This document shows positions 1-64,000 of a stretch of DNA of 64,000 bases, piece by piece. How positions within the stretch are numbered: position 1 is the stretch's first letter; each line of letters begins with the position of its first letter. The notes under the pieces were generated by a model that saw only the letters and a list, made by a program, of their open reading frames with translations, had not been told where the DNA came from and made no database searches. This stretch comes from Variovorax sp. IB41 (GTDB taxonomy: Bacteria; Pseudomonadota; Gammaproteobacteria; Burkholderiales; Burkholderiaceae_C). The position numbers and the translations under genes were made by a program. The stretch is from positions 62,001 through 126,000 of the forward strand of contig NZ_JAEFCB010000013.1 in NCBI RefSeq assembly GCF_016405905.1, read 5' to 3'.

Positions 1-1011
1 TCGGCGCGCCCCGACAGCGTGCTCAAGAAAACGCTCGAGGAGACCATGCCCATCGTGCGCGGCTCCAGTGGCTACTACCTGCTGCACGAGTTCCTGGAGC
101 CCTGCAACGAGCCCTGCTACTTCAAGGAGTTCGCCGCGCGTGCCGATGCCCGCGGGCTGGCATACCTGTGCGATGCCGAGCCCTCGACGATGTTCGTGCA
201 GAACTACGGCGAGAAGGTGCGCGATCCGCTGCTGCGCGAATGCGGCGGCAGCCAGATCATGATGGAGCAGTACCTCGACTTCCTGGTCAACCGCACCTTC
301 CGCCAGACGCTGCTTGTCAAGCAGGAGCGCGCGAGAGACATCCGCTACCGCCTCGATCCGGCGCGCATCCGTGCCCTCGAATTTGCCGGCGTGTTCACCA
401 CCGAAGACGGCGGCGCGCTCACGCTCGACGCGCGCGAGCAACCCTGCCATGCGATCCGCAACCTCAAGGTCACGCTGCGCCTGCCCGTGCACAAGGCCGT
501 GGCGCAGGTGCTCGAGGCACGCTATCCGGCATCCGCATCGGCCGAGGCCCTGATCGACGGTGCGGCAAGACTCACCGGCGAGCCGCGCGATGCGGTCGAG
601 CGCGTCGTGCTGGCCATGCTCGAGGAGCTGGTGATCCTCGGCGCCTTGCGTTTCCGGCGCACGCCGGTGCCGGCGGCGACCGAAGTCTCCGGCCTGCCGC
701 AAGCCCTCGCCGCTGTGCGCGGCGCGCCTGGCCTCTCGCTCACGGCGGGCGCCAACGCGCAGGCCTGCAACCAGTGGCACGAGCCCGTGGGCCTCACGCT
801 GCTGGAACGTAGCCTGCTGCCGCTGCTCGACGGCGCGCATTCGCACGAAGCGCTCGCCGAGCACCTGGCCGGCGAAGTGCGGGCCGATCGCCTGCGCTTC
901 ATCAAGGACGAGCAGCCGCTGACCGAGCCCGAGGCGCTGAAGGAATTCGCGCAGCAGCAAGTGGCGCTGGCCTTGAAGGACCTGCGGCGCAAGGCGCTGC
1001 TCACGGCCTGA
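1..1011 (+). CDS. Class I SAM methyltransferase, C-terminal part with methyltransferase regulatory domain (5' partial)
   Basis: The reading frame is already open at base 1, so only the C-terminal ~336 residues are present and the SAM-binding Rossmann domain must lie upstream of the window. The visible part (YYLLHEFLEPCNEPCYF, then DPARIRALEFAGVF, then a winged-helix-like tail) resembles the regulatory domain found C-terminal to methyltransferases of the PF10119 type. The substrate cannot be deduced. It ends 50 bp before ggt on the same strand. A GTG at position 19 exists but is probably internal, because the frame continues upstream and the family is longer. Confidence 0.7.
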   Translation, partial: SARPDSVLKKTLEETMPIVRGSSGYYLLHEFLEPCNEPCYFKEFAARADARGLAYLCDAEPSTMFVQNYGEKVRDPLLRECGGSQIMMEQYLDFLVNRTFRQTLLVKQERARDIRYRLDPARIRALEFAGVFTTEDGGALTLDAREQPCHAIRNLKVTLRLPVHKAVAQVLEARYPASASAEALIDGAARLTGEPRDAVERVVLAMLEELVILGALRFRRTPVPAATEVSGLPQALAAVRGAPGLSLTAGANAQACNQWHEPVGLTLLERSLLPLLDGAHSHEALAEHLAGEVRADRLRFIKDEQPLTEPEALKEFAQQQVALALKDLRRKALLTA

Positions 1012-1061
1012 GCCGAACACCCCATCCATCTTCTTCATCCAACTCAAAGAGGAGACTTCTC

Positions 1062-2798
1062 ATGCAGCAATTCCACTGGACCCCGACACTGCGCGCCGCC
1101 GTCGCGGCCACGCTCGCGCTGACGGCCGCGGGCGCGTCGCAGGCGGCTTCGCAGGCGCCGGTCGCGGCCGAGCACGGCATGGTCGTGAGCGCGCAGCACC
1201 TGGCCAGCAAGGTCGGCGTCGACGTGCTCAAGCGCGGCGGCAACGCAGTCGACGCGGCGGTCGCCGTGGGTTATGCGCTGGCGGTGGTGTACCCGGCGGC
1301 GGGCAACCTGGGCGGCGGCGGCTTCATGACCGTGCAGCTGGCCGACGGCCGCAAGACCTTCCTCGACTTCCGCGAGAAGGCGCCGCTGGCCGCCACGGCC
1401 AACATGTACCTGGACAAGGACGGCAACGTCGTCAAGGGCCTGAGCACCAACGGCCACCTCGCCGTGGGCGTGCCCGGCTCCGTGTCGGGCATGGAATACG
1501 CGCGCGAGAAGTACGGCACCATGAAGCGCGCCGACCTCATCGCCCCCTCGGTCCAGCTGGCCGACAAGGGCTTCGCGCTGGAGCAGGGCGACATCGACAT
1601 GCTGTGGACCTCCACCGCCGACTTCCAGAAAGACCCGGTCTCCGGCGCGATCTTCCTGAACAAGGGCCAGCCCTTCCAGGTCGGCCAGAAGCTGGTGCAG
1701 AAGGACCTGGCCAAGACGCTGAAGGAAATCAGCGCCAAGGGCCCCGACGGCTTCTACAAGGGCTGGGTCGGCAAGGCGATCGTGGCATCGAGCCAGGCCG
1801 GCAAGGGCATCATCACGCAGGCCGACCTGGACCAGTACAAGACGCGCGAACTCGCGCCGGTGGAGTGCGACTACCGCGGCTACCGCGTGGTGTCGGCGCC
1901 GCCCCCGAGCTCGGGCGGCGTGATCATCTGCGAGATGCTCAACATCCTGGAGGGCTATCCGCTCAAGGACCTGGGCTTCCGCTCGGCGCAGTCGGTGCAC
2001 TACCAGATCGAGGCCATGCGCCACGCCTACGTGGACCGCAACAGCTACCTGGGCGACCCCGACTTCGTGAAGAACCCGCTCGATCGCCTGCTCGACAAGG
2101 GCTACGCCGAGAAGATCCGCGCGGCCATCGACCCGAAGAAGGCCGGCGTCTCCAAGGACATCAAGCCCGGCGTCGCGCCGCACGAAGGCAGCAACACCAC
2201 CCACTACTCGATCACCGACCAGTGGGGCAACGCGGTCTCGGTCACTTACACACTGAACGACTGGTTCGGCGCCAAGGTCACGGCCGACAAGACCGGCGTG
2301 CTGCTGAACAACGAGATGGACGACTTCACCTCCAAGATCGGCGTGCCCAACATGTACGGCCTGGTGCAGGGCGAGGCCAACGCCATCGCCCCGGGCAAGC
2401 GCCCGCTGAGCTCGATGAGCCCGACGATCGTGTCCAAGGACGGCAAGCCGGTGTTCGTGGTCGGCACGCCCGGCGGCAGCCGCATCATCACGGCGGTGCT
2501 GCACACGATCCTGAACGTGGTCGACTACGGCATGAACGTGCAGGAAGCCGTCGATGCGCCGCGCTTCCACCAGCAATGGCTGCCCGACGTCACCAATGTC
2601 GAGACCTTCGCCATCAGCCCCGACACCCGCAAGATCCTGACCGACATGGGCCACAACCTGGGCGTGCCGCAGCCGGCCAACCACCTGGCCGCGATCATCG
2701 TTGTTGCGCCGTCACTGGGCGGCAAGCCAGTGGGCGCCAACCGTTTCTACGGCGCGAACGACCCGCGCCGCAACACCGGTTTGGCTGCCGGTTACTGA
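1062..2798 (+). CDS. ggt: Gamma-glutamyltransferase (glutathione hydrolase), periplasmic
   Basis: Predicted N-terminal nucleophile hydrolase that cleaves the gamma-glutamyl bond of glutathione and can transfer the glutamyl group to amino acids or water. The 578-residue length matches the E. coli enzyme. A signal peptide ends near residues 24-30. The autoprocessing/catalytic threonine is the first Thr of TTHYS at about residue 379, where the precursor is cut into large and small subunits. The later PLSSMSPTIV and GTPGGSRIIT motifs are typical of the small subunit. The start is supported by AGAGGAG eight bases upstream. It is apparently monocistronic, because a strong terminator follows. Confidence 0.95.
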   Translation: MQQFHWTPTLRAAVAATLALTAAGASQAASQAPVAAEHGMVVSAQHLASKVGVDVLKRGGNAVDAAVAVGYALAVVYPAAGNLGGGGFMTVQLADGRKTFLDFREKAPLAATANMYLDKDGNVVKGLSTNGHLAVGVPGSVSGMEYAREKYGTMKRADLIAPSVQLADKGFALEQGDIDMLWTSTADFQKDPVSGAIFLNKGQPFQVGQKLVQKDLAKTLKEISAKGPDGFYKGWVGKAIVASSQAGKGIITQADLDQYKTRELAPVECDYRGYRVVSAPPPSSGGVIICEMLNILEGYPLKDLGFRSAQSVHYQIEAMRHAYVDRNSYLGDPDFVKNPLDRLLDKGYAEKIRAAIDPKKAGVSKDIKPGVAPHEGSNTTHYSITDQWGNAVSVTYTLNDWFGAKVTADKTGVLLNNEMDDFTSKIGVPNMYGLVQGEANAIAPGKRPLSSMSPTIVSKDGKPVFVVGTPGGSRIITAVLHTILNVVDYGMNVQEAVDAPRFHQQWLPDVTNVETFAISPDTRKILTDMGHNLGVPQPANHLAAIIVVAPSLGGKPVGANRFYGANDPRRNTGLAAGY

Positions 2799-2813
2799 TC
2801 CTGCAAACTCAGG

Positions 2814-2847
2814 GGCGGTCGTGCCACGCTGGCGCGGCCGCCTTTTT
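2814..2847 (+). terminator. Rho-independent terminator after ggt
   Basis: A 12-bp stem (GGCGGTCGTGCC pairing with GGCGCGGCCGCC, including two G-U pairs) with loop ACGCT is followed directly by five T residues. It lies 15 bp after the ggt stop codon and just before the next start codon. Confidence 0.8.
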
Positions 2848-2855
2848 CATTTCTC

Positions 2856-3614
2856 ATGCACCTGCAAGACATCCTCTACACCCAGGGCTTCGGCACGCGG
2901 CGCGTGTGCGCGGGCCTCGTCCAGCAAGGCCACGTGACCATCGACGGCAAGGCCGTGACGGACCCCTTTGCCGACCTCGACCCCGAAGGCCTTCTCTACA
3001 CCGTGCAGGGCACCCCGTGGGCGTACCACGAGAAGGCCTACCTGATGCTGCACAAGCCCGCGGGCACCGAGTGCTCGCAGAAGCCCTCGACCTATCCGAG
3101 CATCTACACGCTGCTGCCTTCGCCGCTGCGGCTTCGGCCCAACAAGGGCGCGGTGCAGGGCGTGCAGGCCATCGGCCGGCTCGACCAGGACACCACGGGC
3201 CTGCTGCTCATGACCGACGACGGCCAGTTCATCCACAAGATGGGCTCGCCCAAGCACCACGTGCCCAAGGTCTACGAGGTGACGGCCAAGCACCCGGTGG
3301 ACGAGGCCCAGATCGCCAAGCTGCTGGCTGGCGTGGTGCTCGACGACGACCCGAAGCCGGTGCGCGCGGCCGCCTGCGAATCCGACAGCCCGCTGCACCT
3401 GTGGCTCACGCTCACCGAGGGCAAGTACCACCAGGTCAAGCGCATGCTGGCCGCGGTGGGCAACCGGGTCGAGGGGCTGCACCGTTCGCGCATCGGCGAC
3501 TTGTCGCTGCCCGCGGACCTGGCGCCGGGACAGTGGCGCTGGCTGACGGCCGAGGAGGTCGCGGCGCTGCGTGCGCCGACGAAGCCCGCCAAGCCCGAGA
3601 AACCACCGAAATAG
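2856..3614 (+). CDS. rsuA: 16S rRNA pseudouridine synthase, RsuA family
   Basis: Predicted RNA-modifying enzyme that isomerises uridine to pseudouridine, most likely U516 of 16S rRNA. The 252 residues start with an S4 RNA-binding domain (about residues 1-60: GTRRVCAGLVQQGHVTIDG). The catalytic domain follows, with the nucleophilic Asp in GRLDQDTTG near residue 110, and the EGKYHQVKRM motif typical of the RsuA/RluE branch. The Lys/Pro-rich tail after residue 240 is non-conserved. RsuA versus RluE/RluF cannot be settled without alignment, but the S4 domain and length favour RsuA. Confidence 0.85.
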   Translation: MHLQDILYTQGFGTRRVCAGLVQQGHVTIDGKAVTDPFADLDPEGLLYTVQGTPWAYHEKAYLMLHKPAGTECSQKPSTYPSIYTLLPSPLRLRPNKGAVQGVQAIGRLDQDTTGLLLMTDDGQFIHKMGSPKHHVPKVYEVTAKHPVDEAQIAKLLAGVVLDDDPKPVRAAACESDSPLHLWLTLTEGKYHQVKRMLAAVGNRVEGLHRSRIGDLSLPADLAPGQWRWLTAEEVAALRAPTKPAKPEKPPK

Positions 3615-3695
3615 GGGAGAGAAAGAGCGCCCGAACGGTCAGCCAGCCTTCAGGGCTGGCCGTTAAGATCGTCAGCTCTTTCCCGGAACCTTCCC

Positions 3696-4715
3696 TTGCG
3701 ACTCCCAGCCCGCCCGAACGGCCGCATCGCGGCCTTCCTGTTTTCTTCCCTGACAGCCCTCTCAGCCCTGCTGGTCCACACGGCCGCCGCCGCTGCACCG
3801 CCCGAACTCTCCCCGATCTTCGTTCTCAACTCGCTGGACGCCAACGTCAGCGTGATCAATCCGGTCGACTGGACCGAGAAGCTGCGCATTCCCACCGGCA
3901 AGGAACCGCACCACATCTACATGACGCCCGACGAAAGGTCGGTCATCGTGGCCAATTCGGCGGGCGATTCGCTCACCTTCCTCAACCCGAAGACGGCCGA
4001 GGTGCAGCGGGTGGTCTACGGCATCATCGATCCATACCAGCTGCAGTTCTCGCGCGACATGAAGTGGTTCGTCACCGCGGGCAACCGGCTGAACCACGTG
4101 GACATCTACCGCTGGGACGGCAAGGACCTCAAGCTCGCCAAGCGCATCGCCTCGGGCAAGACGCCCAGCCACATCTGGATCGACAACACCAGCACCATCG
4201 CCTACGTGACGATGCAGGACAGCGATGAGCTCATCGCCATCGACCTAGCCACGCAGGCCATCCGCTGGCGCGTGGCCACCGGCGCCATGCCGGCCGACAT
4301 CTACGGCATCCACAACGACAAGACCCTGCTCGTGGGCCTGACCGGCAGCGACGGCGTGCAGGTGTTCGACGTGGCCGGCGCCGAGCCCAAGCTGGTGGGC
4401 AAGATCCCCACCGGCAAGGGCGCCCACGCCTTCCGCTCGGCCGGCGACGGCAAGAGCGTGTTCGTGAGCAACCGGGTGGCCAACACCATCAGCCGCATCG
4501 ACATCGCGACGCTGAAGGTGAGCGCCACCTACGCGGTGCCCGGCGGCCCCGACTGCATGGACGTCTCGGCCGACGGCAAGACGCTCTACGTCACCTCGCG
4601 CTGGGCCAAGAAGCTCAGCGTGATCGACCTGGCCACGCAGAAGGTGGTGCGGCAAGTCAACGTCGGCCGCTCGCCCCACGGCGTCTGGACTCTCGACCAT
4701 GCCAAGCGTGTCTAG
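3696..4715 (+). CDS. Exported YVTN/YncE-type beta-propeller protein
   Basis: 339 residues beginning at a TTG codon with a signal peptide of about 34 residues (basic start, hydrophobic stretch, AAAAAPPE). The mature part is built from repeated units such as IFVLNSLDANVSVIN, VIVANSAGDSLTFLN, VFVSNRVANTISRID and LYVTSRWAKKLSVID, the pattern of a seven-bladed YVTN-type propeller acting in the periplasm. Such proteins bind ligands or partners and usually have no catalytic role. Its 3' end overlaps the following deacetylase gene by 17 bp, so the two are very probably co-transcribed. The start codon is uncertain because no strong ribosome site precedes the TTG. Confidence 0.8.
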   Translation: MRLPARPNGRIAAFLFSSLTALSALLVHTAAAAAPPELSPIFVLNSLDANVSVINPVDWTEKLRIPTGKEPHHIYMTPDERSVIVANSAGDSLTFLNPKTAEVQRVVYGIIDPYQLQFSRDMKWFVTAGNRLNHVDIYRWDGKDLKLAKRIASGKTPSHIWIDNTSTIAYVTMQDSDELIAIDLATQAIRWRVATGAMPADIYGIHNDKTLLVGLTGSDGVQVFDVAGAEPKLVGKIPTGKGAHAFRSAGDGKSVFVSNRVANTISRIDIATLKVSATYAVPGGPDCMDVSADGKTLYVTSRWAKKLSVIDLATQKVVRQVNVGRSPHGVWTLDHAKRV

Positions 4716-5505
4716 CCGGGTCCGCAGGGCCGTCGCTCTGGCGATGGCCGTTTCCGTCGTCCCCGCCGCCTGGGCGCAGGGCGGCACCTGCGAGAAGCCC
4801 GTCTACCTGACCTTCGACACCGGCCACATGGGCATCGCCCCGCTGGTGGCCGAAGTGCTCAAGCGCCAGGACGTGCGCGTCACCTTCTTCGCCGCCGCCG
4901 AGCGCACCACCACCGACGGCGACAGCCTGGACAACCACTGGGCGCCGTGGTGGAAGGCGAGGGCCGCCGAGGGCAACGAGTTCGCCTCGCACACCTACGA
5001 CCACACCTACTGGCGCGCCGATCTGAAGGGCACCACGCCCACCTTCCGCGTGAAGCCCTCGGCGGGCGCGTTCGCCGGCCGCGAGTTCACCTGGACCGCC
5101 GCCGAGTACTGCGCCAACATCAGCAAGGCCTCCGACCGTCTCGCGCTCATCACCGGCAAGAAGCCGCTGCCGCTGTACCGCGCGCCGGGCGGCAAGACCT
5201 CGCCCAAGCTGCTGGCGGCGGCCAAGGCCTGCGGCTTCGAGTACGTGGGCTGGGCGCCCGCGGGCTTTCTCGGCGACGAGCTGCCGAGCGAAAAATTCAG
5301 CAACGAGAAGCTGCTCACGCAGGCGCTGGACACCATCCGCCCCGGGGACATCCTGCTCGCGCACCTGGGCATCTGGTCGCGCAAGGACCCATGGGCGCCG
5401 GCCAACCTGGAGCCGCTGATCGTCGGCCTGAAGGCCAAGGGCTTCTGCTTCCAGACCCTGCGCCAGCACCCCGACTACCGCGCCTGGATCGCATCCCACC
5501 CTTGA
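4699..5505 (+). CDS. Exported polysaccharide deacetylase-family (NodB) protein with altered metal motif
   Basis: 268 residues with a signal peptide cleaved near AWA-Q (residues 25-27). The NodB fold is visible as five motifs: LTFDTG at 38-42, SHTYDH with metal-type His98 and His102, YRAPGG near 161, a GWAPAG segment and LLAHLG near the end. In canonical family members motif 1 is TFDDG; here the second Asp, a metal ligand, is Thr41. The enzyme may use a different coordination or may have lost activity. The gene overlaps the propeller gene before it and is followed after 10 bp by a hydroxylase gene, suggesting a three-gene envelope operon. Confidence 0.8.
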   Translation: MPSVSSRVRRAVALAMAVSVVPAAWAQGGTCEKPVYLTFDTGHMGIAPLVAEVLKRQDVRVTFFAAAERTTTDGDSLDNHWAPWWKARAAEGNEFASHTYDHTYWRADLKGTTPTFRVKPSAGAFAGREFTWTAAEYCANISKASDRLALITGKKPLPLYRAPGGKTSPKLLAAAKACGFEYVGWAPAGFLGDELPSEKFSNEKLLTQALDTIRPGDILLAHLGIWSRKDPWAPANLEPLIVGLKAKGFCFQTLRQHPDYRAWIASHP

Positions 5506-5515
5506 GGAAGCGGCC

Positions 5516-6490
5516 GTGATCGACTGGTTGACGGACCTTTTCTCCGCGCTGCAGGGCTGGTTCTTCGAGACCGCCGTGCAGCCGCTGGTGTACGCCATCG
5601 GCCTGGGCGGCTGGACCGAGGACGCCTTCGACGCCACCGGCTGGCTGCTGGTCGGCTTCATCCAGATCGTCGTGCTGCTCGCGGTGATCGGGCCGCTGCA
5701 GCGCTGGCGCTCGGTGGAGCCGGTGGTCGACCGCCACGCGATCCGCATCGACGTGCTCTACACGCTGATCCATCGGCTGGGGCTCTTTCGCCTGGCGCTT
5801 TTCTTCACGCTGCAGCCTTTCTTCGACGATGCGCTGGGGAGCCTGCGCACGGCGGGGTGGGGCACTTTCCACCTCGATGAGGTCTGGCCCGGCGTGACCG
5901 ACGTGGCGTGGGTGGCCTTCGCCATCTACTTGGTGGTGCTCGACTTCGTCGGCTACTGGATCCACCGCGGCCAGCACCAGTTCAACTGGTGGTGGGGCCT
6001 GCATTCGCTGCACCACTCGCAGCGCCAGATGACCATGTGGAGCGACGACCGCAACCACCTGCTGGACGATGTGATCCACGACACGCTCATCGTCATCGTG
6101 GCGCAGCTGATCGGCGTGGCGCCGGGGCAGTTCATCGCCTTCGTCGCCTTCACGCAGCTGAGCGAGAGCCTGCAGCACGCGAACCTGAAGCTGGGTTTCG
6201 GCGCCATTGGCGAGCGGCTGTGGATCAGCCCGCGCTTCCACCGGCTGCACCACAGCATCGGCCTGGGTCACGAGTCGCATGGCAGGAGCACGCTGGGCGG
6301 CCACAACTTCGGCGTGCTGCTGCCGTGGTGGGACATGCTGTTTCGCACCGCGAACTTCGAGGACCGCTACGACCCGACCGGCATCCGCGACCAGGTCGAG
6401 CCCGGCGAAGGCGGCCGCACGCGCGACTACGGCCGGGGCTTCTGGGCGCAGCAGTGGCTGGGCCTCAAACGCATGGTCGGTCGCGGCTGA
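5516..6490 (+). CDS. Sterol desaturase / fatty acid hydroxylase superfamily membrane protein
   Basis: 324 residues starting at GTG with GAGGAAG about 7 bases upstream. It has several hydrophobic helices and the three histidine clusters expected for a membrane di-iron oxygenase: HRGQH, HSLHHS and HRLHHS. The family hydroxylates or desaturates lipid chains, using iron and oxygen at the cytoplasmic membrane face. The substrate in bacteria is generally unknown. It follows the deacetylase by 10 bp, so the products may act together on an envelope lipid or glycolipid, but that link is only inference from position. Confidence 0.8.
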   Translation: MIDWLTDLFSALQGWFFETAVQPLVYAIGLGGWTEDAFDATGWLLVGFIQIVVLLAVIGPLQRWRSVEPVVDRHAIRIDVLYTLIHRLGLFRLALFFTLQPFFDDALGSLRTAGWGTFHLDEVWPGVTDVAWVAFAIYLVVLDFVGYWIHRGQHQFNWWWGLHSLHHSQRQMTMWSDDRNHLLDDVIHDTLIVIVAQLIGVAPGQFIAFVAFTQLSESLQHANLKLGFGAIGERLWISPRFHRLHHSIGLGHESHGRSTLGGHNFGVLLPWWDMLFRTANFEDRYDPTGIRDQVEPGEGGRTRDYGRGFWAQQWLGLKRMVGRG

Positions 6491-6543
6491 ATCACCAGGG
6501 CAATCGCCCCGGGTCCGATTCCAGGCGTTATCCTCGCTGCCTC

Positions 6544-7431
6544 ATGCGCCTGCTCCTCGACTCCTTCTGGCGCGCGGTCGCCTATTGCATGCTGCCGCGC
6601 GTGATCGTGCTGTCGCTGCTGCCGTTGGGCGTGATGGTGGTGCTGGGTGCCGGCCTCGGTTATTTCTACTGGGATTCGGCCGTGACCTGGACGCGCGGCG
6701 CGCTCGACGCCTGGCCGCTGCTGTCCAGCTTCTGGGCCTGGATCGGGCGGCTTTTCTCCAGCGACATCACTTCCGTGCTGGCCTCGATGGTGGTGGTGTT
6801 CGCCGCCACGCCGCTGATCGTGGTGGTGTCGCTCCTGATCGTGGCGGGGCTGATGTCCCCGGCCCTCACCAAGCTCGTGGGCGAGCGCCGCTTTCCCTCA
6901 CTGGAGCAGAAGAAGGGCGCCTCCTTCTTCGGCAGCGTGGCCCGCTCGCTGGGCGTGACGCTCCTGGCGCTTGTGGCGCTGGTGGTCTCGATGCCGCTCT
7001 GGCTCATTCCGCCGCTGGTGCTGATTCTTCCGCCGCTCATCTGGGGCTGGCTCACCTACCGGGTCATGAGTTTCGATGCGCTGGCCGAGCACGCGAGCCC
7101 CGAGGAGCGCGCGACGCTGTTGCGCGCGCACCGGCTGCCGCTCCTGTGCATCGGGGTGCTGTGCGGCTACCTCGGCGCCGCGCCGAGCATCGTCTGGGCC
7201 TCTGGCCTGCTGTTCGCCGCCGCCTTCTTCGTGCTGGTGCCGATCGCCATCTGGATCTACACACTGGTCTTTGCCTTCTCCGCACTCTGGTTCGCGCACT
7301 ATTGCCTCGATGCCCTGGCCCAGCTGCGCACGCAGCGCGCCGCGGCACTGGCCTCGGCCGAAGGCGGCACGCCCGCGCTCGAAGCAGCCGAAGCCAACCA
7401 GGCCGCTCTTTCTCAATGGGGTTCACCATGA
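6544..7431 (+). CDS. EI24-domain integral membrane protein
   Basis: 295 residues with about six hydrophobic segments (for example residues 19-40, 78-105, 140-165, 205-250). The overall pattern, with LLLDSFWRAVAYCMLP at the start and PLWLIPPLVLILPPLIWGW in the middle, fits the EI24/CysZ-like membrane family. CysZ imports sulfate in E. coli, but this protein is in a different subgroup and no cys gene is adjacent, so the function is open. Its stop codon overlaps the next start (ATGA), so it is translationally coupled to the molybdopterin-binding protein gene. Confidence 0.75.
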   Translation: MRLLLDSFWRAVAYCMLPRVIVLSLLPLGVMVVLGAGLGYFYWDSAVTWTRGALDAWPLLSSFWAWIGRLFSSDITSVLASMVVVFAATPLIVVVSLLIVAGLMSPALTKLVGERRFPSLEQKKGASFFGSVARSLGVTLLALVALVVSMPLWLIPPLVLILPPLIWGWLTYRVMSFDALAEHASPEERATLLRAHRLPLLCIGVLCGYLGAAPSIVWASGLLFAAAFFVLVPIAIWIYTLVFAFSALWFAHYCLDALAQLRTQRAAALASAEGGTPALEAAEANQAALSQWGSP

Positions 7432-8228
7432 CACGCGCATTCGGTCTCATCGTCGTCGGCGACGAGATCCTCTCCGGCAAGCGCGCCGACAAGCACATGC
7501 CCAAGGTCATCGAGCTGCTCGCCGCGCGCGGCCTGCAGCTGGGCTGGGCCGAATACGTGGGCGACGAGCCGACGCGCATCACCGCGGCGCTCATGCGCGC
7601 CTTCGCCTCGGGCGACATCGTGTTCTCGACCGGCGGCATCGGCGCCACGCCCGACGACCACACCCGCCAGTGCGCCGCCAAGGCGCTGCGCGTGCCGCTC
7701 GCGCTGCACCCGGAGGCCGAGGTGCTGATCCGCGAGCGCATGCAGGACACGGCCAAGGAGCAGGGCACGGTCTACGAGCCCGACCGTCCCGACAACATCC
7801 ACCGCCTGAACATGGGCGTGTTCCCCGAGGGCGCGACGATCATTCGCAACCCGTACAACAAGATCCCGGGTTTCAGCGTCGAGCACGTGCATTTCGTGCC
7901 GGGTTTCCCGGTCATGGCCTGGCCGATGATCGAATCGGTGCTCGACGGCCGCTACCCCGATTTGTTCACCCGCAACGCCATCGCCGAGAAGTCGGTGATC
8001 GTTTTCGGTGCGATGGAGGCGACCCTCACGCCCCTGATGCAGGCGATCGAGGAGGCTCACGCCGGCATCAAGGTGTTCAGCCTGCCCAGCGTCGATCACC
8101 CGCAATACGGCCGTCACATCGAGTTGGGCGTCAAAGGCGACCCGGGCCGGCTCGATGCGGCGTATACCCAGCTGATCGAAGGGTTGCACACTTTCGATGC
8201 CAAGCTTGGCCCAGAATTGGTGCGTTAA
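7428..8228 (+). CDS. Molybdopterin-binding domain protein (MoaB/CinA N-terminal type)
   Basis: 266 residues. The N-terminal ~170 residues form a MoCF-biosynthesis-like domain: GLIVVGDEILSGKRADKH and the signature STGGIGATPDDHT. The C-terminal ~95 residues lack the amidohydrolase part of full CinA. Its role may be pterin or nucleotide binding, which is not established. I chose the ATG at 7428 because it overlaps the preceding stop codon as ATGA; an in-frame ATG at 7416 would give four more residues without a better ribosome site. Confidence 0.8.
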   Translation: MTRAFGLIVVGDEILSGKRADKHMPKVIELLAARGLQLGWAEYVGDEPTRITAALMRAFASGDIVFSTGGIGATPDDHTRQCAAKALRVPLALHPEAEVLIRERMQDTAKEQGTVYEPDRPDNIHRLNMGVFPEGATIIRNPYNKIPGFSVEHVHFVPGFPVMAWPMIESVLDGRYPDLFTRNAIAEKSVIVFGAMEATLTPLMQAIEEAHAGIKVFSLPSVDHPQYGRHIELGVKGDPGRLDAAYTQLIEGLHTFDAKLGPELVR

Positions 8229-8235
8229 AAGTCAT

Positions 8236-8252
8236 TGCACCAATTTGGGGAA
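8236..8252 (+). promoter_or_regulatory. Candidate NtrC-binding site upstream of glnA (distal)
   Basis: TGCACC-AATTT-GGGGAA fits the NtrC dyad TGCACC-N5-GGTGCA with a perfect left arm and four of six bases in the right arm. It is centred about 94 bp before the predicted sigma54 transcription start. The known role of such sites is to place NtrC-phosphate for contact with sigma54 polymerase by looping. Confidence 0.45.
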
Positions 8253-8260
8253 TTTCCTTC

Positions 8261-8277
8261 TGTATTTAAGCGGTGCA
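8261..8277 (+). promoter_or_regulatory. Candidate NtrC-binding site upstream of glnA (proximal)
   Basis: TGTATT-TAAGC-GGTGCA has a perfect right arm and three of six bases in the left arm of the NtrC consensus. Its centre is 25 bp from that of the distal site, about 69 bp before the predicted start. Each site alone is weak; the pairing and the sigma54 promoter downstream raise the likelihood. Confidence 0.4.
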
Positions 8278-8311
8278 TCTGCCGAGAAAGCCTCAATCCG
8301 TGAGGCGACAA

Positions 8312-8327
8312 TGGCACAGAAACTGCA
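8312..8327 (+). promoter_or_regulatory. Sigma54 (-24/-12) promoter of glnA
   Basis: TGGCACAGAAACTGCA has the GG and GC elements separated by exactly ten bases, and it matches the RpoN consensus TGGCAC-N5-TTGCA except for one base in the -12 box. The expected transcription start is near 8338, about 37 bases before the glnA start codon. Confidence 0.75.
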
Positions 8328-8374
8328 TCCTTCGTTCCCGTATTCCAAACCACCATCCAACTCAGGAGAAACTG

Positions 8375-9790
8375 ATGGCAAAGACCGTCGCCGATGTACT
8401 CAAGCTCGTCAAGGAAAACGAGGTCAAGTTCATCGACTTCCGCTTCACCGACACCCGTGGCAAAGAGCAGCACGTCACCGTGCCGGTCTCGGCTTTCGAT
8501 GAAGACAAATTCACCTCGGGCCACGCGTTCGACGGCTCGTCCATCGCTGGCTGGAAGGGGATCGAAGCTTCGGACATGCAGCTCATGCCCGACCCCAACA
8601 CCGCCAACATCGACCCCTTCTTCGAAGAAACGACGCTGATCCTGACCTGCGACGTGATCGACCCGGCAGACGGCAAGGCCTACGAGCGCGATCCGCGTTC
8701 GCTCGCCAAGCGCGCCGAGGCGTACATGAAGGCCTCGGGCCTGGGCGACACCGCCTTCTTCGGTCCGGAACCCGAATTCTTCGTGTTCGACGGCGTCCGC
8801 TGGAAGAACGACATGTCCGGTTGCTTCGTGAAGATCGATTCCGAAGAAGCCTCCTGGAACACCGACAAGGAATACGAGCACGGCAACACCGGCCATCGTC
8901 CCGCAGTCAAGGGCGGCTACTTCCCGGTTCCCCCGGTCGACAGCTTCCAGGACATGCGCTCGGAAATGTGCCTGGTGCTCGAATCGCTGGGCATCCCGGT
9001 CGAAGTGCATCACCATGAAGTGGCCAACGCCGGCCAGATGGAGCTGGGCACCAAGTTCAGCACGCTGGTTCAGCGCGCCGACTGGGTCCAGCTGCAGAAG
9101 TACGTGATCCACAACGTGGCCCACGCCTACGGCAAGACCGCCACCTTCATGCCCAAGCCCATCGTCGGCGACAACGGCTCGGGCATGCACGTGCACCAGT
9201 CGGTCTGGAAGGACGGCAAGAACCTGTTCGCCGGCGACGGCTACGCAGGTCTCTCGGACTTCGCGCTGCACTACATCGGCGGCATCATCAAGCACGCCCG
9301 TGCCCTGAACGCCATCACGAACCCCGGCACCAACAGCTACAAGCGCCTGGTGCCCGGCTTCGAAGCCCCGGTGAAGCTGGCCTACTCGGCCAAGAACCGC
9401 TCGGCCTCGATCCGCATCCCGTTCGTGGCCAACCCGAAGGGCCGCCGCGTCGAAGCGCGCTTCCCCGATCCGCTGATGAACCCGTACCTGGGCTTCGCAG
9501 CGCTCCTGATGGCTGGCCTCGATGGCGTGGAAAACAAGATCCACCCGGGCGAAGCCGCCAGCAAGGACCTGTACCACCTGCCGCCGGAAGAAGACGCGCT
9601 GATCCCGACCGTGTGCCACAGCCTCGACCAGGCCCTGGAATACCTGGACAAGGACCGTGCCTTCCTGACCAAGGGCGGCGTGTTCACCGATTCGTACATC
9701 GACGCGTACATCGAGCTGAAGATGCAGGAAGTCACGCGCTTCCGCATGGCGACGCACCCCGTCGAGTTCGACATGTACTACTCGCTGTAA
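8375..9790 (+). CDS. glnA: Glutamine synthetase type I
   Basis: Condenses ammonia and glutamate to glutamine with ATP in the cytoplasm, the main ammonium-assimilation step. The 471-residue product has the family signatures FDGSSIAGW, the ATP-binding region [20 protein letters not shown], and the adenylylation-loop motif DLYHLPPEE, whose Tyr is the target of GlnE-type control. It therefore belongs to the adenylylated GSI-beta group. An AGGAGAA ribosome site precedes the ATG. Control is probably by NtrC and sigma54, with ntrB and ntrC lying 0.7 kb downstream. A rho-independent terminator closes the transcript. Confidence 0.98.
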
Positions 9791-9818
9791 AGCGGCCCCT
9801 CACGGGGAAGTAAGACGA

Positions 9819-9844
9819 AAGGACGGCTCCGGCCGTCCTTTTTC
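9819..9844 (+). terminator. Rho-independent terminator after glnA
   Basis: A perfect 9-bp stem (AAGGACGGC with GCCGTCCTT) and TCCG loop run into five T residues. It lies 29 bp after the glnA stop codon. Confidence 0.9.
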
Positions 9845-9922
9845 CTTGGCGCGGAACATCTTGTCACCGGTGGCCTCGAATTGCATGAAAATGCGCCTTT
9901 GTTGCGCCACCCACCGATTCAC

Positions 9923-10438
9923 ATGAAGACTGCTTCTCTCATTTTCCTGGCCGGTTCATTGTTGGCCGCCCTGCCGGCGGCCTCGCAGGAGCGCGTGTGG
10001 CGCTGCGGCAATGAATACACCAACAACGCCACCATCGCCCAGCAAAAGGGCTGCAAGGTCATGGAGGGCGGCAACGTCACCGTGGTCCAGGGCGGCGGCG
10101 GCACGACGAAGTCGTCGGGCGGCTCCGGTGGTTCGGGCTCTTCCGCCGCGCGCGCGCCGGCCGGCAGCCCCCGCGTCGAAGGCGTCGACCAGCGCGCCCG
10201 GGACGGCGAAGCCCGCTCGGTGCTCGAGTCCGAGCTCAAGAAAGCCGAGACCCGCCAGGCCGAGCTGCAGAAGGAATTCAACAACGGCGAGCCCGAAAAG
10301 CAGGGCAGCGAAGGCCGCAATTACCAGAAGTACCTCGATCGCGTGGCCGAAATGAAGGCCGAACTCGCGCGCAACGAGAGCGACATCGCAGGCATCCGCC
10401 GCGAAATCGGCCGGCTGCCCGCCAACAAGTCCCAGTAA
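9923..10438 (+). CDS. Small exported protein of unknown function with C-terminal coiled coil
   Basis: 171 residues starting at an ATG followed at once by a clear signal peptide (cleavage near AAS-QE, about residue 21). The mature protein has a short Cys-containing N-terminal module (RVWRCGNEYTNN, QKGCKVM) somewhat like DUF4124-type envelope proteins. A Gly/Ser linker follows, then a charged region of about 80 residues with heptad-like spacing that predicts a coiled coil. I do not recognise a family. It sits between glnA and ntrB; the terminator before it means it does not rely on the glnA promoter. The longer frame from 9881 would mask the signal peptide. Confidence 0.7.
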   Translation: MKTASLIFLAGSLLAALPAASQERVWRCGNEYTNNATIAQQKGCKVMEGGNVTVVQGGGGTTKSSGGSGGSGSSAARAPAGSPRVEGVDQRARDGEARSVLESELKKAETRQAELQKEFNNGEPEKQGSEGRNYQKYLDRVAEMKAELARNESDIAGIRREIGRLPANKSQ

Positions 10439-10452
10439 CCAGTAAACAACGC

Positions 10453-11532
10453 ATGGCATTCGGGAAGAAGGCGGTCGGCGCCAACACGCGCTTTCAGACC
10501 TTCGACCTGCTGTCCACGCTGATCGCGGTGGTCAACAGCGACGGCTCCGTGCTGTTCGCCAACGCGGGCCTCGAAGACGCCCTAGGCACCTCGCGCCGCA
10601 CGCTCGAAGGCTCGCAGTTCGGCGCATGTTTTCATGAGCCGCAGGTGCTGCGAACGGCCATCGACGGCGCCAGCAGCAACGACTTCGCCACGCTGCGCTA
10701 CGAAGCCTTCTTGCGGCGCGTCAATCACGAGCTGATGCCGGTGCAGGTCACGCTCGCACACGGCGACAAGAAGGGCGAACTCATCATCGAGATGTCGCCG
10801 CTGGAGCACCAGGTGCGGCAGGACCGCGAAGAGCGGCTCATCGACCAGGCGCAGGCGAACAAGGAACTCATCCGCAACCTCGCGCACGAGATCAAGAATC
10901 CGCTGGGCGGCATCCGCGGCGCGGCGCAGTTGCTGCAGATGGAGGTCGAGTCGCGCGACCTCATCGAATACACGCAGGTCATCATCCACGAGGCCGACCG
11001 GCTGCAGACGCTGGTCGACCGCCTCCTGGCACCGCATCGCCGGCCGCATGTGGTGGGCGACGTCAACATCCACGAAGTCTGCGAGCGCGTGCGCTCGGTG
11101 ATCCTGGCGGAGTTTCCGCGCGACCTGCACATCGAGCGCGACTTCGACGTGTCGATCCCCGAGTTCCGGGGCGATCGCGAGCAGCTCATCCAGGCCACCC
11201 TCAACATCGTGCACAACGCCGCGCAGGCCCTTGCGGAGCGCCGCGCGGCAGGCGATGCGCAGATCACTTTCAAGACCCGCATCGCGCGCCAGGTGATATT
11301 CAACAAGCAGTGGTATCGATTGGCATTGGAATTGCATGTAATTGACAATGGACCGGGTGTGCCGGACACGATCAAGGACCGCATCTTCTATCCGCTCGTA
11401 TCGGGCAGGGAGGGCGGAACAGGCCTCGGGCTGACGCTTGCGCAAACTTTTGTGCAACAGCATCACGGCGTGATCGAGTGCGACAGCGTCCCGGGCCGAA
11501 CCGATTTCAAGATACTGATACCGCTGCCCTAG
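10453..11532 (+). CDS. glnL: Nitrogen regulation sensor histidine kinase NtrB
   Basis: 359-residue cytoplasmic two-component kinase/phosphatase. The N-terminal PAS-like domain covers residues 10-120. The H-box is NLAHEIKNPLGGIRG near residue 145, and the ATPase domain has the N box (VHNAAQAL), G1 (DNGPGVP) and G2 (GGTGLGLTLAQ). No transmembrane segment is seen, as expected for NtrB, which is controlled by PII protein rather than an external ligand. It phosphorylates NtrC, encoded 24 bp downstream. The ribosome site before the ATG is weak. Confidence 0.93.
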   Translation: MAFGKKAVGANTRFQTFDLLSTLIAVVNSDGSVLFANAGLEDALGTSRRTLEGSQFGACFHEPQVLRTAIDGASSNDFATLRYEAFLRRVNHELMPVQVTLAHGDKKGELIIEMSPLEHQVRQDREERLIDQAQANKELIRNLAHEIKNPLGGIRGAAQLLQMEVESRDLIEYTQVIIHEADRLQTLVDRLLAPHRRPHVVGDVNIHEVCERVRSVILAEFPRDLHIERDFDVSIPEFRGDREQLIQATLNIVHNAAQALAERRAAGDAQITFKTRIARQVIFNKQWYRLALELHVIDNGPGVPDTIKDRIFYPLVSGREGGTGLGLTLAQTFVQQHHGVIECDSVPGRTDFKILIPLP

Positions 11533-11556
11533 CGCAGCACGGCAACAAGGAGATGC

Positions 11557-13086
<1,530 letters not shown>

Positions 13087-13092
13087 ACGCCG

Positions 13093-13113
13093 GCCGAGGC
13101 ATCGCGCCTCGGC
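13093..13113. terminator. Hairpin between convergent ntrC and TonB-like gene
   Basis: GCCGAGGC and GCCTCGGC form a perfect 8-bp stem with loop ATCGC, located between two genes that end at 13086 and 13116 on opposite strands. There is no T-run on either side, so it may be a structural or Rho-assisted terminator. Confidence 0.45.
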
Positions 13114-13115
13114 GG

Positions 13116-13661
13116 TTATCTGCTTCGCTGGCCCAGCGTCAGCGAATCGAGCTGGAACTTGCCGCTCTTGTCCCAGAGCCAGGTATCGAGATACGTGTGG
13201 CCGCCCAGCTTGCCCGGCGAAGGCAGCGGCGACGTCGCCTTGATGAGCTCGGCAATCATCGGCGGCACTTCCGGGGCGTGGCTCGGCACGCGGCTGAAGG
13301 TCACGTTGGTCACCTTGCCGTCCGCGTCGATGTCGGTCTCGACCACCACCACGGCGTAGACCAGCGGCGGAATCTTTCCCTTGTAGATCCGGTTCGCGTA
13401 CGCCTTGTAGATGTGGCGCGCGCCGGTCTTGCGGTAGGCGCGCACGGCGGGCGTCTGCGCGGTGATCAGGCGCACCGTCGGCACGTCGCTGCGGGCCGGC
13501 GCGCCTTCGTCGGCGGGCGCGGTGGCGCTCTTGCCGTCTTCGGTCTTCTCGGCGGGCTTGAGGAGCGAGCAGGCCCCCAGGACCAACGAAAGGGCCAGGA
13601 CCGCGAAGGCGCGGCCAGCCCGGGGCAAGGTGCGATCGGAAAAAGCGGTCATGACGGTCAT
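13116..13661 (-). CDS. Lipoprotein with TonB C-terminal-like domain
   Basis: 181 residues. A lipobox (VLGAC) follows a hydrophobic segment near residues 18-30, giving a predicted lipoprotein. After a low-complexity acidic linker, the C-terminal ~110 residues (YKGKIPPLVYAVVVVETDI, DADGKVTNVTFSRVPS) match the energy-transducer TonB C-terminal fold. True TonB has an N-terminal transmembrane anchor and Pro-rich spacer; here a lipid anchor replaces it, so it is more likely a stand-alone envelope adaptor. It starts 5 bp after the xthA stop codon, so it is probably co-transcribed. An alternative ATG is at 13652. Confidence 0.7.
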   Translation of the reverse strand: MTVMTAFSDRTLPRAGRAFAVLALSLVLGACSLLKPAEKTEDGKSATAPADEGAPARSDVPTVRLITAQTPAVRAYRKTGARHIYKAYANRIYKGKIPPLVYAVVVVETDIDADGKVTNVTFSRVPSHAPEVPPMIAELIKATSPLPSPGKLGGHTYLDTWLWDKSGKFQLDSLTLGQRSR

Positions 13662-13666
13662 TCCAA

Positions 13667-14452
13667 TCAGGCGCCCTGGTCCAGGTCGAGCACCACCGGG
13701 GCATGGTCGCTCGGCTTCTCCCATTTGCGCGGCACGCGGTCGATGACGCAGCCCTTCACGCGCGGCACCAGCGGCGCGCTCACGAGCACGTGGTCGATGC
13801 GCAGGCCCCGGTTCTTCTGGTAGCCGAGCATGCGGTAGTCCCACCACGAAAAGCTCTTCTCGGGCTGCTCGAACAGGCGAAAGCTGTCGGTCAGGCCCAA
13901 TGCCAGCAGCGCCTTGAAATGGTTGCGCTCCTCGGTCGTGTGGTGGATCGTTTCCTTCAGGCCCACCGGGTCGAAGCTGTCGCGGTCTTCCAGCACGATG
14001 TTGAAGTCGCCCAGCAGCACGAGGTTCGGGTGCGCCACCAGCTCCTGCCGCAGCCATTCGCGCAATCCGTCCAGCCACTTCATCTTGTATTCGAACTTGT
14101 CGGTGCCCGGCGCCTGCCCGTTGACGAAGTAGCCGTTGACCACGCGCAGCGGGCCCGAGGGCGTCTCGATGGTGGCGGCGATCACGCGCGACTGGTCGTC
14201 CGTGAAGCCGCCGATGTTCTTCACCACGTCGCGCACCGGCGCCAGGCTCAGGATGGCGACGCCGTTGTAGGTCTTCTGTCCGAACACCGCGGCCTCGTAG
14301 CCGGCCGACTTGAGCACCTCCAGCGGAAACTTGTCGTCGGTCATCTTGAGCTCCTGCAGGCAGAGCACGTCGACCGGGTTGGCGATCAGCCAGTCGAGCA
14401 CGTGCTGCAGGCGGGCCGTGAGGGAATTGACGTTCCAGGTGGCTATTTTCAT
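13667..14452 (-). CDS. xthA: Exodeoxyribonuclease III
   Basis: 261-residue Mg-dependent AP endonuclease and 3' exonuclease of base excision repair. Family motifs in order: KIATWNVNSLTARL at the start, CLQELKMTDDKFP with the metal-ligand Glu, GDFNIVLEDRD, LRIDHVLVS and the C-terminal SDHAPVVLDL with the catalytic Asp-His pair. The length is that of the family. It is transcribed toward the lipoprotein gene, 5 bp away. Confidence 0.95.
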   Translation of the reverse strand: MKIATWNVNSLTARLQHVLDWLIANPVDVLCLQELKMTDDKFPLEVLKSAGYEAAVFGQKTYNGVAILSLAPVRDVVKNIGGFTDDQSRVIAATIETPSGPLRVVNGYFVNGQAPGTDKFEYKMKWLDGLREWLRQELVAHPNLVLLGDFNIVLEDRDSFDPVGLKETIHHTTEERNHFKALLALGLTDSFRLFEQPEKSFSWWDYRMLGYQKNRGLRIDHVLVSAPLVPRVKGCVIDRVPRKWEKPSDHAPVVLDLDQGA

Positions 14453-14629
14453 GAATCGCTAAGCTGTTGATTTCAATGGTATTTGCGGAACGATACGCCG
14501 GATCGGCATCAAACCGTCCATCGGAATTGGCGGCGCGCGATGCCCGAGCCAGAAATGTACGTTGCCGCGCCGCGTGTGCCTTGTCGGATCACGGCCCAAA
14601 CGTCATGCACGCACTGCCTGTTATCTACT

Positions 14630-14644
14630 GTTACTATGAGTAAC
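14630..14644. promoter_or_regulatory. Inverted repeat upstream of the AP2-like gene
   Basis: GTTACT-ATG-AGTAAC is a perfect 6-bp dyad with a 3-bp spacer, 26 bp before the start codon at 14671 and in a locally A+T-richer stretch. It could be an operator for the downstream gene's own product. No clear -35 box was found. Confidence 0.3.
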
Positions 14645-14670
14645 CAAATCACGGATAGAGCTTTCCAGGC

Positions 14671-15408
14671 ATGCCCAAAGGGGTTCCGAACCCAGCCGAG
14701 ATGTACGGCATCTACACCAGGCCCTGGGGCTTCGAGGTGTCCATCGTCAGGTCCGGCGTGCGGCACCGCGAGGTGTTCGGCCGGGCCAGCTACGGCGGCA
14801 TCGCGCAAGCCCTCGCGCACGCGCAACGCTGGCGCGATGCGCTCGTGAAAAGCCTGCCGCCGCCCACGCGCCGCTCCCGGGCCGAGAAGGTCCGGCCCAA
14901 CAACAAGACCGGCGTACCCGGCGTGTTCCGCCTGCTCACACCCAGCGGAAAGATTCTCGGCTGGCTCGCCAAGACCTACATCGCCCACGACCAGATTTTG
15001 CGGGCGCTGTTTCTCGCGAGCGACCAGGGAAGCGCCGCGCGATCGATGGCAGTCCAGGAGCGCGGCCGGCAACTGGGCCAGATGTCGGGGCTGGCCAAGG
15101 TGCATCCTGCCGAAGAGGCGATCCGCAAGGCGCCCGCCCGTTCGTCCGCGAAGCTGCCGCCCAAGCGGTCGAAGTCCGAAATCGTCCGCAAGAACAACCG
15201 CAGCGGAGTTTCCGGCGTGACCTTCAAGTCGCCCCGGCCCAAGCACCCGGGCTACTGGATGGCCATCACCTACACCGCGGGGAAGGGCACGACGAGCAAG
15301 GCGTTCTCGGTCGCCGAACATGGCTACGACAAGGCCAGGACGCTCGCCGAGGCCGAGCGCCGGCGCCAACTGGCCCGCAAGAAACGCGAAAGCCGACAAG
15401 CCGAATGA
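14671..15408 (+). CDS. Protein with tandem AP2-like DNA-binding repeats
   Basis: 245 residues, very basic. At least two repeats resemble the bacterial AP2/ERF fold: PNNKTGVPGVFRL... at about 73-135 and KNNRSGVSGVTFKSPRPK... at about 173-235. Each starts with N-N-x-[TS]-G-V-x-G-V, continues with a W-containing strand and ends in an Ala/Arg helix. A divergent third copy may occupy residues 10-60 (MYGIYTRPWGFEVSIVR). AP2 domains bind DNA through a three-stranded sheet and in bacteria are often linked to HNH homing endonucleases; no nuclease motif is seen here. The next gene overlaps by 4 bp (ATGA). Confidence 0.65.
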   Translation: MPKGVPNPAEMYGIYTRPWGFEVSIVRSGVRHREVFGRASYGGIAQALAHAQRWRDALVKSLPPPTRRSRAEKVRPNNKTGVPGVFRLLTPSGKILGWLAKTYIAHDQILRALFLASDQGSAARSMAVQERGRQLGQMSGLAKVHPAEEAIRKAPARSSAKLPPKRSKSEIVRKNNRSGVSGVTFKSPRPKHPGYWMAITYTAGKGTTSKAFSVAEHGYDKARTLAEAERRRQLARKKRESRQAE

Positions 15409-16082
15409 AAACAGAGCAGATCGCAATTTCCGTCGCGTCCGGCATCGACGTCTCAGCCTTGGCAACAGCGCCGACCGATGTCGAAGCCTGCTTCGTCCTT
15501 GCGCACGGCGCGGGCGCGGGCATGGCGCATCCGTTCATGCACGCCGTTGCCGAGGGCCTGGCGCAGCGGCGCATCGCGACGCTGCGCTATCAGTTTCCGT
15601 ACATGGAAAAAGGCATCAAGCGCGTGGATTCGCCGGCGCTTGCCCATGCCGCCGTGCGAGCGGCCGTCCGATGCGCCGCGCAGCGTTTCGATGGCGTTCG
15701 CCTGTTCGCCGGCGGCAAATCGTTCGGCGGCCGCATGACCTCGCAGGCCCAGGCGCTCGACCCCCTGCCGGGCGTCCAGGGCCTGATCTTTCTCGGCTTT
15801 CCATTGCATCCGGCCGGCGCCCCTTCCACCGATCGCGCGGCTCATCTGCACGACGTCGAGGTGCCGATGCTGTTCGTGCACGGCACGCGCGACAAGCTCG
15901 CGGAGCCCGAGCAGATGCGCCCCATGCTGCGCGGCCTGGGACCGCTGGCCACGTCGATGGAAATCGACGACGCCGATCACTCGTTCAGCGTCCCCAAGCG
16001 CAGCGGCCGCTCGAGCGAAGAAGCGCTGGACGAAGCGCTCGACGGCCTGGCGCTGTGGACGCAGGCCTGGCGCATCGGCTGA
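15405..16082 (+). CDS. Alpha/beta-hydrolase (KANL3/Tex30-like)
   Basis: 225 residues with a canonical hydrolase core: oxyanion segment VLAHGAGAGM, nucleophile elbow GGKSFGGRM (Ser near 106), acid motif HGTRDKLAEP and the catalytic His in DADHSFSV. The family is compact and cytoplasmic, with mostly unknown substrates. The start codon overlaps the stop of the AP2-like gene, so it is translationally coupled to it. This pairing gives no clear functional hint. Confidence 0.85.
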   Translation: MKTEQIAISVASGIDVSALATAPTDVEACFVLAHGAGAGMAHPFMHAVAEGLAQRRIATLRYQFPYMEKGIKRVDSPALAHAAVRAAVRCAAQRFDGVRLFAGGKSFGGRMTSQAQALDPLPGVQGLIFLGFPLHPAGAPSTDRAAHLHDVEVPMLFVHGTRDKLAEPEQMRPMLRGLGPLATSMEIDDADHSFSVPKRSGRSSEEALDEALDGLALWTQAWRIG

Positions 16083-16110
16083 CCGGCCAGCTGCCGTATC
16101 AGCTGGTGTA

Positions 16111-17277
16111 TCAGCTGGCGAGGGCGCGCATCTCGGCGATGAGATCGGCCTTGCCCTCGAAGCCGATGCCCGGCAGCGGCGGCAGCGTGACGTAGCCGTC
16201 CTGCACCTTCACGCCGTCGGGGAAGCCGCCATAGGGCTGGAACAGGTCGGGGTAGCTCTCGTTGCCGCCCAGGCCCAGGCCCGCGGCGATGGCCAGCGAC
16301 ATCTGGTGCCCGCCGTGCGGAATGCAGCGCGAGGGCGACCAGCCGTGGTCCTTCAGCATGTCCAGCGTGCGCAGGTATTCGACCAGGCCGTAGCTCAGCG
16401 CGCAGTCGAACTGCAGCCAGTCGCGGTCGGGCCGCATGCCGCCGTGGCGGATGAGGTTGCGCGCGTCCTGCATCGAGAAGAGGTTCTCGCCCGTGGCCAT
16501 CGGGCCCGCGTACACCTGGCCGAGCTTGGCCTGCAGTTCGTAGTCGAGCGGGTCGCCGGCCTCCTCGTACCAGAAGAGCGGGTACTGCGAGAGCGCGCGG
16601 CCGTAATCGATGGCCGTGGGCAGGTCGAAGCGGCCGTTGGCGTCCACCGCCAGCTGCTGGCCGGGGCCGAGGATCTTCAGGACCGACTCGATGCGTTCGC
16701 AGTCTTGCGCGAGCGTGGCGCCCCCGATCTTCATCTTCACGACCGAGTAGCCGCGCTCGAGATAGCTGGTCATCTCGCGCTGCAGGCCCTCGACGCCCTT
16801 GCCGGGGTAGTAGTAGCCGCCCGCCGCATAGACGAACACGCGCGGGTCGGGCGTGCCATTGCCGTAGCGCTCGGCCAGCAGCTGGTAGAGCGGCTTGCCG
16901 GCGATCTTGGCGACCGCGTCCCACACGGCCATGTCGATGGTGCCCACCGCCACCGAGCGCTCGCCGTGGCCGCCGGGCTTCTCGTTGATCATCATGCGGG
17001 CCCAGACCTTGTGGGGGTCGAGGTTCTCGCCGCTCTCGTCCAGCAGCGACGCCGGCTCGGCCTCGAGCAATCGCGGCAGGAAGCGCTCGCGGATCAGGCC
17101 GCCCTGGCCGTAGCGGCCGTTCGAGTTGAAGCCGTAGCCGATGACCGGCTTGCCGTCGCGGATCACGTCGGTGACCACGGCCACGAGGCTCAGGGTCATC
17201 TTGGAGAAGTCGATGTAGGCGTTGCGGATGTCCGACTTGATGGGACGCGTGGATTCGAGGATGTCGACGATTTTCAT
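16111..17277 (-). CDS. tarD: D(-)-tartrate dehydratase (enolase superfamily)
   Basis: Predicted to dehydrate D-tartrate to oxaloacetate using Mg2+. The 388 residues align by memory closely with the characterised Bradyrhizobium enzyme: AYIDFSKMT near the start, catalytic KMKIGG, metal ligands in VDANG, YEEAGDP and ATGENLF, and the catalytic His in PHGGHQM. The SRCIPHGGHQMS and GGNESYPDLF segments are characteristic of this subfamily, which makes the substrate call stronger than a generic mandelate-racemase label. The likely regulator is the divergent LysR gene that starts 130 bp away. Confidence 0.88.
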   Translation of the reverse strand: MKIVDILESTRPIKSDIRNAYIDFSKMTLSLVAVVTDVIRDGKPVIGYGFNSNGRYGQGGLIRERFLPRLLEAEPASLLDESGENLDPHKVWARMMINEKPGGHGERSVAVGTIDMAVWDAVAKIAGKPLYQLLAERYGNGTPDPRVFVYAAGGYYYPGKGVEGLQREMTSYLERGYSVVKMKIGGATLAQDCERIESVLKILGPGQQLAVDANGRFDLPTAIDYGRALSQYPLFWYEEAGDPLDYELQAKLGQVYAGPMATGENLFSMQDARNLIRHGGMRPDRDWLQFDCALSYGLVEYLRTLDMLKDHGWSPSRCIPHGGHQMSLAIAAGLGLGGNESYPDLFQPYGGFPDGVKVQDGYVTLPPLPGIGFEGKADLIAEMRALAS

Positions 17278-17406
17278 GAGGAGGGTGGGGGAGAATCTCC
17301 GCCGTGGTTCAAGGTGCAGTGCAGGAAGGCATGCATCTTTTTCCGGCGGGGCTCGCACCGTCCAATACTCCAATTGCATACAACTATTCATTCCACCGCG
17401 CTGCAC

Positions 17407-18342
17407 ATGGGCCCCGGCAACCGACCCCTCGATCTCGAATGGCTGGAAGACTTCCAGGCCCTGGCCGAGACCGGCAATTTCTCGCGCGCCGCGCAGGCCC
17501 GCTCCATCGCCCAACCCGCCTTCAGCCGGCACATCCGCGCGCTGGAGGAATGGGTGGGCGTCGACCTCTTCGACCGCAGCGCGCACCCGGTCGCGCTGAC
17601 CGCGGCGGGCAAGCGCTTCCAGCCGCTGCTGCAGGAGGTGCTGGCCGGCCTGCAGGCGGCCCGCACCGAGGCCCGCCACGCGCACGACCTGGATGCGGCC
17701 AGCCTGAGCTTCGCGGCCACGCACGTGCTCTCGCTGACCTTCTTCACGCGCTGGCTCGGCAGCGTGGAGGCGCGGCTGAGCATGGGGCCGATCCAGACCA
17801 TCTCCGACAGCTCGCAGGCCTGCGAAGACCTGATGCTGCAGCGCCGCGTGCAGTTCGTGCTGTGCCACGGCCATGCCGGCGCGCCCGGCCGGCTCGACGA
17901 GGCGCAGTACCCCGTGCAGCGCCTGAGCGACGACGTGCTGGTGCCGGTCGCGGCACCCGGTGCGGACGGCGCCCCGCAGCACGCGCTGGGCGCGGACCGC
18001 GCGCCTTCGGTGCTGGCGTACAGCGAGGCCTCGGGCCTCGGGCGGATCATGCGGTCGATCCAGGACAGAGAATTCGGCAAGGACTTCGCGCCGTCCCTCT
18101 CGGTGGTCTTCACGGCGCACCATGCGGCGCTGCTCAGGACCATGGCGCTCGAAGGGCGCGGCCTCGCGTGGCTGCCGATGAGCCTCGTGGCCGAAGACCT
18201 GCGCACCGGCGCGCTGGTCGATGCGGGTGCGGGCGGCTGGCGGGTGCCGGTGGACATCCGGCTGTACCGGCAGCTCGCGCCGATGCCGCCGGTGGCCGAG
18301 GCGCTGTGGGCATTGATCAGCGGCACCTCCGGCGGCAACTGA
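17407..18342 (+). CDS. LysR-family transcriptional regulator, likely for the tartrate dehydratase
   Basis: 311 residues. The N-terminal winged HTH (LEWLEDFQALAETGNFSRAA, then QPAFSRHIRALEEWVGVDLF) is followed by a periplasmic-binding-like effector domain from about residue 95. It is divergent from the D-tartrate dehydratase gene with a 130-bp shared intergenic region, the classic arrangement for a LysR activator of its neighbour; the inducer is presumably tartrate (inference). The ATG at 17407 was chosen because the HTH follows in the expected position. Confidence 0.85.
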   Translation: MGPGNRPLDLEWLEDFQALAETGNFSRAAQARSIAQPAFSRHIRALEEWVGVDLFDRSAHPVALTAAGKRFQPLLQEVLAGLQAARTEARHAHDLDAASLSFAATHVLSLTFFTRWLGSVEARLSMGPIQTISDSSQACEDLMLQRRVQFVLCHGHAGAPGRLDEAQYPVQRLSDDVLVPVAAPGADGAPQHALGADRAPSVLAYSEASGLGRIMRSIQDREFGKDFAPSLSVVFTAHHAALLRTMALEGRGLAWLPMSLVAEDLRTGALVDAGAGGWRVPVDIRLYRQLAPMPPVAEALWALISGTSGGN

Positions 18343-18444
18343 AAGCGGCCGCCGGACGATCGGCTGCATCTTCGATCCGCCAGGCTGTGGCGCGGCATGC
18401 GCAGGCCCCGAACAATGCGGGGACCGAACCGATGCCCACCCACG

Positions 18445-19143
18445 ATGACCTCTCCCATCCAGCCGCGCTTCGACATCTACTCGAGCATCCACAAGGCGCT
18501 GCGCGCCCTCATGGCGGACACGCTGTTCAAGCTCGGCCGGATGGACCCTGACGATCCGCAGGACGTCGCGCGGACCGCCCGGGACGTGCGCCGGCTGCTC
18601 GACGTCTGCCGCGCCCATGCGGACCACGAGAACCGCTTCATCCATCCGCTGCTCGAAGTGCACGCGCCGGGCGCGAGCCGCGCGGTGGTCTACGAGCACG
18701 CCGACCATGACGAGGAGGCCGGGCGGATCGGCGCCGCGGCCGCCGGGTTGGCGACCTGCCACGCCGGTCAGCGGACGCTGGCGGCGGCCGCGCTGTACCG
18801 CAGCCTGGCGCTCTTCATCGCCAGCAACTTCGAGCACCAGCACCTGGAGGAAACCGTGCACAACGCGGTGCTGTGGACCCATTGCACCGACGCCGAGATC
18901 ATGAACCTGCACCACGCCCTGACCGAATCCATCGCGCCCGAGGAGCTCCTGTTCATCCTGCGCTGGCTGGTGCCCGCCATGCCGCCCGCGGAGCGCACCG
19001 CGACGATGCGGAATCTTCGGCGCGCCGCGCCCGCCGCGTTCCAGGCGGCCATGGACATGCTGCAGGCCCATCTCTCCGATGGCGAGTGGTCCAGGCTTCT
19101 GCAGGGCCTCGCGCAAGAAGATCCGCAGGGGGTCGAAGCATGA
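18445..19143 (+). CDS. Hemerythrin-like domain protein
   Basis: 232 residues, mostly helical. The histidine/carboxylate pattern of a hemerythrin-like di-iron four-helix bundle is present: IHKALR at about 15, HADHENRFIHPLL near 60, EHADHDEE near 88 and FEHQHLEETVH near 130, with a helical C-terminal extension of about 80 residues that carries LHHALTESI. Such proteins bind O2, NO or iron; which one is unknown here. The stop codon overlaps the methyltransferase start (ATGA), so the two are coupled. The upstream ATGs at 18397 and 18415 are less likely starts. Confidence 0.75.
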   Translation: MTSPIQPRFDIYSSIHKALRALMADTLFKLGRMDPDDPQDVARTARDVRRLLDVCRAHADHENRFIHPLLEVHAPGASRAVVYEHADHDEEAGRIGAAAAGLATCHAGQRTLAAAALYRSLALFIASNFEHQHLEETVHNAVLWTHCTDAEIMNLHHALTESIAPEELLFILRWLVPAMPPAERTATMRNLRRAAPAAFQAAMDMLQAHLSDGEWSRLLQGLAQEDPQGVEA

Positions 19144-19922
19144 TCGGGCAGCTGCGGCCGGAAAGGCTTTTTCGATGGGCTGCGCGCACGCGTGCGCCAC
19201 TGGTGCGCGAGGAGGTGGGCGCCCCCGAAACACCCGCCGAGGAACTCACCCGCGCCGCGATCGCGCGCCATTTCCTGCGCGGGCAGGGCCTGGAGATCGG
19301 CGCCCTGCACAACCCGCTGGCGCTGCCGCCCGGCGCCACCGCGCGCTACGTCGATGTCGCGCCGATCGAGGTCTTGCGGGAGCGCTTTCCCGAGGCCGCC
19401 GAGAGAATCCGCGCGCCCGACATCGTCGACGACGGCGAACTGCTGGCCACCGTGGCCGATGCGTCGCAGGACTTTCTCATCGCCAATCACCTGCTGGAGC
19501 ATTGCGAGGACCCCATCGGCGCGATCGAGACCTTCGTGCGCGTCGTCAGGCCCGGCGGCATGATCTTCATGGCCGTGCCGGACAAGCGCTACACCTTCGA
19601 CCTGCCCCGCGCGGTCACCAGCGTGGAGCACGCCATCCGCGATCACGTCTGGGGGCCCGGCGTCTCGCGGCGCGCGCACTACGAGGAGTGGCTGCGCGTG
19701 ATCGACGGCAAGCGCGGCAAGGAGCTGGAGGCGCTGACCGAGGCCTTCATGCGGGAGCGGACCAACATCCATTTCCATGTGTGGACCGTGACCGAGATGT
19801 TCGCGCTCCTGCTGGCCGCCCGCAACGAAGTGGGGCTGCCTTTCGATATCAGGCTCGCGCACGTGGACCCGCCGCGGCTGGAGGTGGTGTGGGTGCTGGA
19901 GGTCACGAAGAAGGGCGCCTGA
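19140..19922 (+). CDS. Class I SAM-dependent methyltransferase
   Basis: 260 residues. The Rossmann signature is degenerate but visible: motif I GLEIGALHNPLALPP, acidic end of strand 2 YVDVAP, post-motif IANHLLEHCEDPIGAI and motif RPGGMIFMAVPDKRYTF. The pattern fits the Methyltransf_11/25 type often found with glycosyltransferases, where it methylates sugars or small metabolites. The 4-bp overlap with the hemerythrin gene implies a common transcript. The large methyltransferase-glycosyltransferase gene lies 1.1 kb downstream, beyond an AraC regulator. Confidence 0.8.
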   Translation: MIGQLRPERLFRWAARTRAPLVREEVGAPETPAEELTRAAIARHFLRGQGLEIGALHNPLALPPGATARYVDVAPIEVLRERFPEAAERIRAPDIVDDGELLATVADASQDFLIANHLLEHCEDPIGAIETFVRVVRPGGMIFMAVPDKRYTFDLPRAVTSVEHAIRDHVWGPGVSRRAHYEEWLRVIDGKRGKELEALTEAFMRERTNIHFHVWTVTEMFALLLAARNEVGLPFDIRLAHVDPPRLEVVWVLEVTKKGA

Positions 19923-19987
19923 GCGCCGCCTTGCAGACGCGGCGGCCTGATACGCTCGCGGCTTCGCGACCGTTTCCCGCCCGCCTC

Positions 19988-20986
19988 ATGCCCATCGTCC
20001 CTCGCCACAGGGCCGAAGCGAAGTACGACGCCCTGGTCGATACGTTGAGCTTCGAGCCGATCCTCAATTTCCAGGTCCGCTTCGGCCACGACTTCGCCAT
20101 CGACATCGACAGCCGCAGCCGTGCGCCGCTCTATGTCTTCGCCGGCAAATCGTGCCATCTCCTGATGCGCGGCGGCGGCCCTTCGCTGCAGGTGGCGCAT
20201 GGCGACGTGCTGTTCCTGCCCCACGGCGGCGGCCATCGCGTCTACGACAAGGAGGGCGCGCGGCCCATCCGCTTCGAGGACTTGCTGGCGCGCGAGATCG
20301 AGCGCAAGGGCTCGACCTACGCGGTGGACATGGACCTGGACCGCAGCGCCGACACCGTGGTGAGCGGGAGCTTCTTCTGGACGAAGGAGCTCGCGACCAA
20401 TCCGTTCATCGCGCAGCTCCCGACGGTGATGCACCTGCAGAGCAGCAACAGCGCGCTGCCCTGGCTGCCGCCCATGACGGACCTGGTGCGCTGGATGTCG
20501 GACATCCGGCGCGGCGGCCGCGGCGTGGGCATGGCCGACACGGTGAACACGCTGATCCGCCACATCGTGCTGAGCCATCTCGAGCGCCAGGCGGCGCAAC
20601 TGCCGGATGTCCCCGGCGCTCCGAGTGGGCAGGGTGCGACCGGCACGCCCGAGGGCGCCGCCGCGCCCCACGACGCACGGCTGATCGCGGCGCTGCATGT
20701 GATCCACACGCAACCCGAGCAGCCCTGGACGCTCGATTCGCTCGCCAGCCTCTGCCACATGGCGCGCACGACCTTCTCCACGCGCTTCCAGCAGCAGACC
20801 CGGCTCTCGCCCATGAGCTACCTGGCCAACTGGCGCATCCACCTGGCCGCGCGGCTGCTGCGCGAGCAGCGGCTGTCGCTCGACGAGGTGGCCGAGCGCG
20901 TGGGCTATTCGACCGGCGCGATCCTGGCGCGGGCCTACAAGCGGGTGCTGGGCACGTCGCCCCGAGGCGCGGGCGCGACCGACTGA
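19988..20986 (+). CDS. AraC-family transcriptional regulator with cupin sensor domain
   Basis: 332 residues. The N-terminal ~180 residues form a cupin-like sensor (YVFAGKSCHLLMRGG, HGDVLFLPHGGGHRVYD). The C-terminal ~100 residues hold two helix-turn-helix motifs (LASLCHMARTTFSTRFQQQT and LDEVAERVGYSTGAILARAY). It resembles the AraC group that carries a cupin_6 domain and often controls neighbouring oxidoreductase genes. The target is not evident here. The start ATG has no good ribosome site. Confidence 0.85.
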   Translation: MPIVPRHRAEAKYDALVDTLSFEPILNFQVRFGHDFAIDIDSRSRAPLYVFAGKSCHLLMRGGGPSLQVAHGDVLFLPHGGGHRVYDKEGARPIRFEDLLAREIERKGSTYAVDMDLDRSADTVVSGSFFWTKELATNPFIAQLPTVMHLQSSNSALPWLPPMTDLVRWMSDIRRGGRGVGMADTVNTLIRHIVLSHLERQAAQLPDVPGAPSGQGATGTPEGAAAPHDARLIAALHVIHTQPEQPWTLDSLASLCHMARTTFSTRFQQQTRLSPMSYLANWRIHLAARLLREQRLSLDEVAERVGYSTGAILARAYKRVLGTSPRGAGATD

Positions 20987-21076
20987 ACAGATTGAACGGA
21001 AGGGCTGAACGCCGGGCTGCGATGCCGGTGCTTTCGGCTGTGGGCAGCCGGCGCCGGGGGCGGAAGAATGCCGCCC

Positions 21077-24000
21077 ATGTCTCTTCTCCTGAATCCGATG
21101 GATCACCCGATCTGTCTCGTCACGCCCGCTCACCTGCCGCCGGGCGGCACCTCCATCGCGCACCTTCCGTTCGTCATGTGGCTGGTCGACACCCTGCGGC
21201 CGCGCACGATCGTCGAACTCGGAACGCGGGATGCTGCCGTGTACTGCGCCTGCTGCGAGGTGGTGGCGAACCGCCGGCTTGCCACGCGTTGCCATGGCCT
21301 CGTCCTGCGCGAGTCCGGTGCCGGCGCGGACGCGCCCATTGCTGCGGCGCTGCGCGCCCATCACGATCCGCTCTACGGCCATTTCTCGCGCGTTGCGGAA
21401 GTCGCGGGTGGCGATCCGTCCGCCGCCTTCGATGACGCAGGCATCGACCTCCTGCACGTCGATCTCGGCCACCCGCTCGTGCGCCTGGACGACGCGCTCG
21501 CGCGGTGGCTGCCCCGCATGAGCCGCTCGGGCATCGTGCTGGTCCATGGCACCGAAGCGCCCGCCCTCGGGGGCGCACGGCACGAGCTCTGGATGGCCTT
21601 GCACCAGCGCCATCACGGCTTTCACTTCGCGCACGGCCACGGGCTGGGCGTGCTGTGCGTCGGCGCCGAAATTCCGCCGCCGCTGCGGGCGATGTGCGGC
21701 CTTGCCGACGAGGCGGCGACCGCGCTGCGCCTGGCCTTTTTCACGCTCGGCGCACGGCTGACCGCGCAGCTGAAGGCCGATGAATTGCGCGTGGCGCTCG
21801 AGCGCTCGGCGAAGGAGCGGCAGGCGCTTGCCGATCGCCTGCACGATGCAGTCGCCGGCCAGGCGCAGCGGGTGTCCGAGGCGGTGGCGCTGCGAAGCCA
21901 GGCCGAGGAGCGCGCCGCCGAGGTGCGCCACCGCGACGCCGCGGTCGATCGGCTCGAAGTGCGGATGCAGGCCCTGTCCGCGGAGCTGGCGCACAAGGAG
22001 AGCCTGGTCGGCCGGCTGAACGCCACGCTGGTGGCGCAGGGCGCGGAGCTCTCCACCATCCGCGGCAGCGTGGGATGGGCACTCGTGCAGCGCTACTGGG
22101 AACTGCGCGCGCGCTGGCTTCCGGCCGGCACGCGGCGCGGCGATGCCTATGAACGGCAGCGCAACCGCCTCCTGCGTTCCGGGCGGCACCTGCTGCAGGC
22201 GGCGGCGATGCAGCCCGGGCTTGCGCCGGGCATCCTGGCCGGCGGGCGGCTTTCCACCCCCCAGGCCGAGCGACCGTGGGAACAACCCCTCACGGGCCAC
22301 AGCCACGCACGCCTCGGGCGGCGGATCCTGATCGTCGCGGAGCTGTCGATGCCGGCATGCAAGCGATACCGCGTCGACCAGAAGGTGGCGATGCTGGAGC
22401 GGCTGGGCTGCGACACCACCGTGCTCGACTGGCGCAGCGATGCGGCCTGCCACAACGCGCTGCAGTTCCACGGGCTCGTCATCTTCTACCGGGTGCCCGC
22501 GTTCGCGGAGGCCAGGCGCCTGGCGCGCGAGGCGCGCCGCCTGGGCATTCCCGGCTTCTACGACGTGGACGACCTGATCTTCGAGCTGGACGCGTACCGC
22601 GGCAGCCTGGAGGCGCTGGGCTTGCCGCGCAAGGAGCGCGAAGCGACGCTGGAGGGCGCGCGCCTGTACCGCGAGATGCTCGGCCTGTGCGAGCACGGCA
22701 TCGCCAGCACGAGCCTGATCGCCCGCCAGATGCGCGCGCACGTGGCCGGCAGCGTCCACACCCTGGAGAACGGGCTGGACGAGACGATCCTGAAGCTCGT
22801 GCAGGAGACGGCCAGGTCGCCGCGCCCGTCCTTTGCCGCGGGCGATACGGTGACGATCGGCTACGGCAGCGGCTCCAGCACGCACGATGCGGACTTCGCC
22901 CTCGTCGCCGGTGCGCTGGCCGCGGTGATGAAGCGCCACGCCCACGTGCGCCTGGTGATCCACGGCATGCTCACGCTGCCCGAATCGCTCGCGGCCCATG
23001 CCGAGCGGATCTTCCGGATTCCGTTTCTCGACGCCGACGACTACCTGCGCGCGGTGGCCGGGTGGGACATCAACATCGCGCCGCTGGAGAACACCACCTT
23101 CAACCAGGCCAAGAGCAACATCAAGTTCATAGAGGCGGCCGCCTTCGGCGTGCCGAGCGTGTGTTCGGTCACCCAGCCGTTCGGCAGCGTCATCGCGCAC
23201 GGCCAGAACGGCATGCTGGCGCGCAATCCGCGCGAGTGGGAAGAGGCGCTGATGCAACTGGTCGCGAGCGAGCCGCTGCGCCGCCGCCTGGGCGAGGAGG
23301 CCCATCGCACGGCCATGGCGCGCTATCACCCGGCCGTGCTGGCCGCGGGATCGATGCATTCCGTCGTCGCGCATCTTCCGGCGCCGCCCGCGCCCACGGG
23401 GCTGAAGGTGCTCGTGGCCAACGTGCTGTTCGCGCCGTTGAGCTTCGGCGGCGCCACCATCGTGGCCGAGCAGCTCGCCCGCGAACTCGCGCACGGCGGT
23501 TGCGACGTGACGGTGTTCACCGGCCTCATGCAGCCGGTGCTGGCGCCCTACCAGGTCGTGCGCTACGAGGCGCTCGGCCTGCCGGTGATCGCCGTGCAGC
23601 TGCCGGTCGGCGGCGAGGCGGCCCTGGAGCACCGCAACCCGGTGATGAAGGAGATCTTCGTGCAGGCGCTTCGCACGCTGCGCCCGGACGTGGTCCACCT
23701 GCATTCGATCCAGTGGCTGAGCGCCTCGCTGGCCGAGGCCTGCGTGGAGGAGGGCGTTCCCTACGTCATCACGCTGCACGATGCGTGGTGGCTGTGCGAG
23801 CGCCAGTTCATGGTGCGCGAGGACCAGCGGTACTGCGGCCAGAAGACCGTCGACCTGCGCACCTGCTCCAGGTGCGTGGCCGACAGCGCCCATACCTACA
23901 AGCGCAGCTTCTACCTGCGGCAGGTGCTGGACGAGGCCGCGCTGCTGCTCACGCCCAGCGAGTTCCAGCGCCAGCTGTACATCGCCAACGGAACGGACCC

Positions 24001-24805
24001 CTCGCGCATCGTCGTCAACAAGAACGGCGTGCTGCTGCCGGCGCGGCCGCGTGCGCCGCGCGAGCCCGGCACGCCCGTGCGCTTCGCCTACCTGGGCGGA
24101 CGCGCAGTGCACAAGGGCTATTTCTGGCTCAAGGAAATCCTCGAATCGATGCCCGAATCGGACTACGTGCTGCGCATCACCGACATCGCGCAGCGCATGG
24201 GCCCGCCGTCCATCCACGCGAGCGAATGGCAGGCCGCGGGACGCATCGAGGTGACGCCGCCCTACGACCAGAGCGGCATGGACGACTTCTTCGACGGCGT
24301 CGACGTGCTGCTCATTCCATCGCAATGGAAAGAAAGCTTCGGCCTGGCCGCACGCGAGGCGCTGGCGCGCGGCCTCTGGGTCATCACGACGGCCTCGGGG
24401 GGCGTGGTCGAGGACATCGTGGACGGGGTGAACGGCGCGATCGTGCCGATCGGCGACGCCGACGCATTCAGGGCCGCCATCCTCGATGCGATGGCCGATC
24501 CCGCGAAGCGGGGCGATGTGCGCCATCCGGCGGCCGACGGCATCCGCGGCTACCGCACGCAGGCGCGCGAGCTCGAAGGCCTGCTCTCGGGCCTCGCGCC
24601 GAGCCGGGACAGTGAACAGCCCGAACAGCGCGCGCACCTGGCGCAACTCGCGCGATCGGCCGTGACCACTTCCAGCCTCGGCATCGGCATCGGCCTCGAC
24701 GCGCGAACGCCGGGCCGTGTTTTCGCGCCTTCGGGCTGTGGTCCGCTGCAGCTGTCTCTTGAAGAATCGTCCGCTTGCGGAACTGGTCTATCCGCCCTTG
24801 TTTAA
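21077..24805 (+). CDS. Multidomain methyltransferase-coiled coil-GT4-GT4 glycosyltransferase
   Basis: 1242 residues in four parts. Residues 1-210 resemble a Methyltransf_24-type fold (IVELGTRDAAVYCA, LLHVDLGHPLVRLDDALARW, SGIVLVHG). Residues about 225-330 are heptad-rich coiled coil. Residues about 415-765 form a GT-B/GT4 domain (IGYGSGSSTHDADF, KFIEAAAFGVPSV). Residues about 775-1190 form a second GT4 domain with PLSFGGATIVAEQLA, HLHSIQWLSASL, YLGGRAVHKGY and the E-x7-E type element ESFGLAAREALA. Such proteins build surface polysaccharide or decorate glycoproteins. The last ~50 residues are low in conservation features and look like readthrough into non-coding DNA. The start at 21077 has GGAAGA at good spacing; 21068 is an alternative. 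Confidence 0.8.
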   Translation: MSLLLNPMDHPICLVTPAHLPPGGTSIAHLPFVMWLVDTLRPRTIVELGTRDAAVYCACCEVVANRRLATRCHGLVLRESGAGADAPIAAALRAHHDPLYGHFSRVAEVAGGDPSAAFDDAGIDLLHVDLGHPLVRLDDALARWLPRMSRSGIVLVHGTEAPALGGARHELWMALHQRHHGFHFAHGHGLGVLCVGAEIPPPLRAMCGLADEAATALRLAFFTLGARLTAQLKADELRVALERSAKERQALADRLHDAVAGQAQRVSEAVALRSQAEERAAEVRHRDAAVDRLEVRMQALSAELAHKESLVGRLNATLVAQGAELSTIRGSVGWALVQRYWELRARWLPAGTRRGDAYERQRNRLLRSGRHLLQAAAMQPGLAPGILAGGRLSTPQAERPWEQPLTGHSHARLGRRILIVAELSMPACKRYRVDQKVAMLERLGCDTTVLDWRSDAACHNALQFHGLVIFYRVPAFAEARRLAREARRLGIPGFYDVDDLIFELDAYRGSLEALGLPRKEREATLEGARLYREMLGLCEHGIASTSLIARQMRAHVAGSVHTLENGLDETILKLVQETARSPRPSFAAGDTVTIGYGSGSSTHDADFALVAGALAAVMKRHAHVRLVIHGMLTLPESLAAHAERIFRIPFLDADDYLRAVAGWDINIAPLENTTFNQAKSNIKFIEAAAFGVPSVCSVTQPFGSVIAHGQNGMLARNPREWEEALMQLVASEPLRRRLGEEAHRTAMARYHPAVLAAGSMHSVVAHLPAPPAPTGLKVLVANVLFAPLSFGGATIVAEQLARELAHGGCDVTVFTGLMQPVLAPYQVVRYEALGLPVIAVQLPVGGEAALEHRNPVMKEIFVQALRTLRPDVVHLHSIQWLSASLAEACVEEGVPYVITLHDAWWLCERQFMVREDQRYCGQKTVDLRTCSRCVADSAHTYKRSFYLRQVLDEAALLLTPSEFQRQLYIANGTDPSRIVVNKNGVLLPARPRAPREPGTPVRFAYLGGRAVHKGYFWLKEILESMPESDYVLRITDIAQRMGPPSIHASEWQAAGRIEVTPPYDQSGMDDFFDGVDVLLIPSQWKESFGLAAREALARGLWVITTASGGVVEDIVDGVNGAIVPIGDADAFRAAILDAMADPAKRGDVRHPAADGIRGYRTQARELEGLLSGLAPSRDSEQPEQRAHLAQLARSAVTTSSLGIGIGLDARTPGRVFAPSGCGPLQLSLEESSACGTGLSALV

Positions 24806-24841
24806 CTGGCGGACAGTGACCGTGTCCGTATGGGATGAGAT

Positions 24842-26929
24842 ATGAGTTCTTCAGGCAGCACGAGGCGCGAGATGATGGCGCGCGCAATGGCGGTCAGCGT
24901 GACCGCGCTTGCGACGGCTTGCGGCGGCGGGGGCGGAGGTGGCGGCGGGATCGGTTTCCCCGTCGGCGGCGGTGGCGTGCCCGAGGGCGGGGGCGAGACC
25001 GGAGGGATGCCGCTGGCCAAGCGGTCGGAAGCCACATGGCGGCTGCACGACAAATACGAGGAACTGCTCGCGAGCGATACGCCGGACCCCTTCGTCGCGC
25101 TGAGCCAGTGGGCCTTGACCCAGCCCGAGTTCGACCAGGCCGGCCCGGGCAACGGCTCCATGTGGGCGCGTTTCACCGACGGGCGCTACTTCGCCTACAC
25201 CGACAACTGGCGGAAAGTGGATGTCCCCCCGGTAGCGGCTCCCACGCTGCGCGCGGCCGCCCCGAAGGCCGCGCAAAAAGGCGTGGTGCCCGACAGCGAC
25301 CTGGCCGTGATCATGTCGGCTCAGGCAGAGGAGTTCGAGGAGGTCAAGGTGTATCAGCAACTCGATGCCGCCGCCCTGAAGGAGCGGGGCTGGCGCATGC
25401 ACGGCGATCGATCTTTCCTGGTCGAGACGTTGCTCGCATTGAAGGGCCAGAAGATCGGCATCTTCTATGTCGCGGCGCATTCGGCCGTCATCGGCCAGAC
25501 CGGGCGCGAGCAGTTCGGCTGGTTCTCCGAAACCCGCGCCACCGACGAGAACGAGGCCAGGTACAAGGCCGATTTCGACGCCGGCATCCTGATCTATCAC
25601 CGCAACCGGGACCGCGCCAAGGAGGAAAGAGACGATGCCCCGCCGCCCGTCTACGGAATCACCGCGGGGTTCATCGTCAAGTACCTCTCGTTCTCGGAGG
25701 GCTCGCTGGTCGTTTCGCTTTCCTGTGAATCGGGCTCGCCGGCGGCCATCTCGTTCCGCGACGCGCTGACGCAGGCCGGTGCCGGCACGATCATCGCGTG
25801 GGACGGCAACAGCAATGCCTACGGCGCGGTCTCGATGCGGTACATGTTCGACCGCCTCACGGGCGTCAACGCCTGGGACCCGGCCGATCCGACGAACCGT
25901 GCGTACGAACTGGACGACGTGTGGACCTTCATGCGCGAGAAGACGGATGGCGGGGTGTTTCCTAATCTGCTCATCACGCCGAACGTGGACAAAAAGCGCC
26001 CGGGGCCCGATGCGGTGATCAAGCGCTTCGGCAATGGCTTCGACCTGTCCAATCCCGTGATCACCGAGCTGGAGATGGACTACGGGGACAAGCTGGTCAT
26101 CCACGGCAACTTCGGCACGACCCTGGGCGGCGTGACCGTCGGCGGTGCGCAGTTGAGCGTGGCCGAGAAGGACTGGAAGAACGACCGCATCGAACTCACG
26201 TTGCCCACCGGCACGGGCGATCCGGCCGGCTCGCATGGCGAGGTGGTCGTGACGGCGCGCAAGCGCAAGAGCAACCGGCGCGTGCTGACCTCATGGCGCG
26301 GCAATATCAGCTACGTGCTGGAGGACAGGCCCTCGGGCTCCGACGAGGGGGAGTTGACGGTCAAGCTCGATGTCGAGGTGCACCTGCGCGGCGACGCCCA
26401 CGCGATGCGCACCGAAGTCGACGGCACGGTCAAGCCAGTGGGCTGGAATCTCCACCTGGCATCGGACAGCAAGGCCAGCTACCGGGCGGCCGGAACGCGC
26501 ACCGATTCCGCAGGCAACGTGATCAGGAGCTACGCCGGCGCGGGGCAACTGACCTACACCGACGTTCCCGAGTCGCGGTCGGGCAGCAATTTCTCGATGA
26601 TCGCCCGGGTCGACGCGCTGCAAAAGCGGCTGGAACTGTGTCCCTTCCAGCCCTTGGCCAACCTCATTTCCCAAACCGACGCGAGCGGCAACAAGACCGA
26701 GCGCCCGCTCATCATTCCGTCGAATCTGCTGGGCTTCTGGGACGAGGACGGAACGCTGCAGGACAAGATGCCGCTCATCTACGGAACCTACCTGGCGTAC
26801 GACGCGAATGCGAACGTGCAGCCTTACGAGAAGGCGATCACCCAGGAGCACAACCAGCTCGTGCTGGTGAGGACGACGGCAACCGCCATGGTGGCTTCCC
26901 CGCCGTTCGACGACACCGTGGGACGCTAG
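24842..26929 (+). CDS. Predicted Tat-exported lipoprotein with caspase/CHAT-like core and IPT/TIG-like domain
   Basis: 695 residues. The N-terminus has a twin-arginine-like motif (STRREMM, Arg8-Arg9), a hydrophobic stretch and a lipobox-like Cys27 (LATAC) followed by a long Gly-rich linker. Residues about 190-320 carry a His motif (IFYVAAHSAVIG, His213) and a Cys motif (LVVSLSCESGSP, Cys295), then DALTQAGAGTIIAW. This is the order and local sequence of caspase-clan CHAT peptidases (AxHG ... LSACETG ... FLLAGARSVVAS). Residues about 400-490 resemble an IPT/TIG immunoglobulin-like domain. The remaining C-terminus is beta-rich with no family I recognise. Proteolytic activity is inference only. 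It starts 36 bp after the glycosyltransferase gene. Confidence 0.6.
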   Translation: MSSSGSTRREMMARAMAVSVTALATACGGGGGGGGGIGFPVGGGGVPEGGGETGGMPLAKRSEATWRLHDKYEELLASDTPDPFVALSQWALTQPEFDQAGPGNGSMWARFTDGRYFAYTDNWRKVDVPPVAAPTLRAAAPKAAQKGVVPDSDLAVIMSAQAEEFEEVKVYQQLDAAALKERGWRMHGDRSFLVETLLALKGQKIGIFYVAAHSAVIGQTGREQFGWFSETRATDENEARYKADFDAGILIYHRNRDRAKEERDDAPPPVYGITAGFIVKYLSFSEGSLVVSLSCESGSPAAISFRDALTQAGAGTIIAWDGNSNAYGAVSMRYMFDRLTGVNAWDPADPTNRAYELDDVWTFMREKTDGGVFPNLLITPNVDKKRPGPDAVIKRFGNGFDLSNPVITELEMDYGDKLVIHGNFGTTLGGVTVGGAQLSVAEKDWKNDRIELTLPTGTGDPAGSHGEVVVTARKRKSNRRVLTSWRGNISYVLEDRPSGSDEGELTVKLDVEVHLRGDAHAMRTEVDGTVKPVGWNLHLASDSKASYRAAGTRTDSAGNVIRSYAGAGQLTYTDVPESRSGSNFSMIARVDALQKRLELCPFQPLANLISQTDASGNKTERPLIIPSNLLGFWDEDGTLQDKMPLIYGTYLAYDANANVQPYEKAITQEHNQLVLVRTTATAMVASPPFDDTVGR

Positions 26930-27048
26930 GCCCGGGAGGCGCCGGTTGGCGCAGCGACAGGGCGATGTCCTGCATTCCCCGTCGCCGGTGGCTGGCGGAA
27001 GCGCTGCCCGGGCCGCCGAAGAATGGAACATCAAAGAGGAGATTTCCC

Positions 27049-27255
27049 ATGAGTTCCACGCCGAAGCACCAGGGCCAACAAGGCACGCAGCGCCCCCACG
27101 AGGAGCCCGAGATCACGCAGGAGGAGTCCGTGCCCAGCGACGGCACCGACACCGAGGGCGAGAAGCTGATGAAGGACGTGCGCAACCACAAGCTGCACGA
27201 CGCGGGCCCGGCCGAAGACCGGACACCCGCGAAGTCGGGCGACGGCAGGTCCTGA
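27049..27255 (+). CDS. Small acidic hydrophilic protein, unknown
   Basis: 68 residues with a very strong ribosome site (AAAGAGGAGA) ahead of the ATG. The product is rich in Glu, Asp, Gln, Pro and Thr, with no hydrophobic segment or cysteine, so it is predicted to be disordered and cytoplasmic. It lies 15 bp before the membrane protein gene. I do not recognise a family; the clear ribosome site and codon pattern support it as real. Confidence 0.65.
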   Translation: MSSTPKHQGQQGTQRPHEEPEITQEESVPSDGTDTEGEKLMKDVRNHKLHDAGPAEDRTPAKSGDGRS

Positions 27256-27270
27256 GCGTCAAGCTGCGGC

Positions 27271-28299
27271 ATGAGCACCAGCAACGTGGCCGACGTGGCC
27301 GGCATGGCCGACGCGGCCATCGCCGATGCCGGGCAGACGGCGACAGTGCCCGGCGCGTCGGCTTCGCTCTGGCAGCGCAGCCGCCGCTGGGTGCTGCCAC
27401 TGGTGGGCATCGCGATCCTCGGCCTCCTGCTCTCGCATGCGCACAAGGTGGACTGGGCCGGCGCCTGGCATGCGTTGCAACGCTACTCGCCCTGGCTGCT
27501 GCTCGGTGTGCTGGGCCTGGCCACCGCAAGCCACGTGCTGTACGGCTGCTTCGACCTGATCGGGCGGAGCCACACGCGCCATCCGCTGCCGCGCTGGCGC
27601 ACCTGGGCGATCGCGGTCACCAGCTACGCCTTCAACCTCAACCTCGGCTCATTGGTAGGCGGCATCGCGATGCGCGCGCGCTTGTATGCGCGCGCGGGCC
27701 TGGACGAAGCCGCCGTGGCGCAGATCGTCGGCCTCAGCCTCGCGACCAACTGGCTCGGCTACGGGCTGCTCGCCGGCGGGCTGTTCGCGGCCGGCGCCAT
27801 CGCGCCGCCGAGCCGCGCGCCCATCGGATCGGGCGCGCTGCGTGCGATCGGCGTCGTGATGATTCTTCTGGCCGTGGCCTATGTCGTGGCCTGCGCGGTC
27901 TTGCGCGGCCGCGAATGGCGCGTGAGAAACCGGCGGCTGAAATTTCCGAGCGCACGGCTCGCGATGGTGCAGCTGGCGCTGTCGACCACGAACTGGGCGC
28001 TGATGGGTTCGGCGATGTACTTGCTGCTCGGCCAGCAGGTGCCGTATGCGACCACGCTGGGCGTGTTGATGGCCGCATCGATCGTCGGTGTGATCACGCC
28101 GATTCCCGCGGGGCTCGGGGTGCTCGAAGCGGTGTATCTCGCGCTGCTGTCAGGCACCGTGAAGCAGGGTGCGCTGATGGGGGCGGTGCTCGCTTACCGC
28201 GCGCTTTATTACCTGTTGCCGTTGGCCGGCGGGTTGGTGCTCTATGTGTTCCTGGAGCGGTATGCGTCGAGCCATCCGCTGGACAACGCGCAGCCCTGA
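27271..28299 (+). CDS. YbhN/UPF0104 integral membrane protein (lysylphosphatidylglycerol synthase TM-domain family)
   Basis: 342 residues with about eight hydrophobic helices after a 35-residue cytoplasmic tail. Conserved features are VTSYAFNLNLGSLVGGIAMR, the IVGVITPIPAGLGVLEA segment and AYRALYYLLP, which match the transmembrane flippase-like domain shared by MprF and YbhN. The MprF synthetase domain is absent. Members are linked to lipid or lipid-linked intermediate transfer across the membrane; the substrate here is unknown. Confidence 0.85.
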   Translation: MSTSNVADVAGMADAAIADAGQTATVPGASASLWQRSRRWVLPLVGIAILGLLLSHAHKVDWAGAWHALQRYSPWLLLGVLGLATASHVLYGCFDLIGRSHTRHPLPRWRTWAIAVTSYAFNLNLGSLVGGIAMRARLYARAGLDEAAVAQIVGLSLATNWLGYGLLAGGLFAAGAIAPPSRAPIGSGALRAIGVVMILLAVAYVVACAVLRGREWRVRNRRLKFPSARLAMVQLALSTTNWALMGSAMYLLLGQQVPYATTLGVLMAASIVGVITPIPAGLGVLEAVYLALLSGTVKQGALMGAVLAYRALYYLLPLAGGLVLYVFLERYASSHPLDNAQP

Positions 28300-28324
28300 C
28301 GCGGATGAAAAAAGCCGCGTGAAC

Positions 28325-28564
28325 TCATAACTCGATGAATGCCGACGTGGCCTTGTTGAGCGCCAGCTTGCCCTTGGCGGTGATCGATTCGACCTGCGCG
28401 AGCTGGCGAATCGCGCGCTCGTGGGGCGTGCGCTCGGAAGGCGGAATGAACGCGGTGACCAGGTCGGCCGCGCGCAGCACGCGCAGCCTGTCGATGTCTG
28501 CGGGCGTGTGGATCACATAGGGCAATCTCTGCTCCGAAATCACCCGAAGAAACTCCATGGACAT
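28325..28564 (-). CDS. Conserved small protein of unknown function
   Basis: 79 residues, starting at an ATG with AAGGAG seven bases upstream. The sequence (MEFLRVISEQRLPYVIHTPA, AADLVTAFIPPSER) contains no recognised domain; it appears soluble, helical and slightly basic. It converges with the YbhN-like gene, and about 160 bp without a gene separates it from the App1 gene. That gap has a short A+T-rich patch (28600-28640) that could hold its promoter. Confidence 0.7.
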   Translation of the reverse strand: MSMEFLRVISEQRLPYVIHTPADIDRLRVLRAADLVTAFIPPSERTPHERAIRQLAQVESITAKGKLALNKATSAFIEL

Positions 28565-28724
28565 GAGCCGTCTCCTTGTCTTGATGGCGGTTCGGACATT
28601 GTGCGCACAAACAATTAGCTGTGGCTAATCCCTCTGCCGGGCATGCCCTTTTGACACTTGTACGGAAGTTTTCACTTTGTGCGCGCAGTGCGTGCGCAAC
28701 CGTTTGCCGCTGCACTGCAGCAAG

Positions 28725-29849
28725 CTATCTGCTGGCTTGAAGCGGCCAGGCGGTGGTGTCGGGCATGAGGATGTGCCAGTGCACCGGATCGATCCCCTCG
28801 AAGGTCGCGCGGTAGCGATCGGCGCGCCGCCCTTCGTCGGTCACGTCGCGGATCACGATGCTGTCGATGCGCTGCGGGTTCGCCCGCCACACCTGCGCGT
28901 AGATCTCCGGATCGGCCTCGCCCGAATCGCCCACGAGCACGAAGCGGCGCTGCGGAAATTCGGTGAGCAGCCGGTCGATCACGCCCAGCTTGTGCGCGCG
29001 CGAATCCTCCGCGCCGGGGATCAGCGTGCGCCACGTGGTGCTCTCGCGCAGGTGCATGCTGCCGGCGGGAAAGTCGTTGTCGCGAACGAAATCCGCGAGC
29101 GCGGGATAGAGCTGCATCGGGCTCGCCGAGAGATAGTGAAAGCGCGTGTCCGGCACCTGCGCGAGCGCGCGGTAGTACGCCGCCATGCGGGGCGCCGCCT
29201 CGAAGCGGCGCGCGAAGGTGTTCAGCAGCATCTCGCGCCGGTCGCGCACCTGCGTGCGCTTGATGGTGTCGTCGATGTCCGAGATCACCGACACGCCCTC
29301 TGCAGGCACCACCAGCGCCTGCCCCCTGAAGCGGGGGATCAGTTCGCCTGGCCCCGTCACGCCGTGGAACTGCAGCCACTGCACCGGCGCCGTGGTGCGC
29401 GGCGCATCGACCACCAAGCGCAGGTTGGTGCGGCCGTCCGCGGTCGAGGCCGGCATCTTCACGCGGGTCTGCGTGCCGTCGAAGACGATGTCGATCAGCT
29501 TGCCTTCTTCCGATTCGGCATGGAACAGCGCGGTGCGCTGGTTGAAGCGCAGCCGCGCCGTGGGCGAGAGCTTCTTGAGGTTCAGCCCGAGGTAGCGCGC
29601 CAGCGCGGCGTCCAGGCCCCAGCGCCGTTCGCGCTCGAAGATCCAGGCGTGGATGTCGACCTCGAGGCGGCCGTCGGCGGTGGGCCGCGCCGTGCCGGGC
29701 ATGAAGAGCGCTTCTTCATCGGCCTCGAGCGGCTCGGCGGCCCGCAGCGCCTGCATCGGCGCAAGGCCCGCGAGCAAGGCCGCGCCCATCACCACGGACC
29801 GGCGCTTCAGTTGGAGCGCGGGCGGGTGGATGGGGCTGTCGTCGCTCAT
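28725..29849 (-). CDS. App1-family phosphatidate phosphatase-like protein (DUF2183)
   Basis: 374 residues. The N-terminus has a twin-arginine-like export signal (LKRRSVVMGAALLAGLAP). The catalytic domain carries the HAD-type motif VISDIDDTIKRTQ near residue 190, then YLSASPMQLYPALADF, the lysine in AHKLGVIDRLL and the second acidic motif VLVGDSGEADPEIYA. Yeast App1 hydrolyses phosphatidate; the bacterial substrate is not established. The start codon overlaps the folA stop as ATGA, so it is the third gene of a thyA-folA operon. Export combined with this fold suggests a periplasmic or membrane-surface role. Confidence 0.85.
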   Translation of the reverse strand: MSDDSPIHPPALQLKRRSVVMGAALLAGLAPMQALRAAEPLEADEEALFMPGTARPTADGRLEVDIHAWIFERERRWGLDAALARYLGLNLKKLSPTARLRFNQRTALFHAESEEGKLIDIVFDGTQTRVKMPASTADGRTNLRLVVDAPRTTAPVQWLQFHGVTGPGELIPRFRGQALVVPAEGVSVISDIDDTIKRTQVRDRREMLLNTFARRFEAAPRMAAYYRALAQVPDTRFHYLSASPMQLYPALADFVRDNDFPAGSMHLRESTTWRTLIPGAEDSRAHKLGVIDRLLTEFPQRRFVLVGDSGEADPEIYAQVWRANPQRIDSIVIRDVTDEGRRADRYRATFEGIDPVHWHILMPDTTAWPLQASR

Positions 29850-30364
29850 GCGTTCGCGGCGGCGATGCGTTCGTAGGTCACGAAGCTGTAGGGCAGACCG
29901 TCCTTGGCCGAGACGTGCGATGTGCGCTGCGTCTCGCGCCATGCCGCGCTGTCGAGCACGGGCGCGTGTGCATCGCCTTCGTAGTCGCGCGCAATCTCGG
30001 TCACGACCGCGCGCTGCGCCAGCGGCTCGGCCTCGGCGTAGATCTGCGCGCCGCCGATCACCCACACCTCGGGCGATGCGGCCTCCGCGCAAAGCGCGAG
30101 CGCATCGCGAAGATGACCCACCGGCAGCGCCCCTTCCGCGCGCCAATCGGCCTGCCGCGTGACCACGATGTTCTGTCGCCCCGGCAGCGGACGAAAGCGC
30201 GGCGGCAGCGAATCCCAGGTCTTGCGGCCCATGATCACCGGCGCGCCGGCGGTCTGCTGCTTGAAGTGCGCCATGTCCTCGGGCAGGTGCCACGGGATCG
30301 TGCCGTTGGCGCCGATGACGCCATTGGCGGCGCGGGCGTAGATGAGGTTGATGCGGGCACTCAT
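29846..30364 (-). CDS. folA: Dihydrofolate reductase
   Basis: Reduces dihydrofolate to tetrahydrofolate with NADPH. The 172 residues show the family motifs LIYARAANGVIGANG, IPWHLPEDMAHFK with the catalytic acid in the PEDM segment, VIMGRKTWDSLP and VIGGAQIYAEAEPLA. It starts 4 bp after thyA and overlaps the App1 gene by 4 bp, consistent with co-expression with thymidylate synthase, which consumes the folate cofactor. Confidence 0.95.
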   Translation of the reverse strand: MSARINLIYARAANGVIGANGTIPWHLPEDMAHFKQQTAGAPVIMGRKTWDSLPPRFRPLPGRQNIVVTRQADWRAEGALPVGHLRDALALCAEAASPEVWVIGGAQIYAEAEPLAQRAVVTEIARDYEGDAHAPVLDSAAWRETQRTSHVSAKDGLPYSFVTYERIAAANA

Positions 30365-30368
30365 GCGC

Positions 30369-31211
30369 TCAGACCGCGACCGGCGCCTTGATCGGATCGC
30401 CGTGCTTGTAGTCGAGCACCTCGAAGTCCTCGTACTGGTAGCCGAAGATCGAATCGGGCTTGCGCTTGATGTTCAGCGTGGGGTAGGGGTACGGATCGCG
30501 GCTGAGCTGCAGCTTCACCTGCTCGGCGTGGTTGCTGTAGATGTGGCAGTCGCCGCCGGTCCAGATGAAGTCGCCCACATCGAGGTCGCACTGCTGCGCG
30601 ACCATGTGCGTGAGGAGCGCGTAGCTCGCGATGTTGAAGGGCACGCCCAGGAAGATGTCGGCACTGCGCTGGTAGAGCTGGCAACTGAGCTTGCCGCGCT
30701 CGCCCTCGGCCTGCGGCGGCGCGACGTAGAACTGGAAGAACGCATGGCAGGGCATGAGCGCCATCTTGGAGAGCTCGGCCACGTTCCAGGCGCTCACGAT
30801 GATGCGGCGCGAATCGGGGTTGGTCTTCAGGGTCTTGATGACGTCGGAGATCTGGTCGATGTGCCCGCCATCGGGCGTGGGCCAGCTGCGCCACTGCACG
30901 CCGTACACCGGACCCAGGTCGCCGTCCTCGCGCGCCCATTCGTCCCAGATGGTGACGCCGCGTTCCTTCAACCAGTTGTTGTTGCTCGAGCCGGTCAGGA
31001 ACCACAGCAGTTCCTGGATGATGGATTTGAGGTGCACCTTCTTCGTGGTCACCAGCGGAAAGCCCTCGTTCAGGTCGAAGCGCATCTGGTGGCCGAACAC
31101 GCTCTTGGTGCCCGTGCCCGTGCGGTCGCTCTTGAACACGCCGTGGGTGTCCACGTGGCGCATGAAGTCTTCGTACTGGGAGCGGACGGGGCGGGTGGGC
31201 GTGGAGGTCAT
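30369..31211 (-). CDS. thyA: Thymidylate synthase
   Basis: Methylates dUMP to dTMP with methylene-tetrahydrofolate. It has 280 residues, slightly longer than the 264 of E. coli because of inserts near [10 protein letters not shown] and [12 protein letters not shown]. The nucleophile Cys is in [12 protein letters not shown], with [25 protein letters not shown] and the terminal [10 protein letters not shown] motif. The ATG at 31211 was chosen; the frame extends upstream without support. It is divergent from the nitrile hydratase operon with a 72-bp gap. Confidence 0.96.
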
Positions 31212-31283
31212 GGACGGACTGGGATAAGGGGCTGTCAGGGGCGGTTTTTTGGATTTTAAGTGCCACCGCTTAGCATGGCGGCC

Positions 31284-31928
31284 ATGAGCCAAGACCACCC
31301 CACGGACAGCCATGAACACGGCCGCGACCACAGCGAACTCGGCGAGATGGACCTGCGCGTGCGCGCTCTGGAAAGCGTGCTCACGCAGAAGGGCTACATC
31401 GACCCCGCCGCGCTCGACGCGCTGATCGACACCTACCAGACCCGCATCGGCCCGCGCAACGGCGCTCGGGTGGTGGCGCGGGCCTGGGTCGACCAAAGAT
31501 TCCACGACTGGCTGATGGCCGATGCCACGGCCGCCATCGCATCGCTCGGCTACACAGGCCGGCAGGGCGAGCACATGGTGGCGGTGCAGAACACGGGCGA
31601 GCAGCACCACATGGTCGTGTGCACCCTCTGCAGCTGCTACCCGTGGCCCGTGCTCGGCCTGCCGCCCACCTGGTACAAGAGCGCGCCCTACCGCTCCCGC
31701 GCCGTGAAGGACCCGCGCGGCGTGCTGGCCGACTTCGGCACCACGCTGCCCGAGACCACGCGCATTCGCATCTGGGACTCGACCGCCGAGGTGCGCTACC
31801 TCGTGATTCCGCAGCGGCCCGCGGGCACGGAGGAAATGAGCGAAGAGGAGCTCGCCGCGCTGGTCTCGCGCGATTCGATGATCGGCACGCGTCTGGTCGA
31901 AGCGCCCTCGGCGGGGAGCGCCGCATGA
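31284..31928 (+). CDS. nthA: Nitrile hydratase alpha subunit, cobalt type
   Basis: 214-residue subunit that binds the metal. The claw-setting motif is [14 protein letters not shown]; the Thr between the first two cysteines (CTLC rather than CSLC) is the mark of cobalt-type nitrile hydratases. The second and third cysteines are normally oxidised to sulfinic and sulfenic acids. [16 protein letters not shown] follows as in the family. The enzyme hydrates nitriles to amides in the cytoplasm. GTG at 31260 and ATG at 31275 are alternative starts. The stop codon overlaps nthB. Confidence 0.93.
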
Positions 31929-32590
31929 GCTACGTCACGCATGCCGACCTCGGCGGCCAGCCCGGCTTCGGCCCGGTCACGCCCGAGCCCGAGGGCGAAC
32001 TCTTTCACGCCGATTGGGAGCCGCGCGCGCTGGCCCTCACGCTCGCGATGGGCGCGACCGGCTCATGGAACATCGATGCGAGCCGTGCCGTGCGCGAGAC
32101 GCTGCCCGACTATCGCGACCTGAGCTACTACCAGATCTGGCTCGGTGCGCTGGAGCAGTTGATGCTGCAGCGCGCGCAGGTCTTCCCCGACGAGATCGCG
32201 ACCGGCGAGATGAAGCATCCGCCCGCGCCGGTCGCCCGCGTGCTGCAGGCCGCGAACGTGCCCGCGGTGCTCGCCAAGGGCTCGCCCACCGAACGCCCCG
32301 AGCCGGGGCCCGCGCGCTTCGCCGTCGGGCAGGCGGTGCGCATGCACCTCGGCAAGGTCGACCATCACACGCGGCTGCCGGGCTATGTGCAGGGCAAGCG
32401 CGGCACGATCGAGCACATCCACGGCGCGCACGTGTTCGCCGATGCGCATGCGCAAGGCCTGGGCGAACAGCCGCAGTGGCTCTACACGGTGGTCTTCGAG
32501 GAGGCCGAGCTCTGGGGCGAGCAAGCGGTCACACAGAATCTCTCCGTGTCGGTCGATGCGTGGGAGAGCTATCTGGAAGCGGTCGCATGA
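31925..32590 (+). CDS. nthB: Nitrile hydratase beta subunit
   Basis: 221 residues with the beta-subunit features: [11 protein letters not shown] at the start, [28 protein letters not shown], and the SH3-like C-terminal part ([32 protein letters not shown]). It joins the alpha subunit to form the substrate pocket. ATGA overlaps occur at both ends of the gene, so stoichiometric translation with nthA and the accessory gene is likely. Confidence 0.93.
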
Positions 32591-32961
32591 CGGGGGGCAT
32601 GCCACCGCTGCCGCTCGCACCCGGCATGCCGCGCGATGCCGACGGCCCGGTGTTCAAGGAGCCCTGGGAAGCACAGGCTTTCGCGATGACGCTCGCGCTG
32701 CACGAGCGCGGCCTCTTCACCTGGGTCGAGTGGGCCGAGGCGCTGGCATCGGAGATCGCCGCCGCGCAGGCTGGGGGTGATCCCGACACCGGCGATACCT
32801 ATTACCGCCACTGGCTCGCCGCGCTCGAAGGCCTCGTGGCCCGCAAGGGCGCGAGCTCGGGCGACGAACTCGCGCGCTACCGCCACGCCTGGGACCACGC
32901 GGCCGACCGCACGCCGCACGGGCAGCCGATCGAGCTGCGCGGCGAAGACTTTCCCGGCTAG
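32587..32961 (+). CDS. Nitrile hydratase accessory/activator protein
   Basis: 124 residues resembling the N-terminal half of nitrile hydratase beta subunits (FKEPWEAQAFAMTLALHERG, WVEWAEALASEI, YYRHWLAALEGLVARKG). In cobalt enzymes such a protein acts as a metallochaperone that swaps in a cobalt-loaded alpha subunit. The third-gene position after nthA-nthB fits that role. Its stop overlaps the convergent oxidase gene by 4 bp. No amidase gene adjoins the operon. Confidence 0.85.
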   Translation: MTGGMPPLPLAPGMPRDADGPVFKEPWEAQAFAMTLALHERGLFTWVEWAEALASEIAAAQAGGDPDTGDTYYRHWLAALEGLVARKGASSGDELARYRHAWDHAADRTPHGQPIELRGEDFPG

Positions 32962-34388
32962 ACGCGGATCACGCGCCCCGGGTTCAGCGTGTTCTTCGGA
33001 TCGAGCCCGCGCTTGATCGCCCGCATCATCTCCAGCGCCACCGGCGACTTGTGCTTCTCGAGCTTGTCGACCTTGAGCGACCCCACGCCATGCTCGGCCG
33101 AGAACGAGCCGCCGAACTTCTCGACCGCGTCGTACACCAGCGTGTTGATGCGGTCCTCTTCGTTCTTCAGGAAGGCCTTGGTGTCGATGTTCTCCGGTGC
33201 CTGCACGTTGTAGTGCAGGTTGCCGTCGCCCAGGTGCCCGAAGTTCACCAGGCGCACGCCGGCGATCTCGCGTTGGAGCAGCGCATCGGTCTCTGCCACG
33301 AAGGCCGGAATGCGCGACACCGGAATCGAGATGTCGTGCTTGATGTTCAGACCTTCCTCGGCCTGCGCGAGCGGAATGCTCTCGCGGATGTGCCAGAGCT
33401 GGTGCGCCTGCGTGAGGTTCTCGGCCACCACCGCGTCGGTCACGCAGCCGTCTTCGAAAGCGGTCTCCAGCAGTGCCTCGAAGCGCGCGCGCGCGTGGTC
33501 TTCGGATTCGCTGTCGGAGTTCTCCAGCAGCACGCAGTAGGGCACAGCTTCATCGGCGATGAAGGGCACGCGCAGCTGCGGCATGTGCTTGTCGACCAGG
33601 CTCAGCGCGAACTTGCCCATCACCTCGAAGCCCGTGAGCCCCGAGCCCAGGTGCTTGTGCGCGAGGCCCAGCAGCGTGACCGCGTGGTCCAGCGAAGGCA
33701 CTGCCGCCCAGGCCGTGAGCTGCGCGGCCGGCAGCGGGTAGAGCTTCATGGTCGCGGCGGTGATGATGCCCAGCGTGCCTTCGCTGCCGATCATGAGGTC
33801 GCGCAGGTCGTAGCCCGTGTTGTCCTTGCGAAGGCCGCTCGTGCCCTCCCAGATTTCGCCCTGCGGCGTGACCACTTCCAGGCCCAGGCAGAGCTCGCGC
33901 GTGTTGCCGTAGCGTACGACCTGCGTGCCGCCCGCGTTGGTCGCGAGGTTGCCGCCGATGGTGCAACTGCCCTCGGCCGCGAGACTCAGCGGGAACAGGT
34001 AGCCCGCTTTCTCCGCGGCATCCTGCAGCGTCTGCAGGATGCAACCGGACTCGACCGTCATCGTGAGGTTGGCGCCGTCGATGGCGCGGATCGCGTTCAG
34101 CCGCTGCAGGCTCAGCACCACCTGCGTGCCGCTGTCGTCGGGAATCGAGCCGACCGCCAGGCCCGTGTTGCCGCCCTGCGGCACGATGGCCGTGCCGGCC
34201 GCGGCGCAGGCCTTGACCACGTCGGCCACCTGCTGCGCATTCGCGGGGCGCACCACCGCGAGCGACTTGCCGCGCGAGCGCTTGCGCCAGTCCTGCTCGT
34301 AGGCGGTGAGGTCGCCCTCGTTGAGCACATGCGTCGGGCCGACGATGGCGCGCAATTGGTCGATCAGTGCAACGGAAGAAGAAGTCAT
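32958..34388 (-). CDS. FAD-linked 2-hydroxyacid dehydrogenase (GlcD/D-2-hydroxyglutarate dehydrogenase-like)
   Basis: 476 residues. The PCMH-type FAD-binding domain has VPQGGNTGLAVG, EGSCTIGGNLATNAGG and DLRDLMIGSEGTLGII. The C-terminal FAD-oxidase domain has VNFGHLGDGNLHYN and SAEHGVGSLKVDKL. The family oxidises D-lactate, glycolate or D-2-hydroxyglutarate and passes electrons to the quinone or ETF pool. The substrate cannot be fixed by eye. The ATG at 34388 follows the DUF2069 stop (34385) with a 4-bp overlap, so the two are co-transcribed. Confidence 0.85.
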   Translation of the reverse strand: MTSSSVALIDQLRAIVGPTHVLNEGDLTAYEQDWRKRSRGKSLAVVRPANAQQVADVVKACAAAGTAIVPQGGNTGLAVGSIPDDSGTQVVLSLQRLNAIRAIDGANLTMTVESGCILQTLQDAAEKAGYLFPLSLAAEGSCTIGGNLATNAGGTQVVRYGNTRELCLGLEVVTPQGEIWEGTSGLRKDNTGYDLRDLMIGSEGTLGIITAATMKLYPLPAAQLTAWAAVPSLDHAVTLLGLAHKHLGSGLTGFEVMGKFALSLVDKHMPQLRVPFIADEAVPYCVLLENSDSESEDHARARFEALLETAFEDGCVTDAVVAENLTQAHQLWHIRESIPLAQAEEGLNIKHDISIPVSRIPAFVAETDALLQREIAGVRLVNFGHLGDGNLHYNVQAPENIDTKAFLKNEEDRINTLVYDAVEKFGGSFSAEHGVGSLKVDKLEKHKSPVALEMMRAIKRGLDPKNTLNPGRVIRV

Positions 34389-34801
34389 TGGGCGGAAGCC
34401 TCCAGTTGGCGGGCAGCGGCAGCGGCCTTGGCATGGCGCAACCGCAGGCGCACATGCCACGCGCAGGCTGCGAAGAGCACCAGGCACAGCAGCACCTCGA
34501 CCAGCGCGAGCACCTGCCCCACGCCGTTGGTGTCGCTCCAGGCGCGCACCACGCCCTCGGTGAAATAGAGCCAGATCATCAGGCTGACCCAGCGGTAGGT
34601 GTACATGCGGTTCTTGTAGAGCCCCGCGAGCGGAATCACCAGCGGCAGCACCTTCAGCGCGAGCAGCGAGCCGCCGGGCCGCAGCGGCGCGAGCCACAGC
34701 TCCCAGGCCAGGCCCAGCACGATCAGCCCGACGAGGCTGCCCACGGCAAGCCATCTGGTGGCGCGGACGGAAGAGGGCGGAAGCGGCGAATTGGGTTGCA
34801 T
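34385..34801 (-). CDS. DUF2069 small integral membrane protein
   Basis: 138 residues with four predicted helices (about 15-35, 45-60, 70-85, 95-118) and a positively charged C-terminus. The LRPGGSLLALKVLPLVIPL and KNRMYTYRWVSLMIWLYF(T/A)EG-type motifs match the DUF2069 family, which has no assigned function. It is followed by the FAD oxidase gene with a 4-bp overlap. Its start lies 7 bp from a dispersed repeat element (34808-34893). Confidence 0.85.
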   Translation of the reverse strand: MQPNSPLPPSSVRATRWLAVGSLVGLIVLGLAWELWLAPLRPGGSLLALKVLPLVIPLAGLYKNRMYTYRWVSLMIWLYFTEGVVRAWSDTNGVGQVLALVEVLLCLVLFAACAWHVRLRLRHAKAAAAARQLEASAQ

Positions 34802-34807
34802 GGGCGG

Positions 34808-34893
34808 ACACCGCGGAACCGGCTTCGCCGGGCCGCTGGTGTTGCCCCCGGAAGGGGGGTGGCGCAGCGACACGAAGTGCGCGGAGACTGGGG
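34808..34893 (+). repeat. 86-bp dispersed intergenic repeat, copy A
   Basis: An 86-bp stretch that matches positions 49045-49130 at about 77 of 86 bases with no gap (counted by eye). It holds two small hairpins: CCGGC-TTC-GCCGG and a CCCCC/GGGGG pair. It fills most of the space between the divergent DUF2069 and YihY genes, so it must carry or border their promoters. Confidence 0.8.
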
Positions 34894-34907
34894 AGAGTTC
34901 AGATCCT

Positions 34908-36119
34908 ATGATACCGGCCATGAATCGTCGGCAGCTTTGGAGGGATCTTTCGCGTTTTCCGTGGCGCAACACCGCTGCGGTATTGGGCGAGCGCTTTCGC
35001 GAAGACCGCCTCGGGTTGACGGCCAGCAGCCTGACCTTCACCACGACCATCGCGATGGTCCCGTTCTTCACGGTGGCGCTCGCGCTCTTCACCGTGTTCC
35101 CGATGTTCGCCAAGATGCAGGGCCGCCTGCAGCGATGGCTCATCGAGAGCCTGATTCCCGACAACATCGCGCGCCAGGTGCTCGGCTACCTGAACCAGTT
35201 CGCGAGCAAGGCCAGTGGCCTCGGGATCGCGGGCCTGATCGTGCTGCTGATCACCGCCATCGCGCTGATCCTCACGATCGACAAGACGCTCAACAACATC
35301 TGGCGCGTGCGAACGCCGCGGCCCTTCGCGCAGCGGGTGCTGATCTACTGGGCGGCCATCACGCTCGGGCCGGTGATCCTCGCGGTGAGTTTGTCGACCA
35401 CCTCTTATGTGGTCTCGGCCACGAGCGACGTGGTGGGGCGCGGCATGGTCAAGCTGTTCTTCGACACCTTCGAATTCGTGCTGCTCGCGGTCGGCATGGC
35501 CTCGCTCTACCACTACGTGCCCAACACCAACGTGCGCTGGTCGCACGCCTGGGCCGGCGGCATCTTCGTGGCGGCGGCCATCGAGATCGCCAAGCGCGTG
35601 CTGGCCTACTACCTGAGCCTCGTGCCGACCTATTCGGTGCTGTACGGCGCGTTCGCGACCTTCCCGATCCTGCTGGTGTGGATCTACGTGGCGTGGGTGA
35701 TCGTGCTGCTCGGCGCGGTCATCGCGGCCTACCTGCCGAGCCTGCTCACGGGCGTGGCGCGGCGCGGCGGCGCGGCGGGCTGGCCGCTGCAGCTGGCCAT
35801 GGAAACGCTGCAGCACCTGGCGCGCGCGCAGGCCACGCCGGCCAAGGGCATCGGCGCGGGCGAACTGGTGACGCGCATGCGCGTCGATGCGCTGCAGCTC
35901 GTGCCGGTGATCGAGACGCTGGTCGCGCTCGACTGGATCGCGCCACTGGCCGAGGAGCCCGCCAACGAAGACCCGCGCTACGTGCTGCTGGCCGACCCCT
36001 CGACATCCATCGAGCCGCTGCTCAAGGAACTCCTGATGCCGCAGGCCGAGCCGCTCGAAGACCTCTGGCAGAAAGGCCCGCTGCGGTCTCTCCGCCTGGG
36101 CGACGTGCTGCTGATCTAG
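34908..36119 (+). CDS. YihY/BrkB-family inner membrane protein
   Basis: 403 residues. Six hydrophobic segments between residues 40 and 290 and the motifs LTASSLTFTTTIAMVPFF, DKTLNNIWRV, YHYVPNT, AGGIFVAAAIEIAKR and YGAFATFPILLVWIYVAW match the YihY (formerly ribonuclease BN) family. A C-terminal ~110-residue cytoplasmic part has a winged-helix look. The function is not settled for the family. GGGGAGAG about ten bases upstream supports ATG 34908; ATG 34920 would give 399 residues. Confidence 0.88.
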   Translation: MIPAMNRRQLWRDLSRFPWRNTAAVLGERFREDRLGLTASSLTFTTTIAMVPFFTVALALFTVFPMFAKMQGRLQRWLIESLIPDNIARQVLGYLNQFASKASGLGIAGLIVLLITAIALILTIDKTLNNIWRVRTPRPFAQRVLIYWAAITLGPVILAVSLSTTSYVVSATSDVVGRGMVKLFFDTFEFVLLAVGMASLYHYVPNTNVRWSHAWAGGIFVAAAIEIAKRVLAYYLSLVPTYSVLYGAFATFPILLVWIYVAWVIVLLGAVIAAYLPSLLTGVARRGGAAGWPLQLAMETLQHLARAQATPAKGIGAGELVTRMRVDALQLVPVIETLVALDWIAPLAEEPANEDPRYVLLADPSTSIEPLLKELLMPQAEPLEDLWQKGPLRSLRLGDVLLI

Positions 36120-36497
36120 CGGGATCGCCCGAGTCTTCAGTTCGCAACGCCGCCGGCATTCCTGAGGGATTGCGTTGCAGCAGCGGTGTGCTGCGCCTGC
36201 GCCAGCTCGCGGCGGCGGCATGTGGATGAGCGCATCTCGACAGGTCTCGCGCAATGAGCAATGTGGCCTGCTCGCCTGCGCATGCAGGGTGCCTGCATCG
36301 CGATCGATGCGCGTTGCGCTTGATCGCCTGAGCCCCTGCGGCAACGAACTTTGAATTGCGCGGCCTTCGCTTGCCGCGGGAATTTTCCACGCTCTGTCCA
36401 ACGGCTTTTCAAGCAATCGGGCGTTTGACCATTGTTTGCAATGGTGCGGCTCCGCACACAGCAGACTGCCCGTCCTGAATCAAATGGAGGGAAAAGG
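36120..36497. other. 378-bp intergenic region upstream of the type VI module
   Basis: No convincing gene is seen on either strand. It contains a 7-bp inverted repeat, ACCATTG-TTTG-CAATGGT at 36428-36445, about 50 bp before the vgrG start, overlapping a TTGACC that could serve as a -35 box. It is less G+C-rich than its neighbours and probably holds the promoter of the vgrG module. Confidence 0.5.
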
Positions 36498-39335
36498 ATG
36501 GCGCATACCTTGGCCATACAGAGCGCGGCGATCCCCGTGATCGCGGGCCGGCCTGCGCTGGAGCCGGCGCGCCTTTCGGGCCACGAGGGCCTGAACGCGC
36601 TGTTCGAATACGAACTGCTTCTGAAGACCCCCGATGCCTTGAACCTCGGGGCGAGCGGTGCCGCCGACTTCGACCTCGACAGCTTCATCGGCCGCGAGAT
36701 CACCTGCAACATCCAGCTGGACGGCGCGGGGCAATTCGTTGCGGGCGCTGTCGGTGCATCGGTCGATCACATCGGCGCGGGCGTGCGTCAGATCAATGCG
36801 CTGATCACCGACGCCGCCATGTGGGGCGAAGAGGGCCGCCACGTCCGGTACAGGCTCACGCTGCGCCCGTGGTTGCACCTTGCCACGCTGACCACCGACT
36901 GCAAGATCTTCCAGAACAAGACCGTTGCCGAGGTGCTGGACGAACTGCTGGCCGGCTACGACTTCGCCGTCGACAAACGCCTGATCGAGACCTACCCGCC
37001 ACGCGATTACCAGACGCAGTTCAACGAGAGCGATTTCGAGTTCTTCAGCCGCCTGTGCCAGGAATGGGGCATCAGCTATTTCTTCGCGCACAGCGAAGGC
37101 ATGCACCGCCTCGTGCTCATCGACAACATGGGCGCGTACAACAAGAACGCGAGCGCTGCCTACCAAGAGGTGGAGTACCACGCCCCGGGCTGGAAGCTGG
37201 ATGCCGAGTACGTGCACAGCTTCGTGCCGCACAGCCAGCTCACCAGCGGCAGGTACGCGACGCGCGACTACGACTACACGCGCCCGAGGGCTGACTTGAG
37301 CGTCGGCCGCAGCGATCCGCGTCCGACGGGTCAGGCCGATGGCGAGATTTACCAGTGGCATGCCGGCCAAGCCGGCAGTCACTACGTGCAGCCGCGCGCG
37401 GGCAGGGCCGAGGCCAATGACCCGCAAGGCGAAGGCCGCCAATTGGCGCTGCTGCGCATGCAGGCGCTGCGCACCCACGGTGCGCGCGCCAGGGCCAGTG
37501 GCAACCTGCGCGGCATGGTCCCTGGCTGCAGCTTCGAGCTGCGCAAGCATCCGCGCCAGAAGGCCAATGCCGAGTACCTGATCCTGGGCACGCAACTGCT
37601 GATCGAGGATGTGGCGCTGGACAGCCAGATCAAGGAGGCCGTACCCGACAGAGGCCAGCGCTGGAAGGTCGAAGTGGACTTCACCGCGCATCCGATGGCA
37701 GAGCCACTGCGGCCGGTGCTCCTGCAGGCCAAGCCCTTCACGCACGGGCCGCAATCCGCGCTGGTGGTCGGCCCCGAGGGGCAAAACCTCTGGACCGACG
37801 AACTGGGCCGCATCAAGGTGCAGTTCCCGTGGGACCGCCTCGGACCCAAGAACCAGCACAGCACCTGCTGGATTCGGGTATCGAGCCCGTGGGCGGGCAA
37901 CCAGCTGGGCGGCGTGCACATTCCGCGCATCGGCCAGGAGGTGATCGTCGACTTCATCGGCGGCGATCCGGACCTGCCGGTGTGCACTGGGCGGCTGCAC
38001 AACCAGGGCAACCTGCCGCCGTGGGCGTTGCCAGGGCAATCGGCGCTGAGCGGCTTCAGGAGCCGAGAGCTGACCCCGGAGGGCGGCAACAGCGCGGCCG
38101 GCCGCAGTAACAGCCTCACGATGGACGACACAGCTGGAAAGATTCAAGTCCAGCTCAAGAGCGACCACCAGCACAGCCAGTTGAGCCTGGGACATATCAC
38201 CCGTGTGGAAGGCAATGCAGGCCGCAAGGACGCTCGGGGCGAAGGGTTCGAGTTGCGTACAGACGGGCACGGCGTCCTGCGCGCCAAAGACGGCCTGCTC
38301 GTCACCACCGAGGGGCGTCCCAACGCCCAGGCCCACCTCACCGACATGGGCGAGACCGTTGCACGCCTGACGCAGGGTCGCGATCTGCACGAGTCGCTGG
38401 GCAGTGCTGCGCAGGAAGCCAAGGCGCAGGATGCGGGCGATCAGGATGAAGTCGCCAGGACGCTCAAGAACCAGAACGACGCCATCAAAGGCGCAGGCAA
38501 GCAAAGCAGACCCGAAGCGGGCCAATTCCCTGAACTCGACGAGCCACACCTCGTGCTGGCCTCGCCTGCGGGCATCCAGAGCACCAGTGCGCAAAGCACC
38601 CATGTGCAAGCCGGCGAGCATGTGGCACTCACCAGTGGTGCGCACACCAGTATCTCGGCGGGCCAGAGCTTTTTGGTCAGTGCCAAGCAGGCGCTGCGGT
38701 TCTTTGCGTACAAGGCAGGCATTCGGTTGTTCGCGTATGGCGGTGACATCGACATCAAGGCGCTCAAGGACAGCATCAGCATCATTGCCAGGCTGAACAT
38801 CGTCCAGGTGGCCAACAAGATCACCATCACCGCCAAGGAGGAGCTGGTGCTCAATGGTGGTGGAAGCTACATCTGCCTGAATGCCGCAGGCATTGAGGAA
38901 GCCACGACCGGGAAGCACGTCGAGTACGCCGCGACGCACAGCATGGTCGGGCCGAAGAACGCGCCCACCATCCCCGTGGACGGAAGCTCCAGCCTGAAGG
39001 ACGTCAAGACGACACGCACCTTCGTGCTGCGCTCGCATGCCGAAGATGGGCGCGCCATCGCGATGGAGCCCTACACGCTCTACAAGGATGGCGCAGAGGT
39101 CAAGAAAAGCGTCACGGATGCGCTGGGTCAAGTGTTGATCGAGGACCACCAGGAAGGCACAGGCGCTTACCAGGTCAAGCTGACCAATGGCAACGAGTTC
39201 GAGCTGCCGGTCACAGCGCGGTTGAAGAGCGTCGACCAAAAGCTTGCCGCCCATGGCTACCGCGCTGCCCAGGATGACCTCGGCGACCGCCGGCAGCACT
39301 ACCAGCACCGCCAGGGCGGCCCCGACGAAACCTGA
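36498..39335 (+). CDS. vgrG: Type VI secretion spike protein VgrG with DUF2345 and transthyretin-like tail
   Basis: 945 residues. About 10-370 is the gp27-like base (FNESDFEFFSRLCQEWGISY). About 420-510 is the gp5 OB-fold with DELGRIKVQFPWD, CWIRVSSPWAG and PRIGQEVIVDFIGGDPD. LTMDDTAGKIQVQL follows near 540, then a beta-helical DUF2345 region at about 680-810. Residues about 840-910 (TFVLRSHAEDGRAIAMEPYT, YKDG, DALGQVLIEDH) resemble a transthyretin-like domain, known in an E. coli VgrG to dock a lipase effector. GGAGGG lies upstream of the ATG. The next gene, 20 bp away, encodes a lipase-type effector. Confidence 0.95.
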   Translation: MAHTLAIQSAAIPVIAGRPALEPARLSGHEGLNALFEYELLLKTPDALNLGASGAADFDLDSFIGREITCNIQLDGAGQFVAGAVGASVDHIGAGVRQINALITDAAMWGEEGRHVRYRLTLRPWLHLATLTTDCKIFQNKTVAEVLDELLAGYDFAVDKRLIETYPPRDYQTQFNESDFEFFSRLCQEWGISYFFAHSEGMHRLVLIDNMGAYNKNASAAYQEVEYHAPGWKLDAEYVHSFVPHSQLTSGRYATRDYDYTRPRADLSVGRSDPRPTGQADGEIYQWHAGQAGSHYVQPRAGRAEANDPQGEGRQLALLRMQALRTHGARARASGNLRGMVPGCSFELRKHPRQKANAEYLILGTQLLIEDVALDSQIKEAVPDRGQRWKVEVDFTAHPMAEPLRPVLLQAKPFTHGPQSALVVGPEGQNLWTDELGRIKVQFPWDRLGPKNQHSTCWIRVSSPWAGNQLGGVHIPRIGQEVIVDFIGGDPDLPVCTGRLHNQGNLPPWALPGQSALSGFRSRELTPEGGNSAAGRSNSLTMDDTAGKIQVQLKSDHQHSQLSLGHITRVEGNAGRKDARGEGFELRTDGHGVLRAKDGLLVTTEGRPNAQAHLTDMGETVARLTQGRDLHESLGSAAQEAKAQDAGDQDEVARTLKNQNDAIKGAGKQSRPEAGQFPELDEPHLVLASPAGIQSTSAQSTHVQAGEHVALTSGAHTSISAGQSFLVSAKQALRFFAYKAGIRLFAYGGDIDIKALKDSISIIARLNIVQVANKITITAKEELVLNGGGSYICLNAAGIEEATTGKHVEYAATHSMVGPKNAPTIPVDGSSSLKDVKTTRTFVLRSHAEDGRAIAMEPYTLYKDGAEVKKSVTDALGQVLIEDHQEGTGAYQVKLTNGNEFELPVTARLKSVDQKLAAHGYRAAQDDLGDRRQHYQHRQGGPDET

Positions 39336-39355
39336 GCCGACGAGACATATCCATC

Positions 39356-41611
39356 ATGGCTACGCCACCCAAGACCCAGCAAAAGTCCATCAATCCGCTC
39401 AGCGACACTAGCCGCTGTACCACGGGCAGTCTTCAATGGCATCTTGAGAACAACGAGGATGAGAAGACACCGGTCTTCCACTACAACAACCTCTCGGTAT
39501 ACATCTGCGGCGAAGACGGGTTCAGAGAGATTGCCAAAGATATCCGCGAGGCTGAAGAATCCATCGACATTGTGTGCTGGGGCTTTGATCCCGCGATGGA
39601 GTTGACCCGCAGCGCGGGTCCATGGAAGCGCGGCGATACCTTTGGGGATTTACTGCGGGATGCCGCCGAGGGCAAGCTCAAGAGCAAGAAGAAGGTTCAG
39701 GTGCGCCTACTGTCTTGGCATGACGGCGTAGCTCTTCTTTTGTCTGACAACAACATGCCGGGCTACAAGAAAGGCGCCAGCTACGAACTCAAGGCGGCGT
39801 CGTCCAGAGGCATGGCAGCCGCCTTCGCTCCACATGGACAACTGCCCCCGCTGCCCGAACCGGTTCAAGGACAAGACAAGCGTGAAGTCTTCAACGCCCG
39901 CTGGTTTCGCGACGTGGCGGCCGGGAAGATAGAAAAGCTGTCGCTGCGCACGCGCAGCGGCGTTCATGAAGACGTGTTGGCCGAGCTCAAGGCGGAGGCC
40001 CTCGAACGTGGCGCGACCGTGACGGGCCTCGAGCGGCTTGGGCTCGAGCGACTGGCGACCCATCACCAAAAGACCATCGTGATCGACTATGGGGGCACGC
40101 GTCCCCGCGCCTACGTGATGGGGCTGAACTCCGTCACCGATTATTGGGACTCCCAGGATCACGCCTTCAACGATCCTCGGCGCGGGCAGAACTTCGAGGG
40201 CGGCGCCACGGACCACTCCGCCGGCAAGGACTGGGACGTTCCCTCCGCTGACAAGACCACACTCAAGCCATATCAGGACTTTGCTTGCCGTCTGGAGGGT
40301 GATGCGTTGGTGGCGGTGTACAAGAACTTTGCCGAAGCGTGGAACGCCGCCAAGGCCGAAGGCGATGGCGCTGGCAGCCCGGCTGGCGGCGAGGTCAACC
40401 TGAAAGAGCCGCCCAAGCGGCTCACCCAGAACCTGACTGTCCCATGCAGCCGTGCGCAGATCGTGCGCACGCTGCCCAAGAAAGAAGGCGGCGAGCGCTC
40501 CATCGAGCGGCTGTATTACCAAGCCAGCAGCTTTGCGCGCCATTACCTTTACATCGAGAACCAGTATTTCCAGAACACCGACTGGGCTCGCGCCCTGAAA
40601 ACCCATCGCCAGAACTACGTACAAGGCTGCACGAGCGCCACGCCACCAGTCCCGCTGGCCAGCATCCCTGTGCTGCATGTGCTGGTGGTCACGCCCACGC
40701 CCGAGCGCGACTTGATGGTGCCGCGCACGCACGATACGGTGGTCGAACTCGGTCACGGGGATTCCATGCCTGAACAGGACCGCAAGGTCCGGCAGGAACT
40801 GGACCAGCATGCCGTGTTCGAGCGGGAGATGGCCGAGTACCGAGAAAAAAGCAGCGCTGACTACCAGCGCAAACAGGGTTATCCGACCCCGATGCCGAGA
40901 ATGCCGCCCCCTCTGTCCGACCTTGCGCGCTCCCACCAGGCAGCAAGCAAGGGCAAAGAGAGCAAGGCTGCGCGCGACGAGCTGACCAATGTGCTGCGTA
41001 TGCGCACACTGGTGGCAAGCCTATGGGCCTTCGATGACAAGTGGAGCCAGTCCGATCTGCCCGTCGCCAAACGCATCGACGAAGAAAAGCGGCGTTATGC
41101 GCAGGACTTGCAGGCCTGGAAAAAGCGCCTGGCCACTCAAGCGGAGGACAGGGCTCTCAGCATCAAGGCGGGCGGCTGGTCCGGTTCTGTCGACACCCCC
41201 ATCCCTCCGGCGCAGCCACCCGATCGCAGCAAGGAACTCAAGAACGCGACGGCCCAGCGCTACCGCGAGGTCTACATCCACAGCAAGCTGATGATCATCG
41301 ACGACAGCATGTTCACGCTGGGCAGCGCCAACCTGAATCTGCGCAGCTTCGCGGTGGACAGCGAGATCAATATCGCCAGCGACGACGCGTCGAAGGCCAA
41401 GGACTTGCGGCAGCGGGTGTGGAAACAACACACCAAAGGACAGTTCGATGGGAAGGGGGATGCGACGGATCAGGAAGTAATGTCAGAGACGTTCAGGCGT
41501 TGGGAGGCAGAGGCCAGCGCCAATTTGGATAGGAAAACGGTCGGTGAATCTTTGTCCAGTTTCCTCGTCAAGTTCCTTGATGAGCGCACCAGCAGCATTC
41601 GGGCTGGATGA
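39356..41611 (+). CDS. Type VI phospholipase-D effector (Tle5-like)
   Basis: 751 residues with two HxKxxxxD motifs of the phospholipase D superfamily: HQKTIVIDYGG near residue 236 and HSKLMIIDDSMFTLGSANLN near residue 641. This pairing, the size and the location behind vgrG fit the Tle5 lipase effectors that attack phospholipids such as phosphatidylethanolamine in prey membranes. No signal peptide is seen, as expected for type VI cargo. Residues 480-600 are an inserted charged region. Its stop codon overlaps the putative immunity gene (ATGA). Confidence 0.9.
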   Translation: MATPPKTQQKSINPLSDTSRCTTGSLQWHLENNEDEKTPVFHYNNLSVYICGEDGFREIAKDIREAEESIDIVCWGFDPAMELTRSAGPWKRGDTFGDLLRDAAEGKLKSKKKVQVRLLSWHDGVALLLSDNNMPGYKKGASYELKAASSRGMAAAFAPHGQLPPLPEPVQGQDKREVFNARWFRDVAAGKIEKLSLRTRSGVHEDVLAELKAEALERGATVTGLERLGLERLATHHQKTIVIDYGGTRPRAYVMGLNSVTDYWDSQDHAFNDPRRGQNFEGGATDHSAGKDWDVPSADKTTLKPYQDFACRLEGDALVAVYKNFAEAWNAAKAEGDGAGSPAGGEVNLKEPPKRLTQNLTVPCSRAQIVRTLPKKEGGERSIERLYYQASSFARHYLYIENQYFQNTDWARALKTHRQNYVQGCTSATPPVPLASIPVLHVLVVTPTPERDLMVPRTHDTVVELGHGDSMPEQDRKVRQELDQHAVFEREMAEYREKSSADYQRKQGYPTPMPRMPPPLSDLARSHQAASKGKESKAARDELTNVLRMRTLVASLWAFDDKWSQSDLPVAKRIDEEKRRYAQDLQAWKKRLATQAEDRALSIKAGGWSGSVDTPIPPAQPPDRSKELKNATAQRYREVYIHSKLMIIDDSMFTLGSANLNLRSFAVDSEINIASDDASKAKDLRQRVWKQHTKGQFDGKGDATDQEVMSETFRRWEAEASANLDRKTVGESLSSFLVKFLDERTSSIRAG

Positions 41612-43308
41612 GCATGCCTCAGTCTATCCCTCGCATCAATCCGTTTCGCTGGCCGGCAGCGTTGCTGGCCCTCGCTTTTACTCTTTTGAATTTCACCGCC
41701 TGCAACATGAGTACTCTGCCTCGCAATATGAACCTGAAGGCTTTCGACCCACACCGGGCCGACTTCACATGCAAGCACGAGGCCGATGTCAACCCGCCCA
41801 CCACGGCAGAGGCCGAGGCGCTGTTTCAGCGGGGCATGGTGGTGACCAGCTATGAGCTGCTGCCCGACAAGCGCGGTTACACCAAGGCAGCGGAGCTTTG
41901 GACGCAGGCGGCGACGCTGGGCCATTGGAAAGCTGCCATGAACTTGGCGGGGCTGTATGAGAGTGGCCTGGGCATGCCGCAAGACAGCGAGCAGGCCGTG
42001 CTGATTGTCGAAGGGTTGATGAAGCAAGGCGTGCCCGCAGCCTTCGACAAGATGGGTACTTACCACCAGCGTGGCATAGGCGTGAAGGGTGACACGAGCC
42101 GAGCCTATGCGTTCTGGCAATTGGCGGCGGACATGGGCAGCTCGGCAGCGCAGGCGTATTTGGGGCCCAAATTGAAGGGGACTTATGACAACCCTGAGCA
42201 GGGTTTCTGGGGTAACCGGGAGGTGGCGCTCAAAATGCTCGAATGCGGTTTCGCGCAGGGCAATGGCGATGCGGCTTATGAGCTAGCTCTGACAACTGGG
42301 AACAGAGAGAAAAATACAGAGAAGGAGTATCTGCGTGCGCTCCAGATTTATCACGAAGGCGTGAAACTGGGTTGCAAGAACTGCGCACGTGATCTGTCCG
42401 TCAGCTTTGGTCTTGCCAGGCCCTTAACAGGCAACCTGATCGACAAGACCCGTGATAAACGCTACAGCACGCTATACGAAGCCCTCGAACTCAACCCCGA
42501 CCTTCGCTTCCCCAATCTCGACAAGGTGCTGCCGCTGCCGCCAGCGCCACTCCCCTTCTGGGACGGCAAGCGCGAGACGCTGATCGATGCCGCCAAGGCG
42601 GTCATCGTCAAACAGCCAACGCCGGCCACGCCAGGAGCCAACCGTACCGGCCGAGCCCACATCCCTCAAGGCTTTGTGCTGACCGGCAACATCACACTGC
42701 CGCCTGGCGAGAACGCCTACGACAACCAGGGCAGGCCATGGAGCCTCAAGGCCAAGCAGTACGCCCACTTCACCGGCTACTGGCTCCCTCGGATCGATGT
42801 GGTGAGGGGTGACTGGCAAGTCGACTGGAACGCGGCCCAGGTGCCCTTGCATTTCAAGCGCGGCGAGCCGCTTCCCAATCTGGCGGAACAGATCCCTCCC
42901 GGCTATGGCGCCGTGTCCTGGCACTACGAGGGCTCGCCCGTGCGGCTGGCATCATCGACTCATCCGGACGTGGCACAGGGAATTGCACGCTATTTGCTAG
43001 AGCCGGACGTACCGACCCGTTGCAGCGGCACCGCACCTTGTCCGCAGACCGGCATCTGGTCTGCTCGCCTGAAGAAAGAGCACGAGCACTACGCGGTTTT
43101 CCACGACCGCTGGCAGCAAGCCTACATCGAGCAGGGCCAGCCCTTCCCAGTGCCAAGCACATTGCACGAACCGGGAGGGATCACAGTGGCGGCCAGGGAT
43201 ATCCGTTGGCATTGGTGCGGGGACCCCAACCAGGTGGATGCCTCGGGGCATGTCCATGTGACCTTGAGCAAATTGCTCGGTGCATCGGGGGCTGTCAGGA
43301 ATGGCTAG
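41608..43308 (+). CDS. Sel1-repeat lipoprotein, probable immunity protein for the PLD effector
   Basis: 566 residues. A hydrophobic signal ends in a lipobox-like FTAC with Cys32, giving a predicted periplasmic lipoprotein. Two to three Sel1/TPR-like repeats lie at about 85-200 (YTKAAELWTQAATLGHWKAA, GDTSRAYAFWQLAADMGSSA). The C-terminal half (WSLKAKQYAHFTGYWLP and beyond) looks like the DUF6396-type module seen in Sel1 immunity proteins. Periplasmic Sel1 proteins are the known Tli5 immunity type. Cotranslation with the effector makes the immunity role likely. Confidence 0.82.
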   Translation: MSMPQSIPRINPFRWPAALLALAFTLLNFTACNMSTLPRNMNLKAFDPHRADFTCKHEADVNPPTTAEAEALFQRGMVVTSYELLPDKRGYTKAAELWTQAATLGHWKAAMNLAGLYESGLGMPQDSEQAVLIVEGLMKQGVPAAFDKMGTYHQRGIGVKGDTSRAYAFWQLAADMGSSAAQAYLGPKLKGTYDNPEQGFWGNREVALKMLECGFAQGNGDAAYELALTTGNREKNTEKEYLRALQIYHEGVKLGCKNCARDLSVSFGLARPLTGNLIDKTRDKRYSTLYEALELNPDLRFPNLDKVLPLPPAPLPFWDGKRETLIDAAKAVIVKQPTPATPGANRTGRAHIPQGFVLTGNITLPPGENAYDNQGRPWSLKAKQYAHFTGYWLPRIDVVRGDWQVDWNAAQVPLHFKRGEPLPNLAEQIPPGYGAVSWHYEGSPVRLASSTHPDVAQGIARYLLEPDVPTRCSGTAPCPQTGIWSARLKKEHEHYAVFHDRWQQAYIEQGQPFPVPSTLHEPGGITVAARDIRWHWCGDPNQVDASGHVHVTLSKLLGASGAVRNG

Positions 43309-43359
43309 AAAGCAAATGGGAATGTCAGGTAGCGCAAAGAGAACCTCGGGGGCGTCTGG

Positions 43360-43557
43360 GTGATCTGGAAGAACCTGGGCTTCATCAACTGCCAATGGAA
43401 TCAGGTGGACATCTTCGACTGCCACTGCCACTGCCACTGCCACTGCGACGGCATCAAGGGCGATGGCATCACCGGTGAGCGGGTCTATTACTACGGCAGT
43501 TTCTTCGAGAACTCCGAGTTCCAGAACAGTTCGATCAATGCCAACACCACTGACTGA
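43360..43557 (+). pseudogene. Possible small or remnant ORF with Cys-His hexanucleotide repeat
   Basis: A 65-residue frame starting at GTG. The translation runs FINCQWNQVDIFDC, a CHCHCHCHC stretch, then FFENSEFQNSSINANTTD. The Cys-His run is encoded by about 4.7 copies of CTGCCA (43419-43446). The flanking pattern of alternating Cys/Phe/Asn looks pentapeptide-repeat-like and could be the remnant of a second immunity gene of the module. There is no good ribosome site, so a real protein is doubtful. The rest of the region 43309-43641 holds nothing I can identify. Confidence 0.3.
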
Positions 43558-43641
43558 ATCGAGCGGCTCCAGCATCCATTGCCCAAGCGGCAACGTGCAA
43601 CGCCGAAAGCGAGCGCAATGCGCGCGGGTTGCCCAAGCCGC

Positions 43642-43980
43642 TCAGATCTTCACCTTCCCCAGCCAGATGTCCCGGTACATCGCCCAGTCGCCCATGAAGG
43701 AATAGAGCGGCCGCTTGAACGAGGCCGGCTTGTTCTTCTCGAAGCCGAAGTGCCCGACCCAGGCGAAGGCATAGCCCACCAGTACGCCGGCCAGCAGCCA
43801 CCAGGGGTTGAGCGTGACCACCAGCGCCACGAGACACAGCAGCGAGAGCGTGGAGCCCGCGAAGTGCAGGCGCCGGCAGGTGCGGTTGGCGTGCTCGGTC
43901 AGGTAGAAGGGATAGAACTGCGCAAAGCTCTTGAAACGGCGCGGATCGACGGCAGATTCCGGGGCAGTCGTGGTGTTCAT
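43642..43980 (-). CDS. Mpo1-like (DUF962) membrane protein
   Basis: 112 residues with two hydrophobic helices (about 42-60 and 63-80). FAQFYPFYLTEHANRTCRRL, GHFGFEKNKPASFKRPLYS and MGDWAMYRDI match the DUF962 family, whose yeast member Mpo1 is an iron-dependent dioxygenase that shortens 2-hydroxy fatty acids by alpha-oxidation. Conserved His residues in EHANR and WVGHFGFE fit metal binding. AAGGAGA precedes the start codon. Confidence 0.85.
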   Translation of the reverse strand: MNTTTAPESAVDPRRFKSFAQFYPFYLTEHANRTCRRLHFAGSTLSLLCLVALVVTLNPWWLLAGVLVGYAFAWVGHFGFEKNKPASFKRPLYSFMGDWAMYRDIWLGKVKI

Positions 43981-44092
43981 CGTGCGGGTCTCCTTGGCGC
44001 GGGAGCGCCTTTTGTGCAGGCTTTGTCCATAATAGCCACGACCTTGCGGCCGCACCACCCCGGTCCCCCTTCACACCACCGACGCATCAGCC

Positions 44093-44512
44093 TTGAGCGC
44101 CTTGCCCGATTCCTCCGCAGCCACCCATGCCGCCGATCGCGCCGATCGCGCCGATCGCGCCGATCCGGCCAGCGATGCGCTGTGGGTCGTGTGCCTCTGC
44201 GCCGAATGGTGCGGCACCTGCCGCGACTACCGGCCGCTGTTCGAGCAGGTGGCGCGCGCGCATCCGCAGCTGCGCTTCGGCTGGGTCGACATCGAGGACC
44301 ACGCCGACATCGCCGACGGCTTCGACGTGGAGACCTTCCCCACGCTGCTGGTCGCCGGTGCCGACGGCACGCGTTTCCTCGGTCCGCTGCTGCCGCATGC
44401 CGAAACGCTGTCGCGCATGCTCGGCGCCCTGCAGTCGCCGCAGCCTTCGAGCCTGGATGTCGATCTGCTCCTTGCCGTGCTGAACAAGAAGCCGGCGACG
44501 TTCTCGGTTTAA
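44093..44512 (+). CDS. Thioredoxin-family protein
   Basis: 139 residues from a TTG codon, since no in-frame ATG precedes the domain. The N-terminal tail contains ADRADRADRADP, encoded by a 9-bp repeat (44132-44167). The fold follows with the redox motif EWCGTCRDYRP and the cis-Pro segment ETFPTLLVAG. The active-site pair WCGTC differs from WCGPC of thioredoxin. It is likely a cytoplasmic disulfide reductase or helper. The start is uncertain. Confidence 0.8.
   Translation: MSALPDSSAATHAADRADRADRADPASDALWVVCLCAEWCGTCRDYRPLFEQVARAHPQLRFGWVDIEDHADIADGFDVETFPTLLVAGADGTRFLGPLLPHAETLSRMLGALQSPQPSSLDVDLLLAVLNKKPATFSV
44132..44167 (+). repeat. 9-bp in-frame tandem repeat
   Basis: Four units of GCCGATCGC, the last degenerate (GCCGATCCG), within the thioredoxin-family gene. 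The unit encodes Ala-Asp-Arg, so copy-number change would vary the tail length without a frameshift. Confidence 0.8.
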
Positions 44513-44528
44513 CCGGACCCGTCCTCCC

Positions 44529-45191
44529 ATGAACATCCTGATCTTCGGCGCCACCGGCATGGTGGGGCAGGGCGTGCTGCGCGAGTGCCTCATGGCCCCC
44601 GACGTGGAACGCGTGGTCGCGGTCGGGCGCAACGCCACGGGGCAGCAGCATCCCAAGCTGCAGGATCTGGTCGTGAAGGACATGTACGACTACTCCGCCA
44701 TCGAGCCGCAGCTGCAGGGCTTCGACGCGTGCTTCTTCTGCCTGGGCGTCTCGTCGGTCGGCATGAAGGAAGACGACTACCGCCACGTCACCTACGACCT
44801 CACGATGGCCGCGGCCACCGTGCTCGCGCGGCTCAACCCGGGCATGACCTTCACCTACGTGACCGGCTCCGGCACCGACAGCAGCGAGCGCGGCAGCAGC
44901 ATGTGGGCAAGGGTGAAAGGCGCGACCGAAAACGCCTTGCTGCGCCTGCCGTTCAAGGCGGCCTACATGTTCCGCCCCGGCATCATCCAGCCGCTGCATG
45001 GCGCGCGTTCCAAGACGCCGCTGTACCACAGCGTCTACATGGTGATCTCGCCGCTGCTGAGCCTGGCCTACCGGTTCTGGCCCGACAAGGTGACGACCTC
45101 CGAGCAGATCGGCCTGGCCATGCTGGCCGTGGCCCGCGGCGGCGCGCCGAAGGTGCTGCTCGATCCGGCGGACATCAACGCGCTGCGTTGA
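44529..45191 (+). CDS. NAD(P)H-binding atypical SDR-family protein
   Basis: 220 residues with an N-terminal dinucleotide-binding motif ILIFGATGMVGQGV, then CFFCLGVSSVGMKEDDY and TYVTGSGTDSSERG. It belongs with YbjT/HTATIP2-like atypical short-chain dehydrogenases that bind NAD(P)H and often act as quinone reductases or regulators. A Tyr-x3-Lys pair is not obvious, so catalysis is uncertain. It lies 16 bp after the thioredoxin-family gene, suggesting co-transcription. Confidence 0.82.
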   Translation: MNILIFGATGMVGQGVLRECLMAPDVERVVAVGRNATGQQHPKLQDLVVKDMYDYSAIEPQLQGFDACFFCLGVSSVGMKEDDYRHVTYDLTMAAATVLARLNPGMTFTYVTGSGTDSSERGSSMWARVKGATENALLRLPFKAAYMFRPGIIQPLHGARSKTPLYHSVYMVISPLLSLAYRFWPDKVTTSEQIGLAMLAVARGGAPKVLLDPADINALR

Positions 45192-45222
45192 TCGATCGAT
45201 CCTCGCGACCGGCCGCGGCCCC

Positions 45223-46245
45223 TTGTCCCTCGTGCCCGCGCGTGCCTTGAAACAGACCGCCGCCGGCATCTCGCGCCGCGTGCTTCTTTGCGGGGTTTCG
45301 GGCGCGGCGCTCGTGGCGCATGCAGCGGCGACGGCAAAAGATGCGTGGCCGCAGAAGCCGATCCGCCTCGTCGTCCCCTTCGCAGCCGGCGGCGGCACGG
45401 ACATCGTGGCGCGCATGATCGGCCAGGCCCTCTCGCAGCACCTGGGCCAGCCCGTGGTGATCGACAACCGGCCCGGCGCCTCCACCCTCATCGGCACCGA
45501 GATCGTCGCCCGCGCCCGGCCCGACGGCTACACGCTGCTGCTGGCGGGCTCCACCAGCTACAGCGTGAACCCCGCGCTGCGCGCCGAGCGCGCCTACCGC
45601 CCGTCGCGCGATCTCGCGCCCATCGCCATCGTCGCGCGGGTGCCGCTGGTGCTCGTTGCGGGCAGCGGCACGCCGTGGCTGTCGCTCTCCGAGCTGGTCG
45701 AGGCGGCCAGGGCGCGTCCCGAACGCATCCGCTACGCCACCTTCGGCAACGCCTCGGGCTCGCACCTCACGGGCGAACTGTTCGCGCTGGCCGCGGGCAT
45801 CCGGCTGCAGGACATCGCGTACCGCGGCAGCAGCCAGGCGCTGGTGGCCGTGATGGGCGGGGAGGTCGAGATGGGCATCGACACCGTGGCCTCGGTCGCG
45901 CCCCATGTGCGCTCGGGCAAGCTGCGCGCGCTGGGCATCATGGGCGCCGCGCGCTCGGGCCTTTTGCCCGGCGTGTGCACGCTGGCCGAGCAGGGGCTGC
46001 CCGAGGCCAGCTTCGACGCCTGGTACGGCTTTGCCGCACCGCCGCGCACGCCCGCGCCGGTGCTCGCCACGCTCACGCACGCCATCGCGCAGACGCTCGC
46101 CAGCCCCGCGTTGCAAGCCCAGCTGCGCGCGCAGGGCATCGAGCCGGCGATGGTCGGCGCGGCCAGTTTCCTGCGGCAGGTGGAGACGGAGATTCCGCGT
46201 TACCGCGCGCTGGCGCACCGCGCGGGCATCGTCGCGAACGAGTAG
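45223..46245 (+). CDS. Tripartite tricarboxylate transporter substrate-binding protein (Bug family)
   Basis: 340 residues from a TTG codon. A twin-arginine-like signal ISRRVLLCGVSG precedes the mature protein. Family motifs: KPIRLVVPFAAGGGTDIVAR, VVIDNRPGASTLIGTE, PDGYTLLLAG and IAYRGSSQALVAVMGGEVEM. Bug proteins capture organic acids or similar compounds in the periplasm. No membrane TctA/TctB genes are nearby, a common situation for these orphan binders. Its 3' end converges with the hydrolase gene. Confidence 0.88.
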   Translation: MSLVPARALKQTAAGISRRVLLCGVSGAALVAHAAATAKDAWPQKPIRLVVPFAAGGGTDIVARMIGQALSQHLGQPVVIDNRPGASTLIGTEIVARARPDGYTLLLAGSTSYSVNPALRAERAYRPSRDLAPIAIVARVPLVLVAGSGTPWLSLSELVEAARARPERIRYATFGNASGSHLTGELFALAAGIRLQDIAYRGSSQALVAVMGGEVEMGIDTVASVAPHVRSGKLRALGIMGAARSGLLPGVCTLAEQGLPEASFDAWYGFAAPPRTPAPVLATLTHAIAQTLASPALQAQLRAQGIEPAMVGAASFLRQVETEIPRYRALAHRAGIVANE

Positions 46246-46267
46246 CCCGCGAGCCCTTTCCGAAGGC

Positions 46268-47083
46268 TCAGTTCGCCGGCGTGCCGAGGAAATCGCGCAG
46301 CGCGAACAGCGTCTCGTCCGGCGCCTCGCTCATAAGCGAGTGGCCGGCATGCACCGTCACCACCTTCGCGTTGCGCGCCTTGCCGACCAGCGCCTTGGTA
46401 GCGCGCGGCGGCGTCATCTGGTCGGCATCGCCGAGCAGGAACAGCACCGGGCACTGCACCGCTTCGATCGCGGCCTCGCCGTTCGCATAGTCGTTGCAGG
46501 CCTTGAAGCCGATGTGGAACACGTTGTGGTCGCGGTTGCTCGCGAGCACGCGGCGCATCAGCGCGCGCGAGCTGCCGTACAGCCAGGTGCCGGGGCCCAG
46601 CGACGAGGGCGGCGGTGCGAGCAGCGAATGCGAGAAGGTGTTGACCATCGCGATCGCGCGCTGCGGATCGTTCAGCGCACCGTCGAGCAGCGCGGGCGAC
46701 ACCACCATCGGATACGCCGTGCCGACCAGCGCCAGGTGCGTCACCCGATCGGGCGTGCGCGAAGCGGTTTCGAGCGCGATCAGCGAGCCGAAGCTGTGGC
46801 CCACGAGCGCCGCCTTCTGCACGCCGGCCGCATCGAGCAGCGCGACGACGAACTGCGCGGCCTCTTCCACGCTCGCGGGCGGCGGGCCGTCGCTCTTGCA
46901 GTGGCCCGGCAGGTCGACCGCGAGCACGTTCCAGCCGTGGTTGGCGAACCAGCGGCTCTGCAAAATCCACACGCTGTGGTCGTTGAGCACGCCGTGGATG
47001 AACACGACCGTGGGCCTGGCCGCATCGAAGGGCTTGCCGCCGGTGTAGCAGTAGGTGGCGTGGCCGTTGACGGTGTAGTGCAT
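46268..47083 (-). CDS. Alpha/beta-hydrolase
   Basis: 271 residues with a classical fold: oxyanion segment VVFIHGVLNDHSVW, nucleophile ALVGHSFGSLIAL (Ser near 95), acid residue in LFLLGDADQMTPP and the catalytic His in HAGHSLMSEAP. Comparable proteins hydrolyse esters or peroxide-activated acids. Only one base separates the metY stop from this ATG, so it is coupled to metY; a GTG at 47092 is another possible start. Confidence 0.85.
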   Translation of the reverse strand: MHYTVNGHATYCYTGGKPFDAARPTVVFIHGVLNDHSVWILQSRWFANHGWNVLAVDLPGHCKSDGPPPASVEEAAQFVVALLDAAGVQKAALVGHSFGSLIALETASRTPDRVTHLALVGTAYPMVVSPALLDGALNDPQRAIAMVNTFSHSLLAPPPSSLGPGTWLYGSSRALMRRVLASNRDHNVFHIGFKACNDYANGEAAIEAVQCPVLFLLGDADQMTPPRATKALVGKARNAKVVTVHAGHSLMSEAPDETLFALRDFLGTPAN

Positions 47084-47084
47084 G

Positions 47085-48395
47085 TCAGGCACCCACCTTT
47101 TCCGCGGCCTTGAGCGCGCGCTTCAGGTCGTCGATCAGGTCGGCCGGATCTTCCAGCCCGATCGACAGGCGAATCGTTCCCTGCGAAATGCCCGCGCCCG
47201 CGAGCGCCTCGTCGGTCATGCGGAAGTGCGTGGTGCTCGCGGGGTGGATCACCAGGCTGCGGCAATCGCCCACGTTGGCCAGGTGGCTGAAGAGCTTGAG
47301 CGCCTCGATGAAGGCCTTGCCCTGCGCGCGGCTGCCCTTGATGTCGAAGCTGAACACCGCGCCCGCGCCGCGCGCGCCGTGGCGCAGGAGCTTCTGCGCG
47401 AGCGCATGGCTCGGGTGCGATTCGATCAGCGGATGCCCCACCCGCGAGACGAAGGGATGGCTCGCGAGAAACGCCACCACCTTCTGCGTGTTGTCGATGT
47501 GCCGCTCCATGCGCAGCGGCAGCGTCTCGATGCCCTGCAGGATCAGCCACGCGGTGTGCGGGCTCATCGAGGCGCCGAAGTCGCGCAGGCCCTCGCGCCG
47601 CGCGCGCAAGAGGAACGCGCCGACGGTGCTCTCCTCGCTGAAGACCATGTTGTGGAAGCCGTCGTAGGCCTGCGTCAATTCCGCGAATTTGCCCGACTTC
47701 TCCCAGTCGAAACTGCCGCCGTCCACGACGATCCCGCCGATCACCGTGCCGTGGCCCGAGAGGAACTTGGTCGCCGAGTGGTAGACCAGGTCGGCGCCCC
47801 AGTCGAAGGGCTTGATGAGGTAGGGCGAGGTCAGCGTCGAATCGACCAGCAGCGGCACACCCGCTTCGTGCGCGATGTCGCTCACGGCCGGAATGTCGAG
47901 CACGTCCAGGCCCGGGTTGCCCACGGTCTCGCCGAAGAAGAGCTTGGTCTCGGGCCGCACCGCAGCGCGCCAGCCATCCAGGTCGCCGGGTTTCACGAAC
48001 GTGGTCTCGATGCCGAAGCGGCGCATCGTGTAGTGCAGCAGGTTCTGCGAGCCGCCATAGAGGGCCGTGCTCGCCACGATGTGCGAGCCCGCGCCCATCA
48101 GCGTGGCGATCGACAGGTGCAGCGCCGCCTGCCCGCTCGCGGTGGCGATGGCGCCGATGCCGCCTTCCAGCGCCGACACGCGCTGCTCCAGCACCGCATT
48201 GGTCGGGTTGCTGATGCGCGAATACACATGGCCCGCGCGCTCCAGGTTGAAGAGCGCGGCCGCGTGGTCGCTCGACTCGAAGACGAACGAGGTGGTCAGG
48301 TGGATCGGCACCGCCCGCGCGCCGGTGGCGGGGTCGGGCGAGGCGCCGGCGTGCAGCGCGAGGGTGTCGAAACCGGGGTCGGAATAGCCGGGCAT
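47085..48395 (-). CDS. metY: O-acetylhomoserine sulfhydrylase (aminocarboxypropyltransferase)
   Basis: 436 residues. PLP-dependent Cys/Met-metabolism enzyme that makes homocysteine from O-acetylhomoserine and sulfide. Motifs: GFDTLALHAGASPDPATGA, ALEGGIGAIATASGQAA, the PLP-lysine motif VYHSATKFLSGHGT near residue 210, and SIGLEDPADLIDDL near the end. The PxxGxRAVPI-type opening and length favour MetY over MetB/MetZ. It is transcribed with the downstream hydrolase. Confidence 0.93.
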   Translation of the reverse strand: MPGYSDPGFDTLALHAGASPDPATGARAVPIHLTTSFVFESSDHAAALFNLERAGHVYSRISNPTNAVLEQRVSALEGGIGAIATASGQAALHLSIATLMGAGSHIVASTALYGGSQNLLHYTMRRFGIETTFVKPGDLDGWRAAVRPETKLFFGETVGNPGLDVLDIPAVSDIAHEAGVPLLVDSTLTSPYLIKPFDWGADLVYHSATKFLSGHGTVIGGIVVDGGSFDWEKSGKFAELTQAYDGFHNMVFSEESTVGAFLLRARREGLRDFGASMSPHTAWLILQGIETLPLRMERHIDNTQKVVAFLASHPFVSRVGHPLIESHPSHALAQKLLRHGARGAGAVFSFDIKGSRAQGKAFIEALKLFSHLANVGDCRSLVIHPASTTHFRMTDEALAGAGISQGTIRLSIGLEDPADLIDDLKRALKAAEKVGA

Positions 48396-48549
48396 GAGGG
48401 CCTTTCTGTTGTCTCTTCGCAATGCCCCGTTACGTCTGCAAAGCATGCGCGGGCGACAGGGGCGTTCAGGTCGGCGTCGATTGTGGGCTATATTCAAATC
48501 GGCACCCCGCCCAGTACGAGAGTTCGAGAGTCCCCGAGAGGAGCACACG

Positions 48550-49005
48550 ATGAAAGTCAGCGACATCCTTCGCGTCAAGGGCAACACGCTCTTCACCATC
48601 ACGCCAGACGACCTGCTGGCAGAAGCCGCCACCACGATGGCGGAAAAGGACATCGGCTCCCTGGTGGTCATGGAACACGGCGACCTGGTGGGCATGCTCA
48701 CCTTCCGCGAAGTGATCGTGGCCATCGTGGGCAACGGCGGCCAGGTCGGGACCACGCTGGTGCGCAAGGCCATGGACGACGCCCCCGTCACCTGCACCCT
48801 GGAAACGGACCTGGACGAAATCCGCCGCATCATGCTGGAGCGCCACGCGCGCTACATGCCCGTGATGGACAAGCGCATGCTGATGGGCGTGATCAGCTTC
48901 TACGACGTGGCCAAGGCCGTGGTGGACAGCCAGAACTTCGAGAACAAGATGCTCAAGGCCTACATCCGCGACTGGCCGGCCGAAGACGAGAGCAAGACCG
49001 GCTGA
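48550..49005 (+). CDS. Tandem CBS-domain protein
   Basis: 151 residues forming a CBS pair: first domain about 1-65 (KVSDILRVKGNTLFTITPDD, GSLVVMEHGDLVGMLTFRE), second about 75-130 (VTCTLETDLDEIRRIMLERH, YMPVMDKRMLMGVISFYDV). CBS pairs bind adenosine nucleotides and regulate partners; no effector domain is fused here. GAGGAG precedes the ATG. Confidence 0.9.
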   Translation: MKVSDILRVKGNTLFTITPDDLLAEAATTMAEKDIGSLVVMEHGDLVGMLTFREVIVAIVGNGGQVGTTLVRKAMDDAPVTCTLETDLDEIRRIMLERHARYMPVMDKRMLMGVISFYDVAKAVVDSQNFENKMLKAYIRDWPAEDESKTG

Positions 49006-49044
49006 TCCGCACGCGTCGGGTGCAATGCCCGATGCAATGCAAAA

Positions 49045-49130
49045 ACACCGAGGAACCGGCTTCGCCGGGCCTCAGGTGTTGCCCCCGGTAGGGGGTTGGC
49101 GAAGCGACACGCAGTGCGCGCAGCCTGGGG
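49045..49130 (+). repeat. 86-bp dispersed intergenic repeat, copy B
   Basis: Matches 34808-34893 at about 77 of 86 bases with equal length and same orientation. It contains hairpins CCGGC-TTC-GCCGG and CCCCC-GGTA-GGGGG. It lies between the end of the CBS gene and the end of the Bug gene on the other strand, where it could also act as a bidirectional terminator. Confidence 0.8.
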
Positions 49131-49140
49131 GCGAGCCCAG

Positions 49141-50130
49141 TTATTCCTTGATGTTGGCGGTCTGCACGATCTTCTGATTGCGCGCGTATTCGGCCTGCAC
49201 GAATTTGCCGAACGCCTCCGGCGTGCCGCTCCCCGGCAGCGCCCCTTGCTCCATCAGCTTGGAGCGCACCCCTTCCTCCTGCAGCACCGCATTGAGTTCC
49301 TGGTTGATCTGCGCGACCACGGCCGGCGGCGTTTTCGCGGGCGCGAAGATGCCCGTCCAACTCACCATGTCGAAGCCCTTCAGGCCCGGCATCTCGTCGA
49401 AGGTGGGCACGCCGGGCAGCGCGGCCAGCCGCTTGTTGCTGGTGATGCCCAGCGCCTTGAGCCTCTTGCCGTTCACGTGCGGAATGGCGCTGGTGCTCAC
49501 CAGCATCGCGAGGTCCACCTGGTTGCCGATCACGTCGGTGGCGATCTGCGCGCCGCCGCGGTACGGCACGTGCGTGACGAAGATGCCGCTGCGCTCCTTG
49601 AGCAGTTCCATCGCCAGCTGCAGCACGGTGCCCACGCCCGAGGTGGCGTAGTTGTACTGGCCGGGCTTGGCCTTGGCGAGCTTCACGAAATCGGCGAAGG
49701 TCTGCGCTTCGAGCCCGGGCCGCGCGACCAGCACCATCGGCGCGGTGTTCAAGAGGCCCACCGGCGCGAGATCCTTCAGCGGATCGAAGCGGAAGGCCGT
49801 CGGATTCACCAGCTTGCCGATGGCGATCGCGCTGTCCGGCCCGACCACCAGCGTGTAGCCGTCGGGCGCCGCGTTCACCGCCTTGGCCACGCCGATGGCG
49901 CCGCCCGCGCCGCTCACGTTGTCGATCACCACCGATTGCTTCAACCGCTCGCCCAGGCGCTGCGCGACCAGCCGCGCGTTGACGTCCACGCTGCCGCCGG
50001 CCGTGTACGGAACGATCAGCGTGATGGGCTTGGCGGTTGGCCATGCCTGCGCGAGCGCGGCGGTGGGCAGGGCGGCGCAAAGTGCGGCGGCAAGAAGAAG
50101 GCGGCGGGGCGTGTTCATGGCGTGGTTCAT
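49141..50130 (-). CDS. Tripartite tricarboxylate transporter substrate-binding protein (Bug family)
   Basis: 329 residues with a signal peptide (AAALCAALPTAALAQ) and the family motifs KPITLIVPYTAGGSVDVNAR, VVIDNVSGAGGAIGV, PDGYTLVVGPDSAIA and THVPYRGGAQIATDVIGNQV. It is a periplasmic solute binder. The ATG at 50130 overlaps the stop of the adenosine-deaminase gene (ATGA), implying a shared transcript and perhaps a shared substrate class; ATG 50118 is the alternative start. Confidence 0.88.
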   Translation of the reverse strand: MNHAMNTPRRLLLAAALCAALPTAALAQAWPTAKPITLIVPYTAGGSVDVNARLVAQRLGERLKQSVVIDNVSGAGGAIGVAKAVNAAPDGYTLVVGPDSAIAIGKLVNPTAFRFDPLKDLAPVGLLNTAPMVLVARPGLEAQTFADFVKLAKAKPGQYNYATSGVGTVLQLAMELLKERSGIFVTHVPYRGGAQIATDVIGNQVDLAMLVSTSAIPHVNGKRLKALGITSNKRLAALPGVPTFDEMPGLKGFDMVSWTGIFAPAKTPPAVVAQINQELNAVLQEEGVRSKLMEQGALPGSGTPEAFGKFVQAEYARNQKIVQTANIKE

Positions 50131-51227
50131 CCGAGGGTGGAAGGCGTGGGTTCGGTGTCGAGGCGGGCGCGCAGCGTGTCGAACGCTTCGCTCCACTGCG
50201 TGCGCCATGCGCAGCGCTGGGTGTCGTCGATCCATGCGCCATCGAGGCCGTTGTGCATGAAGCCGCGCAGATCGTCCAGCCCGAAGCCGAAGTCGCGCAC
50301 CATCATCAGCCACGCCCCGGTGGGCGTGACCTTGTGCAGCGTCGGGTCGTCGGTGTTGGGGTGGATGCGCAGCCCGAGTCCGGGCATGCGGCGGATCGGA
50401 TGGTCGATGGCCCAGCGTTCGGGCGAGAGCGTGCGCAGGTAGTACGAGTTGGTCGGCACCACGGTGAAGAGCACGCCGCGCTCGGCGCATTCGCGCGCGT
50501 AGTCGGGCTGGTCGACCACCGTGTAGCCGTGGTCGATGCGGTCCACCTGCAGCACGTCGAGCGCGGTGCGCACATTCGTCCAGGGCATGCCGAATTCGCC
50601 GGCATGCGCGGTGGTCTTGAGGCCCGCCTTCTTCGCCGCGGCATAAGCCTCTGTGAACAGCTCGGGCGGCCGGTCGACCTCGCGGTAATCGATGCCGATG
50701 CCGATCACCTCGTCGCAGCGGTGCGCCACGACCCACTCGACCATCTCCACCGCCGCCTCGGGGCTTGCCTCACGGTCGATGGCCGCGATAAGCCGGCCGG
50801 TGATGCCGAACTCCTGCTGCGCATCCTGCACCGCGCGCACGATCGCGGCCTGCGCCATCGCGTACGGAATGCCCGAGCCGTGCACCGTGCCGGTCGGGTT
50901 CCAGAAGAACTCCGCGTAGCGCACGTTGTGCGAGGCCGCGTCCTGCAGGTATTCGAGCGTGAGCTGGTACAGGTCGCCGGGGCCGCGCACCAGCTGCGCG
51001 TCGAGCGCGCGCAGCACCCGCAGCACGCCGACCGGCTTTTCGCCGCGCGTGTAGAAGCCCTCGATCTCGTCGGCCGCCAGCGGCGCGCCGGCGCGCAGGT
51101 TCAGCTGCTTGAAGGTCTCGTGGCGCACGGTGCCGAACAGGTGGCAGTGCAGCTCGACCTTGGGGATCGCGCGGAGGAACGATTCCAGCGTGAAGGGCGG
51201 CGAATGCGGCATGGAGGGGCTGGTCAT
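50127..51227 (-). CDS. Adenosine deaminase-family metal hydrolase
   Basis: 366 residues with TIM-barrel amidohydrolase motifs: first metal pair KVELHCHLFGT (HxH), THAGEFGMPW, RIDHGYTVV and the terminal IHPNTDDPTLH. Adenosine deaminase has HxH-LDG; here LFG follows, and the subgroup may act on another purine or aminated base. The product is cytoplasmic. I chose ATG 51227, because the longer GTG start at 51290 would run through the promoter region shared with the LysR gene. Confidence 0.82.
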   Translation of the reverse strand: MTSPSMPHSPPFTLESFLRAIPKVELHCHLFGTVRHETFKQLNLRAGAPLAADEIEGFYTRGEKPVGVLRVLRALDAQLVRGPGDLYQLTLEYLQDAASHNVRYAEFFWNPTGTVHGSGIPYAMAQAAIVRAVQDAQQEFGITGRLIAAIDREASPEAAVEMVEWVVAHRCDEVIGIGIDYREVDRPPELFTEAYAAAKKAGLKTTAHAGEFGMPWTNVRTALDVLQVDRIDHGYTVVDQPDYARECAERGVLFTVVPTNSYYLRTLSPERWAIDHPIRRMPGLGLRIHPNTDDPTLHKVTPTGAWLMMVRDFGFGLDDLRGFMHNGLDGAWIDDTQRCAWRTQWSEAFDTLRARLDTEPTPSTLG

Positions 51228-51275
51228 GCTGACCAGTCTAGGCAGCGCGGCCCCATAAGGAAAATTTTGAATTTC

Positions 51276-51281
51276 TATAAT
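51276..51281 (+). promoter_or_regulatory. Candidate -10 box of the LysR gene in an A+T-rich divergent promoter
   Basis: A perfect TATAAT sits in an unusually A+T-rich patch (51261-51288) between the divergent adenosine-deaminase and LysR genes. The start of transcription would be about 35 bases before the LysR start codon. No good -35 box is seen. The patch also has dyad-like AAATT/AATTT elements that could bind LysR. Confidence 0.35.
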
Positions 51282-51322
51282 TTGATTCACCCGATCAATA
51301 ACCGCCGCTCTCTGGAGATGCC

Positions 51323-52291
51323 ATGGCCACAGCCGCCTTGCCCCTGCGTGCGCTCACGCTGCGCCAGCTGCAGTTCTTCTCGGTGCTGGTGGAAGAAGGC
51401 CAGTTCGGCCGCGCCGCGCGCCGCCTGGCCATCACGCAGCCCGCGCTCAGCAACGCCATCAAGCAGATGGAAAAGCTCCTCGGCGCCGAACTCCTCACCC
51501 GCTCCACCCACCGCCTCGAACTCACGCCCGTGGGCGCCGAGGTGCTCGCGCGCACCGACTTCCTGGTCAACACCTTCGAGGTGGCGCTGCGCGACATCGA
51601 AAGCACCGTGCAGCGCGGCCGTGCCTTCGTGCGCGTAGGCGTGATCCCTTCGGCCAGCGCGCGCGTGGCCGCGGTCGTGAGCGAATTCCTCGAGCAAGAC
51701 GGCCAGCGCGAGGTCGAGCTGGCCTGGCGCGATGCGCCCTCGACCACCCTCCTGGCCGAACTGCGCAGCGGCCAGCTCGACATGGCGGTGGCCGCCATCA
51801 CCGAGCCGCCGGGGGGCCTCACCTGCATCGACCTCTTCCGCGATCCGCTGGTGCTGGTGGTGCGCCGCGACCATCCGCTGGCCGCGGCCGGCGATGCGAA
51901 CTGGGAGGCCATCGGCCGCGAACGCCTCGTGCTGTTCGAGAGCGGCAGCATGCCGGCGCTGGGCAACCCCGCGCGTGCACAGTTTGCGCAGGGCGCCGAG
52001 CCCTACCGCGTGAGCTATTCCGAAACGCTCTACGCGCTGGTGCGCAGCGGCCAGGCGCTCGGGCTGATGCCGCGCCTGTACACCACGTCGCTGCGCGACC
52101 CGGAGCTCGCGGTGGTGCCGCTGCTCAAGCCCCGCATCGAGCGCCGCGTGGTGCTCGCCTACCTGCCGGGCCCGATGCGCAACGTGGTGGCGCAGGACCT
52201 CATCGCATTACTGCGTAACCGGTTGCCCCAAAGTGGAGAGCCCCAAGTGCGCCGTGTCACTCGGGGAACACGCGTTCGACGCCAGCCCTAG
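51323..52291 (+). CDS. LysR-family transcriptional regulator
   Basis: 322 residues. HTH (LRQLQFFSVLVEEGQFGRAA, QPALSNAIKQMEKLLGAELL) and effector domain from about 95 (FVRVGVIPSASARVAAVV, RSGQALGLMPRLY). It is divergent from the adenosine-deaminase/Bug operon and so is its probable regulator. GGAG lies 5-8 bases before the ATG. The Arg-rich C-terminal tail is non-conserved. Confidence 0.9.
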   Translation: MATAALPLRALTLRQLQFFSVLVEEGQFGRAARRLAITQPALSNAIKQMEKLLGAELLTRSTHRLELTPVGAEVLARTDFLVNTFEVALRDIESTVQRGRAFVRVGVIPSASARVAAVVSEFLEQDGQREVELAWRDAPSTTLLAELRSGQLDMAVAAITEPPGGLTCIDLFRDPLVLVVRRDHPLAAAGDANWEAIGRERLVLFESGSMPALGNPARAQFAQGAEPYRVSYSETLYALVRSGQALGLMPRLYTTSLRDPELAVVPLLKPRIERRVVLAYLPGPMRNVVAQDLIALLRNRLPQSGEPQVRRVTRGTRVRRQP

Positions 52292-52313
52292 CCGCGGCTA
52301 AGATGCGCCGCAC

Positions 52314-52673
52314 ATGCCTCGCCCGCTCGTCGCCGCCGTGTTCGCGATCCTCCTGTGCTGCCACGGGCTCGTGGTGTTTGCGCAGGGCCTGGTCGACGCG
52401 GCCAACCAGCGCGACGAGGTGGCGCACGTGCTCTTTGCCGACGCGTCCGCCACCACCGATGCGGTGAACACGGCCGGCGTGGCCGGTACCACGCAGCCCG
52501 CGGACGACGCGGACCTGGACATCGGCCACAGCATCGAAGCGCCCTTTGTCGAGCACCTCTTCGGCTTCGCGCCGCTGCCGGCATCGCAGCCGGAATTCGC
52601 GCCGGCGTTCGTCTCGCTGACGTACCTCGAGCGGCCCACGCGGCCGCCGCAAACTCCCGCCTTCTTCGCATAG
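52314..52673 (+). CDS. Small exported protein of unknown function
   Basis: 119 residues with a clear signal peptide (AAVFAILLCCHGLVVFAQG). The mature part is acidic, Ala/Thr/Asp-rich and ends PTRPPQTPAFFA; no domain is recognised. The short size and C-terminal Pro-Pro-rich end recall CzcI-like proteins in outline only, and no metal-efflux gene is adjacent. It lies 22 bp downstream of the LysR gene. Confidence 0.6.
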   Translation: MPRPLVAAVFAILLCCHGLVVFAQGLVDAANQRDEVAHVLFADASATTDAVNTAGVAGTTQPADDADLDIGHSIEAPFVEHLFGFAPLPASQPEFAPAFVSLTYLERPTRPPQTPAFFA

Positions 52674-52804
52674 GTCCGGGCCTCTCGCCCGCCGACCCCG
52701 CGCTTGTGCGCGCAGCCTTGCCTCATCGTTTGTGCAAGCGCCTCGCGCGATCCGCGCCATCCGTTCGCGATGGCACCGACAAGAAAGAGGAACGAGGAGA
52801 AGAC

Positions 52805-53446
52805 ATGAAGCACTCACGAGATGTCATGTTCGCGAGGCTGGCCGATTTCCGCATCGATGCCGATGCGCTGCGGCGCCATTTCCTGGCGCACGTCTGCACG
52901 CTGCCCTCGATGCCGTACCGCGACAACCGCGTGGACTACATCGGCTGGGCCGTCACGAGCCGCGACGGCACGCTCACCGACGGCATCCGCCGCATCCCCG
53001 GCAAGCAGCCCTTCGTGCCCGGCACCGCGCGGACCGACGCCTGCTCGGGGTATCTCGCCGAGGTGATGGATGCGCTGCGCGAGACGGGCCTGGCGCCCTT
53101 TCGCGCGCGCATCATGCAGCTGGAGAGCGAGGGCGCCGAGATGCCGCTGCACACCGATGCGCTCAAGGAAACCTGGCGCCTGCACATCCCGATCGTCACC
53201 AACCCGAACTGCTTTTTCGAGTGGCAGCGCGCCGACGGCAGCATCGAGAGCGTGCACCTGCCCGCCGACGGCTCGGCCTGGCTGGTGCGGGTGGACGTGA
53301 ACCACCGCGCCGTGAACCGCAGCAACCAGCCCTCCAGCCGCGCGCACCTCTTGATGGGCCTGAACCCGGGGCCTGAATTGCGCATGCTGGCCGAGCCGTG
53401 GCTGCCGGTGTTCCAGAAGACCGACGCCTTCGCGGCGACGGACTGA
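52805..53446 (+). CDS. Aspartyl/asparaginyl beta-hydroxylase-fold dioxygenase
   Basis: 213 residues. Double-stranded beta-helix iron/2-oxoglutarate fold: HxD motif MPLHTDALKETWRLHIPI (His near 116), distal His and Arg in VDVNHRAVNRSNQPSSRAHL. It resembles the Asp_Arg_Hydrox family, which hydroxylates Asp/Asn residues in proteins or lipid acyl chains (as LpxO). It has a very strong ribosome site (GAGGAACGAGGAGAAG). The stop lies 3 bp before the next gene, so it heads the 52.8-58.6 kb cluster. Confidence 0.82.
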   Translation: MKHSRDVMFARLADFRIDADALRRHFLAHVCTLPSMPYRDNRVDYIGWAVTSRDGTLTDGIRRIPGKQPFVPGTARTDACSGYLAEVMDALRETGLAPFRARIMQLESEGAEMPLHTDALKETWRLHIPIVTNPNCFFEWQRADGSIESVHLPADGSAWLVRVDVNHRAVNRSNQPSSRAHLLMGLNPGPELRMLAEPWLPVFQKTDAFAATD

Positions 53447-53449
53447 CCG

Positions 53450-55204
53450 ATGCCCACCGATGACCTGAACGGCTTCGGCGCCTGGACATCCGCGGCGGAC
53501 ATCGACGCCGACCTGCACGCCTTGGGCAAGTCGGACCAGCTGGAGCTGGGCCTCTACCGCCTGCGCAGCGCGCTGAAGGAGGAGCACGCGTTCAGCAAGG
53601 AGATTCTTCCGAGGTACCAGGACGCGCTGATCCTGTCGGGCAACGTCAATGCGGCGCTGGAGTTGCGGAGCAGCGAGCGGTGGAAAGCGGCGTTCCAGAA
53701 GGACCAGCAGGGGATGGACGTCGCGTTCACGCAGCTGATCGCGGGGCAGATCGCGCAACTGGCGCGGCGGCTGGCGCAGGTGATCGATGCGTCTCCGTTT
53801 GAATTCGCCACCTATCTGGCGGGGTTGAAAAGGCATCACGCGGCGACCTATCAGAGCATTGCCGGTATTGCGCGGCCTTTGATCGAGGAGAAATCTTCCG
53901 AGAATCCTCAGGATTTGATTGCATTGAAATTGGCGATCGAAGGATTTGAAGGCTATGGGGAAGATGTTCAAAAAGAAAACCTGATCGATTTCTTTGAAAG
54001 CCAGAACCACGAGACCCTTTGCAAATTCTTCCAGACCGCGCTTCCGGCCAATGGAAAGATATTCAGGGAATTCGTCACCGATATCCTGCAGGACGAAAAA
54101 GGAATCCGGCGCCTGAAAGATACGGCCATCTGCCGCGTCCTGATTCTGGGGTGCGCTTTGCTGGACGAGGCGGTCTACGATCGGGCGCTTCAGCAGGTGC
54201 GCGAATCTGTCGCGGCTGAAAAAGGTGGCGCGGCGCTGTCCAGCGCGAGAATTGCCCGTGCATTCGGTACCGCAGTCCAAAGTCCGCCCCGCGAATTGAA
54301 CAGGCAGCAACTCGATATTGCGATTTGTATTTCGGGCCAGATGCGAGGTTATGCGGAGGCTTTCGAGACCTGGAAGCACCTGCACCTCGACGGCCACCGC
54401 GTGAAATATTTCGTCCACACCTGGGAAGACACCGGCTGGCGATTTCCCGATCCGCTGTCTGGAAATGGCGTCGATCGCATATTCAAGCATGCAGCATTTG
54501 CGCAGGCCTATAAGCAGGCGGGATTTCAATACGGCCTCGAAGCGATGAAAAAGGCGTATCCGAATTTCTTTTCGATGCTGGCGGTATCTTCAACGGTCAA
54601 TGAATCGGATATCAAAGCGGTCTATGGAAATGATACGGCAATTGTCATTGAAAGCCATCAAAGGCCCGAATTCGAGAACGACACGAACAACCAGCGCAAG
54701 ATGTTCTACAAGATCCAGGAAGCGCACCGCCTGATGATGGACGACGGCGGAGCCTTCGATCTCGTGCTCAGAATAAGGCCCGACCGCACATTCCGGGCAA
54801 GCGACAAAAAACCGGACTGGATAAAAATGGCCGAAGAATGCCGCAAACAGCGCGTCATTTATTTCAATCATTTGATGGTCACCAAGACGCTTTATGCGGG
54901 CGATCAATTCGCGATCGGATCTCCGGAAGCCATCGGCTGCTACGCCAACACGCTGAAGCTCCAGACCCAGGCGATCGACGAAAAATGGTTCGGATTTCCG
55001 AGGCGCCTGCGCTCGCATTGTTCGCTCGCGCATTCGCTGTTGTTCCAGGGTGTACGGCGCCGCCCCCTCGAAAACATCGTGCCCGTCGAGGCGATGCCCG
55101 CTGCGTCCTATGGAAAGAATGAATTGCGGAAATTGCTCGCCATCGATCTACCCTCGGGACCATCGAGCGAAATGGACAAATTGCTCTGGAATTCCCTGAG
55201 TTGA
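53450..55204 (+). CDS. Large protein with C-terminal glycosyltransferase-like domain
   Basis: 584 residues, not assigned to a named family. Residues 1-280 are helical and charged with no recognised domain. From residue 290 it has LDIAICISGQMRGYAEAFET, VKYFVHTWEDTGWR and DLVLRIRPDRTFRASDK, the pattern of capsular or surface-glycan glycosyltransferase-like proteins (Rossmann beta strands with a DxD-like RPD segment). Codon usage is more A+T-rich than in flanking genes from about 53800 on, with many AAA, GAA and TTT codons, a sign of horizontal acquisition. No export signal, so it is likely cytoplasmic. Confidence 0.6.
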   Translation: MPTDDLNGFGAWTSAADIDADLHALGKSDQLELGLYRLRSALKEEHAFSKEILPRYQDALILSGNVNAALELRSSERWKAAFQKDQQGMDVAFTQLIAGQIAQLARRLAQVIDASPFEFATYLAGLKRHHAATYQSIAGIARPLIEEKSSENPQDLIALKLAIEGFEGYGEDVQKENLIDFFESQNHETLCKFFQTALPANGKIFREFVTDILQDEKGIRRLKDTAICRVLILGCALLDEAVYDRALQQVRESVAAEKGGAALSSARIARAFGTAVQSPPRELNRQQLDIAICISGQMRGYAEAFETWKHLHLDGHRVKYFVHTWEDTGWRFPDPLSGNGVDRIFKHAAFAQAYKQAGFQYGLEAMKKAYPNFFSMLAVSSTVNESDIKAVYGNDTAIVIESHQRPEFENDTNNQRKMFYKIQEAHRLMMDDGGAFDLVLRIRPDRTFRASDKKPDWIKMAEECRKQRVIYFNHLMVTKTLYAGDQFAIGSPEAIGCYANTLKLQTQAIDEKWFGFPRRLRSHCSLAHSLLFQGVRRRPLENIVPVEAMPAASYGKNELRKLLAIDLPSGPSSEMDKLLWNSLS

Positions 55205-55223
55205 AGAATTCACCGAAATAACC

Positions 55224-56336
55224 ATGCGAATATCCGCCGCAGGCGCCCCGATGCCGGCCATCCGATTGCCCTGGAAGCAGATTCTCGCGGGCGGTGCGAT
55301 TGCGTACGCCGCGTGCGTGCCTTCGGTGTCCGCCCGGGAATTGCAGGAGGCGCCGGGATGCCGCAATTCCAGGAATCAGCACCGGCTCGAACTGGAACAG
55401 AAATTCGAATTCAATGGCATTCGCGTGTTCTATACGCAATCGGGCCCGCACGCGCTGTATAGCAATGCAGATATCAATCGCAATGGCGTGCCCGATATCG
55501 TAGAAGACGCGGCGCTCCATCTGGACACCGTCCGGCAGATCTTCAACCGCAACGGCTTCCGCGATCCGCTCGCCAGCCCGAGGTTCCGGCAGGCCGAATC
55601 CATCGATATCGATTTCCTGAACTTCGATGTCTACAGCCCCGAGATCACGGACAAGCGCGGCCTGTCGTTTTCGGCGGTGATTCGCTATCCAGGCAGCAGT
55701 ATTCGCGCCGATAAATGCTCGATTTCAATGGCCATCAATTCCGCATTGAAAGGCAATCACGAGCGCGTCAAGGATTTTCTCATTCCGCATGAGTTGTTCC
55801 ATTTATACCAATACGGCTACACCATGTTCCGCGCCAGCTGGTTCCTGGAAGGCATGGCCAAATGGGCGGAATGGGTCACGCTGGCGGAAAACGATCGCAA
55901 TCCGAAATTGTGGAACACGCCATTGCCTTCGTCATTGCGGGAATTGAACGAACAGGTTTTTCTCAATCCCAATCCCTATGACGTCAGGCATTTCTGGAAC
56001 CGGTTGGCGGAACTCGTCAAGAAAAAGGAATTTCCCATGATCATTCCCCCGGAATTGCGGGACCGGAAATTCGCCGATGGCACGCCGGTGATCAAGGACA
56101 ACATCTGGCGCGGCCGCGCCCTGATGCTCAAGATCCTGGAAGGGCTGGACGCAGAAGACGACGTGGTCGGCCAGGAAAGGAACCTGCCGCCCTACGCCTG
56201 GGCCAACGAAGACCAGCGCGCCGCGGTCCACAACCCCCGGCTCATGAAAATCGTGCAGCGTGCGTTGGCGTCTTATTCGATTTCGGGCGCGGAGGTCAAA
56301 CAATTCCTCGCCATCGACCTGGGGCCAGCGCAGTGA
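55224..56336 (+). CDS. Exported zinc-metallopeptidase-like protein (MXAN_6640-like)
   Basis: 370 residues. An N-terminal hydrophobic signal (ILAGGAIAYAACVPSVSA) indicates export. DINRNGVPDIVEDAALHLD near residue 75 looks like a Ca-binding, EF-hand-like loop. The zinc motif is PHELFHLYQYGY (His189-Glu190-x2-His193) followed by FLEGMAKWAEW with Glu209, the gluzincin pattern HExxH...E. Together these resemble the MXAN_6640-type predicted metalloproteases. Peptidase activity and target are unproven. A 4-bp overlap links it to the next gene; the 5' half is A+T-richer than average. Confidence 0.65.
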   Translation: MRISAAGAPMPAIRLPWKQILAGGAIAYAACVPSVSARELQEAPGCRNSRNQHRLELEQKFEFNGIRVFYTQSGPHALYSNADINRNGVPDIVEDAALHLDTVRQIFNRNGFRDPLASPRFRQAESIDIDFLNFDVYSPEITDKRGLSFSAVIRYPGSSIRADKCSISMAINSALKGNHERVKDFLIPHELFHLYQYGYTMFRASWFLEGMAKWAEWVTLAENDRNPKLWNTPLPSSLRELNEQVFLNPNPYDVRHFWNRLAELVKKKEFPMIIPPELRDRKFADGTPVIKDNIWRGRALMLKILEGLDAEDDVVGQERNLPPYAWANEDQRAAVHNPRLMKIVQRALASYSISGAEVKQFLAIDLGPAQ

Positions 56337-57901
56337 TCGTCATCACTTCCGCCGCCTACGTCGATTCGGAATTGCAATCGGAATTCGGCCGCCTGCCGCC
56401 CGCCTTTCTGCCCGTGGGCAACCGGCGCCTGTTCCTGCGGCAGTTCGCGGTGCTGCAGGCGCGCTTTCCCGGCGAGGCCATCTATCTTTCGCTGCCCGAG
56501 AGCTACGCCATCCCGCACCGCGACGTGCGCGCGCTCGAGGCGCAGGCGGTGCAGGTGCTGCGGGTGCCCGACGGGCTCACGCTGGCCGATTCGGTGCTGT
56601 TCTCGATCAACACCATCGGCAACTACGGCGAGGGGCTGCGCATCCTGCACGGCGACACGCTGATCGAGGACCTTCCGCCCGCCTGGGACTGCCTCTGCGT
56701 GGCCGAGTCCGCGGACGATTACGACTGGCACGTCGACCAGGGGCCCGACGCCGGCACGCGCGTGTGGTGCGGCTACTTCGCCTTCCACTCGGTGGGGCGG
56801 CTGGCCAAGTGCCTGGTGGCGGCGCGCGGCGCGTTCGAGAAGGCCGTCTCGGCCTACGACGAGGCCTGCTACCTGGAGCGGGTGCACACCGACAAGTGGT
56901 CGGACTTCGGACACGTCAACACCTTCTACCGATCGCGCGCGCAGATCACCACGCAGCGCGCGTTCAACGACCTGGCGATCGGCGACCGCCGGGTGCGCAA
57001 GACGGGCAGGCCTGCCGAGAAGATCAAGGCCGAGGCGCAGTGGTTCGGCGCGCTGCCGCCGCGCCTTCGCGTGTACGCGCCGCAGCTGCTGGACCACGGC
57101 CCGGTCGCGCCCGACGGCTACGGCTACGAGCTGGAGTACCTGTGCATGGCGCCGCTCAACGAGCTGTACGTGCACGGCTGCAACTCGACGGCATTCTGGT
57201 CGCGCGTGTTCAAGCACCTGGCCGACTGGCTGGCCGCCTGCCAGTCGGCCGTGCCGTTGAGCGACAGCCAGCGGCAGGTCGTGGCCGAAGACAGCCGCGG
57301 CATGCTCGCGGAAAAGACCCGGGCGCGCATGAACGCCTATGCCGACGGTTGCGGCCTGAGCGTGTCGGCGCCCACGCGGCTGAACGGCCGCACGCTGCCG
57401 TCGCTTTCGGACATCCTGGACCGCTGCATCGAGGCCGCGGCGCGCGTGCCGCTGGTGCCGGGCGTGATGCACGGCGACCTGTGCCTGAGCAACATCCTGT
57501 TCGACACGCGCTCGGACTGCATCAAGGTGATCGATCCGCGCGGCCTCAATTTCCGCGGCGAGGCGCGCCTGGTGGGCGACCTGCGCTACGACCTCGCGAA
57601 GCTCGCGCATTCGGTGCTGGGCCTGTACGACTACATCGTGGCCGACGCCTTCGACATCGACGAGGGCACGGGGCTGGACTTCCAGCTGCGCATCCACGCC
57701 GACGAAGACGCGGCCGCGATCCAGAAGCTGTTCGCGGGCCTGCCGCTTCTGAACGGCATGACGGCGCGGCATGTGGCGCCCATCACCGTCATGCTGTTCC
57801 TGTCGATGCTGCCGCTGCACCAGGACACGCCGCGCCGCCAGCGCGCGATGCTCGCCAACGCACTGCGCCTTTACGAGCTCATGGCGCACATGGAGCACTG
57901 A
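56333..57901 (+). CDS. Fused nucleotidyltransferase-like / APH-type kinase protein
   Basis: 522 residues. The N-terminal ~230 residues resemble a sugar-nucleotidyltransferase fold (LPPAFLPVGNRRLFLRQF corresponds to the nucleotide-binding KxLLPVG...L segment). The basic signature Lys is missing from this segment, so this half may be degenerate. The C-terminal ~260 residues are an aminoglycoside/choline-kinase-type fold: VMHGDLCLSNILF near 380 and VIDPRG near 400 hold the catalytic Asp and metal Asp. Kinase plus nucleotidyltransferase is the logic of phosphocholine or phosphoramidate decoration pathways. Confidence 0.68.
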   Translation: MIVITSAAYVDSELQSEFGRLPPAFLPVGNRRLFLRQFAVLQARFPGEAIYLSLPESYAIPHRDVRALEAQAVQVLRVPDGLTLADSVLFSINTIGNYGEGLRILHGDTLIEDLPPAWDCLCVAESADDYDWHVDQGPDAGTRVWCGYFAFHSVGRLAKCLVAARGAFEKAVSAYDEACYLERVHTDKWSDFGHVNTFYRSRAQITTQRAFNDLAIGDRRVRKTGRPAEKIKAEAQWFGALPPRLRVYAPQLLDHGPVAPDGYGYELEYLCMAPLNELYVHGCNSTAFWSRVFKHLADWLAACQSAVPLSDSQRQVVAEDSRGMLAEKTRARMNAYADGCGLSVSAPTRLNGRTLPSLSDILDRCIEAAARVPLVPGVMHGDLCLSNILFDTRSDCIKVIDPRGLNFRGEARLVGDLRYDLAKLAHSVLGLYDYIVADAFDIDEGTGLDFQLRIHADEDAAAIQKLFAGLPLLNGMTARHVAPITVMLFLSMLPLHQDTPRRQRAMLANALRLYELMAHMEH

Positions 57902-57909
57902 GAAAAAAC

Positions 57910-58626
57910 ATGTTCGTCATACCGATGGTCGGCAAGAGCCGCCGTTTCACCGAGGCCGGCTACGCGCTGCCCAAGTACCGCCTGCCGCTGCATGGGCAGA
58001 CGGTGTTCTTCCATGTCGTGAAGTCGTTCGAGCGCTACTTCGCGAACGATCTTTTTCTCTTCGTGGTGCGGCGCGACCACGACGTCGCGGGGTTCATCAA
58101 GCAGGAGCTGAAGACCCTGGGCGTGAAGGAATTCCGCATCGTCGAGATCGAGGGCGACACGCTCGGGCAGGCCGACACGGTGCACCAGGGGCTGCGGCAG
58201 ATGCCGCCGGGCGATGCGCTGTACGTCTTCAACATCGACACCATCCGCCCGGGCTTCAGCAAGTCGCCCCGGGCGGCCGATGCGCTGGGGTACCTGGAGG
58301 TGTTCGAGGGCGAGGGCGATCACTGGTCGTTCGTGGAACCGGGCCCGGACCATGCGGTGCTTCGGACGACGGAGAAGGAGCGCATCTCCAACCTCTGCAG
58401 CGACGGCCTCTATCACTTCGCGGATGCGCGGGTCTTCGACGAGGCCTTCGCGCACCAGCGCGCGAGGCAGGCGATGACGCGCGGCGAGTACTACATCGCG
58501 CCTTGCTACAACGCGCTGATCGAGAAGGGCGGGCGCGTGGCCTACGAGCTCGTCGACCGCAGCGAGATCGTGTTCTGCGGAACGCCGCAGGAGTACGAAG
58601 AGGCGGCCGCGAAACGGTGGGACTGA
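57910..58626 (+). CDS. Nucleotidyltransferase-family protein (capsule/surface modification type)
   Basis: 238 residues. FVIPMVGKSRRFTEAGYALP with the following KYRLPLHG is the nucleotide-binding pyrophosphorylase signature (GxGxRF...PK). VFNIDTIRP near residue 110 supplies the metal-binding Asp. EYYIAPCYNALIEKGGRVAY matches the C-terminal part of GT2/NTP-transferase proteins found beside surface phosphate-modification genes. It starts 8 bp after the fused kinase gene and probably activates the phosphorylated compound as a CDP-type donor (inference). Confidence 0.75.
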   Translation: MFVIPMVGKSRRFTEAGYALPKYRLPLHGQTVFFHVVKSFERYFANDLFLFVVRRDHDVAGFIKQELKTLGVKEFRIVEIEGDTLGQADTVHQGLRQMPPGDALYVFNIDTIRPGFSKSPRAADALGYLEVFEGEGDHWSFVEPGPDHAVLRTTEKERISNLCSDGLYHFADARVFDEAFAHQRARQAMTRGEYYIAPCYNALIEKGGRVAYELVDRSEIVFCGTPQEYEEAAAKRWD

Positions 58627-58661
58627 AACCCGCGTGAAGCGGCTGCGGCCTGGCTGCGGCC

Positions 58662-59879
58662 TCAGTGCAGCTCGGCCGCCGCGTGGATCGTCTCGCGCAC
58701 GCGCGGATAGATCTGCGCGTTCCACTTGCTGCCGCTGAACACGCCGTAGTGACCGACGCCGGCCTGCAGGTGGTGCGTCTTCAGGTACGGCCGGATGCCG
58801 GTGCACAGGTCCTGCGCGGCCACCGTTTGCCCGACCGCGCAGATGTCGTCGCGCTCGCCTTCGACCGTGAGCAGTGCGGTGCGGCGGATGGCCGCGGGGT
58901 TCACCGTGCGCTCGCCCACGGTGAGCACGCCGCGCGGCAGGTCGTAGGTCTGGAACACGCGCTCCACCGTCTCCAGGTAGAACTCGGCCGGCAGGTCGTT
59001 CACCGCGAGGTACTCGTCGTAGAAGCCGCCGATGGTGCGGGCCTTCTCGATGTCGCCTTCCACCAGGTGCTGGAACATGTCCTGGAACTGCTTCTTGTGG
59101 CGCTCGGGGTTCATGCTCATGAAGGCCGAGAGCTGCAAAAAGCCGGGGTACACGCGCCGCATCGCGCCCGCGTGCGGCCACGGCACGTGGCTGATGAGGT
59201 TGCGGCGGAACCACTCGATGGGCTTGCTGGTCGCGAGCACGTTTACACCGGTCGGGTTGATGCGGCAATCGACCGGTCCGGCCATCAGCGTGAGGCTGCG
59301 CGGCGTGGCGGCGTTGTCGTCCTCGGCCATGAGCGCGGTCGCGGCCAGCGCCGCCACGCAGGGCTGGCAGACCGCCACCATGTGGACGCCAGGGCCGATG
59401 GCCTCCAGGAACTGGATGAGCTGCAGCGTGTAGTCATCGAGGCTGAAGCCGCCGTGCCACAGCGGCACGTCGCGCGCGTTGTGCCAGTCGGTCAGGTACA
59501 CGTCGTGGTCGCGCAAGAGGGTGCGCACGGTTTCGCGCAGCAGCGTCGCGAAATGGCCCGACAGTGGTGCAACCAGCAGCACGGGCGGGTGCACGGCCTG
59601 GATGTCCTTGCGGAAGTGCAACAGCGTTCCGAACGGCGAGACCCGCGTTTTCTCTTCGTGGACAACGACTTGCGTGCCATCGACCATCACCGAATCGATG
59701 CCGTAGGCCGGCCGCGAGTGGGTGAGCCGCATGCGCGAGAACACCTCGAACTGGGCCGCCAGGCGCCGCGACATGGTGCGGTCGGTGCCGTCTTTCCAGA
59801 GGGCCTTGCCCCAGTACTGCGCCGCGAGCCGCAAGGGCGAGAGAAGGTCGGCTTGGTTCTGGTAGGCCCGGTACAGCAT
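58662..59879 (-). CDS. phaZ: Intracellular polyhydroxyalkanoate depolymerase
   Basis: 405 residues. The nucleophile is the Cys in VHMVAVCQPCVAAL, characteristic of intracellular PhaZ1-type PHB depolymerases. The rest follows the family: WHNARDVPLWHGGFSLDDY, SMNPERHKKQF and HLQAGVGHYGVFSGSKWN with the catalytic His. It mobilises polyhydroxybutyrate granules. The ATG at 59879 gives the typical N-terminus MLYRAYQNQADLL, and the frame upstream of it is unsupported. Confidence 0.92.
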   Translation of the reverse strand: MLYRAYQNQADLLSPLRLAAQYWGKALWKDGTDRTMSRRLAAQFEVFSRMRLTHSRPAYGIDSVMVDGTQVVVHEEKTRVSPFGTLLHFRKDIQAVHPPVLLVAPLSGHFATLLRETVRTLLRDHDVYLTDWHNARDVPLWHGGFSLDDYTLQLIQFLEAIGPGVHMVAVCQPCVAALAATALMAEDDNAATPRSLTLMAGPVDCRINPTGVNVLATSKPIEWFRRNLISHVPWPHAGAMRRVYPGFLQLSAFMSMNPERHKKQFQDMFQHLVEGDIEKARTIGGFYDEYLAVNDLPAEFYLETVERVFQTYDLPRGVLTVGERTVNPAAIRRTALLTVEGERDDICAVGQTVAAQDLCTGIRPYLKTHHLQAGVGHYGVFSGSKWNAQIYPRVRETIHAAAELH

Positions 59880-59960
59880 GCAGGGGGTGCAGGCAAGTTG
59901 CGGGCCAACCGGGTGGCATGGCGCTTGCACGCAAGGCATGCAACGTCAAGGAGCTTCCCG

Positions 59961-60617
59961 ATGGCCAAACCCGTTCTCACCATCAGCAGCAAGAACTACG
60001 GCGCGTGGTCGCTGCGCGGCTGGCTGATGTGCAGGCTGGCCGGGCTCGATTTCAGCGAGAAGATCATTCCGCCCGACGATCCGGCCATGAAGGCTGAGAT
60101 GCTGCTGCTGTCCTCCTCGATGCTGGTGCCCTCGCTGCAGCACGCCAGCGTGAAGGTGTGGGACACGCTGGCCATCGGCGAGTACCTCAACGAGATCAAG
60201 CCCAAGGCCGGGCTGCTGCCGGCCGATGCGGCCGCGCGCGCCCACTGCCGCGCGATCTGCGGCGAGATGCATTCGGGCTTCGCCTCGATGCGCGGCGCGC
60301 TGCCGATGAACATCAAGGCCCACTTCAAGAATTTCAAGGTGTGGTCGCGCGCGCAGGCGGACATCGACCGCATCGTGGCCATCTGGCGCGAGTGCCTCAA
60401 GGCCTACGGCGGGCCGTTCCTGTTCGGCAAGCAGCCGGGCATCGCCGATGCGATGTATGCGCCGGTGGTCACGCGGTTCCTGAGCTACGACGTGGCGCTC
60501 GACAGCACCTGCGCGGCCTACTGCAAGCGCGTGATGGAACTGCCGGCGATGAAGGAATGGGTGGCCGCGGCCAAGCAGGAGCCCGAGGAAATCGACGAGC
60601 TCGACGCGGAGTTCTAG
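59961..60617 (+). CDS. Glutathione S-transferase family protein
   Basis: 218 residues with the thioredoxin-like N-terminal domain (LTISSKNYGAWSLRGWLMC, VPSLQHASVKVWDTLAI with the cis-Pro, AIGEYLNEIKP) and the helical C-terminal domain (GKQPGIADAMYAPVVTRFL). It probably conjugates or reduces small electrophiles with glutathione. CAAGGAG precedes the ATG. It is divergent from phaZ. A palindrome follows its stop codon. Confidence 0.9.
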   Translation: MAKPVLTISSKNYGAWSLRGWLMCRLAGLDFSEKIIPPDDPAMKAEMLLLSSSMLVPSLQHASVKVWDTLAIGEYLNEIKPKAGLLPADAAARAHCRAICGEMHSGFASMRGALPMNIKAHFKNFKVWSRAQADIDRIVAIWRECLKAYGGPFLFGKQPGIADAMYAPVVTRFLSYDVALDSTCAAYCKRVMELPAMKEWVAAAKQEPEEIDELDAEF

Positions 60618-60637
60618 GCGCGCGCCTAGGCGCGCGC
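60614..60637. repeat. Overlapping perfect palindromes after the GST gene
   Basis: CTAGGCGCGCGCCTAG (60614-60629) and the 20-bp palindrome 60618-60637 (GCGCGCGCC, TAGGCGCGCGC) overlap and include the GST stop codon. They would form a strong GC hairpin without a T-run, perhaps a transcription barrier. Confidence 0.6.
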
Positions 60638-60741
60638 GGGCCGCGCCGGGTCCGACCATTCCTACGCCCGTACACGCCGCTTCCGACAGACGCCGCTGCG
60701 CGTTGCGCGGAGATTGAAATGCCATCGAAGGACATCGAGGC

Positions 60742-61413
60742 ATGGAATTCTGCAACCGCGCACACGCAGGCCGCCTGCTGGCCCAGGTGCTCAGCGCGCA
60801 TGGCGACTTTTCACACGCCCTCGTACTGGCGTTGCCGCGCGGCGGCGTGCCGGTCGCGTGGGAAGTAGCGCGTCGGCTCGGACTGCCGCTGGACGTGTAC
60901 GTCGTGCGCAAGCTCGGCATTCCCGGGCACGAGGAGTACGCCTTCGGCGCCATTGCCGGAGGCGGCGTGTCGGTGATCAACGAGGCCGTGGTGCGGGGGC
61001 TTGGCCTCGATGCCACCGCTGTCGAGGAAGTGATCGAGGCCGAGCGCGCGGAGCTCGAGCGGCGCGAGCGCGACTACCGGGGCGGCCAACCGCCGCACGA
61101 TGTTCGCGAACGCCAGGTGCTCGTGGTGGACGATGGCCTGGCCACGGGTGCCACGATGCTCGCCGCCGTTCGCGGGCTCCGGCAACTGGGCGCGCGCGCC
61201 GTGGTCGCGGCGGCGCCGGTGGTGTCGCCGGACGCGATCGCGCTCTTGCGGCCCGAAGCCGACGAAGTGCTCGGCGTGCGTTGCCCCGCGACCTTCTTCT
61301 CGGTTGGCGAGTGGTACGCGGATTTTTCGCAGACCACCGACGAGGAGGTCCGTCGGCTCCTGGCCGAAGCCCGGCATCTTGAACCTGCGCGCCACGCGCA
61401 TGCGGTGCCATGA
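60742..61413 (+). CDS. Phosphoribosyltransferase-domain protein
   Basis: 223 residues. The PRPP-binding loop is [19 protein letters not shown], and the PP-loop-like element is [34 protein letters not shown] is typical of the stand-alone group of PRTases encoded near erythromycin-esterase genes. Substrate unknown. The ATGA overlap with the next gene makes translational coupling near certain. Confidence 0.85.
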
Positions 61414-62756
61414 ACCGCTCTGCCGACGTCGAGGCCATTCGCGCCGCCGCGGTGCTGCTGTCGCCCGGCGGCGATCATTCGGCGCTGCTCGATGCGATCG
61501 GCGATGCGCGCTTCGTGCTGCTCGGCGAGGCCTCGCACGGCACCCACGAGTTCTATCGCGAACGCGCACGCATCACGCAGCGCCTGGTCGCCGAACGCGG
61601 CTTTCGCGCGGTCGCCGTGGAGGGCGACTGGCCCGACGCGTACCGCGTCAACGCCTTCGTGCGCGGCGCGGGCCGGGATGCGTCCGTTGCCTCGGCGAAC
61701 GAGGCGCTCGCGGGCTTCGAGCGCTTTCCGACCTGGATGTGGCGCAACGCCGATGTGCTGGATTTCGTGGGCTGGCTGCGCGCTTTCGACGCCGGCCGGG
61801 CGCATGCCGCGCAGTGCGGCTTCTATGGCCTGGACATGTACAGCCTGCACGCCTCCATGGCGCGGGTGCTCGCCTGGCTCGAACGCCATCGCCCCGAGGT
61901 CGCGCCGCTCGCGCGCGAGCGCTACGCGTGCTTCGACCGCTTCGGCGACGACAGCCAGGTCTACGGAATGATGACGGGCCTGCGCGGCGCCGAGGGCTGC
62001 GAGGAAGAGGTCGTCGCCATGCTCGTCGATGTGCAGCGTGCCGCCGCGCGGGAACGCACCGGGCCGCTCGACGCCGAGGCCGCGTTCGATGCCGAGCAGA
62101 ACGCGCGGCTGGTGCGCAATGCCGAGTCGTACTACCGCGGCATGTACATGCGCAACGTGTCGTCGTGGAACCAGCGCGATACGCACATGGCCGGGACGCT
62201 CGATGCGATCGAAGCGCACCTGGGCCGCAGCGGCCTGGAGAAGATCGTCGTCTGGGCGCACAACTCGCACGTCGGCGACGCGCGCGCCACCGAGATGGGG
62301 CAGCGCCGCGGCGAACTGACGCTGGGCCAGCTGGTGCGCGAGCGCCATGGGGGCGACGCCTTCCTGGTCGGCTTCACCACGCACCACGGCACCGTGGCGG
62401 CGGCCTCCGACTGGGATGCGCCGCTCGAGCGCAAAGAGGTCGTGCCCTCGCTCGCGGGCAGCGTGGAGCGCCTGCTGCACGACACCGGCATCGGGCGCTT
62501 CACGCTGCCGCTGCGGGGCGACGGCGCTCATGTGGCGGTGCTGCGCCAGCGCCTGCTGGAGCGCGCGATCGGCGTCATCTACCGGCCCGAGACCGAACGC
62601 CAGAGCCACTACTTCGAGGCCGAGCCCGCGAGCCAGTTCGATGCGCTGGTGCACATCGACGCGACGCGGGCGGTGCGCCCGCTCGATGCGCATTCCGCGT
62701 GGGACGCCGCATCGGATGCGGCGGACCTGCCCGACACCTATCCCTTCGCAACCTGA
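61410..62756 (+). CDS. Erythromycin esterase-family protein
   Basis: 448 residues. The catalytic region has [20 protein letters not shown] (with the first conserved Glu/His) and the second conserved His in [18 protein letters not shown], plus [14 protein letters not shown]. The fold is that of EreA/EreB, which open macrolide lactones, but many homologues do other hydrolytic chemistry, so resistance should not be assumed. It overlaps the phosphoribosyltransferase gene by 4 bp. An octamer repeat starts at its stop codon. Confidence 0.85.
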
Positions 62757-62790
62757 CAACCCGACAACCCGACAACCCGACAACCCGACA
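62753..62790 (+). repeat. Octanucleotide tandem repeat (CCGACAAC)
   Basis: One degenerate unit (CTGACAAC), three exact CCGACAAC units and a partial fifth unit lie between the esterase stop codon and the GAGG ribosome site of the next gene. Slippage would change spacing in the leader of the DUF427 gene. Confidence 0.85.
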
Positions 62791-62806
62791 CAGAGGAACC
62801 CAACCC

Positions 62807-63190
62807 ATGAGCAAATCCCCAGGCCATCACAACTCGCCCGAGCACAAGGTCGAAGAGTCGATCGTCGATGCCCGCATGACGGTGGAGATCGACGGCGAGA
62901 CCGTCGCCGATTCGCGCAACGTGCTGCGCGTGGACGAGGACGGCCATCCGCCGCGCTTCTACTTTCCGCGCGAGGACGCGCGGATGGAATTCTTGAAGCC
63001 CTCGGCCACCGTCACCGAATGTCCGTTCAAGGGCCAGGCCAGCTACTTCGATGCCGAGACGCGGCACAAGCACGCGAAGGACGTGGCGTGGAGCTACGAG
63101 GTGCCCTACGACGAGCACAAGGCGCTCGCGGGGCGGCTCGCATTCGACGAGACGGCGTCCGCCGCATTGCGCATCCGCAGCCTGCCGTAA
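62807..63190 (+). CDS. DUF427 domain protein
   Basis: 127 residues that match the DUF427 family: [34 protein letters not shown] and [16 protein letters not shown] with the conserved Cys-Pro-x-Lys-Gly. The function is unknown, though similar folds act as small-molecule binding modules. GAGG lies 11 bases before the ATG. The leader carries the octamer repeat. Confidence 0.88.
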
Positions 63191-63206
63191 GCCGCGGGCG
63201 GAGGTC

Positions 63207-63554
63207 CTAGCGCCGGAACATCCGCAGGTCGAGCGCGCTTTCTTCGCCGAGCCACATCGCATGCGCCGTGTGGTCGGCGAGGTCGTCGCCCGTCACGCCG
63301 TGCACGAAAATATCGAGGCCCTTGCGGTTGGCATCGAGCCATGCGATGACCTGGTCGAACTCGGCCGCATCGAAGGCGAGCTGGCAGCTCCAGTGCGGAT
63401 GCGGGCCGACGAGGCGCTCGTGCACGCGGCCCACGACGACCATCAGCTCGCGGCCCGCGCGCTCGCAGAGTTCACGCGCTTGCGCCACCGTATCGGGTGC
63501 GAAGTAGACGTGGGCGTGGTACTGGGGGTAGAGGTTTTCGGGGCGGCGCGGCAT
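63207..63554 (-). CDS. DOPA 4,5-dioxygenase-family protein
   Basis: 115 residues. PQYHAHVYFAPDT supplies the histidine pair; VGPHPHWSCQLAFD and FVHGVTGDDLADHTAHAMWL follow the family that performs extradiol ring cleavage of catechols with ferrous iron. In most bacteria the real substrate is not known. Convergent with DUF427 gene, from which it is separated by 16 bp. Confidence 0.88.
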   Translation of the reverse strand: MPRRPENLYPQYHAHVYFAPDTVAQARELCERAGRELMVVVGRVHERLVGPHPHWSCQLAFDAAEFDQVIAWLDANRKGLDIFVHGVTGDDLADHTAHAMWLGEESALDLRMFRR

Positions 63555-63561
63555 GGTGCGC

Positions 63562-63999
63562 TCATTGTGATCCCACGCGCGATGCCTGATGCGCCGGCAG
63601 GTGAAATCGCCCGCTGTAGCGGAACACGTCGCCGAACCAGCGGTGGCGCAGCAGCATCTTCATCGTGAAGTGCTCGGGGCTCGCGGGGTCGGGGCGTTCC
63701 TCGACGTAGGCCGTGCCCATGAAGAGCCCGAGCGGCAGCGGGATGCGCAGGCCCGCGATGCGCCAGATGTAGCCCCGGTCGCGGAACACCAGCGCGCCGT
63801 CTTCCGCGCTCACGGCCAGGCGCATGCCGATGCCGAAGCGCACGTACTCGATCACCTCGGCGCCGTGCGACGCGGTGTGCTCCATGTGCGAGCGGAAGTG
63901 GAAGGGCTTGCGGTCCGCGAAGTGGAAGACGCGGTCCCAGTACAGGTTCGCGTCTTCGGGGTGGCAGCGGTAGTGCACCTCGATCGGCACGCCGGTGCC
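63562..63999 (-). CDS. DUF4166-domain protein (5' partial)
   Basis: The gene runs off the window at 64000; 146 codons including the stop are seen. The fragment contains GTGVPIEVHYRC, WDRVFHF, HFRSHMEHTA, then RDRGYIWRIAGLRIPLP and EHFTMKMLLRHRWFGDVFRY, matching the DUF4166 domain often found at the C-terminus of saccharopine-dehydrogenase-like oxidoreductases. The upstream part is missing, so it is unclear whether a Rossmann domain precedes it. A GTG at 63990 exists but is probably internal. Confidence 0.75.
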   Translation of the reverse strand, partial: GTGVPIEVHYRCHPEDANLYWDRVFHFADRKPFHFRSHMEHTASHGAEVIEYVRFGIGMRLAVSAEDGALVFRDRGYIWRIAGLRIPLPLGLFMGTAYVEERPDPASPEHFTMKMLLRHRWFGDVFRYSGRFHLPAHQASRVGSQ

Positions 64000-64000
64000 G

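Follow-up and report, generated by a model that had tools for sequence, protein, structure and literature searches.

The window analysed here, a stretch of 64,000 nucleotides from Variovorax sp. IB41, contains a cluster of five genes (A to E) that is a reduced, lineage-specific variant of the H-D-E cassette, a gene set of capsule and O-antigen loci for whose chemistry we found no description in the literature. On balance we favour, by a small degree of belief over doubt, its reading as a reduced Variovorax operon made up of two modules, B-(H)-D-E for a KfoE-type activation and transfer of a sugar, and A-C-F, which would act on the acceptor or on its export. H and F are genes of the related operons. 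A sequence-only reading of the same DNA had proposed a cluster for the phospho-modification of a surface glycan, an interpretation that is partly supported: the surface glycan is, and the phospho-modification now appears unlikely.

A reduced operon and its missing genes

The five same-strand genes, separated by at most 19 bp or overlapping, that the sequence-only reading had described were confirmed as ORFs A-E at 52805-58626, with 3 bp between A and B, 19 bp between B and C, a 4-bp overlap of C and D, and 8 bp between D and E.

A, 52805..53446, + strand: 213 aa; Asp/Asn beta-hydroxylase-fold protein, putative 2-oxoglutarate/Fe(II) oxygenase of the A-C-F module (above the PF05118 cut-off)
B, 53450..55204, + strand: 584 aa; protein without a named family, its C-terminal half a candidate ketosyl/fructosyl-transferase (relatives in capsule loci)
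C, 55224..56336, + strand: 370 aa (361 aa from the ATG at 55251); HExxH metallopeptidase-like protein with an N-terminal signal-like stretch
H-site junction, 56333..56336, + strand: place of H (~370 bp) in relatives; no H in the window, where C and D overlap instead
D, 56333..57901, + strand: GTG start; nucleotidyltransferase-fold N-domain plus APH-type kinase, of the E. coli K4 KfoE family
E, 57910..58626, + strand: 238 aa; nucleotidyltransferase, candidate NDP-ketose synthase
F-site junction, 58627..58661, no strand: place of F (566-568 aa) in relatives; absent in the window

The cluster is surrounded by LysR, adenosine deaminase-like, Bug-type, PhaZ-like and GST-like genes (assigned by reading of the sequence and in part by Pfam), the PhaZ-like gene being convergent and directly next to E in the comparison of the junctions. 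The sequence-only reading had advised a search for linked polymerase or flippase genes; neither these nor an ABC exporter were found among the neighbours, and the region does not make up a complete capsule or O-antigen locus. The A+T-richness noted for the middle genes holds in the window for B and C (G+C of 0.69 in A, 0.56 in B, 0.57 in C, 0.69 in D and 0.66 in E) but does not extend to the family as a whole: both genes have a G+C of 0.71 in the genome G014. Elsewhere in the window, a VgrG (T6SS spike) gene in a lower-G+C stretch (36498-43308) is followed by genes for proteins with a PLD domain and with Sel1 repeats, respectively, an arrangement that resembles a T6SS effector/immunity block. 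A 1245-aa protein encoded at 21068-24805 joins a methyltransferase-like domain to two group 1 glycosyltransferase regions.

Besides the window's own genome, D was present in 5 of the 60 other genomes of the genus that were sampled, and was further found on a V. paradoxus megaplasmid and in V. beijingensis. The order A-B-C-D-E was identical in every Variovorax genome found with D, so that the conserved neighbourhood on which the sequence-only reading depended does exist. This constancy, together with dN/dS values of 0.05-0.33 for every gene between the window and its relatives, indicates that the cluster is more than a chance assembly. The operon was seen at two sites. At one, which is that of the window, it is flanked by the LysR and the PhaZ-like gene, and at the other it adjoins amidase/ABC-transporter-like genes.

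The full order in the relatives is A-B-C-H-D-E-F, so the five-gene extent given by the sequence-only reading holds for A-E as present in the window and is short of H and F, which are missing from the cluster of the window genome. H is an ORF of 120-123 aa between C and D, found in G014, G041, V. beijingensis and the V. paradoxus plasmid (loci including L022, L015, L008 and L019), and it scores 181 bits against TIGR01689 (EcbF/BcbF capsule biosynthesis phosphatase; cut-off 162). Neither H nor any TIGR01689 match was found in the whole of the window genome, and H is also absent from G058, G060 and G033. In trees of A, B and C the genomes without H fall apart from those with it (support in D and E is weak), which is consistent with a single loss of H. 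F follows E in all complete relatives (L014, L015, L016, L019, L021 and L022). H was lost by the lineage of the window, and the window has additionally lost F. This protein is related to the N-terminal domain of poly-glutamate-synthase-like proteins, a domain without a Pfam family, and in the window genome it is represented only by two paralogues, each the N-terminal part of a larger poly-glutamate-synthase-like protein. One of these (L038 4186-8958) has 1590 aa and combines the F domain with PGA_cap and Mur ligase domains, the other (L039 5660-8743) has 1027 aa and combines it with a Mur ligase.

The two modules were also found apart. A-C-F without B-H-D-E is present in Variovorax G017 and G038, Variovorax G018 has A-C only, and no homologues of A, C or F were found in the H-D-E capsule loci. 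The operon can therefore be written as A-[B]-C-[H-D-E]-F, with the sugar cassette inserted in A-C-F. In other Burkholderiales, relatives of C lie near relatives of F and Mur-ligase or ATP-grasp genes; C is present in a single copy in the window genome. A decayed copy of the operon was seen in G011 (L070 10713-13120), where A and C are kept, B and F are reduced to short fragments and H-D-E is gone.

The proteins and their relatives in surface-polysaccharide loci

A scores 24.6 bits against Pfam PF05118 (Asp/Asn hydroxylase; gathering cut-off 22.6) and belongs to this family, as had been read from the sequence. The description of C as an exported metallopeptidase-like protein agrees with the HELFH motif read in its sequence and with its relationship to NCBIfam MXAN_6640_HExxH (E 1e-15), to which it does not belong at 58 bits for a cut-off of 140; its signal peptide is putative, a reading of a signal-like N-terminal stretch. 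B matched no Pfam or NCBIfam family, its AlphaFold model is poor (pLDDT 43), and no homology could be detected with WavE, the other transferase that is common in H-D-E loci. However, the C-terminal half of B is 33% identical (E 2.6e-58) to a relative on a capsule plasmid of Phaeobacter, and it has further relatives in an ORF that lies between kfoC and H in E. coli K4, in K52-like loci and in capsule loci on plasmids. As these relatives adjoin H-D-E in the K4, K52-like, plasmid and Phaeobacter loci, B is the best transferase candidate, and its earlier description as glycosyltransferase-like is plausible, if unproven.

Both the fused nucleotidyltransferase-kinase and the second nucleotidyltransferase were borne out. 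D contains an APH kinase domain (PF01636, E 1.3e-6 in Pfam) and is ~35-41% identical to diverse relatives. Its kinase residues H380-G381-D382, N387 and D401 (motifs HGDxxxxN and IDPRG) are invariant in eight diverse members, only one of which is the D of the window. The N-terminal region of D can be aligned to E at the profile level (hhalign, E 8e-4, probability 25%) and is without the canonical nucleotide-binding loop that E has; among the fold-search matches listed for a poor AlphaFold model of D (pLDDT 50) most are nucleotidyltransferases, which lends this likeness weak support. E is an IspD/NTP_transf_3-like protein (Pfam/NCBIfam) with residues G8, R12, K22 and D110 invariant in its relatives, and its closest solved chain is 4evw from V. 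cholerae (E 1e-64). The PDB entries 1xpj and 4evw raise the idea that the fructose of V. cholerae LPS may depend on genes of the cassette, a link on which the wav literature of V. cholerae gave no help.

An uninterrupted H-D-E was present in E. coli, Citrobacter, Caballeronia and Phaeobacter, where it belongs to capsule or O-antigen loci, and was further seen in Shewanella and two Burkholderiales. D and E are direct neighbours, and H nearly always accompanies them, in Caballeronia, E. coli, Phaeobacter and Citrobacter plasmid capsule loci; relatives of the pair were also detected in one further member of the class in the class scan. The location of these relatives, together with H, in capsule and O-antigen loci gives good support to the surface-glycan role that had been proposed for D and E. 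Within E. coli, the cassette is widespread and mobile among the loci for group 2/3 capsules and for O antigens of the O20/O78/O92 type; the chromosomal loci were O20/O137, O78, O92-type and group 2 capsules including K52-like and K4. The host of the K52-like locus is an O15:H18 ST69 strain, and in CC69 the most frequent K locus is K52 (PMC13171598). The scans showed the cassette as rare and scattered, with one other in 369 genomes (class scan) and three others in 300 genomes (order scan).

H passed the TIGR01689 cut-off in nine of the ten loci tested. Among the 300 Burkholderiales genomes TIGR01689 was found in two, both of which are among the four carriers of D, a coincidence that by our own arithmetic has a chance of about 1 in 7,500 (6/44,850). 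G647 has D-E without a TIGR01689 match, and Legionella has a diverged set with a kinase that lacks the N-domain. The window itself has an NTase-fold plus APH kinase protein with HGDxxxxN and IDPRG (D) and an adjacent E; we have classified it as a reduced variant rather than a full member of the H-D-E cassette because H is not adjacent and is absent genome-wide.

KfoE and a possible route to an activated ketose

The locus L054 of E. coli WP4-W18-ESBL-09 encodes the chondroitin synthase of E. coli K4 (match to 2z86) and is hence a K4-type capsule locus. The K4 polysaccharide is a chondroitin with beta-fructofuranose on GlcA (PMC3593321). The gene kfoE has been assigned to this fructosylation and named a fructosyltransferase (PMC10609508, PMC3673904, PMC7925653), and its deletion abolishes the fructosylation of the capsule (PMC7429809, PMC7925653). 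The primers of the deletion (PMC7429809) match L054 without mismatch, with arms at 9324-9374, the last bases of H, and at 11719-11768, which is E from base 5, so the gene removed is D: kfoE and D are the same gene. The deletion also extends into E, of which four bases with the start codon are lost (L054 11715-11718), and the phenotype may thus come from D, E or both. K4 is the only H-D-E locus for which a deletion phenotype was found in the literature. In WP4-W18-ESBL-09 kfoE/D (L054 9374-11706) is interrupted by IS1, and a non-fructosylated K4 capsule is therefore predicted for this strain. Capsules that contain fructose were already known in the 1980s, and the K52 and K11 polysaccharides also carry fructose.

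These data suggest that H-D-E is an unstudied bacterial route for the activation of a ketose such as fructose. The activation of heptose follows a logic of a kinase for the anomeric carbon, a HAD phosphatase at the far end of the sugar and a nucleotidyltransferase. The anomeric carbon of a ketose is C2, and the path that we propose would accordingly lead from a ketose phosphate through a ketose 2,n-bisphosphate to an NDP-ketose. The APH-type kinase of D would place a phosphate on the anomeric carbon of the ketose phosphate, for example converting Fru-6-P to Fru-2,6-P2, H would remove the distal phosphate (in the window, where H is lost, it may be replaced by a housekeeping HAD enzyme), E would couple the anomeric phosphate to a nucleotide to give the NDP-ketose, and B or another (WavE-like) transferase would add the ketofuranose to an envelope glycan. 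The hydroxylase A, the putatively exported HExxH protein C and the lost F probably act on the acceptor or its export. The connection of F with poly-glutamate-synthase-like proteins suggests, purely as a guess, a peptide-linked or poly-amino-acid acceptor.

The more general claim, that H-D-E is an unrecognised route to nucleotide-activated ketofuranoses via a ketose bisphosphate, that KfoE is misnamed as a fructosyltransferase and that in Variovorax the ketose would go to an unusual, perhaps peptide-linked, envelope polymer, we put forward only tentatively and consider rather doubtful. Several observations count against the preferred reading itself. O78 carries H-D-E, though its published repeat consists of Man and GlcNAc, without a ketose. 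The window is without H, F and a nearby polymerase or exporter, its B has no detectable homology to WavE, and no biochemistry of H, D or E was found in the literature. Searches on BcbF and on the capsule phosphatase/nucleotidyltransferase found nothing on function, and those on ketofuranose donors, the mechanism of KfoE and the activated donor for fructose-bearing capsules found no prior description. Those on CDP- or GDP-fructose yielded only the CDP-6-D-fructose of C. jejuni HS:5, which has a different linkage and is made directly from Fru-6-P. KfoE, a kinase/nucleotidyltransferase fusion, is accompanied by another nucleotidyltransferase and in nearly all cases by a dedicated phosphatase. This association offers a concrete pathway that can be tested, for example in the O20, O78, O92-type and K4 loci, and puts in question the role given to kfoE, a gene on which chondroitin engineering draws. 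In Variovorax the operon would show the cassette at work, or in decay, away from a classical capsule locus.

Alternative explanations and known systems

KfoE/D could itself be a fructosyl (or other glycosyl) transferase through the GT-A/nucleotidyltransferase-like fold of its N-domain, with the kinase regulating or priming the reaction. Its name in the literature, given on knock-out evidence, agrees with this, and an N-domain without the canonical nucleotide-binding loop of E could have another activity. However, D travels with the nucleotidyltransferase E and nearly always with the phosphatase H, a set that fits donor synthesis, and many H-D-E loci contain separate transferase candidates that are B-like or WavE. 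Furthermore, as a kinase with intact motifs and invariant catalytic residues D is better suited to donor synthesis than to transfer, and we consider transfer by D itself improbable. About equally unlikely is that the substrate activated by the cassette is a non-ketose sugar, a polyol or an alcohol and that a phospho-substituent is added, the Lic- or phosphoramidate-like proposal of the sequence-only reading. A kinase with a nucleotidyltransferase is also the logic of Lic, and CDP-glycerol glycerophosphotransferase genes are found in some H-D-E loci. Against this, neither LicD nor glutamine-kinase or other MeOPN-pathway families were found in the cluster, a phosphatase for a distal phosphate is foreign to the Lic pathway, and the sole locus with a phenotype, and the closest one, is K4 with its fructosylated chondroitin-type capsule.

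The preferred reading as a reduced operon for ketose activation also has to be weighed against decay of the pathway in the window strain, where the loss of H and F may have left a non-functional remnant. The absence of both genes from the locus, of TIGR01689 from the whole genome and of F other than as paralogues points in this direction, as does the more decayed remnant in G011. However, purifying selection still acts on A-E where H is lacking: the dN/dS values of these genes are 0.05-0.29 for the window against its nearest relative, which has no H either, and all the ORFs are intact. In addition, a GmhB-like HAD phosphatase is encoded elsewhere in the genomes of this lineage, which together with this selection makes a substitution of H possible, and G647 likewise has D-E and no TIGR01689 match. 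A dead remnant thus has a low probability in our view.

Among the closest known systems is the E. coli K4 kfoE region: D is of the KfoE family, K4 has H-D-E and a B-like ORF adjoins H there. K4 differs in having kps export, the chondroitin polymerase and H, none of them near the window cluster, which adds A and C. The O20/O137, O78, O92-type and K52-like loci of E. coli also have H, D and E adjacent, but these lie among wzx/wzy, wzm/wzt or kps genes and without homologues of A, C and F. With ADP/GDP-heptose activation (GmhA-HldA/HddA-GmhB-HldE/HddC) the likeness is in logic only, the match of H to GmhB being marginal (E 0.08); the kinase of the cassette is, in contrast, of APH type and fused to an NTase-fold domain, and no GmhA-like isomerase was noticed. 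The Lic phosphocholine and Campylobacter O-methyl phosphoramidate pathways share with the cluster a kinase and a nucleotidyltransferase feeding a surface glycan, but the cluster has no LicD, glutamine kinase or amidotransferase, and its relatives have the TIGR01689 phosphatase. LicA/LicC families were not matched in the cluster either (Pfam, NCBIfam), nor were amidohydrolase or CDP-phosphoramidate kinase families, and the PDB matches of E up to E=1 include neither LicC nor the CTP:phosphoglutamine enzyme. Finally, the fructose branch of C. jejuni HS:1, compared by description only, is also a beta-fructofuranose on a capsule and is attributed to a single 849-aa protein, HS1.08 (PMC7901785), indicating that routes for fructose other than H-D-E exist.
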